In this document: one piece after another, positions 1-64,000 of the stretch
How positions within the stretch are numbered: the stretch's first letter is position 1
Layout of the letters: each line of letters starts with the position of its first letter
DNA from: Aristolochia californica
Lineage: Eukaryota > Streptophyta > Magnoliopsida > Piperales > Aristolochiaceae
Length of the DNA stretch: 64,000 nucleotides
NCBI GenBank assembly: GCA_029961685.1
Contig: JARWKL010000003.1
Span: 15,560,231 to 15,624,230, forward strand
Direction of reading: 5' to 3'
Made by a program: the position numbers and the translations under genes
The notes under the pieces: model-generated
The model's database searches: none
The model's input: the letters and a program-made list of their open reading frames with translations, nothing else
Told to the model about the DNA's origin: nothing

Positions 1-495
1 CAGCTTAGGATCGAAATCCAGAAGCTTTCCTTCTTTGTCAAGGATTTCAATAGTTATCACCGAAAGACTTGGTATAACTTTGTTGTTTTCGACAATTTTT
101 GCTATGGAAGAAAAGAATTTTAACCTTATAGCTTTAGCTTTGGTAGCTGAGTAGAAACTCTTGCAAGCCTCAGTTATTTCTTTTGGTAACCTTTCGAGTA
201 CCGTTAAATCTATTGCACATATAAAGATTTGTCCACTTAGTCTGTATGTGTATAACATACTGACATATTTACTATCCATTTCTAGATGTATCACCAAATG
301 GTTCCAGCTTTCACTGAATTCTATGGTCAAAAAGGAAGTATGAATCTCTATGCCAAGGTTTTCATTCCAATTTTGGAACTGAGTCTTATGGCAAATAGAC
401 TCTTTTGAACCATCATTGGCCACCTTTTGAGGGCGTAGCAAAGGGTCTGTTGACATAATGTCTTGGAGTTTTAGAGGTTTGACTTTCATAAGAAA
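1..495 (-). pseudogene. Second half of ORF downstream of caulimovirid pol (runs off edge)
   Basis: A minus-strand frame stays open from about 495 to the window edge (about 160 codons). It lies in a different frame from the preceding segment at 486-1079, so the two look like one gene split by a frameshift near 490. The product is unrecognised. By position after RNase H it corresponds to the place of the transactivator/inclusion-body gene of caulimovirids, but I see no diagnostic motif and infer this only from gene order. Confidence 0.5.
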
Positions 496-1079
496 TTGAA
501 CTCATTAAACTCTTTTTTATCTGGTTTACCTAGGCTTTTCAACCTAGTGAACTCAGATGGGGTAATTAACCATGCCTTGAAAGAAGTATCTTTCTTAGGC
601 ATGTCCGTCTCCATGGGTTCTGGAGTCATTTTGGCTTCCTTTCCAGCTCGAGACTGGCAGGTAGAAGTCCCCGATTCCCCTTTCTTCTTAGAAGACTGGG
701 TTGTGATTTCCTTTTCATGCCTAGTATGACCGATAAAAATCCCGGGTTGACCTGTGTTTATAAAAACACTAAAGTCATCCGTCTGCTTGTTGGCTGACGT
801 TATGGCTTCCTTTTCTCGCAATGGAGATCCAATAGAAGTCCCAAAGGAGCTTGGCGTATCACGCCTTTTTGTGAGTTCTTTTAACTCTTCGGTTAATTCC
901 TTAACCTTCAGTTGTAAGTTTTCTCCACTTAAGCCTAAACGGGCACAGTTCTCTGATAATTCTCCTCATTCAGAAAGAACTAAGAGGTTGTCAAAAAGAG
1001 ACTGTAATGTTGAGAGCAATACTATGAGCGTGGCAATTGTTGCTTCCACATCCGTCAATGTGTTGCTAAGGGGATCCAT
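486..1079 (-). pseudogene. First half of ORF downstream of caulimovirid pol
   Basis: The frame opens with an ATG at 1079 (peptide start MDPLSNTL) and continues through one in-frame stop near 966 to a stop at 486, about 195 codons. An early segment has a leucine-heptad look (LQLKVKELTEELKEL), suggesting a short coiled coil; the rest is hydrophilic and Ser/Thr/Lys-rich. It begins roughly 150 bases after the apparent end of the pol region. Position suggests a transactivator-like or accessory caulimovirid gene; no family motif confirms this. One stop and a terminal frameshift mark it as a pseudogene. Confidence 0.5.
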
Positions 1080-1239
1080 TTTATCTATCTGTAACACAAG
1101 AAAATTTTCAAGTAAGAGTATCAGGTAAATAATTTTTGTCTCCTTTAATGTGTTCAATAGTAAAAGAGAATTGAAAGAACCACGGATGCCAGCGCAGTAA
1201 TCTACCACGACAAAATGAATCTTCTAGATTTCTTGTCAT

Positions 1240-3165
1240 AAAATCGACAAAATTCTTACAGTCAGTTCTAAGTAGAAATTATTTGGGGGCAAGATATATA
1301 TAAAATTTCTTTATCCCATTTTTTACAGCTAAAATTTACTTTTCACAAGAATGATAGTTTATTTCAACTCATGTAAATGTTCCTGAAGTATATGTACATA
1401 GTCTCATAGAATCATTGGTTTTACATTTTTTTACTACTACCCATGTATGATATGAGGCATTTGTTTCTTAAATTAGTGTTGCATCTGGATCTGGTAGAGT
1501 TAACGTCGGGAGGTGTTTCATCATTTGTTTGATCCTGATAACTTCTAAATAACTTCTGTTGAAAAGGTTTTTTAATTTCTGCTAAATTCTTTATGAATTG
1601 TTCAACATACGTAAGGCATCCTAAGAAATGTTGAAGTTATTTTACATCTTCAATTTCATTTGGAAAAGTTGCTAGTTTTTCTAGAATATGATTTTGAAGA
1701 ATGATTTCTCCTTTTGAGATGTTTAGTCCTAATAAATTTATCTTAGTTTTAAACAATTCTGATTTCTTTTTGCTAAGTGTTATCCCAGCAATTTTTTAAG
1801 GCATTTAATACCTTAAGTAATTGCTCTTTATGTTGATCTTTGTTTTCAGAAAAAATTAGGATGTTGTCAACATAAACTAAGCAAAATTTAAAGAATGGTT
1901 TGAGGATATCGTCCATTCTTCTTTGAAATATATTGGGTGCTTGTTTTAACCCGAAGGGCATAACAAGCCACTCATAATGTCCCAAGGGACAACTGAATGC
2001 AATAAGGGGAATAGCTCTTTCGATTAGACGAATCTGCCAAAACCCTGATTTGCAATCAAACTTGGAAAACCATTGTTTTCCTCTTATTGCGGTTATTAAC
2101 CTTTTTTTGTTAGGAAGATAGGAGTCATCCATTTTTGTGGTTTCATGAACTTTTTTTAGTTAATGACCATTGTAGCTTTTCCACATTTTATCTCTACATG
2201 ATTCCGAACAAGGAAAGCAGGAGATGTATGTGGAGAATAACTTGCACGGATTAATCCTTGGGTTAGCAAGTCATTGATCTGTGTTGAAACTTCTTCAACA
2301 TCATAGGGAGTATATACCATAGGTTTTTCTAGAATTTAATTTTCAGGATCAAAGAGTTCGAGGTCAGCATATGGTCTTTGTTTATTCAACCATTCTAAGG
2401 GTTTCTCAGAACAAGTGGAATCCAGAAGCTGCTAAACTTCTGATTCGCAGGATTCTGCGAGGAGGAGAGATTCCACGGGGGGAACCTCATCACCATGCTT
2501 ACTGCATTTTTTGAAGACTTGGTGGAGGACTTCTCCATTGCCAGAAATGGCAAAAGCTTCAAGGGGTTTTACTGCGTATACATATACTGCAGAATTATCT
2601 ATTTCGCGTCGGGTATGACAACGAAGTTTATATTAGGCTGGTGTTTGTTCTACAGGGGCGTGGAACATGAGTCATTCATTTCCTCGGACTAAATCTGGTC
2701 CTGAGTTTATTTTGGGTCCTAAACTAATCAGTTTGGGTATTAAAAACTTTTCACCTCCAATGTCGAGATGAATATTTCAGGCTTCTGCAAAAAGAAAAAT
2801 ATTTTCTCCAGGGCCAACTGTTATTTGAAGGGGTACTTCAAGTGTTTTCCATAAAGTGTTTGGAATTAATTTTGTCAACCAAGACAATAAGAACTTTCGA
2901 TGTCTACTAGAGCATGTATATGGAATTTGATATATCCTGGAAGCTTAAACAAAACCGTGATATATGAATTTCAAGAGGCTACATGCTCAGCATTTATACA
3001 GATACTCATTCAAAGAAGGCGCCTGAAGAGTCTGACATGTTTTCTGACTTTTTTCGAAGTAGAAGACTCAGTTTCAAGATGAAGTTCATACACTTCATCG
3101 TCTTACTGGATTTCATCATGATGGATGATTTTCAATCCTTTTTCTTCGGCTAGTATCATGTAGGT
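1240..3165 (-). pseudogene. Caulimovirid pol: protease, reverse transcriptase, RNase H (broken)
   Basis: The best-preserved part is the RT palm at 1773-2132, containing FSKFDCKSGFWQI, YEWLVMPFGLKQAPNIFQR and the active-site box YVDNIL in place of the usual YxDD. The second catalytic Asp is therefore replaced by Asn. Downstream (about 1450-1770) the thumb/connection continues with GLNISKGEIILQ and LQHFLGCLTYVEQFI. Upstream at about 2880-2960 a degenerate protease site reads LVDIESS where LVDTGAS would be expected. Several stops and frameshifts separate these blocks. The wording of the RT motifs is closer to caulimovirids than to the Ty3 elements in this window. It cannot make an active polymerase. 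Confidence 0.8.
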
Positions 3166-3170
3166 ATTGT

Positions 3171-3480
3171 ACTAACATTTTTTTTTATCATTTGGACAAT
3201 CGCGAGCGAAATGTCCTTCTTTTTGGCATATCTAGCATTTACATTTGCTTGGGAATTTTTCTTTTGAGCAATATGCATTAGACCCTTTAATGGATGTGGT
3301 AGGGCCAGAGTTTGTTCTTTTTTTAAAGTATCTCTTTCGGGGAGAATACCTAGTTTTTAAACATTGTTGTATCCTAAATTTTTTCTTACGAAATTTTTTA
3401 GGATATTTTCTTTGCTTATGGGAGTTTGGTTTACAAGCATAAGCTCCTACATTTTTGTTCTGGTTAGAAAAACATAATGT
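3171..3480 (-). pseudogene. Caulimovirid coat protein, C-terminal fragment with zinc knuckle
   Basis: The minus-strand frame encodes a strongly basic run (for example KKFRKKKFR and RKRYFKKR) and then CKC-stop-ICQKEGHFARDC at about 3190-3245, a C-x2-C-x4-H-x4-C nucleocapsid knuckle. One internal stop falls inside the knuckle where a Trp is common. A basic tail followed by a CCHC finger just before pol is the hallmark of caulimovirid capsid proteins. The N-terminal body is absent because the array starts upstream. Confidence 0.78.
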
Positions 3481-3490
3481 TTACTTATTT

Positions 3491-6400
3491 GCTTTACTAC
3501 TAATTCCAAGATTTTTAAAATGGGTGCTTTTGTTTAAATTACAAAAATATCCCTATACACTTAATAAACTTTAATCTCCTGATATTTCCCTAACTACACA
3601 TCCTATGTTCATGAAAATTTAGCCACTGATATAATTTCACATGCATAACAAGATTACATAAAGAAAATTAACCACTGAAGTTGTAAAATGACAATAACAC
3701 CCATATTTTTTTTATTAATTTATTTTTTTCTATGCAATTTACAATGATGAAATGTGGACAACAACAAGGGGGAAAATTAATGAGAGGCATTTGCAAAGAA
3801 GTGTCACTTTTAGAAAGTCAATGAAAATTAAATTACTCAAATCAAATCAATTATTTATATGATTGAGCCATATGGATGATGGCCCATCAAATAGGTCAAC
3901 CTCTTCAAAAATTGCATGAATTTGTAGTAGAATGCTCCCAGAAACAATCTATTGCTATGATACCAAGTAAAAAATTAAATTTGGGAAAAGGAAGAGGTGG
4001 AAATTTAGCAAAAAATGTGAGCGAAGAAGAAATTTCTGAAGAGCCTGAAAGGCTTAATTGGGAACTGTGCATGAATTCCTAGACTTCTTTAATAGGAGTT
4101 TTGAGTCATAAATTATAAAAATGCCCCTATACACTTAACAAACCTTAATCCCCTTATATCTCCCTAACTAAACATACTATGTACATGAAAATTTTAACAA
4201 TTGATATATTTTAACATGTTGAACAAGATTGCATAAAGAATATATTCACTGAAGTTATAAAATTGCCAAAATACCACTAACAGTTAAATTGACCAAAATA
4301 CCCCGGGATGTATTTTTTTATATTAATTTGTTTATTTGTATGCAACTTACAAGGCTGAAATGTGGACAACTATATGGATGAAAATTTTATGGGAGACAAT
4401 TACAAAGAAATGTCACTTTGAGAAAATCTTTGGAAATCATATTACTCAAATCTGATAGATCATTTAAATGGTTGAGCCATTTGGATGATGGTCCATCAAG
4501 CAAGTCATTCTTTTAAAAAATGGCAAAAATCTGTAGTAGAATGCTCCAATGATCAAATACTCTCATACCATGTAAAAATCAAAAATTGTTCAAAGGAAGA
4601 GGAGAAAACTGAGAGAAAAAGTAGAAAGGAGAAGAAATTTCTGAAGAGAAAGAAAGGCTTTGTTGGGAACTGTACACGAATTCCCAGATCTCTAAAATAG
4701 GTGTTTTGAGTTACAACTTACAAAAATGTCCCTATACACTTAATAAACCTTAATCTCTTGATATATCCCTCACTACACACCCTTTGTAGTAGCATGCGCT
4801 CAGCAACGATCTACTACTCTGATACCGTGTAAAAATCCAGAATTTGGCGAAAGAAGAGAAAAAAAAAGAAAGGAGAAGTAGACATTTTTGGAGAGCCTGA
4901 AAGGCTTTGTTGGGAACTGTGTATGAATTCCCAAATTTCAAAAATAGGCATTTTGAGTTATAAATTACAAAAAAATGTCCCTATACACTTAATAAACCTT
5001 AATCTCTTGATATCTTCCTAGGTACACATCCTATGTACATGAACGTTTAACCACTGTTATAATTTAACATGCATAACAAGATTACATAAAGATAATTAAC
5101 CATTGAAGTTTTAAAATATCCAAAATACCCCTAGTGGATAAAATGACTAAAATACCCATGGGTGTATTTTTTGACAATAACTTGTTTATTTGTATGCAAC
5201 TTACAGGGCTGAAATGTGGACAACAATAAGGGAGAAAAATTAATGGGAGAAATTTGTAGAGAAGTGTCATTTTTAGAATGTCAATGAAAATCATATTACT
5301 AAAATCAAATCAATCATTTAAATGATTGAGCCATTTGGATGATGGTCTGTCAAGCTAGTCAACCTCTTAAAAAATTGCAAGAATTTGTAGTAGAATGCTC
5401 CCAGCAATGATCTACTGCTTTGATACCATGTAAAATTCCAGATTTGGGTGAGGGAATAGGAGAAAATTGAGAGAAAAAGGAGAAACAAGAAGAATTTTTT
5501 TTTGCATATCCTGAAAGACTTTGTTGGGAACTATGCACAAATTCGTAAACTTCTTAAATAGGTGTTTTGAGTTAGTTACAAATTATAAAAATTCCCTAAA
5601 CACTTAATAAGCCTTAATCTCCTTATATCCCCCCTCACTACACATTCCATGTACATGAAAATTTAACCACTCATATAATTTAACCAGTAGAACAAGATTA
5701 CATAAAGAAAATTAACCACTAAAATGATAAAATAACCAAAATATCATTGGGAGTAAAAAGACCAAAATACCTCTGGATGTATTTTATGACATTAATTTGT
5801 TCATTTGTGTGCAACTTACAGGGCTGAAATGTCAACAACTGTAAGGGGGAAAATTAATGGAAGACACATACAGAGAAGTGTCACTTTTGAAAAGTCAATA
5901 GAAATCATATTACTCAAAACAGATATATCATTTAAAATGGTTGAGTCATTTGGATGATGGTCGATCAAGCAGGTTGCCCTTTTCAAAAATTGCAAAGTAT
6001 CTGCAATAGAATGCTGCCATCAACGATCTATTGTTCTGATACCAAATAAAATACCAGATTTGTGTGAAGGAAGAGGTGGAAATTGAGAGAAAATGAGAAA
6101 GGAGAAGAAGAAATTTCTTAAGTGACTGAAAGGCTTTGTTGGGAACAGTCGACAAATTCCCATAGTTCTTTTAAAGGAGTTTTGAGTTATAAATTACAAA
6201 AATACCCCTATACACTTAACAAACCTTAAGCTATTATATCTCCCTAACTATTCATACTTTGTACATGAAAATTTAACCATTGATATAATTTAAAAAGCTG
6301 AACTAGATTGCCGAACAAAAATTAACCACTGAAATTTTAAAATTTCAAAAACTCCCCTGGCAGTTAAAATGATCAGAATAGCCCTGTGTGTTTTTCTGAC

Positions 6401-7168
6401 ATTAATTTGTTTATTTGCATGCAACTTAAAGGGTTGAAATGTGCACAATAGTAAGGGGAAAAATTAATTCGAGACAATTACATATAAGTGTCACTTTTAG
6501 AAAGTCAATGAAAATCATTTACTTGAATCAGATCGATCATTTAAATGATTGAACCATTTGGATGATGGAACATCAAGTAGGTCATCCTTTTCAAAAATTA
6601 CAAGAATCTGCAGTAGAATGCTCCCAACAATGATCTACTACTCTGATACTGTAAAAATCTAGATTTGGATGATGGAATAAAAAAAAGAGAAAAAGGAGAA
6701 AGGAGAAGAAGATTTTTCTGATGAGCCTGAAAGGCTTTGTTGGGAACTATGCTTAAATTCCTAGACTTCTTCAATAGGTGTTTTGAGTTTAAAAATAAAA
6801 AAATGCCCCAATATACTTAATAAACCTTATTCTCCTTATATCTCCCTAACTACTCATCCTATGTACCAGGAAATTTAACCACTAATATAATTTAACATGA
6901 ATAACAAAAATAAATAAATAAAATTAATCGCTGAAGTGGTAAAATGATAAAACAAAATACCCCTAGAGCGTAAAATAACCAAAATACCCCTAGATTTATT
7001 TTCTAATATTAATTTTTTCATTTGTATGCAACTTACAAGGCTAAAATGTGGACAATAAGGGTAAAAAATTAATGGGAGACAGTTGCAGAGAAATGTCACT
7101 TTTAGAAAGTCAAAGGAAATCATATTACTCAAATCAAATAGATCATTGAAATGGTTGAGCCATTTGGA
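3491..7168 (-). repeat. Tandem array of ~600-bp units with primer-site-like motif
   Basis: A block anchored by CACTTAATAAACCTTAATCTC recurs near 3558, 4132, 4737, 4986, 5601, 6213 and 6815, giving spacings of 574, 605, 249, 615, 612 and 602 bases. The 249-base unit lacks about 360 bases between the anchor and the primer-like motif. On the minus strand each unit has, in order, a TATA-like CACCTATTT(A)AA, a pyrimidine-rich leader, TTTTACA, then TGGTATCAGAGCAGTAGAT or a mutated form (near 3957, 4570, 4820, 5420, 6038 and 6643). That layout resembles LTR end plus tRNA-Met primer site, as in a tandemly recombined TRIM or solo-LTR array. It could alternatively be an amplified intergenic region of the adjacent caulimovirid. 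No coding capacity. The seventh unit is interrupted at 7168 by copia-1. Confidence 0.8.
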
Positions 7169-7252
7169 TGTTACAATGTGGGACCAACCATTGTTGCACG
7201 AGCTAGTGGGACCCACCATGAGAACGTAAGATGACATGATGAATCATCACAC

Positions 7253-8284
7253 TGTCAGAGGTGGTCTTGGGTTAAGTACTCTGCTTTCCGCACTTAACAG
7301 ATCGGTCTGTTGGGTTGTATTGGCTAGGCGTTTGACCCACACATGTTGGCATGAGTTGGAAGATGTGAAGCACGAGCTAGAATGAGTTGGAAGATTTAAA
7401 GATCAAGTGGGACCCACAAAGATAACTACGAACTAGTATCCTTATCACATGAGGTGGTCCTGGGTTAAGTACTCTGCTTTCCGCACTTAACAGACCGGTC
7501 TGTTGAGTTGTGTTGGCAAAGCATTTGACATGGTATCAGAGTTGGGCACCACGTTTGTTATGGTCCTGGGTTAAGTACCTATGTCTTCCGCTCCTAACAG
7601 GCCGGTCTTTTGGGTAGTATTGGCTAGGTGCTTAACATTTGGTATCAGAGCAGGCGCTACGTCCCGACTTCGAGTCCCAGCGGCCGCGTGCGCAGGTGGA
7701 CCGCAAGCCCCTGGCGTGACCCATGACCCGGTCTCGTTGCTGTGTTAATGCCGCCGTGGTCGTCGGCTTGGGCGGGCGGGGTGTGATGTTATGGTCCTGG
7801 GTTAAGTACCTATGTCTTCCGCTCCTAACAGGCCGGTCTTTTGGGTAGTATTGGCTAGGTGCTTAACATTTGGTATCAGAGCAGGCGCTACGTCCTGACT
7901 TCGAGTCCCAGCGGCCGCGTGCGCAGGTGGACCGCAAGCCCCTGGCGTGACCCCTGACCCGGTCACGTTGCTGTGTTAATGCCGCCGTGGTCGTCGGCTC
8001 GGGCGGGCGGGGTGTGATGTTATGGTCCTGGGTTAAGTACCTATGTCTTCCGCTCCTAACAAGCCGGTCTTTTGGGTAGTATTAGCTAGGTGCTTAACAA
8101 CGTTCTGCGCTTGAAACCGGGAAGGGTCGACCTAGTTTCCAGACTAATGTGGGCCGCTAGCGTAGGCCGTCATGGAAGTCGACCGAGGGGAACGGTAGGT
8201 GTCAGAGGTGGTCTTGGGTTAAGTACTCTGCTTTTCGCACTTAACAGATCGGTCTGTTGGGTTGTATTGGCTAGGCATTTGACA
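7253..8284 (+). mobile_element. TRIM-B: mini-LTR element with 85-bp LTRs, rearranged
   Basis: Three copies of an ~85-bp LTR (starts TGTCAGAGGTGG, ends TTTGACA or TTTGACC) lie at 7253-7337, 7451-7530 (lacking its first 5 bases) and 8200-8284. The second is followed at once by a primer site (TGGTATCAGAGTTGGG, 7531) and a short interior ending in a purine tract (GAGGGGAACGGTAGG) before the third. CACAC flanks the first copy on both sides (7248-7252, 7338-7342) and follows the third (8285-8289), marking the target duplication. The segment after copy one repeats the segment after copy three, so a local duplication has occurred. No coding capacity. Confidence 0.75.
7556..8099 (+). mobile_element. 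TRIM-A tandem: LTR-interior-LTR-interior-LTR, 82-bp LTRs
   Basis: Three 82-bp LTRs (TGTTATGGTCCTGGG to GGTGCTTAACA) at 7556-7637, 7787-7868 and 8018-8099 alternate with two ~149-bp interiors, a 231-bp period. Each interior opens with TT then TGGTATCAGAGC (primer site) and closes with a purine-rich GGCGGGCGGGGTGTGA. A perfect 5-bp target duplication, ACGTT, lies at 7551-7555 and 8100-8104, so the tandem form inserted as a unit or arose by later LTR recombination. It sits inside the interior of TRIM-B. The interiors are GC-rich and non-coding. Confidence 0.88.
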
Positions 8285-8825
8285 CACACATGTTGGCATG
8301 AGTTGGAAGATGTGAAGCACGAGCTGGAATGAGTTGGAAGATTTAAAGATCAAGTGGGACCCACAAAGATAACTACGAACTGGTATCCTTATCACATGAG
8401 TTGGAAGGTCAAGTGGGACCTACAATGATAACCACAATCTAACATCTTTATCATATGATCATTTCCTCATAGAAAAGTTTTAGTTTGAGTTATGTTAGTC
8501 TTCTATTTATGTTGAGTTATTTAATTATCATAGACTTATCTTTAAGAGTTCTAGTTTGGATGTAATTAGGAGAATGGTAGTTTAATTGTACTTGGACTCT
8601 ACTACTTCCCTCTACTATAAATAAAGGTACTTGTACTCAAATTAATAATAAGAAAATGAAGTAGTTCTCCACTTCTCTCTTGTGAAGACTTCCTCTCTAG
8701 CCTAAACTCTTTTTCTTTTTTTCTCTCTTGTCTCCTCTCTACCCAAGAGCTCTCCCTCTCTTTCTTTTTCTTTCTCCATCACTCACCTTGCTCGAGATTT
8801 TAGTAAAGGGGTCCTAAATTCAATA

Positions 8826-8837
8826 TGGTATCAGAGC
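8826..8837 (+). other. Primer-binding site of copia-1
   Basis: TGGTATCAGAGC, complementary to the 3' end of initiator tRNA-Met, lies directly after the 5' LTR. The next ~515 bases (8838-9352) are an AT-rich untranslated leader in which I see no gene. Confidence 0.85.
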
Positions 8838-9352
8838 ATCAAATTTAGGATCCCCACATCAAAAGTAATGCTCTAAGAAGTTATGATCAAAGCTAGTCAT
8901 AGAAGGCTCTTTGAGAAGCAAGATTGAAGCTCATGAGATAAGTTTTCTTATTATTCTTATTATTAATTCATGCTACTAGTTTTTTGGATTTAGAAGATGG
9001 TTAATAGATGATTTTATGGTTGTCTTCACCTTATGAGATTATTGAGATTTATGCATCTCGGATTAGAGAAAGTTACCATGGCAGTTTTGTCGATTTGGAA
9101 ATTTTTTGATTGAAAACCAATTTATGTTGAGATTTTATGCATAAAAAGTTTTAATTTTGTGGGAAAAAAATTTCCTAATAAAGAATATTGGTATTGAACC
9201 AATTATGAGTGGTTATTTATTCATTGGATTTCAAAAATATGATTACTTAGCTTCTATGCTAAGCCTCTTTATTAACCGAGTTGGTTGAAGAACTCTACTT
9301 GATTTTTTTGTTATTATTTGTTGGAGAATTTTTTTACATTGAATTGCCCATT

Positions 9353-10040
9353 ATGGCTGAAGAAAATATGGGTAACAAGAGTGATATACTCAAAATTACT
9401 ACTATACCCTTGTGAGGGGTATCAAATTTCTTGAGCTGGTCCACATCGGTTCGTTGGTTTCTTATGACAAAGGACCTACTTGGTCACCTCACCAAACTTG
9501 GACCACCTATTGATGAGTGGTTAAAAAATGATACTTTGGTTATTAGTTGCTTCATCGACAACATGGAAGAACATGTCTACAACAATGTTATTCATCTTGA
9601 TACCGCTAAACAAATTTGGGAGACATGTGCTATTGTACTCTAGCTCCGACAACTTACATAGGCCATATGATATTCTCCAAAAAATATTCAAAACTAAAAA
9701 AAGATAAAATATCCATGAATATTTGGCTCGTTTTAGAGGCCTTTTTCAAGAATGGAAAATAGCTCAGCCTACCTCCACAGATGTCTTTGTCCAAGACAAG
9801 CAAAAAGAAGCCTTAGTCACTGCCATTTGCCTTGCAAACTTTAAGCCAAATCTCAAAGTTGCTAAAAGTCAACTTCTTAGCGCCTCTGCTATTCACATTT
9901 TTTATGATGTATGTGCCACATTACTTTTTATTCCAGACACTTTTTCTTCTAGTATCATCCGTTATGTACTTCATGCAAAGGGGAACATCATCCGACCGCG
10001 ACTGTGGAAGAAATTATAGAGGACAAGGAAGAGGTGGAAG
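9353..10040 (+). pseudogene. gag: copia-1 gag (truncated)
   Basis: The frame starts MAEENMGNKSDILK and contains the copia gag signatures WLKNDTLVIS and IHLDTAKQIWETC. It is broken by a stop after MAEENMGNKSDILKITTIPL, by a deletion after GPPIDE and by a stop after WETCAIVL. It is cut at 10040, just after the Arg/Gly-rich linker (NYRGQGRGG) and before the zinc knuckle, by the LTR of copia-2. Gag would package element RNA into virus-like particles in the cytoplasm; this copy cannot. Confidence 0.75.
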
Positions 10041-10493
10041 TGTTATAATGTGGGACCCACCATGATGACATCAACCAAGAGAAGTCACCACATGAGCTGG
10101 AATACATTGAAAGATTTGAGGATCAAGTGGGACCCACATGGACATGACGAGCTGGTATCTTTCCCAACATGGGTTGGAAAGATTTGCATATCTTCTTTGA
10201 TTTATATGATTAATTTATCTTCCTTAGATTGATTTATTATAAGGGAAATTAGGAATCCTAATTGATTAAGGATTTTCCCTAATTATGTATTGGAAATAGT
10301 ATCAATAGGGGGTCTTGATTGAGGCATTCAATTAAGCTCTCCTCTTCTCTCCTTCACGTGAAAGAAATCCCTCTCCTCTCTTTAGTTTTTTCTTCTTCTC
10401 CACTCTCTACCCGAGAACCCTCTTTTCCTTTTCTATTTTTTATTTATCTCTCCCCTTGCTCTAGATATTATTCATTGGGTCCTAAATTCAACA
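10041..10493 (+). repeat. 5' LTR of copia-2
   Basis: Starts TGTTATAATGTGGGACCC and ends TTCAACA directly before the primer site at 10494. It has the U3 motif AAGTGGGACCCACA and the CT-rich leader shared by all three copia subfamilies of this nest. The TATA region reads AGTATCAATAGGGGG and is mutated; the sister LTR keeps TATAAATA at 15083-15090. Confidence 0.85.
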
Positions 10494-10645
10494 TGGTATC
10501 AGAGCCTTTTATAAGTGATTATTTAGAAATCTGATCTTTTAGCTTTTATTCTAAGGCCTCTCCATTAACCGATTTGATTAAAACCTATACTTGGGTTTTT
10601 TTACAAGTAGTTGAATGAAGAATTTTTTAAAGTGAATTGCCTATT

Positions 10646-11600
10646 ATGGCTGAAGAATACATAGGTCACAATAGTAATATCCTCAAAATTATAATTGTAA
10701 ATTTTATGAGTTGGTCCATATCGGTTCGTCGATTTTTTATAACAAAAGACCTCCATGGTCACCTCACCACTCGTGGACCACCTATTGATGAAGATGATAT
10801 TTTCTATAACAAGTGGCTAAGGAATGATACTTTGGTGATTAGTTGGCTTATTAACAGCATGGAAGAACATGTCTCCAATAATATTATTCATCTTGACACA
10901 GCTAAACAATATTGGGAGACATGTACTAAGCTGTATTCTAGCTCCAACAACTTATACAAGCCATACAATATTCTCTAAAGAATGCTTACCACTAAAGAAG
11001 GAGACAATATCCATGAATATTTGACTCGGTTTAGAGGTCTTCTTCAAGATTGGAAAATTGCCCGCTCCACGGATGTCTTTGTCCAAAACAAACAAGAAAA
11101 ACCCTTAGTCAGAGCCATATGCCTTGCTAACATTAAACCGTATCTTGAAGTTGCTAAGAGTCAACCTCTTAGCTCTTTCGCAGTTACCACCTTTGATGAT
11201 GTATGTGCCACACTTCTCCGTACTCCAGACACCTCTTCCTTTAAAACCGAAGTATCTTCCACTATGTACTCTGGACATAGGGGATCATCATCTGACCAAG
11301 GACGAGGCTGAGGCAGAAATTATAGAGGAGACCGAGGAAGAGGTGGAAGGAATGGGTTTGACAAAATAGATGGAAGGGAATACACTTATTGTGGGAAATT
11401 TGGCCACACTAGAGACCAATGCTTCCATTTGAAAGATTACTCCTACTGTGGAATCCCAGGCCACCCAAGAGAAAGATGTTATAAACTCACTGGCAAACCA
11501 GATGAGAATAAGGTTAACCAAGCCTTAGCAAGTGAAATAAAAGAAGATCAGTCTACCACACTTCCAAAAAGGAAAACATTGACTGATGAAGAGTAAGAAA
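10646..11600 (+). pseudogene. gag: copia-2 gag with zinc knuckles
   Basis: Starts MAEEYIGHNSNILK. Visible gag signatures are KDLHGHLTTRGPPIDED, WLRNDTLVISWLI, EEHVSNNIIHLDTAK, then a frameshift, LTRFRGLLQDWK and DDVCATLL. An Arg/Gly-rich linker leads to knuckles YTYCGKFGHTRDQC and YSYCGIPGHPRERC at about 11385-11475; the first Cys of each C-x2-C pair is replaced by Tyr. Stops and frameshifts occur near 10978 and 11309. Confidence 0.75.
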
Positions 11601-11639
11601 AGTTCCAGAAAATGAGAAAAATGATGGGCTCTACTCCAA

Positions 11640-12240
11640 GCACTTCCTCAACTACCGCTACCACCACCACTTTAGGTACACTATCTGCCTCTTCTTCATC
11701 CTGAATAATTGACTCTGGAGCCTTCGAGCATCTTACAGGTAACAAATATTTATTACACTCAGTTTTTTCGTGTCCTTCACATAAATATGTTATCATAGCT
11801 AACAGCTCCCAAACTAAAGTTCAAGGGACAGGATCCACTTCTGTCACACCATCACTTCCGCTCACTGATATCCTTTTTGTTCCTACCTTCCCTTTAAATC
11901 TTTTATCAGTTAGTCAACTCACCAAACATTTTAATTGCTCCATCACCTTCTCACCCACTTCATGTGTGTTTCAGGATCTTCTAATGAAGTAGATGATTAG
12001 TGGAGGTCGTGAACAAGGGGGGCTCTACTACCTAGATGTGCCAAAAATAAATACCGTTTCCACCAGGGAACCTGAAACTAGGTTATGGCACAACCGGTTG
12101 GGACATCCGTTCGCACAATGTCTTCATCATTTTTTCCTACTCAGAAAATAAGGTCAAAGCATCAATCTGAAGTCTATCAAATGAGTAAACATCAGAGGTG
12201 TACATACTCACCTCGACCTGTAGTTAAAAGTTTCACTCCA
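11640..12240 (+). pseudogene. copia-2 protease and GAG-pre-integrase region
   Basis: The aspartic protease active site reads IIDSGAFEHLTGN at 11705-11743 (DSGA; the following Ser/Thr is Phe) directly after a stop codon. Further on, LLSVSQLTKHFNCSITFS matches the end of copia protease and TRLWHNRLGHP at about 12080 is the start of the GAG-pre-integrase domain. Several stops are present. It would have cleaved the polyprotein. Confidence 0.7.
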
Positions 12241-12960
12241 TTTGCCTTAATTCATACTAATGTATGGGGACCCTACGAGCATCTCAAACATTTCTCAAGA
12301 AAAATATTTTATCACATCTATATATGATTTCACTCCTACCACTTGGTTATTTTTCTTGGTTATTTCTATTTAAAGAGTGTTCTGAAATACAATCAATTTT
12401 TAAATCTTTTCATGCTATGGTACTCACTCAATTTGGTCAAAAACTTAAAATACTCCAGTCGGATAATGCCAAAGACCTTGACTCTTTTTTTCAAGAAAAT
12501 GGCATTATTCATCAAACCTCATGTGCATACACCCCTCAACAAAATGGTGTAGCCGAACGGAAGAATCGTCATATTCTTGAGGTAGCTCATGGTTTACTAT
12601 ATGTCATGAAAGTTCCATACTTTTATTGACCACATGCAATCCTTACCGCATTCTTTCTCATAAATTGGTTACCATCTTCTGTTCTTGGTAACAAATCCCC
12701 TTACTCTCTATTATTACCCAATGATGATCCTTTTTCACTACCCTTAAGCGTCTTCGAGTGTCAATGTTTTGTCCATATTTCCTTCCCAAAACACAGTAAA
12801 CTTGATCCAAAATCTCTCACAGTATCTTTTTAGGATACTCTCGCACCCAAAAGGGTTATGTTTGCTATAATCCCTCCCTTCAGTGTTTACTTGTGTCCAG
12901 GGATGTCACATTTTTTGAAGACTCTCCATATTATTCTGTCAATGCTCCTTTAGGTCTATC
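12240..12960 (+). pseudogene. copia-2 integrase (broken)
   Basis: LIHTNVWGPYEHLK marks the start of the catalytic core, KILQSDNAKDLDSFFQENG contains the second acidic block, and HQTSCAYTPQQNGVAERKN at about 12510-12565 contains the catalytic Glu of the DDE triad. The first Asp (usually HTDVWGP) is Asn. Frameshifts and stops occur at about 12325 and 12627. A linker (LGNKSPYSLLL, LSVFECQCFVH) follows. Confidence 0.75.
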
Positions 12961-13249
12961 TTCAGTACCAGGTTCTCCTTGATCGGTTGTGCCCCGTGCT
13001 ACAAAAACAACTCAGCCCCCAGAAACACTGGCTGACACCACACCTGCTGAGTTTATGGATCCCACAAAGGTTAGTCCATCTTCTCCAGCTATTTTTGGCC
13101 CACAATATGATACTCGTCCTATTGCCCTCAGAAAAGAACCCAAATCATGAACCACGCCATCTACTTCTCATCCCATAATAAATTTTTGTGTCTCCTCACC
13201 GTCTGTCCCATGTATGTTGTCAATTTTTCTCGGGTATTTCCTCCATATC

Positions 13250-14760
13250 TATATCCCAGTTCTATCAGGAGGCTCTCAAACATCCAGGGTGGAAGGCAGC
13301 AATGGATGAAGAAAAGAAGGCACTTTATGAAAATCAAACATGGGCTCAAGTACCACTTCTGTCTGATAAGAAACCTGTTTGTTGCAAATGGGTGTTTACT
13401 GTGAAACACAATTCGAATGGATCTGTGGCTCGCCTGAAAGCTCACCTTGGTTATAAATGCTATACACAAAGTTATGGCATCGATTATGAGGAAACCTTCT
13501 CTCCAGTGGCAAAAATTAACTCGGTATGTGTATTATTATCTCTGGCCTCGAATTCGTCCTAGCAGGTATACCAAGTTGATGTAAAAAAATGCTTTTCTAA
13601 ATAGGGATATCAAAGTGGAAATTTATATGAAACAACCTCCAGGGTATGTTGTTGAGGGGGAGTCCATATGTCGACTACAAAAAGCCCTCTATGGCCTAAA
13701 ACATTCTCCTCGTACATGGTTTGAAAATTTTAGCCAAACACTCATACAGGCCGGATTTCATAAATGCTCTGGAGATCACTCAGTATTTATAAAAGACACA
13801 CAAAAGGGTAAAGTAATTTTGGCAGTATACGTTGATGATATCAGTATAACCAGTAGTGATCCCGAGGGAATCCAGAAAACAAAAGAAAGGATATGTACTG
13901 AATTCCAGACAAAGGATCTCAGACTACTCAAATATTTTTTTGGGTATTGAAGTACTACAATCCAAACATGGCATTATATTGTCGCAAAAGAAGTATGTCC
14001 TTGATCTATTGTAGGAGACCGAAATGATGGGATGCAGACTAGCAAAAACTCCTTTGGACTAAAATACAAAATTATGTGCAGGTATTGGAGAAGAAGTAGA
14101 CATCGAAAAAAAGATTGGTGGGAAGACTTATTTACCTTTGCGTAATGAGGCTAGATATCTTATATGCAGTCAGTGTGGTAAGTCAATCTATGCACAACCC
14201 ACAACTCAATCATTGACAAGCACTAGAAAGGATGATATAATATCTGAAAGGAGCACCAGGAAGAGGAATTCTCTATAAAAATCATGGTCACTTCAACATC
14301 GAAGGATTCTCAAATGCTGAATGGGAAGGATCCCTGGATGATAGAGAATCCACTTCGGGATATTGTACGATAGTTGGAGGGAACTTGGTTACATGGAGAA
14401 ACAAGAAACATAATGTAGTGGCATAATCTAGTTCAGAAGAAGAATACAGGGCCCTGGCACACACGGTCAGTGAACTCATTTGGATCATATCCCTTCTTAT
14501 TGAAGTGGGATTCTACAAAGAAGCTCCTATGGACTTATATGGTGATAATCAGGCCGATATACATCACATCAAATCCAGTCTTCCATGAAAGAACAAAGCA
14601 TATTGAAATATATTGTCACTTCATATAGGAAAAATTCACTATCGGCATCTTATCCGTCAAGCATATATCTTCGCAGAACCAGGTTGTAGATATTCCCACC
14701 AAACCTGTCACTCATAAAATTTTGTCCACCATCTGTAGCAAGTTGGGCATCTACGATGTT
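13250..14760 (+). pseudogene. copia-2 reverse transcriptase and RNase H (broken)
   Basis: RT begins EALKHPGWKAAMDEEKKAL and continues NQTWAQVPL, CCKWVFTVKHN, YGIDYEETFSPVAK, a break, KALYGLKHSPRTWFE and the intact catalytic box YVDDI at about 13828. RNase H follows from about 14020 with frameshifts; recognisable are SEEEYRALAHTVSELIW and the tail that leads into the polypurine tract. Multiple stops prevent function. Confidence 0.78.
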
Positions 14761-14785
14761 TTCGCACCCCCAGCTTGAGGGGGAT

Positions 14786-15276
14786 TGTTACAATGTGAGA
14801 CCCACCATAACGTGTAACTATGGTGGGACCCACCATGAGGATGTCAGCCAAGAGGAGTCACCACATGAGCTGGAATGAATTGGAATACATGGAAATATTT
14901 GAGGATCAAGTGAGACCCACATAGACATGATGAGTTGAGATCTTTCCCAACATGAGTTGGAAATATTTGCATATCTTCCTTGATTTATTTGATAGATTTA
15001 TCTTCCTTAAATTGATGTATAATAAGGGAAAGTAGGAATCCTAATTGATTAAGGAGTTTCCCAATTTATGTATTGGAAATAGTATAAATAGGGGGTCTTG
15101 GTTGAGGCATTCAATTAAGCTCACCTCTTCTTTCATTCACGTGAAAGAAATACCTCTCCTCTCTTTTGTTTTCTCTTCTTCTCCTCTCTCTACCCAAGAG
15201 CCCTATTTTCCTTTTCTCTTTTTTCTTTCTCTCTCCCCTTGCTCGAGATATTATTCATGGGATCCTCAATTCAACA
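14786..15276 (+). repeat. Second LTR of copia-2, shared with the following partial copy
   Basis: Starts TGTTACAATGTGAGACC after a polypurine tract and ends TTCAACA before another primer site at 15277. TATA box TATAAATA at 15083-15090. Because an interior lies on each side, this LTR is the middle one of an LTR-interior-LTR-interior arrangement of the kind produced by recombination between element copies. Confidence 0.8.
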
Positions 15277-15442
15277 TGGTATCAGAGCCTTTTATGAGTG
15301 ATTATTCAAAAAAAAATTCAAAAATTTGATCTGTTAGCTTTTATGCTAAGGCCTCTCCATTACCCGATTTGGTTAGAAACCTATACTTAGATTTTTTAAC
15401 TAGTAGTTGAATGGAGAATTTTTTTAAAGTGAATTGCCTATT

Positions 15443-15955
15443 ATGGCTGAAGAATACATAGGTCACAAGAGCGATATCCTCAAGATTACTACTCTACCCT
15501 TACGAGGGGTATCAAATTTTATGAGTTGGTTCACATCGGTTTGTCGATTTCTTATAACAAAAGACCTCCATGGTCACCTCACCACTCGTGGACCACCTAT
15601 CGATGAAGATAATATTTCCTACGTCAAGTATTTTATTATATTTATTGATGATTTTACTCGTACCACAAGGTTATTTATCTTTAAAGAATGTTATGAAATA
15701 TCATCCATATTTAAATCCTTTCATGCTATGGTACTCACTAAGTTTGATCAAAAAATAAAAGTACTTCGATCTGATAATTTAGAAGAATATACTTTAAGAG
15801 ACCTTGACTCCTTTTGTAGAGAGAATAGCATTATCCATCAAACATCATGTGCCTACACCCCTCAACAAAATGGTGTAGCCGAACGGAAGAACTATCATCT
15901 TCTAGAGGTAGCTCGCAGGTTACTGTATATTGTTACATTGTGGGACCCAGCATGA
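15443..15955 (+). pseudogene. Fused gag-integrase ORF created by a deletion
   Basis: One open frame of about 170 codons. Residues 1-57 are copia gag N-terminus (MAEEYIGHKSDILK, HLTTRGPPIDEDNISY). From about 15619 it switches in frame to the integrase core (IFIDDFTRTTRLF, KVLRSDNLEEYT, HQTSCAYTPQQNGVAERKN). The gag C-terminus, protease and integrase N-terminus are missing. The frame ends inside the LTR of copia-4 that begins at 15931. The deletion joint links the second copia-2-type interior to integrase, probably that of copia-1, because integrase resumes after copia-4 at 26517. Confidence 0.75.
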
Positions 15956-16537
15956 TGCACAAGCTGGTGGGACCCACCATGAGGACGTAGGAAGCCAAGA
16001 AGGGTCCTCATCCAAGTTAGCATGAGTTAAGAAGATAAGAAGCACAAGATGCAATGAGTTAGAAGACTTGAAGATCAAGTGGGACCCACAAAGATACCAT
16101 GAGCTGGAATCTTATCAATATGAGGTGGAAGATCATGTGGGACCCAAAACGATAAGGCCACAAGCTCACCTCTTCCCTTATTTCCATGTTATTGAAGAAT
16201 AGTTATAGTTCAACTCATATTAAAACACTATTAGATTGTGTTGTCCTTTCAAGATAGACTTATCTTAGAGAGTTAGAGTTGGAATGTAATTAGGAGATTT
16301 AAAGGTTATTTGTATAAGGACTCTATCACTTCCTCTAATATAAACAGAGGTATTTTAATTTGGAATTAATCAAGCTCTACAATTTTCTCTTGAGTAAATC
16401 TCTCTCTCTTTGCTTGGCGCACACCTTGTTCCTCTTCTCTTCTTCTCTCTACCCGAGAGTCTTCTTCCCCTTTTCTCCTTTTTTTCTTTCTCTCTTCCCT
16501 TGCATGGAATATTGGAAAAGAGATCCTAAATTAAACA
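15931..16537 (+). repeat. 5' LTR of copia-4
   Basis: Starts TGTTACATTGTGGGACCC and ends TTAAACA before the mutated primer site TGGTATCATAGC (16538-16549). The TATA-like TATAAACA lies near 16340; the sister LTR has TATAAATA at 26318-26325. From 16550 to 17060 I see only an AT-rich leader without a gene. Confidence 0.85.
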
Positions 16538-17060
16538 TGGTATCATAGCATTAAATTTAGGATCCGTACATCAAAATGAATGCTCTAAGAAAATATGATC
16601 AACACCACTCATAGAAGGCTCCTGGTGAAGGAAGATCCAAAAGCATGAGATAAGTTCCTTCATTAATTTTTTATTAATTCATGTTACTGGTTTCCAGATT
16701 TAGAAGATGATTTAAAGATGAGTATTTGAATGTTTTTCATCTTATGAGATTTTGGATATGAATGCCTCTAGATCTAGAAGAAGCTACCAAAGCAATTTAG
16801 TCTGTTTGGAATTTTTGTTAACCTACACCAGCCCATTATCAGATTGTTGAAATTTTTTTTTTTCATGGGAATGAGATTCCCCTGATATAGAAGATTGATA
16901 TTGAGTCTATTATATGTGGTTATTTAGTCAAAAAAATATCAGAATAATGATTGTTTAGAATCAAAGCTAAATTTCTCCATGCACCAAGTTGTTTGAAGAA
17001 TACTACTTCGATATTTTGATTAGAATTTTTTGGAGAATTATTTTCGTTGAAGTGCCTATT

Positions 17061-17591
17061 ATGGCTAAAGAAAATGTGAGTAGCAAAGGTGGTATACTCA
17101 TAATTACCACAATACCCATACGAAGAGTATCAAATTTTATGAGTTGGTCCACATCGGTTCGGAGGTTTCTTATAACAAAGGACCTACTTGGTCATCTCAC
17201 CAACAGTGGACCACCTATTTATCAAGAAGACACTTTTTATAACAATTGGTTAAAAAATGATACCATTGTGATTAGTTGGCTAATCAAAAGCATGGAAATT
17301 GTGGAAAGAATACACTCATTGTGGGAGATATGGCCACTCTATCGATACATGCTATTACAAGGAAAGGAGTTACTGTGGAAAAAATGGTCACTATAGAGAA
17401 ATATGTTATAATGCCAACGACAACTCAGACTTGACAAAGGCCAATCAAGCCTTGGTAGGTGATACAAAGGAGGATCATCCCACAAAAAACAACTTAAAAG
17501 AAAAAATTTACTGATGAAGAATATGAGTTGTTTCATAAAATGATGGGTTCTTCTCAAAGTTCCTCATTAAATACTACTGCCACCACTGCGT
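17061..17591 (+). pseudogene. gag: copia-4 gag, internally deleted
   Basis: Starts MAKENVSSKGGILI and keeps KDLLGHLTNSGPPI and WLKNDTIVISWLIKSME. A deletion at about 17298 then joins directly to the zinc-knuckle region, which continues in another frame (THCGRYGHSIDTC and SYCGKNGHYREIC). The middle of gag is lost. The 3' side stops at 17591, where gypsy-I is inserted; the protease resumes at 23683. Confidence 0.75.
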
Positions 17592-18464
17592 TGTTATGGT
17601 CCCTAGTCATGGATCTGGTAGATCGGCATGGGACTTGAGAATCCAGTACTGTAAGTGAGTGGATACACTCGATAAGGTCAGGTAATGATAACCCTTTCTT
17701 GGTCTGGTCTCGGTCAAGAGGAAAGCAACCTCTTTTGTGAGACTAGTATGCTGCTCGGTAGGGGCCAAGAACCCTATGCTACTGCTACTCGGATTGGAAG
17801 GGGAAAGGGTTCCCCTTCTTGGTCACGGAAAAAAGGGTTTTATCCCTCCTTTTTGTTGCTCGTGTTAGGATTGAAACCCCTAACTTGGACAGCCCTTAGG
17901 CCTACGGTTAGGAACTCCTTACCTGGCTTCTTGTTGATCTTAATGCTGGAAAAGAAACCTGATTTAGGGTTGTTCGTGGTATGATGATGGAAAGGCCTCA
18001 ATTCCTGCTCGAAAAGAGATGGAGAATCCTTCTCTTGGTGCTTATGATGGAAAGGAGGCTGAAGCCTCTAGTTGAACTCGAAAAATGGACAGCAACTCCC
18101 TTGTCTTCCTCGAGATGAATCAATGGAATAGCAATCAAAGAGATGGTAGAAGGATATTCAGATTCTAAGGGAACCTAGACCTAGAGCTCATCAGGGAAAC
18201 CTCCAAACCCTAGAGCTCGTTAAGGAGAACTCCAAACCCTATTTACCTAATTCAAGACTTGACATTTATCTCATTCCATTGCCCCCTAAGTAGGCTTGAC
18301 GTCCCTCCTAGTTTTAGGGTTAAATATTACAATTCTGCCCCTATGGCAATTTAACTTAAATAATGAATGAAAATTGAATTTGAAACAATATGGAAAGAAA
18401 CTATTAACTCTGTAACTCAGTGCACCTCCGTTGTATGACTCAGTTAGCTATTGAGTCCACAACA
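17592..18464 (-). repeat. 3' LTR of gypsy-I
   Basis: On the minus strand it starts TGTTGTGGACTCAATAGC and ends GGACCATAACA. By eye it closely matches the copy at 22811-23682 with scattered substitutions and small indels. Confidence 0.88.
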
Positions 18465-18469
18465 TCTGC

Positions 18470-19770
18470 CTCCCCTTGGAAAAAGAGTTTGTCCTCAAGC
18501 TCATTAGCAGGGTATACCTGTTTGAAGATGTCCAGCTACTCCCATGTAGCTGCTTCAGGTTCTGTAGCTGTCCACTAGACTAGAATCTCCCACTGGTCAT
18601 TGACCAAATGGGCACATAACACCATGGATGGTGTAAGAATGACGTGTCCATTGTCCACTGGTGGATGTAGGCGTTGATCCCGTATATGGTTTCACGAGGG
18701 ATTCATGAAACACATCATGTAGCTTGGCCGTGGCTAGCAGTTGTAGTTGATAGGCCACCGGCCCCACACGTCAAAAAATTGAGAAAGGCCCAAAATACTT
18801 GGGGGAGAGCATATGGCGCGATGGTCCCACCAGGGACTGTTGGAGGTACGGTTGTAGGCATAACCAAACATAGTTCCCCACCTCCTACGAGTCATCTCGG
18901 TGTCCCTTATCGTATACATCTTTCATGCAAACCTGCACGTCGTAGGTGTTCTACAATAGTCTGTAACACCTGGTCGCGATCCATGAGTGCCTGATCAATG
19001 GCGTCCATGCGGGTGGACCCTGGAGTATAACAGAGAAGGCGAGGAGGTCCCGAGCATAAAGAACCCAGAAAGGAGTGGATTGCAAGGCAGAGTGGAACGA
19101 AGTACTGTCATAGTATTCAGCCCACGGTAACCATTGAACCCATTGCTTCAGACGATTTCCCACAAATCACTGTAGATACATTTCGACGGTGCGATTAACC
19201 ACCTTTGTTTGGCTATCTGTCTGAGGATGATATGCGGAGGAGAATTTCAATTTCGTGCCGCTCAGACGAAAAAATTCCCACCAGAAAGTGCTGCTGAATA
19301 CCGTGTCCTGATCACTGACAATAGATTCTGGAATACCATGTAATCAGACAATATGTTCAAAGAAATTCTATGCTACCTGTGATGATGTATATGGATGAGT
19401 CAGAGGAATAAAATGTGCATAGTTGGAGAACAGATCGACCACCACAAATAGTACTTATTTTCCGACGAACAGTGGAAGACCCTCAGCAAAGTCCATCAAA
19501 ATATCGACCCATACCTATGTAGGGAGGGCGAGAGGTTGTAGAAGACTTGTTGGGCTTATGTGGTCGGCTTTGTTGTGTTGACATACCTGACATGCTAAGA
19601 CATAAGTCGCAATGGAGGTCTTCATGGCTTGCCAATAAAAATCTGCTCGAATACGTTGCAAAGTTTTGTAAATACCTTCATGTGTGCTATCATGGTATGC
19701 AGAGAGGATGGCTGAAAGCAATTCGGAAGTGTGGGGAACATAAATCTACTATTTTTAGCAAATAAGTGAA
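18470..19770 (-). pseudogene. gypsy-I integrase and chromodomain (broken)
   Basis: The zinc-binding HHCC part is visible at 19515-19721 (YHDSTHEGIYKTLQRIR, CQVCQHNKADH). The core is frameshifted, and its C-terminal part LPWAEYYDSTSFHSALQSTPF is at about 19000-19130. Near 18470-18660 the minus strand has remnants of a chromodomain-like tail (WEILV-stop-WT, then ELEDKLFFQGEADVVDSIA), which runs into the LTR. The chromodomain in this family is thought to guide integration to particular chromatin. Confidence 0.7.
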
Positions 19771-19779
19771 TTCTGGATG

Positions 19780-21480
19780 GACCACTTAGACTCCATTGCC
19801 TCCTCTGTAATTTTCTGTGCATCTCCTGTAGTCCCGGAATAGTGGCATGGGCTTCTCTCACCAAGTCTAGGATGAGGAAGCGAGGCTGGCTGATCGCATA
19901 TGTAAGTTGTTGATGTTCAAAATGTGGGGACAAGGCATGTGCTACCTTGTTTAATCTTCCGAAATGGTACTCCACCCAAAAATCAAATCCCATCAACTTA
20001 TTGATCCAATACCGGTGTGGCAAAGTCATGAGACGTTGTTCAAGTAAGAATTTAAGGCTATAGTGGTCAGTATGGATGAGAAATGCACAATCCCATAAGT
20101 AAGGCCGCCAGTGTTGGACCGCCTTGGCCAACCCTATTAATTCCTACTCATACACTACCAATTTGTGATGACGAATTGCCAACTGCCGGCTGAAATATGC
20201 AATGGGATGTGACTGCTGTTGTAAAACAGCCCCAATGCCCCCACCAGAAGCGTCGCACTCAACCACAAATAAATCTTCAAAATTCGGAAGTTGTAAGACA
20301 GGGGTGGAAGCTAGAGCTATTTTGAGGGCCTCAAAGGACTGTGTGGCTTCCTCATTCCAATGAAAGGAATTCTTCTTGAGGAGACTGGTCAAGGGTGCTG
20401 CCAACTAATCGTAATTCTGAATGAATTTGCGGTAGTATCCTGCTAGGCCCAAAAATCCTCGCAAAGCTGAGCAAGACCTAGGGCTGTGACCAATCATGAA
20501 TTACTTGAATCTTCTCGGGACCAACAGTGACCATGTGATATAATATGGCCAAGATAAGCGACAAGTGAAGCTGAAAAAGAGCATTTGGATTTCTTCAAGT
20601 AGAACTGGTGCTCATAATCATTCAAAAACAATTAAATGTACTAAATGCTCTTCTCCGGACTTGCTATATATGAGTATATCATAAAAAAAAAAAACAAGTA
20701 CGAATTTCCGAAGATAGTTGCTAAATACCTCATTCATCAGTGCTTGAAAGGTGGAGGGTGTTTTTGATAAGCCGAATGGCATGTCCACGAATTCAAAATG
20801 GTTGTGATGTGTACGGAAGGCTGTCTTCTCAATGTGGGAGGGGTGCATAAGAAGCTAATGATATCCAGAGCATAAGTCCAGTTTAGTAAAGACCCACGAC
20901 CCATGTAATTCATCCAGAAGCTCCTCCACGACCGGGATAAGAAACTTATCCTTCACTGTTTGAGCATTCAACTCCCGATAATCAATACAAAATTTCCATG
21001 TGCCATCATGTTTCTTCACGAACAATACGGGTGAAGAGAATGGGGTCCAGCTGCTATGAATAAGGCACTGTTGGAACATAACTTGGCATTGTCGCTCAAT
21101 TTCATCTTTTCGTAGGTGTGGATATCGGTACGATCGAACTACCACCACATCAGAACCTGGTTTTAAACAGATCCTATGATCATAGTGCCTCAAAGGAGGC
21201 AATCCAGAAGGCTCATGGAAGAGGTCGAAGAACTCGTCGATAAGATTTTCAATAGTGTTGTCCGGATGGTCCTGTGTGTGCATGGTATGGAGGTGATGGG
21301 GTTTGTCCACCTGACTGTCCTGTAAGAGCACTTGGCTACCGCGCAAGACAAAGCTCATCGTTAAAGCAGAGAAGTCCCATAGAATGGGTCCCAATGTTTG
21401 CAACCATTTAATGCCTAACACCATATAAAAGCAGGCATGAAAAAAATTCTGCATGAAATAAACTAGTACCAATGGAAAAT
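19780..21480 (-). pseudogene. gypsy-I reverse transcriptase and RNase H (broken)
   Basis: RT blocks are PYRYP-like [57 protein letters not shown] and LFTKLDL-like VFTKLDLCSGYH (stop), then [20 protein letters not shown] and [10 protein letters not shown]. The active-site box has Tyr in place of the first Asp and a lengthened Phe run caused by a 13-base T tract. RNase H shows ECDASGGGIGAVLQQ (20144-20404) and the break WRPYLWDCAFLIHTDHYSLKFL (19622-20131). Confidence 0.8.
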
Positions 21481-21499
21481 TTTACCGCCTTGTTGATCC

Positions 21500-22871
21500 C
21501 GTAGCTAGGGACTTTCTCCCCATTGGCCACTAAAATCATGGTTGTAGCATGTGGAAGGATTTGTAACTGAAGATGTTGAGCAGCAGTTAAAATAAGAAAA
21601 TTGTGTGTACTTCCCGATCCACGAGTCCCACAAGTTCTTGGTCGAGAACTTGAGCCCTAACTTGTATAGTTTTGGTAGATTTCTGCCCAGTAATAGCATG
21701 CAAAGAAATTGTTGGTGGTTCCTCCTCAATAATATCATCAGTATCATCTGTATCCTCTGTTTCATCCACTTCAAGCCAAAACAACCTTTTACATTGGTGA
21801 CCTGCCCGGTACTGTTCATCACAGTTGTAGCATAGATTCTTGGTCCTTTGTTCCGCCATCTCAGCACTTGTCAATTTTTTTATATACTAAGGTCGAGGAT
21901 TAGTAGAGCTCGTGTCGGATGCCAAAGTAGTACTCGGATTGTTTCTCAGGGGAGGTAATGCTGGATGTGGCACCTGAGGAGAAGTATTTCGTCGCCCTTG
22001 CCAAGTGGAGGAAGTGTTCTATTACCCTTGCAAAATAGGCCTACGATGTTGCAGTCGTTGTCGTTGTTCCATTGCTCGAGCTAAATTCATTGCCCGAGCC
22101 AAATCTGAAGGGGAATGAAGTTCCACCTCTAACCTTAGAGATTCATTGAGGCCTACTATAAATAAGTGGACCTGCTAGTCGACTCGTACCAACCGGCCAG
22201 TGTGAGCCAATTTTTCTTGGAACTCTGATACAGTTCAACATACCCGGTCTATCTCAACAAAACCAAATCTCCCAAGGGGTTGATGTAGGCGGGGGACAAA
22301 TCTAATTATACATAATTCTTTAAATTCATCCCAATCCAGCACCAAACTTTCTAGTTCCACCTGGTGAAACCATAGTTGTGCCTCCTCTAACATATGGAAG
22401 GAGGCAAGTGCCACCTTATCAAACTCAGTAGTTCCTTGATTGAAAAAAAAATTCTTGCATCTATGCAACCAAATTAAGGGGTCTACTGACCCATTCAAAG
22501 TAAGAAAGTCTAATTTGGTGTACCTGGGTATTGTGCCTCCATTCTATGGTACCTGGACAACAGTGCGCCCAGCCAACTACTCCCCTCTTCGGCTGTGCAA
22601 ATGAGTCACCCCCTCTTGGCTCTGGACTAGATTGTCTCTCTACCATTAGAATAGAAAACATGTGATTCATTCGATTGAGTTTCGCTTCAATACCAGAAAT
22701 TTTTTCCAATTGTGGTTGTGCTGCAGCCAAGTTATCTTCTATCCTTTTCATCCTAATTTGAAGTTCTTCATTGTTGGATGTATCGCCCATGTTACCCGGC
22801 TCTGATACCATGTTTCTATGGTCCCTAGCCATGGATCTAGTAACTCGGTAAGGGACTTGAGAATCCAGCAC
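21500..22871 (-). pseudogene. gag: gypsy-I gag, zinc knuckle and protease (broken)
   Basis: The frame opens inside the LTR (VTRSMARDHRNMVSEPGNMG) and reads through the primer site, then gag continues with DPLIWLHRCKNFFFNQGTTE and AEAQLWFHQVELE-like sequence with stops. The knuckle region LCYNCDEQYRAGHQCKRLFW lies at about 21780-21850. The protease site is damaged: LVDREVHTIFLF, a frameshifted form of LVDSGSTHNFL, at about 21600-21640. Confidence 0.78.
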
Positions 22872-23682
22872 TGTAAGTGAGTGGCTGTACTCGGTAAGGT
22901 CAGGTAATGATAACCCTTTCTTGGTCTGGTCTCGGTCAAGAGGAAAGCAACCACTTTTGTGAGACTAGTATGCTGCTCGGTAGGGGGCAGGGGACCCTAT
23001 GCTGCTGCTACTCGGATTGGAAGGGGAAAGGGTTCCCCTTCTTGGTCACAGAAAAGAGGGTTTGATCCCTCCTTGCTACTACTCATGTTAGGGTTGAAAC
23101 CCCTAACTTGGACAGCCCTTAGGCCTATGGTTAGGAACTCCCTTGGCTTCTTGTTGATCTTGATGCTGGAAAAGAAACCTAATTTGGGGTTGTTCGTGGT
23201 ATGATGATGGAAAGGCCTCATTTCCTGCTCGGAAAGAGATGGAGAATCCTTCTCTTGCTGCTTATGATGGAAAGGAGGCTGAAGCCTCTGGGTGAAGTCG
23301 TAAAAGGGACAGAAACTCCCTTGTCTTCCTTGAGATGGATCAATGGAATAGCAATCAAAGAGATGGTAGAAGGATATTCAGATTCTAAGGGAACCTGGAC
23401 GTAGAGTTCATCAAGGAGACCTCCAATCCCTAAAGCGCGTCAAGGAGAACTCCAAACCCTGTTTACCTAATTCAAGATTTGCCCTTTTCTCATTCTATTG
23501 CCCCCTAAGTAGGCTTGACGTCCCCCCAGTTTTAGGGTTAAACATTACAATTCTGCCCCTATGGTAATTTAACTTAAATAATGAATGAAAATCGAATTTA
23601 AAACAATATGGAAAGAAACTATTAAATCTGTAACTCAATGCACCTCCGTTGTATGACTCGGTTAGCTATTGAGTCCACAACA
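22811..23682 (-). repeat. 5' LTR of gypsy-I
   Basis: The minus-strand end TAGGGACCATAGAAACA adjoins the primer site at 22810. It encodes the first gag codons (see gag entry). Confidence 0.88.
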
Positions 23683-25890
23683 TGCTTCAGGTATGCTATC
23701 TGCCTCATCTTCATCCTGGATAATTAACTCAGGAGCCTCCGAGCATCTTACAAGTAACAGACATTTATTATATTATGTATCTTTGTATCTTACATAAGTT
23801 TCACATAAGGATCCATCTTCAATTCTTGGTAATAAATCTCCTTACTCTATATTGTTACCAAATGATGATCCGTTTTCACTGCCCTTGAAAATATTCGGGT
23901 GTCAATGTTTTGTCCATATTTCATCCCCAAAACACAGTAAACTTGATCCTAAATCTATCTAGTGTATCTTTCTAGGATACTCTCATACACAACAGGTTTA
24001 TGTTTGTTATAATCTCACTCTTCAAAGTTTACTTGTGTCCAGGGATGTCACATTGTTTGAAGACTCTCCATACTATTCTGACTATGCAACTCCAGGTTTA
24101 TCTTTAGTACCAGGTTCTCCTCGACCAGTTGTGCCCCGTGGTACAGAAACTTCTCAGCCCCCAGAAACACCAGTTGACACCACACCTACTGAGTTTACAG
24201 ATCCCATCGAAGTAAGTCCATCTTCTCCAGTTGTTTCTAGCCCACAATATGATACTCGTCCTAACGCACAAAGAAAAGAACCCAGATCATGCACCATACC
24301 CTCTACGTCTCATCCCATATCAAAATTTGTGATTCATCATCGTCTGTCCCCTGCATGTTGTCAATTTCTCTCTGTTATTTCTTCCATATATGTACCACAG
24401 TCCTATCAGGAAACTCTCAAACATCCAGGGTGGAAGGCAACAATAGATGAAGAAATGCAGCCCCTTTATGAAAATCAGACATGGGCTCTAGTCCAACTTC
24501 CATTAGATAAGAAACTTGTCGGTTGTAAATGGGTGTTTACTGTGAAACACAATCCGGATGGGTCTAAGGCTCAGCTAAAGGCTCGCCTCATGGCTAAGGG
24601 CTATACACAATATTATGGAATTGATTATGTGGAAACCTTCTCTCTAGTGGCAAAAATGAACCCGGTACGTGTGTTATTATCTCTAGTAGCTAACTCTTCC
24701 TAGCAGGTACTACTTGAAGTGAAAAATGCCTTTCAGAATGGGGACATCAAAGAAGAAATTTATATGCAACAATCACCTGAGTATGTGGTTGAGGGGGAGT
24801 CAGTATGTCAACTAAAAAAATCTATGTATGGTCTAAATCAATCCCCTCATGCATGGTTTGAGAAATTTAGTCAAGCCCTCAAACGGGCAGGATTTTACAA
24901 ATGCTCTGGAGATCACTCATTTTTTTATTAAAAACACACCTAGAGGCAAGGTAATTATGGCAATATATGTTGATGATATCATTTTAACTGGTAGTGATTC
25001 TGAGGGCATCAAGGAAACAAAAGAAAAAATATGTGTTAAATTCAAGACAAAGGATCTTGGACTACTCAAGTATTTTCTGGGTATTGAAGTATTACAATCC
25101 AGACATGGGATTGTATTATCCCAAAGGAAGTATGCCCTTGATCTACTAGAGGAGACAGGACTGCTGGGATGCAAACCAGCAGACACTTTTATGGACTCAA
25201 ATACAAAATTATGTGAAGGTACTAGAGAATAAGTAGATATCGGGAAATATCAGAGACTAGTATGAAGACTTATTTACCTATGTGTAACAACACTAGATAT
25301 ATCATATGCAGTAAGTGTGGTGAGTCAGTACATGCACAAACCACAACTTATTCATTAGAAAGCACTTGAAGAGCTCCGGGAAGAGGGTTTCTCTATAAAA
25401 ATCATGGTCACTTCAACATCAAAGGATTCTCAGATGCAGACTGGGCCGGATCCCCGGATGACAGGAAATCTACTTCATGATTTTCTACGATGGTTGGAGG
25501 GAATTTGCTTACATGGAGAAGCAAGAAGAAAAATGTAGTAGTATAGTTTAGTGCAAAAGCAGAATATAGAGCCATGGCACATACTGTTAGTAAACTCCTA
25601 TGGATAAGATCTCTTCTCACTGAATTGGGATTCTACGAAGAAGCTTCGATGGATCTATATTGTGATAGTCAAGCAGCTATACACATTACATTGAATCTAG
25701 TCTTCCATGAAAGAACAAAGCATATTGAAGTGGACTACCATTTTATACGAGAAAAGTTCCAAGCGGCTCTTTCATCTCAAAAGCATGTATCATCACAAAG
25801 TTAAGTTCCAGATATTCTCCCCAAGCCGGTCACTCACAAGATTATGTCTACCATCTGCACAGCAAGTTGGGCATCTATGATGTTTTCTCA
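23683..25890 (+). pseudogene. copia-4 protease remnant, RT and RNase H
   Basis: 23683-23790 resumes the protease (INSGASEHLTS; the catalytic Asp is Asn). A deletion at about 23805 then jumps to the region after integrase (LGNKSPYS, CQCFVHISSPKHSKLDPK), so the integrase core is gone. RT is fairly open: ETLKHPGWKATIDEEMQ, CKWVFTVKHNPDGSKAQLKARLMAKG, a stop at about 24702, KKSMYGLNQSPHAWFEKF, a frameshift near 24925 and the intact YVDDIILTGSD box at about 24966. RNase H from 25255 has many stops but retains the region before the polypurine tract. Confidence 0.78.
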
Positions 25891-25909
25891 CCCCCAGCTT
25901 GAGGGGGAG

Positions 25910-26516
25910 TGTTACAATGTGGGACCCACCATGATGCACAAGCTGGTGGGACCCAACATGAGGAGGTGGGATGCCAAGAAGAGTCCTCGTCCAAGCGAGC
26001 ATGAGTTAAGAAGATAAGAAGCACAAGCTGAAATGAGTTAGAATACTTGAAGATCAAGTGGGATCCACAAAGATACCACGAGCTGGAATCTTATCAATAT
26101 GAGTTGGAATATCACGTGGGACCCACAAGGATAAGGCCACAAGCTCACCTCCTCCCTTATTTCCACGTTATTGAAGAAGATTTATAGTTCAACTTATATT
26201 ATAACTGTATTAGATTGTGTTATCCTTTCAAGATAGACTTATCGTAGAGAGTTAGAGTTGGAATGTAATTAGGATTATTAAAGGTTAATTGTATAAGGAC
26301 TCTATCACTTCCACTTCTATAAATAGAAGTGTTGTAATTTGGAATTAATCAAGTTCTACAATTTTCTCTTAAGTAGATCTCTCTCTCTTTGCTTGGTGCA
26401 CACCTTGTTCCTCTTCTCTTCTTCTCTATACCCAAGAGCCTTCTTCCCCTTTTCTCCTTTTTTTCTTTCTCTCTTCCCTTGCTTGGAATATTGGAAAAGG
26501 GATCCTAAATTCAACA
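25910..26516 (+). repeat. 3' LTR of copia-4
   Basis: Starts TGTTACAATGTGGGACCC after the polypurine tract and ends TTCAACA. TATA box TATAAATA at 26318-26325. The length equals that of the 5' LTR, with scattered substitutions. Confidence 0.88.
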
Positions 26517-29011
26517 TATACCATGAAAGTCCCATACTTTTATCGGCCGCATGCCATCCTTACTACGTGATTTCTTATAAATAGGCTACCCTCTTTTGTT
26601 CTCGGTCATAAATCCCCATACTCCTTATTGTTGCTAGATATTGATCCTTTTTCACTTCCCTTGAAAGTCTTTGGTTGTCAATGTTTTAATCATAATAAAT
26701 CCCCACTACAAATTAAACTTTATCCCAAATCTGTCAAGTGTATCTTCTTAGGATACTCTCGCACATAGAAGGGTTACATTTGCTATAATTCCACTCTCCT
26801 AAGGTTACTTGTGTATAGGGATGGAACTATTTTTTTAAGACTCTCCATATTACTCTGACAATGCTCCTCCAGGTCTTATCTTCCGTATCAGTTTCTCCTC
26901 GACCGGTTGTGCCCCATGCTACGAAATTTGTGCAACCCCCAGACACACTGGCTAACACCACACCTACTGAGTTTACGGATCCCACCGAGGTAAGCCCATC
27001 TTTTCCTATTGTTTTTGGCCCACAATATGATACTCTTCCCATTGCCTTGCGAAAATAACCCATAACTTGCACTAGGCCCTCCACTTCTCACCCTATATCC
27101 AATTTTGTGTCTCACCATCATTTATCTCCTTTATGTTGTCAATTTTTTTCATCTACCTCCTCCATATCAGTCCCACAGTCCTATCAAGAGGCTCTCGAAC
27201 ATCCAGGGTGGAAGGAGGCACTAGACAAAGAAATGCATGCACTTTATGAAAATCTGACATGGGCTCTTGTTCCTCTTCCATCAGATAAAAGAAACCTGTC
27301 GATTGTAAGTGAGTTTTTACTGTGAAACACAATCCGGATGGTTGCTCGCCTTAAGGCTCGCTTCGTTACTAAAGGTTATACACAGTGTTATGGAATTGAT
27401 TAGGAGGAAACATTCTCTCTGGTGGCCAAAATGAAATTTGTACGTATTTTATTATCTCTAACTGCTAATTCTTCTTGGCAGGTATATCAGCTTGATGTGA
27501 AAATGTTTTTCTTAATGGAGATATCAAGGAAGAATTTTCTATGCAACAACCACCTGGATTTTTGGTTGAGGGAGTCAATATGTCCATTGAAGAAATCTCT
27601 TTATGGTCTAAAACAGTTTCCTCGTGCGTGGTTTGATAAATTTAGCCAAGCACTCATACGGGCAGGATTTCATAGATGTTTTGTACATCACTCTGTATTT
27701 ATTAAAGACACACCTAAAGGCAGGGTGATTTTGGCAGTATATTTTGATGATATTGTCTTAACCATTAGTGATCTCGGCGGCATTCAAGAAACCAAGGAAA
27801 AGATATGTGCAGAATTCAAGATAAAAGATCTTCCACTACTAATATTTATGGGTATTGAAGTACTACAATCAAGACATGGGATTGTACTATCTCAAAGGAA
27901 GTATGTCCTTGATCTACTAGAGGAGACAAGAATGATGGGGTGTAGACCAGCAAAAACCCCTATAGACTCAAATACAAAATTATTTGTAGGTACTGTGTTA
28001 TGGTCCTGGGGTTAAGTACCTATGTCTTCCGCTCCAAACAGGCCGGTCTTTTGGGTAGTATTGGCTAGGTACTTAACATTTGGTAACAGAGCTAGCGCTG
28101 CGTCCCGACTTCGAATCCCGGTGCCCCCAAAATGGATGCGGGTGGTCATGCGTCTAGACTGACCCGGGTTTGACCCGACTCCGGTTGCTCTGTTGTGGTA
28201 GCCTCCGCGGTCGTCGGCTCGGGGAAGGGCGGGGTACTATTATGGTCCTGGGGTTAAGTACCTATGTCTTCCGCTCCTAACAGGCCGGTCTTTTGGGTAG
28301 TATTGGCTAGGTACTTAACATACTGGAGAAGATGTAGATATTGGAAAATATCATAGACTTGTGGGAAAACTCATTTATCTTTTTGTAACAAGGTCGGATA
28401 TGTTATAAGCAGTAAGTGTGGTGAGTCAATACATGCGCAAGCCACAACTCAGTCACTGGCAAGCTCTAGAAAGGATATTGTGATATTTGAAAGGAGCTCC
28501 AGGAAGAGGGCTTCTCTATAAGAACCATGGTCACTTCAACATAGAAGGATTCTTAGATGCAGATTGGGTTGGATCCCAGGATGACAAAAAATCTAATTCT
28601 AGATATTGTACAATGGTTGGAGGGAACTTGGTTACATGGAGAAACAAGAAGCAAAATGTAGTTGTAAGGTCAACAAAGCCATGGCACACAGTTTGTGAGC
28701 TTCTATAGACCATATCCCTTCTCACTGAACTGGGATTCTATAAAGAAGCTCCCATGGATCTATATTGTGATAATCAGGCAACAATACATATCACATCAAA
28801 TCTGGTCTTCCATGAGAGAACAAAACACATTGAAGTAGACTGCCATTTCATACGAGAAAAATTGCAAACCTGCATATTATTTCTCAAACATAATCTTCAC
28901 AAAGCCAAGTTGCAGACATTCTCACCAAACCAGTCACTCATAAGATCTTGTCCACCATGTACAGCAAGCTGAGCGTTTATGAAGTTTTCTCACCCCCAGC
29001 TTGAGGGGGAG
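26517..29011 (+). pseudogene. copia-1 integrase end, RT and RNase H (broken, split by TRIM)
   Basis: Integrase resumes with MKVPYFYRPHA after copia-4. RT shows EALEHPGWKEALDKEMHAL (about 27190), a frameshift at about 27297, MAKMKFVRILLSLTANSSW, KKSLYGLKQFPRAWFDKF and YFDDIVLT, an active box with Phe for Val (about 27750). RT is interrupted at 27995 by a TRIM and resumes at 28321 (frameshifted TGEDVDIGKYHRLVGKLIYL). RNase H remnants reach the polypurine tract at 28999-29011. Confidence 0.78.
27996..28320 (+). mobile_element. TRIM-A single copy, 325 bp, 83-bp LTRs
   Basis: LTRs at 27996-28078 and 28238-28320 (second begins TATTATGG, a mutated TG end). The interior of 159 bp opens with TT and a mutated primer site (TGGTAACAGAGC) and ends with GGAAGGGCGGGGTAC. 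A perfect target duplication TACTG lies at 27991-27995 and 28321-28325. Same family as the tandem copy at 7556-8099. No coding capacity. Confidence 0.9.
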
Positions 29012-29459
29012 TGTTACAATGTGGGACTCACTATGGTTGCATGAGCTTGTGGGACCCTCCATGAGAACGTGAGATAACATGATGATTCATCACACGAGCT
29101 GGCATGAGTTGGAAGATGTGAAGCACGAGCTAGAATGAGTTGGAAGATATGAAGATCAAGTGGGACCCACAAAAATAACCACGATCCGGTATCCTGATCA
29201 CTTGAGTTGGAAGATCAAGTGGGACCCACAATGATAACCCTAAGTTGGCATCTTTATCATATGATCACGTCCTCATAGAAGAGTTTTAGTTTGAGTTATG
29301 TTTGTCTTCTAATTATGTTGAGTTATTTTATTATGATAGACTTTTTCTTTAAGAGTTATAGTTTGGATGTAATTAAGAGAATGGTAGGTTAATTGTACTT
29401 GGACACTACTAGTTTCCTCTACTATAAATAGAGGTGCTTTTACTCAAATTAATAATAAG
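29012..29459 (+). repeat. 3' LTR of copia-1, first part
   Basis: Starts TGTTACAATGTGGGACTCAC, matching the 7169 LTR rather than the copia-2 or copia-4 LTRs (shared GATTCATCACAC and TGGCATGAGTTGGAAGATG). TATA box TATAAATA at 29423-29430. It is cut after AATAATAAG at 29459; the remaining part is at 32089-32288. Confidence 0.82.
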
Positions 29460-29595
29460 TGTTGGAAGATATGGAGGACAACCATTTTATACAAAAATAA
29501 AAAATAAATCGTATACATCATTTGCACCAAGCTAGAATTTCATGATGTTCTCTCACCCCCTAGCTTGAGGGAGAGTGTTGGAAGATGGGCCGAAG

Positions 29596-31463
29596 TAGGG
29601 GTGGCATGGATCCGAGCCGAGCCCGAACCTGCCTATATTTGAGTCAAGCTAGATTTAAATATTTCAAACTCGAGCTCGAGTCGAGCCTAACCTCGAGCCT
29701 AAAAATTTTATCGAGCTCGAGCCCAATAATTTTATCCGATTTCAAGCCAAGCTTGAGCCGAGCTCAAGCTTCAACATTCATTTAAAACTTTTCAAAAATT
29801 ACATGTCTCAAGTTCTAGCTCCATCATACATTTAAAACATTTCAAAAAACATATGTCAAATAAATTGTATATAGAATTGGGCATACATTCTACATAAAAT
29901 TGGGCATGACCTCTACTTAAAATTGGGCATAAGGGTGGCATCGAATCTAGCTGAGTCTGAACCTTCCCATGTTAGAGCCGAGCTTGATTTAAAGATTTTG
30001 AACTTGAGCGCGAGCTTACCTAATCTCGAGCCTAAAATTGTAATAGAGCTCGAACCTAATAATTTTAGCCGAGTTCGAGTTCGAGTTCGAGGTTAACCTA
30101 TATTTAATATTCTGCATAAAATATGTGTCAAATAAATTATCTGTAAAATTATGCATAAATTTAAAAAAAAAGAATTATAGGGGAGGTTTGGGATTGAATC
30201 TCGATAATGGATTAGAACCCACCAATTTTAATCATTTTTACCCCAAATGTTGTCAAGCTTACTTTGTAATATTTTGAATCTGGCCATAAATTTACTATGG
30301 CCTCCTTAGTGCCCCCGATTGAAATTTTGTATTCTAGGAAAAACTAGAAATATTTTTCCGAGGATACATATTTCCAAAAAAACCTTTAAACAAAATCCTA
30401 TTACTATTAGAGACTTACTATAAAATTACAAGAAATATTTTAAATTTTCTTAGGAAAGTTAAATGGACCTCTTATTGCCTCTTCTAGGGAAATAAATAAA
30501 AATTAATAATCAATCTAATATCTTACTATACTTATCAATAAAGTTTTAAGTAAATAAAATGTCAAACACAAAATTGCTATGAAAATTGCCTCATGCTAAA
30601 AGTATTATAGCATCAATTGTCAAATACTTATTCAAAAAATTTCTATATGTTTTTCTAGCCATCTTGGCAAGAAAATCTTACTTTGAAAATTATATGATTT
30701 TTTAAAAATAATTTCTAATTAGAAAAATGTTTCCAAAAAACATGAGGCTCTAATAGTCCCAATATGTCTACTAAAAATGTCTTTTCAATATTTATTGAAA
30801 AAACCACTAATAGTCTCTAGAAACATATTTCTACTAAAATATCTTTCAATTTCTTCAAGAGGCATAAGGAAGGGACAAAGAGTTTTTTTTTATAACTTGT
30901 TTATGATCTCGCACATGTGACTTACACACATGCGAAATCATCTTCGCACTGGTTTAGGATCTCACAAGTGTGACTTTCACACGTGCAAAATCGTCTTCAC
31001 ATGGGGGGCGAGGTCTCGACTCTCTCTGGAATATGGTTTTTCACTGAGATAACGCAGAGCAAAGGCGCGGCACCGGCAAGGACCTTTCCTCGGTGACGGA
31101 GGTGGCGGTGATGGAAGCGGCAACGATGGAAACAAAGGTGAAAAAATCAGAGGGAAGGGGATGTAGCAGCCATTGAGGAGCTATCGACGGTTACAGAGGC
31201 GGTCAGAGTTGCGAACTGGAGGGGCATGTTGATCCCCCCCCCTCTCACCCGCTCCCGATCCCATGACTTACATGCCCGTTAATGAGCCGGCTCATGAGCT
31301 TTTGAGCCAAACCTTGATTCGATCGATTTTGGCTTGTTAACTCAAATGAGCTTTAGCTGGATCTTGAACTCAATTCGAGGTCCAAGTATACCGAATTGAA
31401 TTGAGCTGGAACCAAGCCGAGCTTGAGCCACTCGCAAGCCGACTCGATTCGAAGCCACCCCTA
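29596..31463. mobile_element. Non-autonomous hAT-type DNA transposon, 1.87 kb
   Basis: The left end is TAGGGGTGGCATGG and the right end is the inverted form (ending AGCCACCCCTA), the typical hAT terminal motif. Flanks GGCCGAAG (29588-29595) and GACCCAAG (31464-31471) fit an 8-bp target duplication with two changes, and removal restores GGGCC-AAGCCCAC of the LTR. Subterminal regions are rich in GAGCTCGAGCC-type repeats. A second, partial head-like copy begins at about 29934 (GGGTGGCATCGAATC). No transposase is seen; the middle is AT-rich, non-coding sequence. Confidence 0.8.
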
Positions 31464-31493
31464 GACCCAAGCCCACACAATAGAGGAAAGTTC

Positions 31494-31685
31494 ACATATC
31501 TAAGATTATTATAAGATGAGCCACACGACCAAGGAAAACCCACATATCTAAAAGTATTGTAAGATGGGACACACGACCAAGGAAGGCCCACATATCTAAA
31601 AGTATTGTAAGATGGGTCACACGACCAAGGAAGGGCCATATATCTAAGAGTATTGTAAGATGGGCCCAAGCCTTTAAGAAGTAGG
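31494..31685 (+). repeat. Four 48-bp subrepeats in U3 of LTR K
   Basis: Units beginning CATATCTAA near 31494, 31542, 31591 and 31639 each end ACACGACCAAGGAAGGCCCA or a variant. The related solo LTR at 55454 has fewer copies. Their location upstream of the TATA box suggests enhancer-type repeats. Confidence 0.75.
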
Positions 31686-32088
31686 ACACATCATGATTAC
31701 CACGAGCTGGCATCCTTATCACATAAGTTGAAAGATCAAGTGGGACTCACAAAGATAACCACAAGCTGGTTGGAAGATCAAGAAGGACTCACAAAGATAT
31801 CCATGAGCTGGTTAGAAAATCAAGTGGGACCCACAAAGATAGCCACGCTTTATCTTATGGTCACGTCCTCATAAAAGAGTTCTATTTTTAGTTATGTTGT
31901 CTTCTATTTATATTGAGGTATTTAATTATGCTAGGACTTATCTTTAAGTGTTAGAGTTTGGGAATAATTGAGACAAAGGTAGTTTGATGGTAATTGGACT
32001 CTACTACCTTCCTCTATTATAAATAGAGATCCATGTACTCTGATTATAATAAGTCAATAAAGTATTTCTCTTTTCCAAAAATTCAACA

Positions 32089-32288
32089 ATTAAAAAGTGA
32101 AGTATGTTAAGGATAGCTTACCCAATTTAACAAAGTAGTTCTCCACTTCTCTCTCATATAGCCTAAACTCTTTTTCTTTTTTTCTCTCTTCACTCCTCTC
32201 TACCCGAGAGCTCTCTCTCTCTCTTTCTTTTTGTTTCTCCCTCTCTCACCTTGCTCGAAATTTCAGTAAAGGGGTCCTAAATCCAACA
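32089..32288 (+). repeat. 3' LTR of copia-1, second part
   Basis: Matches bases ~8650-8825 of the 5' LTR (AAGTAGTTCTCCACTTCTC and the CT-rich leader CTCTTTTTCTTTTTTTCTCTC) and ends AATCCAACA. It contains the 28-bp insertion at 32105-32132. Confidence 0.8.
32105..32132. mobile_element. 28-bp insertion with TG..CA ends and 5-bp target duplication
   Basis: Starts TGTTAAGG and ends ATTTAACA, with the outer six bases inverted repeats of each other. AAGTA lies directly on both sides (32100-32104 and 32133-32137), and the homologous 5' LTR (near 8658) has a single GAAGTAGTTC. These are the marks of an LTR-type insertion, reduced to 28 bp. Confidence 0.65.
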
Positions 32289-32290
32289 AA

Positions 32291-32706
32291 TGATGGTCCA
32301 TCAAATAGGTCGTCCTCTTAGAAAAAGGTGACAACCTGTAGTAGAATACTCCCTGCGACAATCTACTGCTCTGATACCATGTAAAAATCCAGATTTGGGT
32401 GAAAGAAGAGGAGAAATTTGAGAAAATTGCAGAAAGGAAAAGAAGACTTCTGAAGAGTCTAAAAGGCTTTGTTGGGAACTGTGCACAAATCCGCAAACTT
32501 CTTTAATAGGTTTTTTTGAGTTAGCAATTATCAAAATGCCCTTGTACATTTAATAATCCTTAATCTCCTTATATCTCCCTAACTACATATCTTATGTATA
32601 TGAAAATTTAACAAATAATATATATTAGAATGAAAAACATGATTACATAAAGAAATTAACCACTGAAGTGGTAAAATAACCAAAATACCCCTAGATGTAC
32701 TTTCTA
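32291..32706 (-). repeat. Continuation of the ~600-bp array unit broken at 7168
   Basis: Begins TGATGGTCCATCAAATAGGTC, exactly where the unit at 7168 (CCATTTGGA) stopped. It contains the primer-like motif (complement TGGTATCAGAGCAGTAGAT near 32365-32383), the GTTGGGAACTGTGCAC block and the anchor near 32547, and ends within CCCCTAGATGTACTTTC at about 32706. Confidence 0.85.
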
Positions 32707-33380
32707 ACAGTTTTACAGGTATGTCTTCAGAGATGTTGAATATAATGACTTCAAGCATGTATCCTCTCTTTGTCATGCTTTGAAGTTTCTTATAGGCTAA
32801 GCTTGTCTACCTTCCAAGGTGATTAGAATAATTTAGGATAAAAAAATGGAACAGAGGTGGTCTATAAGTTTTATAAGTTTGTACAGAAAAGGTATCTAAG
32901 GGTGTGACATGTCTGGAGTACAGTAAAAAAAATTCTGATATCACCATTGATGAGACAATCAAGGAGTATATGGGTACAATTGGATGAAGCAACTCAATGA
33001 TGTAACCTTCTGCTACTATGTAATTATCTTCTTCTTCTTTTTCCTTTTTTCAATCTTGTGCTCCCATGGACCAGAAAGAACTCTTGGAAGAACTTGCCTA
33101 GTCAATAAAAGCATCTACATCTGTAGTATAAGGTCTATCATCTCTTCTGCGAAATTTGCTAAGATTTGTAGACCATTTATGTCTCATTTGTGTAAATTGT
33201 GATCACAATGAAGGTTAGTTGATGCAACCTACTATAATATTTTTAAAAAGCAAATGTACGATCTATTAGATTTTAATATGTTTGTCATCTAGTTACATGC
33301 ATTTGGCAATAGAATTTTGTTGACTGAAAGAGAAAGTTTTCCATTGGGAAGGCTTGGCCACTTGATATCTAGCTAATTAT
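32707..33380. other. Unassigned sequence between array and copia-D
   Basis: About 670 bases with no LTR, terminal repeat or long ORF. A 28-codon open stretch at its start (YRYVFRDVEYNDF, then CHALKFLIG) looks protein-like, but I cannot assign it. The remainder is AT-rich. It may be the original host flank of copia-D or an older unrecognised element. Confidence 0.4.
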
Positions 33381-33554
33381 TGTTATCAACCATTGTAGAT
33401 TACAAACATATGATCAAGTTTGAAGTTATCAACCATTGTACATGGATTGTATCAAATCACGAGATTCACGATAATAGATTATAAAACTCTTGTATAAACT
33501 GCCACTTCATTCAATAGAAATCAACACAAAAAAATACAATTCCCAGATTTTACA
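33381..33554 (+). repeat. 5' LTR of copia-D
   Basis: Starts TGTTATCAACC, shares GAAGTTATCAACCA, AGATTCACGATAATA and CTTGTATAAA with the 3' LTR, and ends TTTTACA directly before TGGTATCAGAGCAGGCGCTC (33555). The leader 33571-34024 has no recognised gene although one frame happens to stay open across it. Confidence 0.85.
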
Positions 33555-34024
33555 TGGTATCAGAGCAGGCGCTCTACCCCGCCTCTGCTGATCTCGCTCC
33601 CTCATTCGGCCAAAAGGTTGACGATTTTAGTTTTTTCTTCTCACTGCCCTTTGTTTCCTTCTCTCAAAATTTTTGCCCAATTATTCATCGTCGTTCACCA
33701 AGCCTTTCCTCGTGGTTCACTACTATTAGCTGCTCACCATTTTTTGCTGCCATCTGTCGGCCCCATTCTCACACAGTTTTTTCTTCTCTCGCACTGCTTG
33801 GAAGTGAGAGGCAAGAAGGGAAACATAATTTACATAACCAAGCAAGGTGTTGTGCTGATTTAAATCAGCATGTTCTTCCAAACTTAGCCAAGCCGAGACG
33901 AGATGAACTGAGCCGAGCCGCACCAGTTTTTCTACAAGTCAACTCGGACCTTAGTTTTATATTGTCTAACGCCACTCAGGGTAAATTATTCCTTGCTCTA
34001 CTTTTATCACCATTTCCCAATGTC

Positions 34025-34880
34025 ATGGTGAATGATCAAGCTTCGAATGGAGGCAACCTTGTTGCAGCCAATCCAAATTTTAGTCACCTTTCCAATCATC
34101 CAAGAATGGTGCTTGTTTCCAAGCCTCTCAATGGAGATAATTATTCGACATGGTGTAGAGCCATGATGATTTCTTTGAATGCAAAATCCTATTTAGGTTT
34201 CATAGATGAAACCACCATAATGTCGTCTACCACAGCCAAACCAAACGACTATGCTTCATGGAGAAAATGTAATGATATGATCCTCTCTTGAATTCTCAAT
34301 TCACTTACACTTGATCTTGCAGATAGCATCATTTTTTTAACCACCGCTCAGCAGGTATGGGAAGACCTTCGGTATCATTTTTCTCAAAGCAATGCCCCTT
34401 GTATTTTTAGCATTAAGAGGGACATTGCTTGTTTTGTTCAAGATCGGATGACTATTGCGGCTTATTACACAAAACTTAAAAGATTATGGGATGAACTAGG
34501 ATCCTATAAAGACACCTTTTGCTCTTGTGGGACAGCCTATAAGAGACCCTGACTGATGTAATTTCTCATGAGCCTCAATGAGTCCTACAGTGCAATCCGA
34601 GGGCAAATTCTATTGATGAGTCCACTTATTGATGTTGTCAAAGCTTATTCTTCCATTGTACAAGAAGAGAAGCAGCGAAGCCTGAGGATTGCATGTGAGA
34701 TGATGAAGACCTCAACCATGGTTGTTCGAAGGACTGAACTGGTAGCTCTAGCTGTTCGAGGTGGACAAGGTTCTTCTTCTCACACTCCCAATTGAAAACC
34801 TTTGCACTCCTCTTATTGTGACCATGACCATCATGTCTAAGAAACTTGTCGGAAGTTAAATGGGTACCCACTAGACCACC
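34025..34880 (+). pseudogene. gag: copia-D gag (broken)
   Basis: Starts MVNDQASNGGNLVA. Clear gag motifs are VSKPLNGDNYSTWCRAMM (34115-34165), LNAKSYLGFIDET, SWRKCNDMILS, LTTAQQVWEDLRYHFSQ and YYTKLKRLWDELGSY. A stop follows NDMILS (Trp to stop) and frameshifts occur near 34550. The knuckle region is not recognisable. Confidence 0.8.
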
Positions 34881-35124
34881 CTAAACATGCTTCAAAAAGG
34901 CATATTCAATAAGTACTCATTTAAAATGTAACAATAGTCATCAGTCTTATGTCAACAATGTCAAGGAGGATCCAATACTCCAGGAAGTGCCATCAATGAC
35001 GAATGACCTCTCTGATTTGTAAATCTAGCAAATCTTATCTATCATGCAAAGAAAAGGGAAAACACAATCTGCTAATCCTAAAGAAAATGTTGTTGTTGCT
35101 TCCTCAGGTTATTTATAAACATTA

Positions 35125-36008
35125 TTATGACTCCATCAATTGATTATCAACATTGGTGCAATAGACAAAATTTCTTCATCTCCAACTTTGCTTGTCAACA
35201 GCAGCAAGAAAAACCTTTTACCACCAATTGTTATGCCAAGTGGAGAACAGGCTCAGATTACTTGCATTGGGAATTTACCTTTGACTTCCACTGTTACTTT
35301 AAAAAATATGTTTGGTGTGCCCTCCTTGAAGGTGGATTTAACGTTGATGAGTCTGGTTACCAAAGATAGCAATTGTTTAGTAACCTTTTTTTCCTTGTTG
35401 GTTCATTTTGTAGGATTTGATGATGAGGACAACGATTGGTTTGGGTGAACAATGAAATAGACTTTATCACTTGGTTGTGTTAGCATTAGAGAAGCCAAAA
35501 CCTCCACCTCCATTTCTAGAAACCACAACATGTTGTTCACCTAGCCATCAGGTCACCTCCTCCACCGCCTTGTGGCATCACCGATTGGGACATTTATCTT
35601 CCTCTAGATTAGATTTTATGGGAAAACATTTGTTAAATTTCTCTTTTCAATCTAATAATTCTTGTGATGTTTGTGCTTTTTCAAAACAAAGTAGACTTTC
35701 TTTTTCTGTTAGTTGAATTTCGTCTGTTAGACCTTTTGAATTATTTCATTGTAACATTTAGCCCCCCTATAAAACTACCTCTCTTTCTAGTGTAAAATAT
35801 TTTTTTATTATTGTGGATGATTATTATAGATTCACATGGGTATTTTTTAAGCATCACAAAAGTGAAACACAACATTTACTTGTCAATTTTTTTCTCATTC
35901 ATCCAAACACAATTCCATGTTTCTATAGCCAACATTTGGGTTGATAATTGTGGAGAATTCTTCTCCATGCGAGAATTTTTTTTAAAAAAAGGGCCACTTA
36001 TCTACATT
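35125..36008 (+). pseudogene. copia-D protease, GAG-pre-integrase and integrase start
   Basis: A degenerate protease reads INIGAIDKISSSPTLL where DTGATDHI is usual, followed by GVPSLKVDLTLMSLVTK. The pre-integrase domain is clear at 35560-35715 (TALWHHRLGHLSSSRLDFM, CDVCAFSKQSRL). Integrase begins KYFFIIVDDYYRFTWVFF (catalytic Asp region) and VDNCGEFFSMREFF, and stops at 36008 where gypsy-E entered. Confidence 0.78.
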
Positions 36009-36459
36009 TGTTATGGTCTCTGACCATGGACCGAGTGATTCGACGATGGAAAATGTTTTCTTGTGAATCGAGGACCGAAGCAGGACGCTGGGATCTTTCT
36101 GGCCTACCTATGGTGGCGGTTTTGTGTGGAACAATAGAATAGAGAGAGAAGGGCAAACGTGAGGTAGAAGAGAGAAATCAGACTCGTAGAAGGGAGGCTG
36201 CACCTTGGGTTCCAAGGGAACGTCGACCCTAGTTCATTGAAGGAGAACTTTGACCCTTTGTTTATTTTTCTGCTTGCCTTAATTCCCTTAACATTTGGCA
36301 CAAGATAGGAGTTTTTACCATATTGCCATTGTTGGCTTATATGCAATGAATTACTGAAATAAGAAAACATATGATGACCAAGTACCTTGACTGTTCCACT
36401 GAGTCGCAACTCATTCACGTCGCCTTCGGATGACTCGTCCTACTATGGAGTCCGTAACA
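36009..36459 (-). repeat. 3' LTR of gypsy-E
   Basis: On the minus strand it starts TGTTACGGACTCCATAGTAGG and ends GACCATAACA. A purine-containing GTGGGGAGTGA tract precedes it. The last pol codons (VTDSIVGRVIRRRRE) are encoded across its start. Confidence 0.85.
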
Positions 36460-37560
36460 TCACTCCCCACGTGGAGAAAGAGCTTGTCCACAAGCTCGAA
36501 TGTAGGGTAGACATGTTGAAAGATTGCTAGATCTTCCCATGTAGCCTTTGTAGGATCCGTGTGGGTCCACTGAACCAGAAGTTCGGTCCGGTCTTCCCTT
36601 TGCCGAGTACTCAAGATTTTGTGTGGAGTGAGATCAACTTTACCGTGTTCAATGGGGGTAAAGAAGGAACTGATATTGGTGTTGGACCCTGTAACTTCTT
36701 GAGCAAGGAACGTGAAAGACGTCATGAAGCTTGGACTCTGGAGGGAGATGGAGCTTGTATGCTACCGGTCCCACTCATTGTATAATCTGGAATGGCCCAA
36801 AATATTTTGGTGAGAGCTTGTGCCTGGTACCTGCAATGGAGTGTTGCCTGTAGGAATTAAGGCATAGCCATACAAAATTACCCTGGTTGTATTCAATATC
36901 ACGGTGATGTTGATCATAAGAAGCTTTCATATGTGCTTGGGCTTGTTGAAGATGTAGGGAAGCTGATTGCAGTAATTGATCACGAGTGGTGAGGGCTTGG
37001 TCCACTACGTCCACCCTTGTGGACCCTTGAGGATTTTGAAGGACATGGGATGTAATGTTGTTTGAAAGGAGGTGTTGTAGCAGTATTCTGCCCAAGGAAG
37101 GCAATCCACCCACTTTTTAGGAGTATCCCCCACTAGGCACCGTAGGTACATCTCAATGGTGCAGTTCACTACTTCAGTCTGGCCATCTAATTGAGGATGA
37201 TAGGCAGAAGAGTATTTGAGTTTTGTATCTGATAAATGAAACAGCTCTCTCCAAAATTGACTAGCAAAGACCATATCATGATCACTGACAATGGATTCAG
37301 GAATGCCGTGGAGACAAACATTATTCACGAATAAGATGGAAGCGACCTTTGTTGCTGTATACGGATACTCCAATGGAATAAAGTGTGCATATTTATAAAA
37401 TTGATCCACCACTACAAAAATAATCGACTTGCCTGAAGTCTTGGGAAGTCCTTCAATGAAATCCATAGAAATGTCAACCAAACCTGTGTTGGAGCTTGAG
37501 TGCTTGCAATAACCCTGCAGGATGTAAATTCTCTGTCTTGTTCCTCTGGCACACCTGGCA
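36411..37560 (-). pseudogene. gypsy-E integrase and chromodomain
   Basis: The HHCC end (CQVCQRNKTENLHPAGLL, about 37495-37560) is followed by a frameshift and the core at 37005-37481: DFIEGLPKTSGKSIIFVVVDQF, SDHDMVFASQFW and HPQLDGQTEVVN, which keeps an acidic triad of D, D and E. A further piece (SYDQHHRDIEYNQGNFVWL) and the chromodomain (TRQREDRTELLVQWT, ATWEDLAIFQHVYPTFELVDKL) follow at 36411-37113 in other frames. The integrase core is better preserved than the rest. Confidence 0.78.
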
Positions 37561-37696
37561 CTCAGTCACATCCTCTGGCACACCTGGCACTCAGCTGTCA
37601 CCAAAAAAGTTTGTTCAAAATCAAGTAGTTGCAACACGGGGCTATGGCCAAAGTTTTTTTAAGGGACTGGAAGGCTTGTTCCATGACATCATTCTA

Positions 37697-39040
37697 TTAG
37701 AAGGCATTGCGTCTGAGAAGATTGGTTAATGGGGCTGAGAGAGGTGCATAATTGTGGATGATTTTTTTATAATACCCTGCTAATCCCAAAAATCCCCGTA
37801 ATGCAGAAATAGTTCTCGGCTGTGACCACTGGATGATAGCAGAGATTTCTCCCGGATCTACTCCCTGTGGAGGTAATGACATGCCCTAGGTAAGCTACTT
37901 GAGAGCGCCCAAATGAACACTTGGAGCGTTTTAAACAAATATGATGGGTTCTTATCAATGTGAACACCACCCGCAGATGTTGTAAATGTTGCTCCCATGA
38001 CTTGTTGTGGATCAAGATATCATAAAAAAATACCAACACAAATTTTTTGAGATAAGTGCTAAATACATCGCTCATAAGTGCTTGGAATGTTGAGGGAGCA
38101 TTGGACAATCTGAACGGCATGACAACGAACTCAAAATGGCCATGATGAGTACGAAAAGTTGTTTTCGGTATATTCGAAGGATACATTCGGACCCCGGTGA
38201 TACCCCGAACGCAAGTCCAACTTGGTGAAAAGTTGAGCTCCATTTAGTTCATCTAATAATTCATTCACTATTGGGATAGGAAATTTATCCTTGACTGTCT
38301 TGGCATTTAGTTCCCGGTAGTCCACACAAAATCTCCAAGTATTATTCTGTTTCTTGACCAATAGCATGGGAGATGAGAAAGGAGATGTACTGTGTCGGAT
38401 GAGACCCTGCTCCAGCATGAGGTGACATTGGCATTCAATTTCATCCTTTTGAATGTGGGGGTATTGGTATGGCCATACTACTACCACCTCTTATCCCATC
38501 TTCAAACAAATTATGTGGTCACATTGGCGCAATGGGGGAAGAGAGACTGGTTCCTGAAAGATGTCGTTAATTCTGCCAGTAAATTCTCTAGAGTAGTAGG
38601 TTGCTGCTGAAGGGCATGGAACAGTGAAGGATTCTGAACTTGGCGACCCTGTAAGGTGACATTTTTGCCCTCCAATTCAAAGGACATGGTTAACGCAGCA
38701 AAATCCCATATGATAGGTCCCAACCTTTGTAGCCACTTAATTCCCAATACCATATCAAACCCAGCAAGTGGAATAATAAAAAACTCTGCTAAAAATGTGT
38801 TACCTGCAATGGTGAACATAATGGGCTGGCTGGTTCCATAACTGGGAACTTTGTCTCCATTAGCCACTGAGACTAAAGCTATTGGTCGAGGTTGGATGGG
38901 AAGCTATAAATATTTGGCAACGTTGAAACTCAAAAAATTATGAGTGTTGCCCGAGTCCACCAAACTGAGTAGCGGTTGCTCACTGATTGAGGCACACACT
39001 TGCATCGTAGTAGTGGACTGGAGACCTGTAATGGCGTGGT
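37697..39040 (-). pseudogene. gypsy-E protease and reverse transcriptase (broken)
   Basis: The protease site LVDSGNTHNFLSFNVAKYL lies near 38950; GFDMVLGIKWLQRLGPI follows. RT blocks: [68 protein letters not shown], a frameshift, then [20 protein letters not shown] and VFFYDILIHNKS with Tyr for the first catalytic Asp. It ends in GFLGLAGYYKKIIHNY; most of RNase H is missing. The left side is cut at 39040 by element G. Confidence 0.8.
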
Positions 39041-39569
39041 GTTATGCACGCAATAACATTATTATTTTAGTGTTTTCTTTAATTTACTTTATTTTATTTC
39101 AGTTTTAGGTCATAGGGGTATTTTTGAAATATTTTATTTATAGGGGTATTTTTAGAATATTTTATTGTAAACCCTAACCGGGTGAACCCTATTTAAGGGG
39201 TAAGACTAATTTTAGGTCATAGGGGTATTTTAGGAATATTTTATTTATAGGGGTATTTTTAGAATATTTTATTGTAAACCCTAACCAGGTGAACCCTATT
39301 TAAGGGTTAAGACTAATGAGAAATACAAGCATTCAAATATTAAGAATTAGGTTAAATTTAGCGTAAGAGGCTTAGAGTTCTCCTCAACGAGCTCTAGGGT
39401 ATCAAGCTTCCCTTTGGCTTGATCTTCGTTTTCGTCTTTCCCATGTCTTCCTACTACCCCTATGGTAATGCTTGGAATACCCGTAACCCGTGGCAGACCC
39501 CAGATCCTCCCAAAGAATCCATGTGTCAGATCCGGGACCGTAACAACTGGTATCAGAGCAGGAACACAA

Positions 39570-39829
39570 TGGGTTATTCTATATCCCAAGAAAGATGGGT
39601 TACTATGGGTAAGGAATTGGAGAAAATGCGAGCACGGTTTGATGCTTCAATTGAATGTTTGGAAATGGAGCCACGTGCACCCACAAAAAAGGTCATACGA
39701 CCTGAAATTTCCGCTTACGGCATATGCGTAGGCATATGCGTAGAAGAGGCAGCTGGGTCCTCGGACGAGCAGAAAGGCCAACGGCCAGGAACTCCAGCGG
39801 CGACGACATCAGAATTTGGGGATTCCTAA
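39570..39829 (+). pseudogene. Short gag-like frame of element G
   Basis: An open frame continues from the LTR across the primer site (RDRNNWYQSRNTMGYSIS) and on to KELEKMRARFDASIECLE, which resembles the N-terminal coiled region of chromovirus gag. It stops at 39829. Role not known; possibly retained because RNA-packaging signals overlap it. Confidence 0.55.
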
Positions 39830-40560
39830 ATTCCAAAAATGGTTGCACTGGAAATTCTGACGGCACTCGAAATCTCCGAGCAAGCGTAGAACTTCCGATA
39901 TGCCTCCAAGGGCTACGATTCGCCTCCAAGTGGTGCGATTTGCCGCCGGAGTAGCAGGCGACCCAGTCGCGTCCCTCGGGTTCGTCGGCAAACTACCAGA
40001 GAGCCCTCTGTCTCGGAAAAATTCCAAGCGGCGACGCCTCAACGGGCTTCTCGCCGCCACCGGCGAAGCAGGATAGTTCGTCGGTGCCATAAGCAACTTT
40101 TCCGCAAGGGATCTCGGTTCCGGGAGGCTGAGGAACGACAATTCACAAGTTTCCGAGACCCCTCTGTCTCGGAAACTATCCAGGTGGCGAAGCCCCGACG
40201 GGCTGCGATTCGCCATCGGAAAATCATGCGATTCCGTCGGTGCCGGGAGAGAGGAAGGAGACGCCCGTCGCCAGACTTCATCGGTATCGTGAGGAATGGA
40301 ACTACCTACCGCAGAGTTCGGAAGCTGCCGAAGGAAGAAGACGACTCCCAATTAAATTTTCCTAACTTAGGAAAATTTAATCAGCCCGGTCCGCTGAGTC
40401 GCAAGCCGGACCGGGTTCCTGAACCGGGTCAACCCAGGTTAACTCTGACCGTCCCAAAAAAAAAAAAAAAAAAGAGGAAGCGGGCAAACAGAGGGGGCGT
40501 CATAGCTTTCGCGGATGCTACTTCAGCACTGGTGAAGACGTCGGCATACAGACACTACTT
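39830..40560. other. GC-rich cargo of element G
   Basis: The base composition is clearly richer in GC than the AT-rich surroundings, with CCTCTGTCTCGGAAA occurring twice (39999-40020 and 40160-40180), each followed by similar GGCGACGCCTCAACGGG / GGCGAAGCCCCGACGGG text, so an imperfect internal repeat of roughly 160-170 bases is present. A 180-codon frame lies on the minus strand (39809-40351), but I do not recognise it. Origin (host capture or element-own spacer) is unresolved. Confidence 0.5.
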
Positions 40561-41003
40561 CCGAGCTTGAGGACAAGCTCGTTTTCCAAGGGGGTGTAAT
40601 GTTATGCACGCAATAACATTATTATTTTAGTGTTTTCTTTAATTTACTTTATTTTATTTCAGTTTTAGGTCATAGGGGTATTTTTGGAATATTTTATTTA
40701 TAGGGGTATTTTTAGAATATTTTATTGTAAACCCTAACCAGGTGAACCCTATTTAAGGGGTAAGACTAATGAGAAATACAAGCATTGAAGCATTTAGAAT
40801 TAGGTTAAATTTAGCGTAAGAGGGTTAGAGTTCTCCTCAACGAGCTCTAGGGTATCAAGCTTCCCTTTGGCTTGATCTTCATTTTCGTCTTCCCCATGTC
40901 TTCCTACTACCCCTATGGTAATGCTTGGAAGACCCGTAACCCGTGGCAGACCCCAGATCCTCCCAAAGAATCCACGTGCCAGATCCGGGACCGTAACACG
41001 TGG

Positions 41004-41933
41004 AGGGAAATTTCTTGTTCCTCCACTTGTGGCTCTTCTTCCTCTAGAACTTCTTCTCCTTCATCAGTAACTTCCAACCAAAATAATTTCTTGCATATAT
41101 GCCCAAATGTATATTACTCATCACAATTATAGCATAATCCCTTGGACCTTCCTTCCTCCATCTCTGCTCTATTGAGTTTCTTGATGAATGTTGGTTGAGA
41201 AGGATTTGGTTTAGGGCCTTGAGGAGTACTCGAACTAATAGTGTTGTGCCATGGTGGTGTTGTGTTATGGGTGGCTATTGTCGGTCTGCCTCCCTGCCAT
41301 AGAGGACTTCGTGCCTGGAATCTTTGCTTGGCCTCTAGTGCTCTGGTTAAATTCATTGCTCTACTTCTAGGCGGAGGGCCTCTGTCAAGCCGGTTGTAAA
41401 CAAGCTGACTTGCTGGCCCACCCTAACTACTTTGCTGGCCCTGGCCAATTTCTCTTGGAAGGCTTTTTGGTATTGTTCGACCGTGCCGGTTTGGAGTAGC
41501 AACACCAAGTCCCCCAGCATATTGTTTTGGGCCGAGGGACCAAACCGTATGGAGCACAAATCCTTGAATTCCTGCCAATTTAATCTGGATACTCCAATTC
41601 TAATTGATGGCCCCATAGTTGCGCTTCGTCGAGCATGTGGAAGGCGGCCAATCCCACTTTGTCACTGTCAGTAGTGCGTTGGTGACAAAAAAAATTCTCA
41701 CACATGTAGAGCCATATCAGTGGGTCTTCCGATCCATTAAAAATTGAGAATTCCAATTTGGTGTATCTCGGAATTGTCCCTCCTTCGGGACTAAAATTCC
41801 CGTATGGCACTGGAGGCTCTGTGCGTCCAGCATACTGGTGCCCTTGTCTAGGCACAGGGCTCCTTTCCCCATCCTGTGGGTTGGAGCTTCTTCCCCCAGT
41901 CATATCATATATCCTATGAGATAAATTTTCGAG
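41004..41933 (-). pseudogene. gag: gypsy-E gag (broken, second part)
   Basis: Minus-strand pieces: PRYTKLEFSIFNGSEDPLIWL, AAFHMLDEAQLWGHQLELE (41580-41939), a frameshift, FKDLCSIRFGPSAQNNMLGDLVLL and EQYQKAFQEKLARASK (41353-41616), then EAKQRFQARSPLWQGGRP and the knuckle start GLCYNCDE (41114-41356). The gag N-terminal part lies at 48054-48300, beyond gypsy-F. Element G cuts it at 40999. Confidence 0.78.
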
Positions 41934-42730
41934 TAACACAGCGTGGGAGTTGTGAATCCAGCACTGTTACTGAGTTGCTGGATTCGGTAAGGAGGGTTAA
42001 AGGTCCCTTCTTTGGGTACTCTTCCACCAGTGATCAGTCTCCCTTTTTATGATCTCATTCTAGAGCTAAAGTTGTAGCTAGAATGGAAGTAATTCAGGTG
42101 GAGAAAGAATGGAGAAATACTTATTTTGCTCACGTTAATCAAGGTTTTAACCCTGATTTGATGCAGCTCATTCTAGGACTTGAAGACCTAGCTTGATGGG
42201 GCAGCCTTGGCTCACGTTGATGGCTGTCCTTGCTCTATTTTCGTGATGAATTCCTAGCAAGAAGAGTTTCTCTAACCCTTCACGTGAAAGAACCAGAATT
42301 ACTCCTCTTTTGCTGCTCGTCAAGAGGGGATTGAACCCAACTTCTTGTTGACGCTGGTGATGAGAGAAGATCCTCTCTTTAGGCTCAAAAAAGGGGCAGG
42401 AAGCTCCTTTTCTTAGTATGGATGATGAGGGATGAATTTAGGAGAAGAAGGATGGCAATGGAGGGTGAAGGATAGGTTGGATTTTTGGAGTAAACCCTAA
42501 ACTCGAGATCAAGAGGTGATCTCAACCTATTTAGACTAGGTTATTCTAAAATCTCAAAGCTTACCTATTTCATTCATACATTTCCCTTAAATAGGTCACG
42601 TCAAGGACTTTTAGGGTTAGGGTTACAATAATTCCCCATAATGCCCTTACATATAAAGTAATTAGAAATAAATCCTACTTAAAACAATATAAGAAATAAA
42701 TCCTACTCAAAGAAATATAAGAATTAAATC

Positions 42731-44069
42731 CTATTGAGTGAGTTGTTGTTGTCTTCTTCGTTGTGTGACTCGGTGTGCTATTGAGTCCACAACATCTGCC
42801 TCCCCATGGAGAAAGAGCTTGTCCTCAAGCTCAAAAGCTGGGTAGACTTGTTTGAAGATGTCCACACGTTCCCATGTTGCAGCGTCGGGGTCAGTGTCCG
42901 TCCATTGGACGAGAATCTCCCAATGGTCATTGGTCAGCCGTGCGCGTAACACCGCAGCAGGGTTAAGAATAACCTCGCCATGATCAACCGGTGGTAGGAA
43001 TGGAGTGGATGTAGGCTGCGCTCTGGAATGCGGCTTCAAAAGAGAGACATGAAACACATCATGAATTCTAGCTGTGTCCAGTAATTTGAGTTGATAGGCG
43101 ACTGGTCCCACGCGTCCAAGAATGGAAAACGGCCCAAAAAATCTAGGTGAGAGCTTATGATGCGGAGGTCCCGCAAGAGACTGCTGACAGTAGGGCTGGA
43201 GCCGTAGCCACACATACTTCCCAACCTCAAAAGAGACCTCACGGTGGCCTCTATCGTATACATCCTTCATCCGAGCTTGGGCGCATCGTAGCCGTTATGT
43301 GATATTCTGTAGCAGCAGATCCCTGTCTATGAGTGCCTGATCAATCGTGTCCACGCGGGTGGACCCTGGGTTGTACGAGAGGAGGCGAGGTGGATCCCGG
43401 CCATATATAACCCGAAAAGGAGTGGATTGCAATGCAGAGTGGAACGAAGTGATGTAACAGTATTCGGCCCATGGAAGCCATTGAACCCATTGTCGCGGAC
43501 GATCCCCCACCAAGCACCGTAGATACATCTCGATGGTAAAGTTCACCACCTCAGACTGCCCGTCTATCTGTGGATGATTGGCGGAGGAGAACTTCAATTT
43601 CGTCCCACTCAAGCGAAACAGTTCTCGCCAAAAGGTGCTTGTGAAAACTGCATCTCTGTCACTCACAATGGATTCTAGAATGCCATGTAAGCGGACTATC
43701 TACTCCAAGAAAGTTTGAGCAACCCGTGTTGCAGTATACGGATGAGCCATTGGTATAAAATGCCCTTACTTGGAGAATCGATCAACCACTACAAAAAAGT
43801 ACGGATTTGCAGGCTGACAGGGGTAAGCCTTCCACAAAATCCATTGAAATGTAGGCCCAAACCTGCGTAGGAAGGGCCAGAGGCTGGAGAAAACCGGCTG
43901 GACTCAAGTGCTCGGCTTTGTTGCGCTGGCATACCTGACAGTTGCCCACATAAGTCGCAATAGAGGGTTTCATGGCTTGACAGTAAAAATCAGCTCGAAT
44001 TTTGTGCAAGGTCTTTTGGATCCCCTCGTGTGTACTGTCATGGTAGGCCGAGAGAATAGCTGGAATCAA
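42731..44069 (-). pseudogene. gypsy-F integrase and chromodomain
   Basis: The HHCC region YHDSTHEGIQKTLHKIR and CQVCQRNKAEHLSPAGFL (43782-44069) is followed by DFVEGLPLSACKS, a break, SDRDAVFTSTFWREL and HPQIDGQSEVVN (43295-43666), keeping D and E of the triad. The C-terminal part and chromodomain form one 179-codon frame (42731-43270): KLSPRFFGPFSILGRVG, WEILVQWTDTDPDAATWE, ELEDKLFLHGEADVVDSIA, ending inside the LTR. Confidence 0.8.
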
Positions 44070-44346
44070 CTCGGACTCAAGTGGAAGGAAAATATGCTGC
44101 TTTTAATAAATAAGTGAATCTTGGATTGACCACTTTACATTCATTGTCCCTTATGAGATCTACTGATGTAGTACCTGCAGTGCAGGGTTAGTGGCATGTG
44201 CTTCTCGCACCAAGTCCATAATGAGAAATCTCGGTTGGCTGATAGAATAGACCGACTGCTGATCTTCAAAACACTATGACAAGGCATCTGCCACCTTATT
44301 TAATCTCCTTGCATGTTACTCCATCGAGAAGTCAAACCCCAACAAC

Positions 44347-45666
44347 TTACTGATCTAGTGTTGTTGTGGCGACATCGTCAAACACTGTTCTAGTAGGAAT
44401 TTTGAGGCTATAGTGATCCGTGCGTATGAGAAAAGCCCGGCCCCAGAGATAAGGCCTCCAATGTTGGACCGCTTTGGCCAACCCAATCAATTCGCACTCA
44501 TAGGCTGCCAACTTGTGATGGCGAACTGTCAACTGTCTGCTAAAATTCACAATAGGATGGCCCAGCTGCTATAAAACGGCCCCCATGCCCACGCCCGAAG
44601 CGTCGCACTCTACCACGAACAATTCGTCGAAGTTGGGAAGTTGTAATACTGGCGCGGATGCGAGGGAAGCTTTGAGTGCCACAAACGATGTGGTGGCCCC
44701 CTCATTCCAAATAAAGGAATTTTTCTTGAGTAAACTCGTCAATGGTGCTGCCACTGGCCCATAGTTCTGAATAAATTTGCGATAGTAGCCCACAAGACCC
44801 AAAAAACGCCGTAATGCAGAACACGACTGTGGTTGCGGCCACTCGTGAATAGCTCAAATCTTCTCGGGATCCACCGTAACCCCCTCATGTGAGATAATGT
44901 GACCAAGATATCCCACATGTGAAGCCGCAAAAGAACACTTGGAATGTTTCAAATAGAGCTGATGTGCTCTTAACAAGTCGAAAAAAATCCTCAAGTGTGC
45001 CAAGTGTTCCTCAACCGACTTGCTATATATCAAAATATCATAAAAAAATACAAGAACAAATTTTCGAAGATAGGGGCTAAATACCTTGTTCATCAAAGCT
45101 TGAAAAGTGGAGGGTGCATTGGATAACCCGAACAGCATGACGACAAACTCAAAGTGGCCATGGTGAGTATGGAACGCCATCTTCTCGATATCAGAGGGGT
45201 GCATCCGGACCTGATGGTATCCCGAACGGAGGTCAAGTTAAGTGAATAACCATGACCCATGTAACTCATCCAAAAGCTCATACACTACCGGAATCGGGAA
45301 CTTGTCTTTTACTGTCTGCACTTTCAACTCCCGATAATCCTCGCAGAACCTCCATGTCCCATCATGTTTCTTCACAAGTAAGACGGGTGAAGAGAATGGG
45401 GAGCGGCTGGGACGAATAAGACCCTGTTTCAACATCTCATGGCACTGACGCTCTATCTCGTCCTTCTGAAGGTGTGGGTAACGGTATGGTCGCACGACCA
45501 CTACCTCTGAACCTGGTTTCAGACAGATCCTGTGGTCACAGTGCCTCATGGGAGGCAACACCGAAGGCTCCTGGAAGAGGTCAGAGAACTCCTCAACCAG
45601 ACCATAACTAGTACTGTCAGGCTGATCCTGTGTCTGCAAAGTGTGTATGCGGTGGGCCCTGTCCAC
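44347..45666 (-). pseudogene. gypsy-F reverse transcriptase and RNase H
   Basis: [60 protein letters not shown] (45238-45666), a frameshift, [18 protein letters not shown] and [12 protein letters not shown] with Tyr for the first catalytic Asp (44854-45204). RNase H: VGYYRKFIQNYGPVAAPLTS, ECDASGVGMGAVL (44569-44802), ELIGLAKAVQHWRPYLWGRA and RTDHYSLK (44347-44550). Confidence 0.82.
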
Positions 45667-45770
45667 CTGACAGCCCTATAAGAGCACCCGACTTCCGGCC
45701 AAATAAAAGCTCATGGTTAAATCCGAAAAGTCCCACAGAATGGGTCCCAACGTTTGTAACCATTTAATGC

Positions 45771-47230
45771 CTAAAACCATATCAAATCCCGCCAGTGGAA
45801 TAACAAAAAATTCCGCATTAAATGAAGTAAATCCAATGGAAAAGTTACCGCCTTACTAATCCCATAGCTAGGGACCTTCTCGCCATTGGCCACTGAGACG
45901 GTGGTTGTCGGATGAGTGTGTATCTGGAGCTGGAGATGTTGTGCGGCTGTCAAACTCAGAAAATTGTGTGTACTCCTCGAGTCGACTAGTCCCACCAGTT
46001 CGCGGTCGATGACATGAGCTCGGACTTGCATTGTAGTAGGTGATTTTTGCCCAGTATAGCATGCAAGGATATCTCTGGTGGTTCCTCTTCGATAATATCC
46101 TCTAGTTCCTCTGGATCCTCTGAATCCTCCATCTCGAGCCAAAACAATCTTTTACATTGGTGTCCGACCCGATACTGCTCATCGCAGTTATAACAGAGAT
46201 TTTTGGACCACCTTTCTGTCATCTCCGCACTCATCAATTTTTTTATAAAGCTCGGTAGGGAATTGCCAAGGCGGGGATCGGCTACCTAAGTCGTAGTCGG
46301 AGTGTGTCTGGATGGTGCTGCTATAGATGCTCCCTGAGATGAATTATAGCGGCACCCTTGCCACGTGGAGGAAGTGTTCCTCTCACTTGACCAATCCGAC
46401 TTACGTTGCTGCAGTTGTAGTAGTTGTTCCATTGCTCAGGCCATATTCATGGCATGAGCTAGATCCGTAGGCATAAGGAGTTCTACCTCTAGCCGTAAAT
46501 ACTCATTGAGACCTGATGTGAATAAGAAGACCTGCTGGTCAACCAATACCCTCTCCCCAGCACGAGCCAACTTTTCCTGGAATAGTTTCTGATATTGTTC
46601 CACTGAACCCGTTTGTCTCAATAGGACTAACTCTCCCAAGGGGTTGCTGTTGGCGGGAGGCCCAAATCTAACTGTGCATAGATTTTTAAATTCTCCCCAT
46701 GTCATTCCCGGTCTCTCTTTCTCTACTTGAGTCACCCATAACATGGCTTCTTCTGTCATATGGAAAGAGGCTAGTTGCACCTTATCCCATTCAGTAGTCC
46801 CTTGGTTCAAAAAAAAAAAATTCACATCTATGCAACCAAATTATGGGATCCACAGAACCATTGAAAGAGGGAAACTCTAACTTGGTCTACCTTGGGATTG
46901 TACCTCCATGCTGAGGTGCTTGGACAGCAGTGCGCCCAGGCCACTGCTCCCCTCTTCTATGATATGGTTGAGCAACCTCTCTCACCTATGGACTCTAATG
47001 TCTCTCTGTCCTCAACTCCTGTAGCATGCTAATGATATAATTCAACCACAAACCTTTCCCAACACTGGTTGTGCTGTTTCAAGGCTATCTTCTATCTTTT
47101 GTATCCTGATTTGGATTTCTTCATTGCTGATATAATTCCCCATGTTACCCTGCTCTGATACCAAGTTGTTACGGTCCCGGGTCATGGATCGAGTAACACG
47201 GCGTGGGAGTTGTGAATCCAGCACTGTTAC
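45771..47230 (-). pseudogene. gag: gypsy-F gag, zinc knuckle and protease
   Basis: The frame opens within the LTR (RVTRSMTRDRNNLVSEQGNMG), reads through the primer site and continues EEIQIRIQKIEDSLE. After breaks, gag core 46436-46825 shows WGEFKNLCTVRFGPPAN and EQYQKLFQEKLARAGE. The knuckle LCYNCDEQYRVGHQCKRLFW is at about 46130-46200. The protease reads LVDSRSTHNFLSLTAAQHLQ (DSG changed to DSR) near 45960. Confidence 0.8.
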
Positions 47231-48053
47231 TGAGTTGCTGGATTCGGTAAGGAGGGTTAAAGGTCCCTTCTTTGGGTACTCTTCCACCAGTGATCAGTCT
47301 CCCTTTTTATGATCTCATTCTAGTGCTAAAGTTGTAGCTAGAATGGAAGTAATTCAGGTGGAGAAAGAATGGAGAAATTCCTGTTTTGCTCACGTTAATC
47401 AGGGTTTCAACCCTGATTTGATGCAGCTCATTCTATGACTTGAAGACCTAGCTTGATGAGTCAGCCTTGGCTCACATTGGTGGCTGTCCTTGCTCTATTT
47501 TCGTGATGAATTCCCAGCAAGAAGAGTTTCTCTAACCCTTCACGTGAAAGAACCAGAATTACTCCTCTTTTGCTGCTTGTCAAGAGGGGATTGAACCCAA
47601 CTTCTTGTTGACGCTGGTGATGAGAGAAGATCCTCTCTTTGGGCTCGGAAAAGGGGAAGGAAGCTCCTTTTCTTAGTATGGATGATGAGGGATGAATTTA
47701 GGTGAAGATGGATGGCAATGGAGGGTGAAGGATAGGTTGGATTTTTGGAGTAAACCCTAAACATGAGATCAAGAGGTGATCTCACCCTGTTTAGACTAGG
47801 TTATTCTAAAATCTCAAAGCTTACCTATTTCATTCATACCTTTCCCTTAAATAGGTCACGTCAAGGAGTTTAGGGTTAGGGTTACAATAATTCCCCATAA
47901 TGCCCTTACATATAAAGTAATTAGAAATAACTCCTACTTAAAACAATATAAGAAATAAATCCTACTCAAAGAAATATAAGAATTAAATCCTATTGAGTGA
48001 GTTGTTGTTGTCTTCTTCGTTGTGTGACTCGGTGTGCTATTGAGTCCACAACA
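47167..48053 (-). repeat. 5' LTR of gypsy-F
   Basis: The minus strand starts TGTTGTGGACTCAATAGCAC and ends GACCGTAACA, three bases before the primer site. TATA-like ATTTAAGGGAAAGG is present in the middle. It also encodes the first gag residues. Confidence 0.87.
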
Positions 48054-48300
48054 TGTGGGTTGGAACTTCTTCCCCTAGTCATATCATATAGCCTATGAGA
48101 TAAATTTTCGATTTGTACATGTACCTATTGGGCCACCCTACTGTCCAGCAATGTAACCAAACGTTCTTCAGATTCTTCTTGCCATGCTGCTGCTCTTGCG
48201 TCACTCTGTTCTCTCTCATCATGTTGCATTTCTTTGATACTTGGTAGCAACTCGGCATTGTTGGATGATTCTCATATACTAACCTACTTTAATACCAACG
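48054..48300 (-). pseudogene. gag: gypsy-E gag, N-terminal part
   Basis: Continues from the LTR-coded ITRSMVRDHNTLVLK through the primer site and meets a stop at once; further fragments resemble a gag coiled region. It joins to 41930 once gypsy-F is removed. Confidence 0.6.
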
Positions 48301-48775
48301 TGTTATGGTCTCTGACCATGGACCGAGTGATTCGACGATAGGAGATGTTTTCTTGTGAATCAAGGCCGAAGCAGGAAGTTGGGATCTTTCTGGCCTACCT
48401 ATGGTGGTGGTTTTGTAAGGAACAACATAATAGAGAGAGAAGGGCGAACGTGAGGTAGGAGAGGGAAATCAGACTCGTCGAAAGGAGGCTGCACCTTGGG
48501 TTTCAGGGGAACGCCGACCCTGGTTCATTGAAGGAGAACTCAGACCCTTTGATTAATTTTCTACTTGCCTTCATTCCCATTCGTGAGCTCCTTTAAAGCC
48601 TAATCCCGCCAAGGCTCAAGATAGAAGTTTTTACCATAATGCCATTGTTGGCTTACATGCTATGAATTACTGAAATAAGAAAACATATAACGCCTAAGTA
48701 ACTTGATCGTTCCACTGAGTCACTACTCATTCACATCGCCTCTAGATGACTCGTCCTGCAATGGAGTTTGTAACA
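48301..48775 (-). repeat. 5' LTR of gypsy-E
   Basis: Pairs with 36009-36459 with visible substitutions, and has an extra ~24 bases (around GAGCTCCTTTAAAGCC at 48583-48600) not present in the other copy. Confidence 0.85.
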
Positions 48776-49079
48776 GCATTCTTGTGTCTATACTCCCCAA
48801 AAAAATGGGGTTGTAGAGCACAGACACCGCCACATTGCTTTGAGAAAATCCACTCCCTCAAATTCAGCCCTAGTGATTCCTTTTGTTTTTCCCCCGATCC
48901 TTACCTACTAGTCCAACAACCATTACCACTGACTCTAGTTTCTCCTCCTCCATCTTCTGCTAGTCCTCCTCTCGAACCTATTTTCCATTGTTCCTAATGT
49001 CCTCATTACCCTCCCACGACTTTATGTGACTATGTTTGCAAACAAGTGACGTCTCCCGATCATTTGTCGCCTTTGTCAT
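48776..49079 (+). pseudogene. copia-D integrase end and linker
   Basis: Resumes HSCVYTPQKNGVVEHRHRHIA, completing the integrase motif broken at 36008, then the Ser/Pro-rich linker between integrase and RT, up to the copia-C insertion at 49080. Confidence 0.8.
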
Positions 49080-49370
49080 TGTTGGAAGATGGGCCCAAGC
49101 CCACATGACCAAGGAAGGCCCACACATCCAAGTGTGTTAGAAGATAAGCTCAACCCATAAGACCAAGGAAACCCCACACATCTAAGAGATGTAGAAGTTG
49201 GGTTCAAGTCCATAGATCAAGGAGAAGGCCCATAGGCCCACATAGTGATGGCAAGATGGTAAATAAAGATTTATCTCATAGAGTTGGCATTGATGTATTT
49301 AGGTTAAGTTCTGGGACATAATTGTAATTTTATAGGTTTATTAATCTATAAATTGAGATTCAGGGTTAGG

Positions 49371-49744
49371 TGTTATGGACTCCATAGCATCAAGAGTGGC
49401 TAACCGGAGAAGAGAATAGATGGAGTAAACTTGTATTTCAATATCTTAGGGGTTTAATTGTAATTTGAAGTTCCATAAGGGTCTAATTGTAATTATAGAA
49501 CCTTTGATGTTTTCCTTGACCTATTTAGGGCGTCAAGTGAAGTAATGAAGACAAGCATTGAGTATTAGTCTAAATGAGATCAGGTTCTCTCTCAAAAGAG
49601 GCCTAACGTGAGAGCTCCTTTCAAGGCTCACGTCCTTCACCATTGGGCGTTCCAAGAACCCCAAATCCTTCCCTTCCTCATCATTCAATCTGGAAGCTAG
49701 AGGAGATCGCCGGGTGACTCGATCCATGGCTAGAGAGCCTAACA
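49371..49744 (+). repeat. 5' LTR of gypsy-J
   Basis: TGTTATGGACTCC to GCCTAACA. The TATA-like CCTATTTAGGG occurs at about 49519-49530. Its last 19 bases contain the probable ATG of gag-pol (49726). Confidence 0.95.
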
Positions 49745-52700
49745 ACGTGGTATCAGACAGGACCACCCTTGGTGATTCCTCTTCACCTGCAGAAATTCGA
49801 AATTTTGTGGAAGAAAACCATGCTGGTCTACAATCTCAAATCAATGGCTTGGAGGGAAAATTCCAGATGTTGCTGTCACGCATGGAGGAAGGCTTCACCC
49901 AGCTCTCAGTCCAGATGGCATCCTCCTCACGTCCAGCAGATCCCCTCAACCCTCTTCCAACACCTCCACCTCCTCCCCTGCGCCAAACACCTCAACCTCG
50001 TGGGGGCCTCAATCCAGCCCCTCCTACCGTGCCAAGGTACACAAAGCTTGATTTTCCAACGTATGATGGGTCCTCTGACCCTTTAATGTGGTTGCACAGG
50101 TGTGATCATTTCTTTTCCAATCAAGGAACTCTGCCCGAAGGCAAGGTTCAATTGGCCGCCTTCCACATGCTCGATGAAGCGCTTATGTGGTTTCATCAAT
50201 TCAAAAACGAATTCATGGTCTATGATTGGGAATTTTTCAAAGAAAATTGTATGCTACGGTTTGGTCCTCCGCTTCGCAGCAACCCAGTTGGGGATTTGGT
50301 CAATCTAAAACAGAGTGGAACTATAGAACAATATCAGAAATTGTTCCAAGAAAAACTTGCTCGTGCAAGTCATTTGGTCCGACCTGAACTTTATGTCAAT
50401 TTGTTCACGGCTGGCCTGGTAGAACCCCTTCGCCTAGAAGTGGAATTGGAAGCCCCCACCTCCCTAGCCCACGCAATGAATTTGGCAAGAGCATTGGACA
50501 CCAAACAGCGCCTCTTCCGTGAGTCCTTAAACAAACGTCCTCCTTGGCAACCTCGCCCACAGCCCCATGGCCCTTATCCCACTCACCCCAGGCCTCCTCC
50601 CACCCAACCATCACCACCACCACCAGCCTTTACACCCCCACCTGGTTTTATCAAACGTCTGACAAAAGCCGAAATTGATCAGAGGAGGGCTCAAGGCCTA
50701 TGTTTCAATTGTGATGAGAAATTCGTCAAGGGCCATCTATGCAAAAGACTATTTTGGGTAGAAATAGAAGACCCCTCAGAGGATGACTTTCAGGAGGATA
50801 TGGACCAAACCGAGGAGGAAACACCAGAAATCTCCCTCCATGCCATGACCGGCCTGCATAGCACAAATACCATGCAGGTCCATGCCACCTTGAAACATCA
50901 TATTCTGCTAGCACTCGTGGACTCAGGCAGCACACATAATTTTATAAGCAGCCAGGCAGCACAACAGTTGGGTTTATCACTACAGCAGAAATCAGGCATA
51001 TCAGTCTCAGTGGCTAATGGTGACAAGGTCACCACCGTGGGGTTCAGTTCAGCAGTGCCCTTTACTATTGAAGGTCACTCCTTTGTAGCAGATTTTTTGG
51101 TCATACCGTTGGCTGGGTTTGACCTTGTCTTGGGCATTAAATGGCTACAGCGATTGGGTCCGATCTTATGGGATTTCCAATCCCTGACCATGAGTTTTAA
51201 CCAGGACACCCATCCGATCACCCTCCATGGCAATAGCGCCCAGAGGCCATGCAGCCTCCACACACTTTCGGTGGATACTTCAAAAGGGGATAACTTAGCT
51301 TCATTGTTGGCCGAATATGCTGATTTATTTCAGGCACCTGCCGACCTTCCTCCTATCAGAGTGTGTGATCACAGAATTCGTTTGAAGATGGGCACAGAAC
51401 CAGTGGTAGTGCGTCCCTACCGCTATCCCCATGTGCAAAAAGATGAGATAGAACGTCAATGTCAACAAATGCTACAACAAGGTATTATTCAGCCTAGTCG
51501 TTCTCCTTTTTCATCCCCGGTATTGCTGGTAAAGAAATCAGATAAATCTTGGCGCTTTTGTGTGGATTACCGTGACCTCAATGCTCGCACCATCAAAGAT
51601 AAATTTCCAATTCCAGTGGTCGATGAATTATTGGATGAGTTACACGGCTCTCAATTATTTACAAAGTTGGACTTAAAATCAGGCTACCATCAGATTCGGG
51701 TTTATTCAGAGGATATCGAAAAAACTGCCTTCCGCACCCACCATGGTCACTACGAGTTCTTGGTGATGCCATTTGGGCTATCCAATGCCCCGTCCACCTT
51801 TCAAGCGCTTATGAACCAGGTATTTCGCCCTTTCTTACGGAAGCATGTCTTAGTTTTTTTTGACGATATACTGGTCTATAGCAAAACTTGGGCAGCACAC
51901 TTGCATCAATTGAGACAGGTTTTCACCATTCTCCGAGCACACCATTTATTTCTCAATCGTGCCAAATGTGACTTTGCCACATCCGAAGTAGCTTATTTGG
52001 GGCATGTGATATCAGCATCCGGGGTGAAACCAGACTTCAGCAAGATACAATCGGTGATGGATTGGCCCACACCTCACACCGTTACTGCTTTGAAAGGGTT
52101 CCTTGGTCTCGCAGGGTATTATAGAAAATTTATCAAAGACTACGGTCACCTGGCAGCACCATTGCATAATTTACTGAAGAAACATGCCTTTCAGTGGTCT
52201 CAGTTGGCAGACTCCTCATTTAACAACTTAAAACAGGCATTAGCGTCAGCACCAGTTCTCCAATTGCCCAACTTTGCCGAACATTTCATTATAGAATGCG
52301 ATGCATCCGGGGGAGGGATTGGTGCCGTCTTGCAGCAACAGGGTCACCCTATTGCCTATTTCAGCCGCCATCTCGCTCCTCACCATCACAAGTTAGCCAC
52401 GTATGAAAGGGAACTTATCGGTTTGGCCAAAGCGGTGCAGCATTGGAGGCCGTATCTGTGGGGCAGACCTTTTGTGATCCGGACAGACCACTGTAGCCTC
52501 AAATATTTATTGGAGCAGCGCCTTACTACCTCCCCACAACAACATTGGCTCAGCAAATTAATGGGATTCGATTTTCAGGTGGAATACAAACCGGGTTATC
52601 TCAACAGGGCAGCAGACGCTTTGTCACGCCGGGAACTAGAGGAGTCACACTTGCACGCATTGAGCCACCCCAAGTCGCCCTTGCTGGACACAATCCGTCA

Positions 52701-54156
52701 GGATACTAGCCATCATCCAGATCTCCTTGAGTTACAAGCTCAAATCGCAAACCATTCCAAGGACAAGAACTGGACACTACAGGACGGTCTCATTCTGTAT
52801 AAAGGACGCATATATCTTCATCCTTCGTCGGTACTCATTCCTGCCATTATTGCCTCCTTTCATGATAGTACACATGAGGGCCAGCAGAAAACATACTTCC
52901 GCCTCAGTCGGGAATTTTATTGGAGCGGTATGAAGCGGGTCATTGTGGAGTATGTTGCAGCGTGCCAGATCTGTCAGAGGAATAAGTCAGAATCCTTACA
53001 ACCAGCCGGCTTGCTCCAGCCACTTCCACTTCCTTCACAGGTATGGGCAGATCTATCAATGGATTTTATCGATGGTCTTCCTCCTTCTGCAGGGAAATCT
53101 GTTATTTTTGTTGTGGTAGACCGGTTCTCCAAATATGCCCACTTTATGGCCCTCAGCCATCCGTATACAGCCACACAGGTCGCTCAGCTCTTCATGGATA
53201 ATATTGTCCGTCTCCATGGCCTTCCGGAGACCATCACCAGCGACCGTGATGCTATCTTCACCAGTAAATTCTGGGGGGAACTCTTTAAGCTCCATGGTTC
53301 TAAGTTAGCTTTTTCTTCAGCATACCACCCTCAAACAGACGGCCAGACAGAGGTGGTTAACCGCACCTTGGGTATGTATTTGCGGTGCTTTGTGGGGGAC
53401 ACGCCCCGACTGTGGGTTCGTTGGTTAGCATGGGCGGAGTATTGTTATAATACCTCCTACCACACCGCCTTGGGTACTACCCCTTTTCAAGTTGTTTATG
53501 GACGCGAACCTCCGCGACTACTTTCTTATGAAACGGGGTCTTCTCGGGTAGAAGCATTGGACCAGGCCTTGGCCGACAGAGATGCAATGCTTGCTCAAGC
53601 CCGCCTTCAGTTACAACGTGCACAAGCAACTATGAAGCATACTTATGACAAAGGACACCGTCCCCTTACCTTTGCACCTGGAGAATTTGTTTGGCTCAAA
53701 CTTCAGCCATATCGCCAACTTTCTCTAGCAGCCATCAAACGCCATAAGCTCTCTCCAAAATTTTATGGGCCATTCCAGATCACGCAACGTATTGGCACTG
53801 TGGCGTATCGTTTGAAACTACCACCAGACGCCAAGCTCCATGACGTCTTCCACGTCTCCCTTCTCAAGCCGTTCAAGGGAGACTCACCACTGCTGCATAC
53901 CCCTTTGCCTCCTCTCAAAGATGGCAGGTCCATGCCCACGCCTGCTCAGATCCTTCAAGCCAGGCGAGTTAACAACGCTTGGGAAGTGTTGGTTCGGTGG
54001 ACTGACAAGGAATTGATAGAAGCCTCTTGGGAGACCCTCGAGTCCTTCCAGACTCTATTTCCCACTTTCGAGCTTGAGGACAAGCTCTTTCTTCAGGAGG
54101 GGGGTGATGTTATGGACTCCATAGCATCAAGAGTGGCTAACCGGAGAAGAGAATAG
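49726..54156 (+). CDS. gag-pol: gypsy-J gag-pol polyprotein with chromodomain
   Basis: About 1476 codons from the ATG at 49726 (MAREPNNVVSD); the frame is open a little further upstream, with an in-frame GTG at 49714. Residues (approx.): gag 1-320 (PRYTKLDFPTYDGSSDPLMW, EQYQKLFQEKLARAS); knuckle 323-340 (CFNCDEKFVKGHLC); protease 397-408 (LVDSGSTHNFIS); RT 560-760 (FCVDYRDLNART, FFDDILVYS with both catalytic Asp); RNase H 855-960 (ECDASGGGIGAVL, RTDHCSLKYLLEQ); integrase HHCC 1045-1085 (HDSTHEGQQ, CQICQRNK) and core D/D/E (SMDFIDG, SDRDAIFTS, TDGQTEVVN); chromodomain about 1400-1455 (WEVLVRWTDKELIEASWETL). All catalytic residues I can check are present. The frame begins in the 5' LTR, crosses the primer site and ends 49 bases inside the 3' LTR. 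Proteolysis would release the parts. Confidence 0.95.
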   Translation: MAREPNNVVSDRTTLGDSSSPAEIRNFVEENHAGLQSQINGLEGKFQMLLSRMEEGFTQLSVQMASSSRPADPLNPLPTPPPPPLRQTPQPRGGLNPAPPTVPRYTKLDFPTYDGSSDPLMWLHRCDHFFSNQGTLPEGKVQLAAFHMLDEALMWFHQFKNEFMVYDWEFFKENCMLRFGPPLRSNPVGDLVNLKQSGTIEQYQKLFQEKLARASHLVRPELYVNLFTAGLVEPLRLEVELEAPTSLAHAMNLARALDTKQRLFRESLNKRPPWQPRPQPHGPYPTHPRPPPTQPSPPPPAFTPPPGFIKRLTKAEIDQRRAQGLCFNCDEKFVKGHLCKRLFWVEIEDPSEDDFQEDMDQTEEETPEISLHAMTGLHSTNTMQVHATLKHHILLALVDSGSTHNFISSQAAQQLGLSLQQKSGISVSVANGDKVTTVGFSSAVPFTIEGHSFVADFLVIPLAGFDLVLGIKWLQRLGPILWDFQSLTMSFNQDTHPITLHGNSAQRPCSLHTLSVDTSKGDNLASLLAEYADLFQAPADLPPIRVCDHRIRLKMGTEPVVVRPYRYPHVQKDEIERQCQQMLQQGIIQPSRSPFSSPVLLVKKSDKSWRFCVDYRDLNARTIKDKFPIPVVDELLDELHGSQLFTKLDLKSGYHQIRVYSEDIEKTAFRTHHGHYEFLVMPFGLSNAPSTFQALMNQVFRPFLRKHVLVFFDDILVYSKTWAAHLHQLRQVFTILRAHHLFLNRAKCDFATSEVAYLGHVISASGVKPDFSKIQSVMDWPTPHTVTALKGFLGLAGYYRKFIKDYGHLAAPLHNLLKKHAFQWSQLADSSFNNLKQALASAPVLQLPNFAEHFIIECDASGGGIGAVLQQQGHPIAYFSRHLAPHHHKLATYERELIGLAKAVQHWRPYLWGRPFVIRTDHCSLKYLLEQRLTTSPQQHWLSKLMGFDFQVEYKPGYLNRAADALSRRELEESHLHALSHPKSPLLDTIRQDTSHHPDLLELQAQIANHSKDKNWTLQDGLILYKGRIYLHPSSVLIPAIIASFHDSTHEGQQKTYFRLSREFYWSGMKRVIVEYVAACQICQRNKSESLQPAGLLQPLPLPSQVWADLSMDFIDGLPPSAGKSVIFVVVDRFSKYAHFMALSHPYTATQVAQLFMDNIVRLHGLPETITSDRDAIFTSKFWGELFKLHGSKLAFSSAYHPQTDGQTEVVNRTLGMYLRCFVGDTPRLWVRWLAWAEYCYNTSYHTALGTTPFQVVYGREPPRLLSYETGSSRVEALDQALADRDAMLAQARLQLQRAQATMKHTYDKGHRPLTFAPGEFVWLKLQPYRQLSLAAIKRHKLSPKFYGPFQITQRIGTVAYRLKLPPDAKLHDVFHVSLLKPFKGDSPLLHTPLPPLKDGRSMPTPAQILQARRVNNAWEVLVRWTDKELIEASWETLESFQTLFPTFELEDKLFLQEGGDVMDSIASRVANRRRE
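49748..49759 (+). other. Primer-binding site of gypsy-J
   Basis: TGGTATCAGACA, matching initiator tRNA-Met complement for ten bases, after a three-base gap from the LTR. It is translated as part of gag (VVSD). Confidence 0.85.
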
Positions 54157-54481
54157 ATGGAGTAAACTTGTATTTCAATATCTTAGGGGTTTAATTGTAA
54201 TTTGAAGTTCCATAAGGGTCTAATTGTAATTATAGAACCTTTGATGTTTTCCTTGACCTATTTAGGGCGTCAAGTGAAGTAATGAAGACAAGCATTGAGT
54301 ATTAGTCTAAATGAGATCAGGTTCTCTCTCAAAAGAGGCCTAACGTGAGAGCTCCTTTCAAGGCTCACGTCCTTCACCATTGGGCGTTCCAAGAACCCCA
54401 AATCCTTCCCTTCCTCATCATTCAATCTGGAAGCTAGAGGAGATCGCCGGGTGACTCGATCCATGGCTAGAGAGCCTAACA
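54108..54481 (+). repeat. 3' LTR of gypsy-J
   Basis: Identical by eye to the 5' LTR. Its first 49 bases encode the C-terminus of pol (MDSIASRVANRRRE). Confidence 0.95.
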
Positions 54482-54595
54482 TTAGGACATAAGTTTATAA
54501 CCTCTTCTTCCTTCTATTTTCTCCGAATATGTCGTCTCTCTTTTTCTCCATGAGCTAAATCTATAAAGTCCTGAAAATCAATATGGTATCAGAGC

Positions 54596-57410
54596 CTTGA
54601 TTTTCAAGACTCGTAACGAAGGTTTTTAGAATTCCCAATTTTTTATATTGGGCGCATGCCTCCGCATCGTCTCCTTATGTTTTTTGGATTCTCAAGTTTT
54701 TTTCCTTTGATTATCCAGTCCTATTCAAGACCTATAGAACTAGTCATTGCATGATGTAAGATAGAAGTCGTTTACAAGCAAGAAGATAAAAACCGCTTGC
54801 ATGGTCAACTTCAAGTTTAGACTATGATGATATTTGTTGTTTTAATTGATACAATCTTCTGTTGTTAAGAATAGAAGAACATCAGAAACAATTAATTACT
54901 TTCTTGATCAAAGTGCTTGCCCGAGAACCGGTTCTTTCTCTTTCCAGAGGCTTATACACAAAAGGAAGAATGGCAATGCATCAGAGTGCTACCTCGACTC
55001 ATACCTCAGTGTTATCACCATTGAACCGAGGATGGGTTTGAGTTCTGGAATATAGAACTCCACATGGACGTACAAGCTCCTACAAATCTAGGAAAGGTTG
55101 TTGGTTTTCTTGAACTTTCTATGCAACTTGATCATCTACTGCTGGTTATTCGGTTATGATCGTTGCCATTGCTACTGACAAAAGTTCACAGCCATTACTC
55201 ATCGTTCTCTATTTCTCTGTGATCTCGTGAAATACTGTTGTTGGTTCGTCTTCCTCTGCATTTCCATTTTTGGACATTGGTTCGACAACAACCACACCAG
55301 CGCAGCAAAATCACTTCCAGCTGGTGGAATTTCTACAACAGTGGAGGTTCTGATTTGTCTCTAATTGATTAATTTGCCATATCTACGGAGATTTATCCAA
55401 CGATCCAGTCCTGTTTGATTCTCTATTTTTCCCATTGATCACGGGTTGATTAATGTTGGAAGATAGGGCCCAAGCCCACACGACCAAGGAAGGACCACAT
55501 ATCTAAGAGTATTGTAAGATGGGAACACAACCAAGGAAGGCCCATATATCTAAGAGTATTGTAAGATGGACCCAAACACATAAGAAGTAGGACCCACCAA
55601 GATTACCACGAGCTGGCCTCCTTATAACATAAGTTGGAAGATCAAGAAGGACTCACAAAGATAACTACAAGCTAGTTGGAAGATCAAGATAGACTCACAA
55701 AGATAACCACAAGTTGCATCTTTATCTTATGGTCACGTCCTACAGGAGTTCTAGTTTGAGTTATGTTTGTCTTTTATTTATATTGAATTATTTAATTATA
55801 CTAAGGCTTATCCTTAAGTGTTAGAGTTTGGGTATAATTGGGACAAGGTAGTTTTGTTGTAATTGGACTCTACTACCAACCTCTATTTCATGTACTCTAA
55901 TTATAATAAGTTAATGAAGTCAATAAACTATTTCTCTTTTCCATAAATTCAACAATTAAGAACACCAAATCCCGATTGGTTTAATTTTAGAACGTTACAG
56001 TTCTTCGGATTTCCCAAAATTATCATCATAATTGGTTCTTATTGGTTGTCTCTCCGCTGGTCCCGCTATCTATCCTCACTCTGCCGATTGATTTCTGGAA
56101 GTGTTGAGCTACTGCAGATTTCGTATTCTGCATATCTTGCTATTCTGCTGCCTATTCTAGTATTGTCTTTCCTTGAATTTGCAAAGATATTCAGCGAGTT
56201 CAGTTGTTTCTGGCTCGTCTCTTTGGTTACAGTTTCTCCGCTACAAAAATAGGAGGGAAGCCGAGAAGAGAATGATGGTTGTTTCTACTTGGTGATTCTG
56301 CTCTGATTGATTCCAAGAGCTCAATTTTTTGCCTCTTCTCCACTGTCTCTCAGTTGGTTCCACCGAGAGCTACAGATTTCCAATGAAGGCATTCTCTACT
56401 GGATTAATTTATTTTTGGAAAGTTCTTAAGATTGATCACTTTATTGTTGCATAATCTTTGGTATGTCGTAATCTTCGTTGTTGTGTTGCTATTTTTTGAA
56501 ATCTTCTGTCTGGTTTACTGAGTTGGCTCATATCCCTACTCAACAATCACCAGCACTGCTAAGTTGCCATTTTTAGACGTTGCCTTGATAGCAATGACAC
56601 TAGTGTCTCTACTGTTCGAGGAAGAAGAAAGCATTGTTGCCAAATTATTTTTTTTCTTAAGCTAGGAAGTGTCCGGTTGGGTTAAGCCAACGAACCAGCG
56701 ACCCACTTGGGTTACTGCTTATGCTTCTGTCCAGCATGGGTTAAATCGAGCCAACTTGGATCAAGTCAACTTAGTCTGGGTCAATCTAACTCAGTCCACT
56801 TATTTTTTGCCTTGATCATATGGGTCCAAGTCCCGAGTTTTATATATATTTCTTCCATGACTCGGCTATATTGGTCTGATATCTGACTCAGTCCCTTTTT
56901 TCTCTGGCTGGATTATTATCTTAGATATACTCGGTTCCAACATGCTATTTGGCGCAGATTACTTATTTATTGATGGACTATTTGCATATTATTTGATGGG
57001 TCATTTTTTGCTATTGTTTTTGTGTCCTTGTGGCTGAGACATTATTATTGAAGGACTTCTCAATTGCTGACTGTTGTCAATATTGGTAATTCTAATGAAG
57101 AAAAAAGTGCATGGTAGCCTAAGAATATTATCTTTCAGGTAATTACCCGTTGCCCCCTTTAATTGGCATTTATTATTCCTACCCTTTGAGAGTTGGTGTC
57201 CTATGGAGGGACACTGTGATGGAAGAGTTTTATTACACTTTTGAGCACTGTGTATAGACCCACTACCAACAGAAGATATATGTGTGCCTAACATACAACA
57301 TGAGTTATTTGATTGGAGTATGGAGCGATGTCTTACATCTAGGAGTGATTTTACTCTCACTTATATTATATCAGCTGGGCCTCTTGGAAGAGACCACCAA
57401 CTTGAGAGGG
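54596..57410 (+). other. Non-coding interior of copia-C
   Basis: Apart from the solo LTR at 55454-55954 I find no gag, protease, integrase or RT motif and no ORF longer than about 120 codons. The text is T-rich on the plus strand with patches such as TTGGTTCCACCGAGAGC. At 57405-57518 a polypurine-like ACTTGAGAGGGAG plus TGTTGGAAGATATGG precedes a second polypurine tract. Confidence 0.6.
55454..55954 (+). mobile_element. Solo LTR (501 bp) of the element-K family
   Basis: Starts TGTTGGAAGATAGGGCC, ends TTCAACA, flanked by a perfect ATTAA target duplication (55449-55453, 55955-55959). Two of the ~48-bp U3 subrepeats seen in K are present. A solo LTR forms by recombination between the two LTRs of one element. 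Confidence 0.9.
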
Positions 57411-57518
57411 AGTGTTGGAAGATATGGAGGACTGCCATTTTATACAGGAAGATCTTATACACCATTTGCAGTAAGTTGGAAGTTCATGATGTTCTCTCAC
57501 CCCCAACTTGAGGGGGAG

Positions 57519-57909
57519 TGTCGGAAGATTGGCCCAAACCCACACGACCAAGGAAGACCCATACATCCAAGTGTGTTAAAAATGGGCTCAAGCCCATAAG
57601 ACCAAGGAAGGCCCATACATCCAAGAGAAGTGGAAGATGGGCTCAAGTTCATAGATCAAGGTGAAGGCCCATAGGCTCACATAGAAATGGCAAGATGGTA
57701 AATAAAGAGTCGTCTCATAGAGATGGCATTGATGTAATTAGGTTAAGTTCTAGGGGTATAATTTTAATATTATAGTTTTATTAATCTATAAATTGAGCTT
57801 AAGGGGAAGGATTAGGACATAAGTCCATAACCTCTTCTTCCTTCTATTTTTTTCCATTATGTCGTCTTTTTTCCATGAGCTAAATCCATGGAGTCCTGAA
57901 AAATCAACA
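57519..57909 (+). repeat. 3' LTR of copia-C
   Basis: Starts TGTCGGAAGATTGGCCC and ends AAATCAACA. The first ~60 bases resemble the element-K LTR, later parts do not, so they are related subfamilies. TATA-like CTATAAATTGAG near 57786. Confidence 0.85.
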
Positions 57910-58142
57910 GTAATCAAGTCCACAAAAATATACGCATTATCCCCTTAGCAATTTTGTCTCTTATCATTGTTACTCACCAGAATATTACTCTTATACTGTT
58001 GTTGTCAGTCAAGATATTGAGTCTACATCTTATACAAAAGCAGGTTCGCATTCCCATTGGCAAGAAGCAATTCAATCTAAATTGGCCGCTTTAGAAGCTA
58101 ACTACACTTGGTTCCTCACTTTTGTTCCTCATAGTAAGAAAC
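57910..58142 (+). pseudogene. copia-D RT, first part
   Basis: HSHWQEAIQSKLAALEANYTW and VPHSKK are the usual start of copia RT. It is cut at 58142 by element H; the frame continues KPIDCRWVYKIK at 62303. Confidence 0.85.
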
Positions 58143-58554
58143 GGTTACAGTCTTAGATCTTACACGGCGATTTGTAAGGATGAAGAATAGAAGAAAGAAA
58201 ATCAAGTCGAAGGGAAGCTTGAAAACCATAGGTTCGTTAAGGAGAATGCACACCCTCGAGCTCATTTAGGAAAACTCAAACCCTTTGTTTAACCCAAATT
58301 CAGACTTCCTTCTTTCCATTCTATTTCCCCTCTAAATAGGGTTCATGCCCACAAGGTTCAAGAGAAAATTACAATTTTTCCCCTCCACGGCATTTAACTT
58401 GAAAAGTAAAAGGTTCAAGGTAAACCTATAGATTTGCCCTTCCACGACATTTAACTTGGAAAGTAACTTAATGACTCAGTAACTGACTCAGCCAAAGTAA
58501 TTGACTCAGCCACGGCATCGTTGCATGACTTGGCCTGCTATTGGGTTCATAACA
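58143..58554 (-). repeat. 3' LTR of element H
   Basis: On the minus strand starts TGTTATGAACCCAATAGC and ends GACTGTAACC (terminal A mutated). Same length as the partner, with scattered substitutions. Confidence 0.88.
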
Positions 58555-58649
58555 TTACACACCCCTAGAGAACGAGCTTGTCCTCAAGCTCGAAGGTAGG
58601 AATACATATCGAAACGTCTCCACCCTTCCCAATTAGCAACTGTGGTAGC

Positions 58650-59960
58650 TATGTCAATTCAACTGCTTAAGTTGTCTCATGTAATGCACTTGCAATGTCT
58701 CTGGACCTATAAATGTGTTACCCTTTCCTGGTAAATGATCCATATTCTGGATGGAGCAAGCAAGTGATTGTGGAGGATGCATGGGTGGCATCCTATTTCC
58801 AAACCCCCTTGGATGCCTCGGAATCGAAACATTATTGGCAGTAAGAGCAGATGTGGATCCCATAGTTGAACATGACCCTGATTGAGGTGTCTGACGTGTT
58901 TCCACATCACTAGAAGAACTCCCATGGGGAGTAATGTGATTACCAGATGGAGAAGATGATGCACCATTCTGGTGTTTTGCTAATTGAGCTCATGGCTGAT
59001 GTGGGCATGTTGTCTCATTTAGCTTTTGCATAGCAACAATCGTAGATTTCCAAAGTGGTAGGAGTTGGGCAATTCGATTGGCATTGGCAGGAGAAGAGAT
59101 ATCAATATGATTCTCCAATGCCCATGCCTGCAGTGCTTGCAATTGAACCACATCAAACTGGGCATTGCCAAGGTTTTGTATGCCTGGAGGGCCATGTGGT
59201 ACTTGCAAGGGGGGTCTCATCATATTTGCTTGAGGGGTCTAAGTTCATTTGTCCAGCCTTGATCCATCAGCTTCTCACGACCAAAATGATCAGTAGGCTT
59301 CTTATAATTGGATCGTTGCCCCTGATTGGCGGCTAGGAGAAACATGAGCTCTTGCATCTTAAGATTGTGCATACACCTGTCCTGATACTTCGCAGATGGG
59401 CCCAGCATTCTTCCTTGAGTCTGTTGTTGTAGTGCATTTCCCTGAACCTTCTGCTGAGTAGCCTGAAAAGCATACTATAGGTAGGCCTAACGAACTGCAG
59501 CCTGAGCATGTTGTTCTGGCCCTGAAACCTTATTCTAGTTCTCCTCACGAAACTGAGAAGATCCCTGTTGTGGAGACAAATCCATAAATTTCCTTCATTG
59601 TTGAGGGAATACTGCTGAGTAGCCTGAAAAGCATACTATAGGTAGGCCTAACGAACTGCAGCCTGAGCATGTTGTTCTGGCCCTGAAACCTTATTCTAGT
59701 TCTCCTCACGAAACTGAGAAGATCCCTGTTGTAGAGACAAATCCATAAATTTCCTTCATTGTTGAGGGAATACAGTAGCTTCGGATGATGAAGGAAAGCC
59801 ACCAGTACCACCGATAACTCCATGGAGTTCGATTCTGTGACAGAAGAAAAGTGAGTTGTTGTTGCTGTTTCTGTATCACCTGAAGTTGTTCCTTATCAAT
59901 AGCATCTATCGAATACAGTAGCTCATGATGCTGCTTCCTCACATGAAGTGTTGGATTTTG
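58650..59960 (-). pseudogene. BRM-like: Captured BRAHMA (BRM) N-terminal fragment
   Basis: Read on the minus strand, peptides occur in the order known from plant BRM, the SWI2/SNF2 ATPase of SWI/SNF remodelling complexes: a Gln run, FPQQ-stop-RKFMDL, YAFQATQQKVQGNAL, LGPSAKYQD, LKMQELMFLLAANQ, DHFGREKLMDQG, MMRPPLQVPHG, LQALQAWALENHIDISSPAN, GNRMPPMHPPQS and GPETLQVHYMRQLKQLN. This covers the Gln-rich and QLQ-upstream part, not the helicase. Stops, a frameshift near 59220 and a 161-bp duplication make it non-functional. Assignment rests on remembered family sequence and was not searched. Confidence 0.8.
59451..59772 (-). repeat. 161-bp tandem duplication in the BRM-like fragment
   Basis: CTGCTGAGTAGCCTGAAAAG starts at 59451 and again at 59612, and the two 161-base copies are nearly identical (for example GTTGTGGAG versus GTTGTAGAG). 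Confidence 0.9.
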
Positions 59961-59989
59961 AATATCTTGACTAACGTCATACGCCTCTT

Positions 59990-60850
59990 CAAGGACAGGA
60001 TATTGGTGTCCAAACAAGCAGTAACCTAATCAAAAGTGAGGATTCGTTTTCCCTTTAACATCCCCATAAGTTCTGGTATTACAACAGATGCTTCTAAATT
60101 CATCCCAAGATGAGTCTTTGTACTACTCCAAATCCTCTTTTCCAATTCCTCAATTCCATGTATAATTTCGTGCTTATGGCTGTTATCATTAGAATCCGTA
60201 GTGTCACAGAATGGAGGAGAACTGACAAGAGATGTTTGTTCATGATGGCTCACTTGTCTATGCCGTGTTGAACAATCTTTGCCTTGAGGGGTCTCTGACC
60301 AAAAGGTTAGTGACACATGGGAATCCGTGTAACTTGTGGAAGCACCTTCAGTGTCATAACAAACAGAAGATAGAAATCCCAATCTCCCCGAGCTATCAAC
60401 TTCACTATCATTTCTATGCTCCCAAAAGCTTGGAGGCCTTTCAGGAAGCTCCCCATCCCGATGGCATGGAAAATAGGAATATCATCCTTGTTTCCGCATA
60501 AGAAGGATAGCTCAGGCGAGGTCAAACAAACTGCATCTACAGCAGGACTACTTGTCGTCCCCCTCCCCCCCTTAGCTTTTTAGTGTTACTCGTAGTTTCA
60601 GATCCCACATTTTTGCCAAAATCCAAACTCCCATCATGCAAATTATTCAGGGACTTCAATTGAAAAATATTGGTATCAAAAGCAGAATCCATGTTCTCGT
60701 AGGTGTTTGTCATGTTTTCAATAAAATAGACAGTCCTTACCTCTTGTGATATATAATGTAACTTGCACGTTGGACCTTTCAACTTGAATTCCACTTATCT
60801 TGACAAACATGAACTGCACATAACCTTCAGCAACAATGAATTCATCTCCT
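59990..60850 (-). other. Unassigned probable cargo of element H
   Basis: Minus-strand open pieces (60026-60382: GIEELEKRIWSSTKTHLGM, IPELMGMLKGKRILTFD; 60307-60525: SFLCGNKDDIPIFHAIG, VKLIARGDWDFYLL; around 60800: DEFIVAEGYVQFMFVKISG followed by a possible splice donor AG-GTAAGG) look protein-like but are broken. I do not recognise them. They could be further captured host exons, possibly with an intron. Confidence 0.45.
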
Positions 60851-61870
60851 AGACACGGAGGGTAGGCATCTCATTTAATCTTAATTCATACTTATGTTGA
60901 CCAGCATTCTAGAATGGAGTACGCACTACCATAAATTTTTTATGTCGAGTGATTTAACCCACACCACCATCAAGGGCCTCATCCTATTATGGTAATTTTC
61001 GATCGAAAATCACTATTCTTGAAGTGTCTTCTTCCGTCAAGGCCACAATCTCCACTGCAAAATCAATTATTTTGGGTTTTTGTTCTTTCCTGTTTCCAAC
61101 ACCACCGTCGCCGAGAAGAACTACCCTAGGAAGCTTTCTCCGACGGCGAATAATAGAGGCATCTAGCTGGAATTTGTCATGGAGCTTCTCGGCTCGGGAA
61201 TTTCCAGTCTCCCCGACTCTGGATTTCGGCTCAAGATTTTCACACTCAGAGGAGTTAGGTCAACCCTCTGCTGGACGGCCAAACTGATTCGCTGAGACAG
61301 AGGTAGCTCGGACACGCCGAAATGATTTGTCGCGATAGAGGCCCCACGGTGGGCGCCATTTCCATTTTTCCAATGTTCGATCCTCTTTGTAGTCTACCTG
61401 TTCCCGACGGCGAACAACAGCAAGTCGGAGCTGAAATTTCGAATAGGGTTGTCACTTGTCAACGACTTGTGAAACATAATGGGGTTGTGCCGAGGAACCT
61501 AGAGGTTGGCCAAACTATTTCACCGAGATAGAACCCGATCGGAATTTTTTTGTCTTTTGTTCTAGGAGACGTTCTGCTAGCCGTGAGGTCTCAATTTCTG
61601 GAAGAAGGTTAGGTTTCCTTTAACAAGGGAGATTTGAGGTCGAACCCAAATCTGGTTGTACCGATGCGATTTGAGGTTAAACGACAAGCAACAACTGTTC
61701 ATGGGCATTCCGGGACGGCAACCTTCCTCTATGAATTTTTTTTACAACACTTCTTGAATTCCAGCAATCTATCTTCTATGTTAATGGAAGACTGAAGTAG
61801 CATTGCTGAGAACTCTTCGCGCAGTATTGCATACATTTTGTCTATGATCCACAAATCGCTCATTGTGTTT
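60851..61870 (-). other. 5' region of element H interior, GC-richer segment
   Basis: Next to the primer site a short frame starts MSDLWIIDKMYAILREEF and stops after about 45 codons, resembling a truncated gag start as in element G. Between about 61080 and 61450 the sequence is richer in GC (GAAGCTTTCTCCGACGGCG, TCTGTCTCAGCG) and recalls the cargo of element G. No identifiable gene. Confidence 0.45.
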
Positions 61871-61887
61871 CTACTCTTATACCATGT

Positions 61888-62299
61888 TGTTACGGTCTTG
61901 GATCTAACACGGCGATTCGTAAGGAAGAAGAAAGAAGAAATAAAATCAAGCCGAAGGGAAACTTGAAAACCCTAGGTTCATTAAGGAGAACGCACACCCT
62001 CGAGCACGTTTATGAGAACTCAAACCCTCTGTTTAACCTAAAATCAGCTTTCCTTCTTTCCATTCCATTTCCCCTCTAAATAGGGTTCATGCCCACAAGG
62101 TTCAAGAGAAAACTACATTTTTGCCTCTCCACGACATTTAACTTGAAAAGCAAAAGCTTCAAGGGAAAATTACAGATTTGCTCCTCCATGGCATTTAACT
62201 TGGAAAGCAAACTTAATGACTCAATAACTGACTCAACTAGAGTAATTGACTCAACCATGGTGTCGCTACATGACTCGACCTGCTATTGGGTTCATATCA
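61888..62299 (-). repeat. 5' LTR of element H
   Basis: 412 bp; the minus-strand end AAGACCGTAACA lies three bases before the degenerate primer site. Confidence 0.88.
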
Positions 62300-63730
62300 G
62301 AAACCTATCGATTGTCGTTGGGTTTATAAAATCAAACAGCACTTAGATGGTACTATTGAGTGTTTCAAAGCTCATTGGGTTGTGAAAGGTTACACACAAT
62401 TGGAAGGTATATATTACTATGAAACTTTTTCTCCCACTCCTAAAATGGTTATTGTTCGTTATTTATTGGATATAGCAGCCGCCCAGAATTGGTCTCTTCA
62501 CCAACTTGATGTCAACAATGTTTTTCTTAATGGTAGTCTTCATGAAGAAATTTATATCTCCACCTTCTGGTCTTTGGCGACATGGAGAAAATCTTATGTA
62601 TCGCCTTCACAAGTGGTTATATGGCTTAAAACAAGCTTCCCGATAATGGTTTGCCAAGTTCTCTATACCTATTGAAGTTGTTGGGTTTGTTCAATCCAAA
62701 GCCGATTACTCATTATTCACATATCATAAAGGAGTATCTTTTACAGCCTTGTTGATATATATTGATGACATTCTTATTACGGGTAATGATGTCAATGCCA
62801 TATTAAAAATTTCTGCATAGTCATTTTCAGATTAAAGATTTGGGTGATTTGAAGTATTTTTTTGGTTATTGAAGTTTCTCAGTCAAATAAATGTATTTCT
62901 ATCTCACAAGAAAAATATACTTTAGAGATTTAAAAGATGGGGGATTTTTGGGTGCTAAACCTGTGAACTTTCCCATGGAACAAAACATAAAGCTTTCGAA
63001 TTCAGGAGAATTGCTTAACGATCCATCTCAGTATAGACGACTTGTTGGACGCCTAATTTATTTGACTATCACCCGACTGGATATTACCTATTTGGTCAAT
63101 GAGTTAAGCAGATTCATGCATGCACCACACAAGAAAATTGATTTGCGCCTATTGCGTTATTTAAAAAGCAGCCCAAGACAAGGTTTGTTTTTCCCTTCTC
63201 AAAATGATTTATCCTTGCGAGCTTTTTCATATTCGGATTGGGCTGGTTGTCCAATATCTCGTAGATCCCGGATTGGGTTGGTTGTCCAATATCTCGTAGA
63301 TCCACTACGGGTGATTGTGTTTTTTTGGGATCTTCTCTTATTTCCTAGAGGACAAAAAGGCCGAAAACCGTATCTCTTTCCTTAGATAAGCCAAATATAG
63401 AGTCATGATAGGTACTTGTGAATTATCATGGCTATGGTCATTATTGATAGATTTGAGAATATTACAACCGAAGTCAGCACTGTTCTATTGTGATAACATA
63501 GTTGCCTTCACATAGCAGCTAATCCCATTTTTCATGCATTTTTCATGAAAGAACCATACATATAGAGATAGATTGTCATTTTATTCTTGACAAAATACCA
63601 GATGGTTAGGTTGTAACCAAATATGTTGCTTCGACAAATCAGCTTGTGGATGTGTTCACCAAGCGACTGGGAAAGGAAGTCTTCTCAACTATGATAAGCA
63701 AGTTGGGAGTTCTTGACATTCATTCTCCAA
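62300..63730 (+). pseudogene. copia-D RT (second part) and RNase H
   Basis: RT resumes KPIDCRWVYKIKQHLDGTIE and continues YYYETFSPTPKMVIVRYLL, HQLDVNNVFLNGSLHEEIY, a frameshift, and the catalytic box [11 protein letters not shown] at about 62758. RNase H shows YRRLVGRLIYLTITRLDITY and YSDWAGCPISRRS; a 35-bp tandem duplication (about 63236-63305) follows and then stops. Late pieces (TCELSWLWSLL, LFYCDNIVA, VDVFTKRLGKEVF) reach the polypurine tract. Confidence 0.82.
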
Positions 63731-63742
63731 CTTGAGGGGGAG

Positions 63743-63920
63743 TGTTGAGAAAGTCATAGTTGAAATCAACTATAAGCTCTAGGTTGAAGTTATCAACCAA
63801 TGTAAATAAATTGTATAAAATCGCAAGATTCACGATAATATATTGTAAATGTCTTGTATAAATTACCTCTTCTTTCAAAAAAAAATCAACACGAAAAAAA
63901 TATACTTCTCTAATTTTACA
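63743..63920 (+). repeat. 3' LTR of copia-D
   Basis: Starts TGTTGAGAAAGTCATAG directly after the purine tract and ends AATTTTACA. It shares GAAGTTATCAACCA and AGATTCACGATAATA with the 5' LTR. The remaining 63921-64000 shows the ACTAT flank and nothing else recognisable. Confidence 0.85.
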
Positions 63921-64000
63921 ACTATTGTTTGGAAATGTTCAAAGAACATACTTGTTGTGATTTTGTCCATCTTTTCGTTGAAACAGAGATTGGAAAATTC

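Follow-up and report, generated by a model that had tools for sequence, protein, structure and literature searches.

How does a piece of a chromatin-remodeller gene come to lie inside an LTR retrotransposon, and does it acquire a role once it is there? The question is raised by element H, which lies in a 64-kb stretch of Aristolochia californica DNA (the window) and was described in an earlier sequence-only reading as an LTR element with a captured fragment of BRM. The answer we favour, with a probability of about 0.85, is that a non-autonomous Ty3/gypsy-type family took up host mRNAs serially by template switching of reverse transcriptase and was then amplified.

Anatomy and insertion of element H

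Comparison of the LTRs and of the target site duplications (TSDs) confirmed that H has matched 412-bp LTRs flanked by a perfect GAAAC duplication, both copies being identical (Table 1). The LTR pair differs by 36 transitions and 15 transversions over 411 aligned sites (K2P 0.138). The left LTR begins with GG instead of TG. Once H and one TSD are removed, an open copia RT frame runs across the insertion site. H is a single-unit insertion into a copia RT gene; the perfect TSD and the frame that opens on excision exclude separate insertions of the two LTRs, an objection already foreseen for this locus. The primer binding site (PBS) and the purine-rich stretch were placed by reading and by comparison with relatives in the window, one of which has the PBS TGGTATCAGAGC. 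We take the PBS of H to be of the initiator-tRNA-Met type.

H had been thought to lack pol. When 84 ORF segments were compared by tblastn with the remainder of the window, no further pol came up, but a tail of about 100 bp is present, which aligns with the end of another element in the window, E42. The integrase end of E42 matches the Pfam families SH3_Tf2-1 (5e-21) and Integrase_p58_C (2e-6), and its end scores 13.4 bits against Chromo (E 0.073; cut-off 25.1). Since Pfam does not bear out a chromodomain type for the pol tail, we keep the class label at Ty3/gypsy only; judged by its sequence, H is a non-autonomous LTR retrotransposon of this type. Weak Pfam matches from the domain searches were dismissed as chance. 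Because the PBS lies by the right LTR and the pol tail by the left, both on the minus strand, the host gene pieces read in the same direction as the element. H's own transcript is therefore not antisense to BRM, contrary to the antisense effect on the parent gene that had been envisaged.

Table 1. Features of element H and its flanks (positions in the window)
Feature	Position	Strand	Remarks
TSD GAAAC, left	58138..58142		
Element H, non-autonomous LTR element with host gene pieces	58143..62299	-	LTR pair, TSD, restored copia RT frame
3' LTR (in element sense), 412 bp	58143..58554	-	
Polypurine-tract-like stretch before 3' LTR	58555..58571	-	by reading of sequence
Ty3/gypsy-type pol tail (..PTFELEDKL..)	58572..58652	-	
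BRM fragment	58653..59827	-	inside one exon of gene BRM-A (C500:38.245 Mb)
161-bp tandem duplication in BRM fragment, two copies	59451..59772 (59451-59611 / 59612-59772)	-	
Spacer Y	59828..59958	-	common to BARD1-only sisters
BARD1 BRCT fragment, residues about 580-616	59959..60070	-	joined through internal deletion
BARD1 fragment, residues about 45-293 of P0004	60075..60826	-	introns absent
5' region: gag-like start (MSDLW..) and sequence common to sister copies	60827..61872	-	
PBS, TGGTATAAGAGT	61873..61884	-	adjoins 5' LTR (right LTR)
5' LTR (in element sense), 412 bp	61888..62299	-	
TSD GAAAC, right	62300..62304		

The captured genes and the template

The BRM-like peptides reported on the minus strand are real. 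Three plant homologues matched the window in tblastn at E = 5e-65, 3e-49 and 1e-46 with no composition filter, and at 7e-55, 2e-13 and 7e-18 with the filter on; the BRM exon of the same genome matches at 93% over 59827-59612 and at 91% over 59610-58653. The range proposed for the fragment, 58600-60100, contains it and is slightly wide. Capture of BRM by an LTR element was thus borne out as a description of H, but an incomplete one: a second gene, BARD1 (60826-59959), and the 161-bp duplication had been overlooked. Nor is BRM single-copy here, as had been assumed, since the genome holds two BRM-like genes, one on C500 (BRM-A) and one on C13. The BRM parent has a QLQ domain (26.6 bits, above the cut-off of 23.8) and SNF2 pieces 4-13 kb downstream; PDB searches with the BRM pieces gave nothing above chance. 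The name BRM for the source gene is partly our assumption, and no named full-length BRM was retrieved.

Absence of introns had been suggested as a check for a cDNA route. For BRM this is uninformative: in the homologues, as in BRM-A, one exon spans the whole captured stretch, and the missing introns therefore prove nothing. BARD1 does supply the evidence. The source gene, for which a named homologue is available (P0004, an Aristolochia californica protein named BRCA1-associated RING domain protein 1), encodes RING, PHD-like and BRCT domains, and the parent was located on C1. Four of its introns, three measuring 75, 124 and 599 bp and a fourth of ~0.9 kb that lies in the BRCT part, are missing from the copies at exact splice points, and a fifth, at residue 47/48, is likewise absent from H. 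The captured BARD1 template was therefore spliced RNA. The BARD1 N-terminus is absent from H, as comparison with the sister copy S39 shows; an assignment of residues 14-44 from a frameshift-tolerant alignment was withdrawn, S39 placing that part upstream of the start codon.

The one-exon BRM piece could by itself have come from DNA. However, capture of genomic fragments at the DNA level, in the manner of Pack-MULEs or Helitrons, or by gene conversion, is extremely unlikely to account for H, which is bounded as a unit by LTRs and a 5-bp TSD and from which all five of these BARD1 introns are missing. Read-through transduction, by which an element beside the genes would be co-transcribed with them, is a described capture route of retrotransposons (PMC13317346). 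We nevertheless consider it very improbable here: the 3.3-4.0 kb stretches around BRM-A, BRM-B, BARD1 and the BUB1-like gene described below contain no H-type tail or LTR, and the BRM piece is internal to its exon and lacks gene ends.

Sister copies, order of capture and decay

H belongs to a multicopy family. The BRM part matches 18 places in the genome besides H and the two genes, some of them short or of low identity, and BARD1 matches up to 38 besides H, a count that leaves out the parent and a probable paralogue and again includes short or low-identity matches. An H-type tail or LTR accompanies 23 of 27 copy stretches, the other four having neither within the stretch examined, as against 0/13 gene stretches. 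The BRM entry junction of H (59827) recurs with a few substitutions in eight of ten sister copies tested; the remaining two, S22 and S18, end at 59812, before the junction. In S2_22 and S478 an exact-string search missed it, and it became visible, with substitutions, in the alignment. The 161-bp duplication of H was not seen in these two sisters. Several sisters have TSDs of their own (CATTA in S478 and TCTTG in S27, both perfect; 4/5 in S35), with no clear TSD found for S37; S39 and S2_22 yielded a single H-type LTR each and no pair.

Insertion of a LINE-type processed pseudogene into a pre-existing LTR element would explain the intronless BARD1. It is nonetheless highly unlikely as the origin of H, because the BRM part is an internal exon piece that runs straight into the pol tail and the same junctions occur in copies with separate LTRs and TSDs; nor was a poly-A tail noticed at the BRM end on reading the printed sequence. 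Phylogenies place 13 BRM copies in one clade (support 93) beside BRM-A, on a short branch (0.007). In the BARD1 tree, H, S2_22 and S478 group at 100 with S39 as their sister, also at 100, and the deepest nodes are weak (41, 42 and 75).

Some members of the family carry BARD1 but lack BRM, which puts BARD1 before BRM. In S39, BARD1 is followed by a piece of a third gene at the position that BRM occupies in H: S39 agrees with H as far as CTCCATGGA and then switches to the other gene, and these 9 nt are common to S39 and BRM-A, exactly at the switch point. We take the third gene to be BUB1-like; the element copy matches a BUB1 peptide at E 0.3, the parent gene gave no match, and the Pfam used is without a BUB1 family. 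Stretches at C111:11.586 and C68:12.815 Mb were considered as the source of spacer Y and rejected as not being clean genes; the former has an H-type tail and LTR as well as PPR-like pieces (Pfam PPR, 9e-10).

These data are best explained by serial capture through template switching. Spliced BARD1 RNA would have been taken up first; behind BARD1 come the spacer and, in one sister line, the BUB1-like piece. A single later round of minus-strand synthesis may then have carried the polymerase from the pol tail of the element onto BRM-A RNA and back to the BARD1-bearing element RNA at the CTCCATGGA match. The BRM-bearing product would then have been copied to many sites, presumably with the enzymes of related autonomous elements, and one such copy, H, would have landed in the copia RT gene.

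The BRM copies differ from BRM-A by 7-11% in the BRM part. Over 13 copies the difference at codon positions 1, 2 and 3 is 0.094, 0.078 and 0.077, about equal, unlike BRM-B, which differs from BRM-A at 35, 18 and 40 sites. The best reading of this even distribution is that the BRM cargo decays neutrally. The corresponding values for the BARD1 copies are 0.094, 0.104 and 0.117, and the slight excess at third positions could be weak constraint or the parent's own branch. Recruitment of the captured pieces, as a new protein or as a source of small RNA acting on BRM or BARD1, might be suggested by the many copies and by their closeness to BRM-A. We regard it as distinctly improbable, given the stops and frameshifts in the reading frames of H, the even codon positions and the sense orientation of the cargo.

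A broader suggestion is that this LTR lineage captures genes habitually, doing at the RNA level what Pack-MULEs do with DNA. It would keep swapping in pieces of chromatin and cell-cycle mRNAs, perhaps because its activity falls in dividing cells rich in them, and small RNAs from its many copies might dampen BRM or BARD1. The suggestion is speculative and on balance rather unlikely. The cargo cited for it is BARD1, BRM and the BUB1-like gene, to which a related element adds a PPR piece.

Comparison with known gene-capturing elements

Arguments about how LTR retrotransposons acquire host genes rest mostly on a handful of cases, Bs1 among them. In the present case a single genome brings together the parents, less-loaded relatives, a sister whose cargo at this position is different, and numerous later copies. 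It gives a direct view of the order of capture, of the spliced template, of one switch point and of the decay that followed. Among the titles returned by a literature search that covered few subscription journals, none describes the capture of BRM or BARD1 by an LTR element. The view that such capture is rare was too strong: a survey reports 672 rice and 1,343 sorghum genes captured (PMC3726574; Jiang and Ramachandran 2013). The elements that hold them have a PBS and a PPT, and many of the captured rice genes are pseudogenes. H likewise holds host genes inside an LTR element with PBS and PPT. The survey counts annotated genes inside elements, and the sections consulted make no mention of capture order or switch points.

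Several host gene pieces are also shuffled and amplified by Pack-MULE, Pack-CACTA and Helitron transduplication (PMC13317346). These are DNA transposons, whereas H has LTRs, a 5-bp TSD and intronless BARD1. Veju and BARE-2 are chimeric elements attributed in that source to abnormal template switching, for which a switch between two RNAs within the same particle has been proposed. They gained element or unknown sequence, while the sequences gained by the H family come from host mRNAs that could be identified, and one of the switch points shows a 9-nt match.

A close counterpart is Bs1 of maize, an LTR retrotransposon which, in the same source (PMC13317346), carries segments of three host genes in sense, had no full-length ORF in them at capture, and later formed a chimeric gene, for which both transcription and translation are described. 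Like Bs1, H holds host gene pieces in sense between its LTRs, and their parents lie in the same genome. Unlike Bs1, the H family has BARD1, BRM and, in a sister, a BUB1-like gene as cargo, acquired serially and exchanged between sisters; it is present in many copies and, to judge from its reading frames, shows no sign of a kept protein. The H family is best read as retrotransposon gene transduction of the Bs1 kind, with serial, exchangeable cargo and a higher copy number.

Insertion of element H

Element H, a non-autonomous LTR element carrying BARD1 and BRM gene pieces, is flanked as a whole by the 5-bp duplication GAAAC. Removal of H together with one GAAAC restores an open copia RT frame (..VPHSKKPIDCRWVYKIKQHLDGTIECFKAHWVVKGY..). 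The LTRs and the whole interior therefore arrived together, and the proposal, made from the sequence alone, that an LTR element had inserted here as a unit is borne out. The minus-strand orientation follows from the positions of the primer-binding site and of the pol tail with its purine-rich stretch. Between the two LTRs, 51 of 411 aligned sites differ (K2P 0.138), which corresponds to about 5 My if the grass rate of 1.3e-8 substitutions/site/year, possibly inappropriate for this plant, is applied. Other elements of the window have pol ends to which the pol tail aligns; one of them has a Ty3/gypsy-like integrase end (Pfam SH3_Tf2-1, 5e-21), for which Pfam does not establish a chromodomain (0.073).

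Features of element H (window coordinates)
Feature	Position	Strand	Remarks
Element H	58143-62299	minus	LTR pair and 5-bp duplication
LTRs	58143-58554 and 61888-62299	minus	412 bp each
Primer-binding site	61884 downwards	minus	TGGTATAAGAGT
Pol tail	58555-58652	minus	with purine-rich stretch
BARD1 content			residues about 45-293 and 580-616

A small element without pol at 39040-40998 has a primer-binding site, a gag-like start and a pol tail of the H kind; its LTR and tail are similar to those of H. Two long minus-strand Ty3/gypsy elements lie at 17595-23683 and 41929-48057 (LTR identity 92% and 97%), and the LTR of the latter also adjoins the sister copy S39 (94%). A tandem array of ∼0.6-kb units, 74-79% alike, occupies 3502-7170, with an extra unit at 32290-32694.

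Parent genes of the two pieces

A protein search with the BRM stretch gave three matches among 1908 candidates (47, 41 and 38% identity). Against the minus strand these proteins give E values of 5e-65, 3e-49 and 1e-46 (7e-55, 2e-13 and 7e-18 after composition filtering). Each homologue ends in a QLQ motif that exceeds the Pfam cut-off in two and misses it by 0.1 bit in one. Parents and copies were sought in the 660-Mb plant genome containing the window, whose place there is C221:15560231-15624230. The exon of the gene BRM-A (C500:38.245 Mb) is 93% identical to window 59827-59612 and 91% to 59610-58653, and ends in a QLQ domain above the Pfam cut-off; a second BRM-like gene, BRM-B (C13:2.334 Mb), shows 89% and 84% over the same segments. 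Both have SNF2 exon pieces 4-13 kb downstream. BRM-A (L030) and BRM-B (L034) are 90% identical in this exon. The homologue matches and the parent exon in the same genome confirm the BRM-like content that the sequence-only reading had claimed for the minus strand. Its suggested intron check was less fruitful: the parent locus could be aligned, but intron absence is uninformative because the captured part lies inside one exon, which on our reading begins 69 bp ahead of it and extends past its other end.

The stitched translation upstream of BRM gave one match among 1951 candidates (E = 6e-109, 70% identity), named BRCA1-associated RING domain protein 1 of Aristolochia californica; a search restricted to shorter proteins gave no BARD1-region match among 179 candidates. 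This protein located the parent gene at C1:48.8756-48.8807 Mb; identity is 100% in four blocks, 99.1% in the last and lower where alignments entered introns. The window accordingly stems from A. californica or a very near relative. At exact splice points H lacks three of the parent's introns (75, 124 and 599 bp) together with a fourth, ∼0.9 kb long, that belongs to the BRCT part; the intron at residue 47/48 is also absent (VMCSSCLSR is continuous). Six copies cross the three checked introns without a break, and two more extend 6 and 12 bases beyond the third. Loss at exact splice points argues that the template of the BARD1 capture is spliced RNA.

Copies and order of capture

The BARD1 genome search gave at least 72 matches in at least 41 clusters (60 of 239 candidates scored), including the parent, H and a low-identity, probably paralogous locus on C68. 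Among the matches listed, BARD1-derived fragments occur in about 38 places besides H and the parent, some of them with recurrent limits (e.g. residues 610-687, 238-308 and 1-109). The BRM search gave at least 45 matches (40 of 42 candidates scored); 18 that are confined to spacer, BARD1 end or tail were set aside, and the 27 that touch the BRM part form 21 clusters: the two genes, H and 18 others. An H-type tail or LTR was found in 23 of 27 copy stretches and in none of the 13 gene stretches, which served as controls and are shorter than some of the copy stretches; two copy stretches (L041 and L045) come from one place and S11 was chosen for its spacer. None was found within the examined stretches S9, S32b, S2_7 and L045. 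S478 (C478:28.889 Mb) is arranged like H, with LTRs of its own and a TSD, CATTA, that is perfect. The TSD is also perfect in S27 (TCTTG) and matches at 4/5 in S35; none was clear in S37. S39 and S2_22 have a single H-type LTR, with no pair found.

S39 (C221:39.235 Mb) carries BARD1 residues 1-617, the spacer and then a non-BRM gene that resembles BUB1, with weak support; the parent of this gene is at C2:31.902 Mb (92% identity over 251 bp). Its alignment to H runs to CTCCATGGA and ends there. These nine bases are common to S39 (CGAACTCCATGGACATTTC), BRM-A (GGCCTCCATGGAGTTATTGG) and H (CGAACTCCATGGAGTTATCGG) exactly at the switch. Eight of ten sister copies tested (S2_22, S478, S27, S35, S26, S37, S2_20 and S17) align across the BRM entry junction with few substitutions; S22 and S18 start at 59812 and are uninformative. 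At the opposite end the transition from BRM to pol tail takes no more than a few bases. In the BRM tree (13 copies and two genes; two short copies left out) the copies form a single clade beside BRM-A on a short branch (support 93), H groups with S2_22 (99), and S478 joins them at 95. The BARD1 tree (12 copies plus the parent gene, without five that were short) unites H, S2_22 and S478 (100) with S39 as sister (100), its deepest nodes being weak (41, 42 and 75). The shared junctions and trees indicate that BARD1 was captured before BRM, and that BRM was probably captured once, the product then spreading.

PPR-like gene pieces are fused to spacer sequence at L049 (C111:11584801-11587600) and L050 (C68:12814001-12816800); L049, which also has an H-type tail and LTR, may be another capture.

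Fate of the cargo and known systems

The divergence of the BRM copies from BRM-A is roughly even across codon positions 1, 2 and 3 (0.094, 0.078 and 0.077; 13 copies); for BRM-B the differences number 35, 18 and 40. BARD1 copies show a slight third-position excess (0.094, 0.104 and 0.117). Both pieces of H contain stops and frameshifts, and the sequences give no sign of a retained protein. The BRM piece of H also holds a 161-bp duplication, 99% identical and not found in S2_22 or S478, and so seems to have arisen after H inserted, unless it reflects an error of the assembly.

In Arabidopsis, according to a review (PMC7216077), BARD1 binds to SYD, an SNF2 ATPase, and restricts WUS expression. 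The presence of functionally close genes in one element may be chance. The sequence-only reading had called the transduplication of a SWI/SNF ATPase fragment by an LTR element rare; this is too strong in view of the 672 captured genes in rice and 1,343 in sorghum given in the abstract of one survey (whose section 6 assigns 1,343 proteins to rice), by which gene capture in LTR elements is common (PMC3726574). Like H, maize Bs1 carries host gene pieces, in its case from three genes (PMC13317346). Extra ORFs derived by transduction are described in a review as present in one or few copies and usually in sense (PMC7264820). What appears to be new here is serial, exchangeable cargo at higher copy, with parents and switch point identified.
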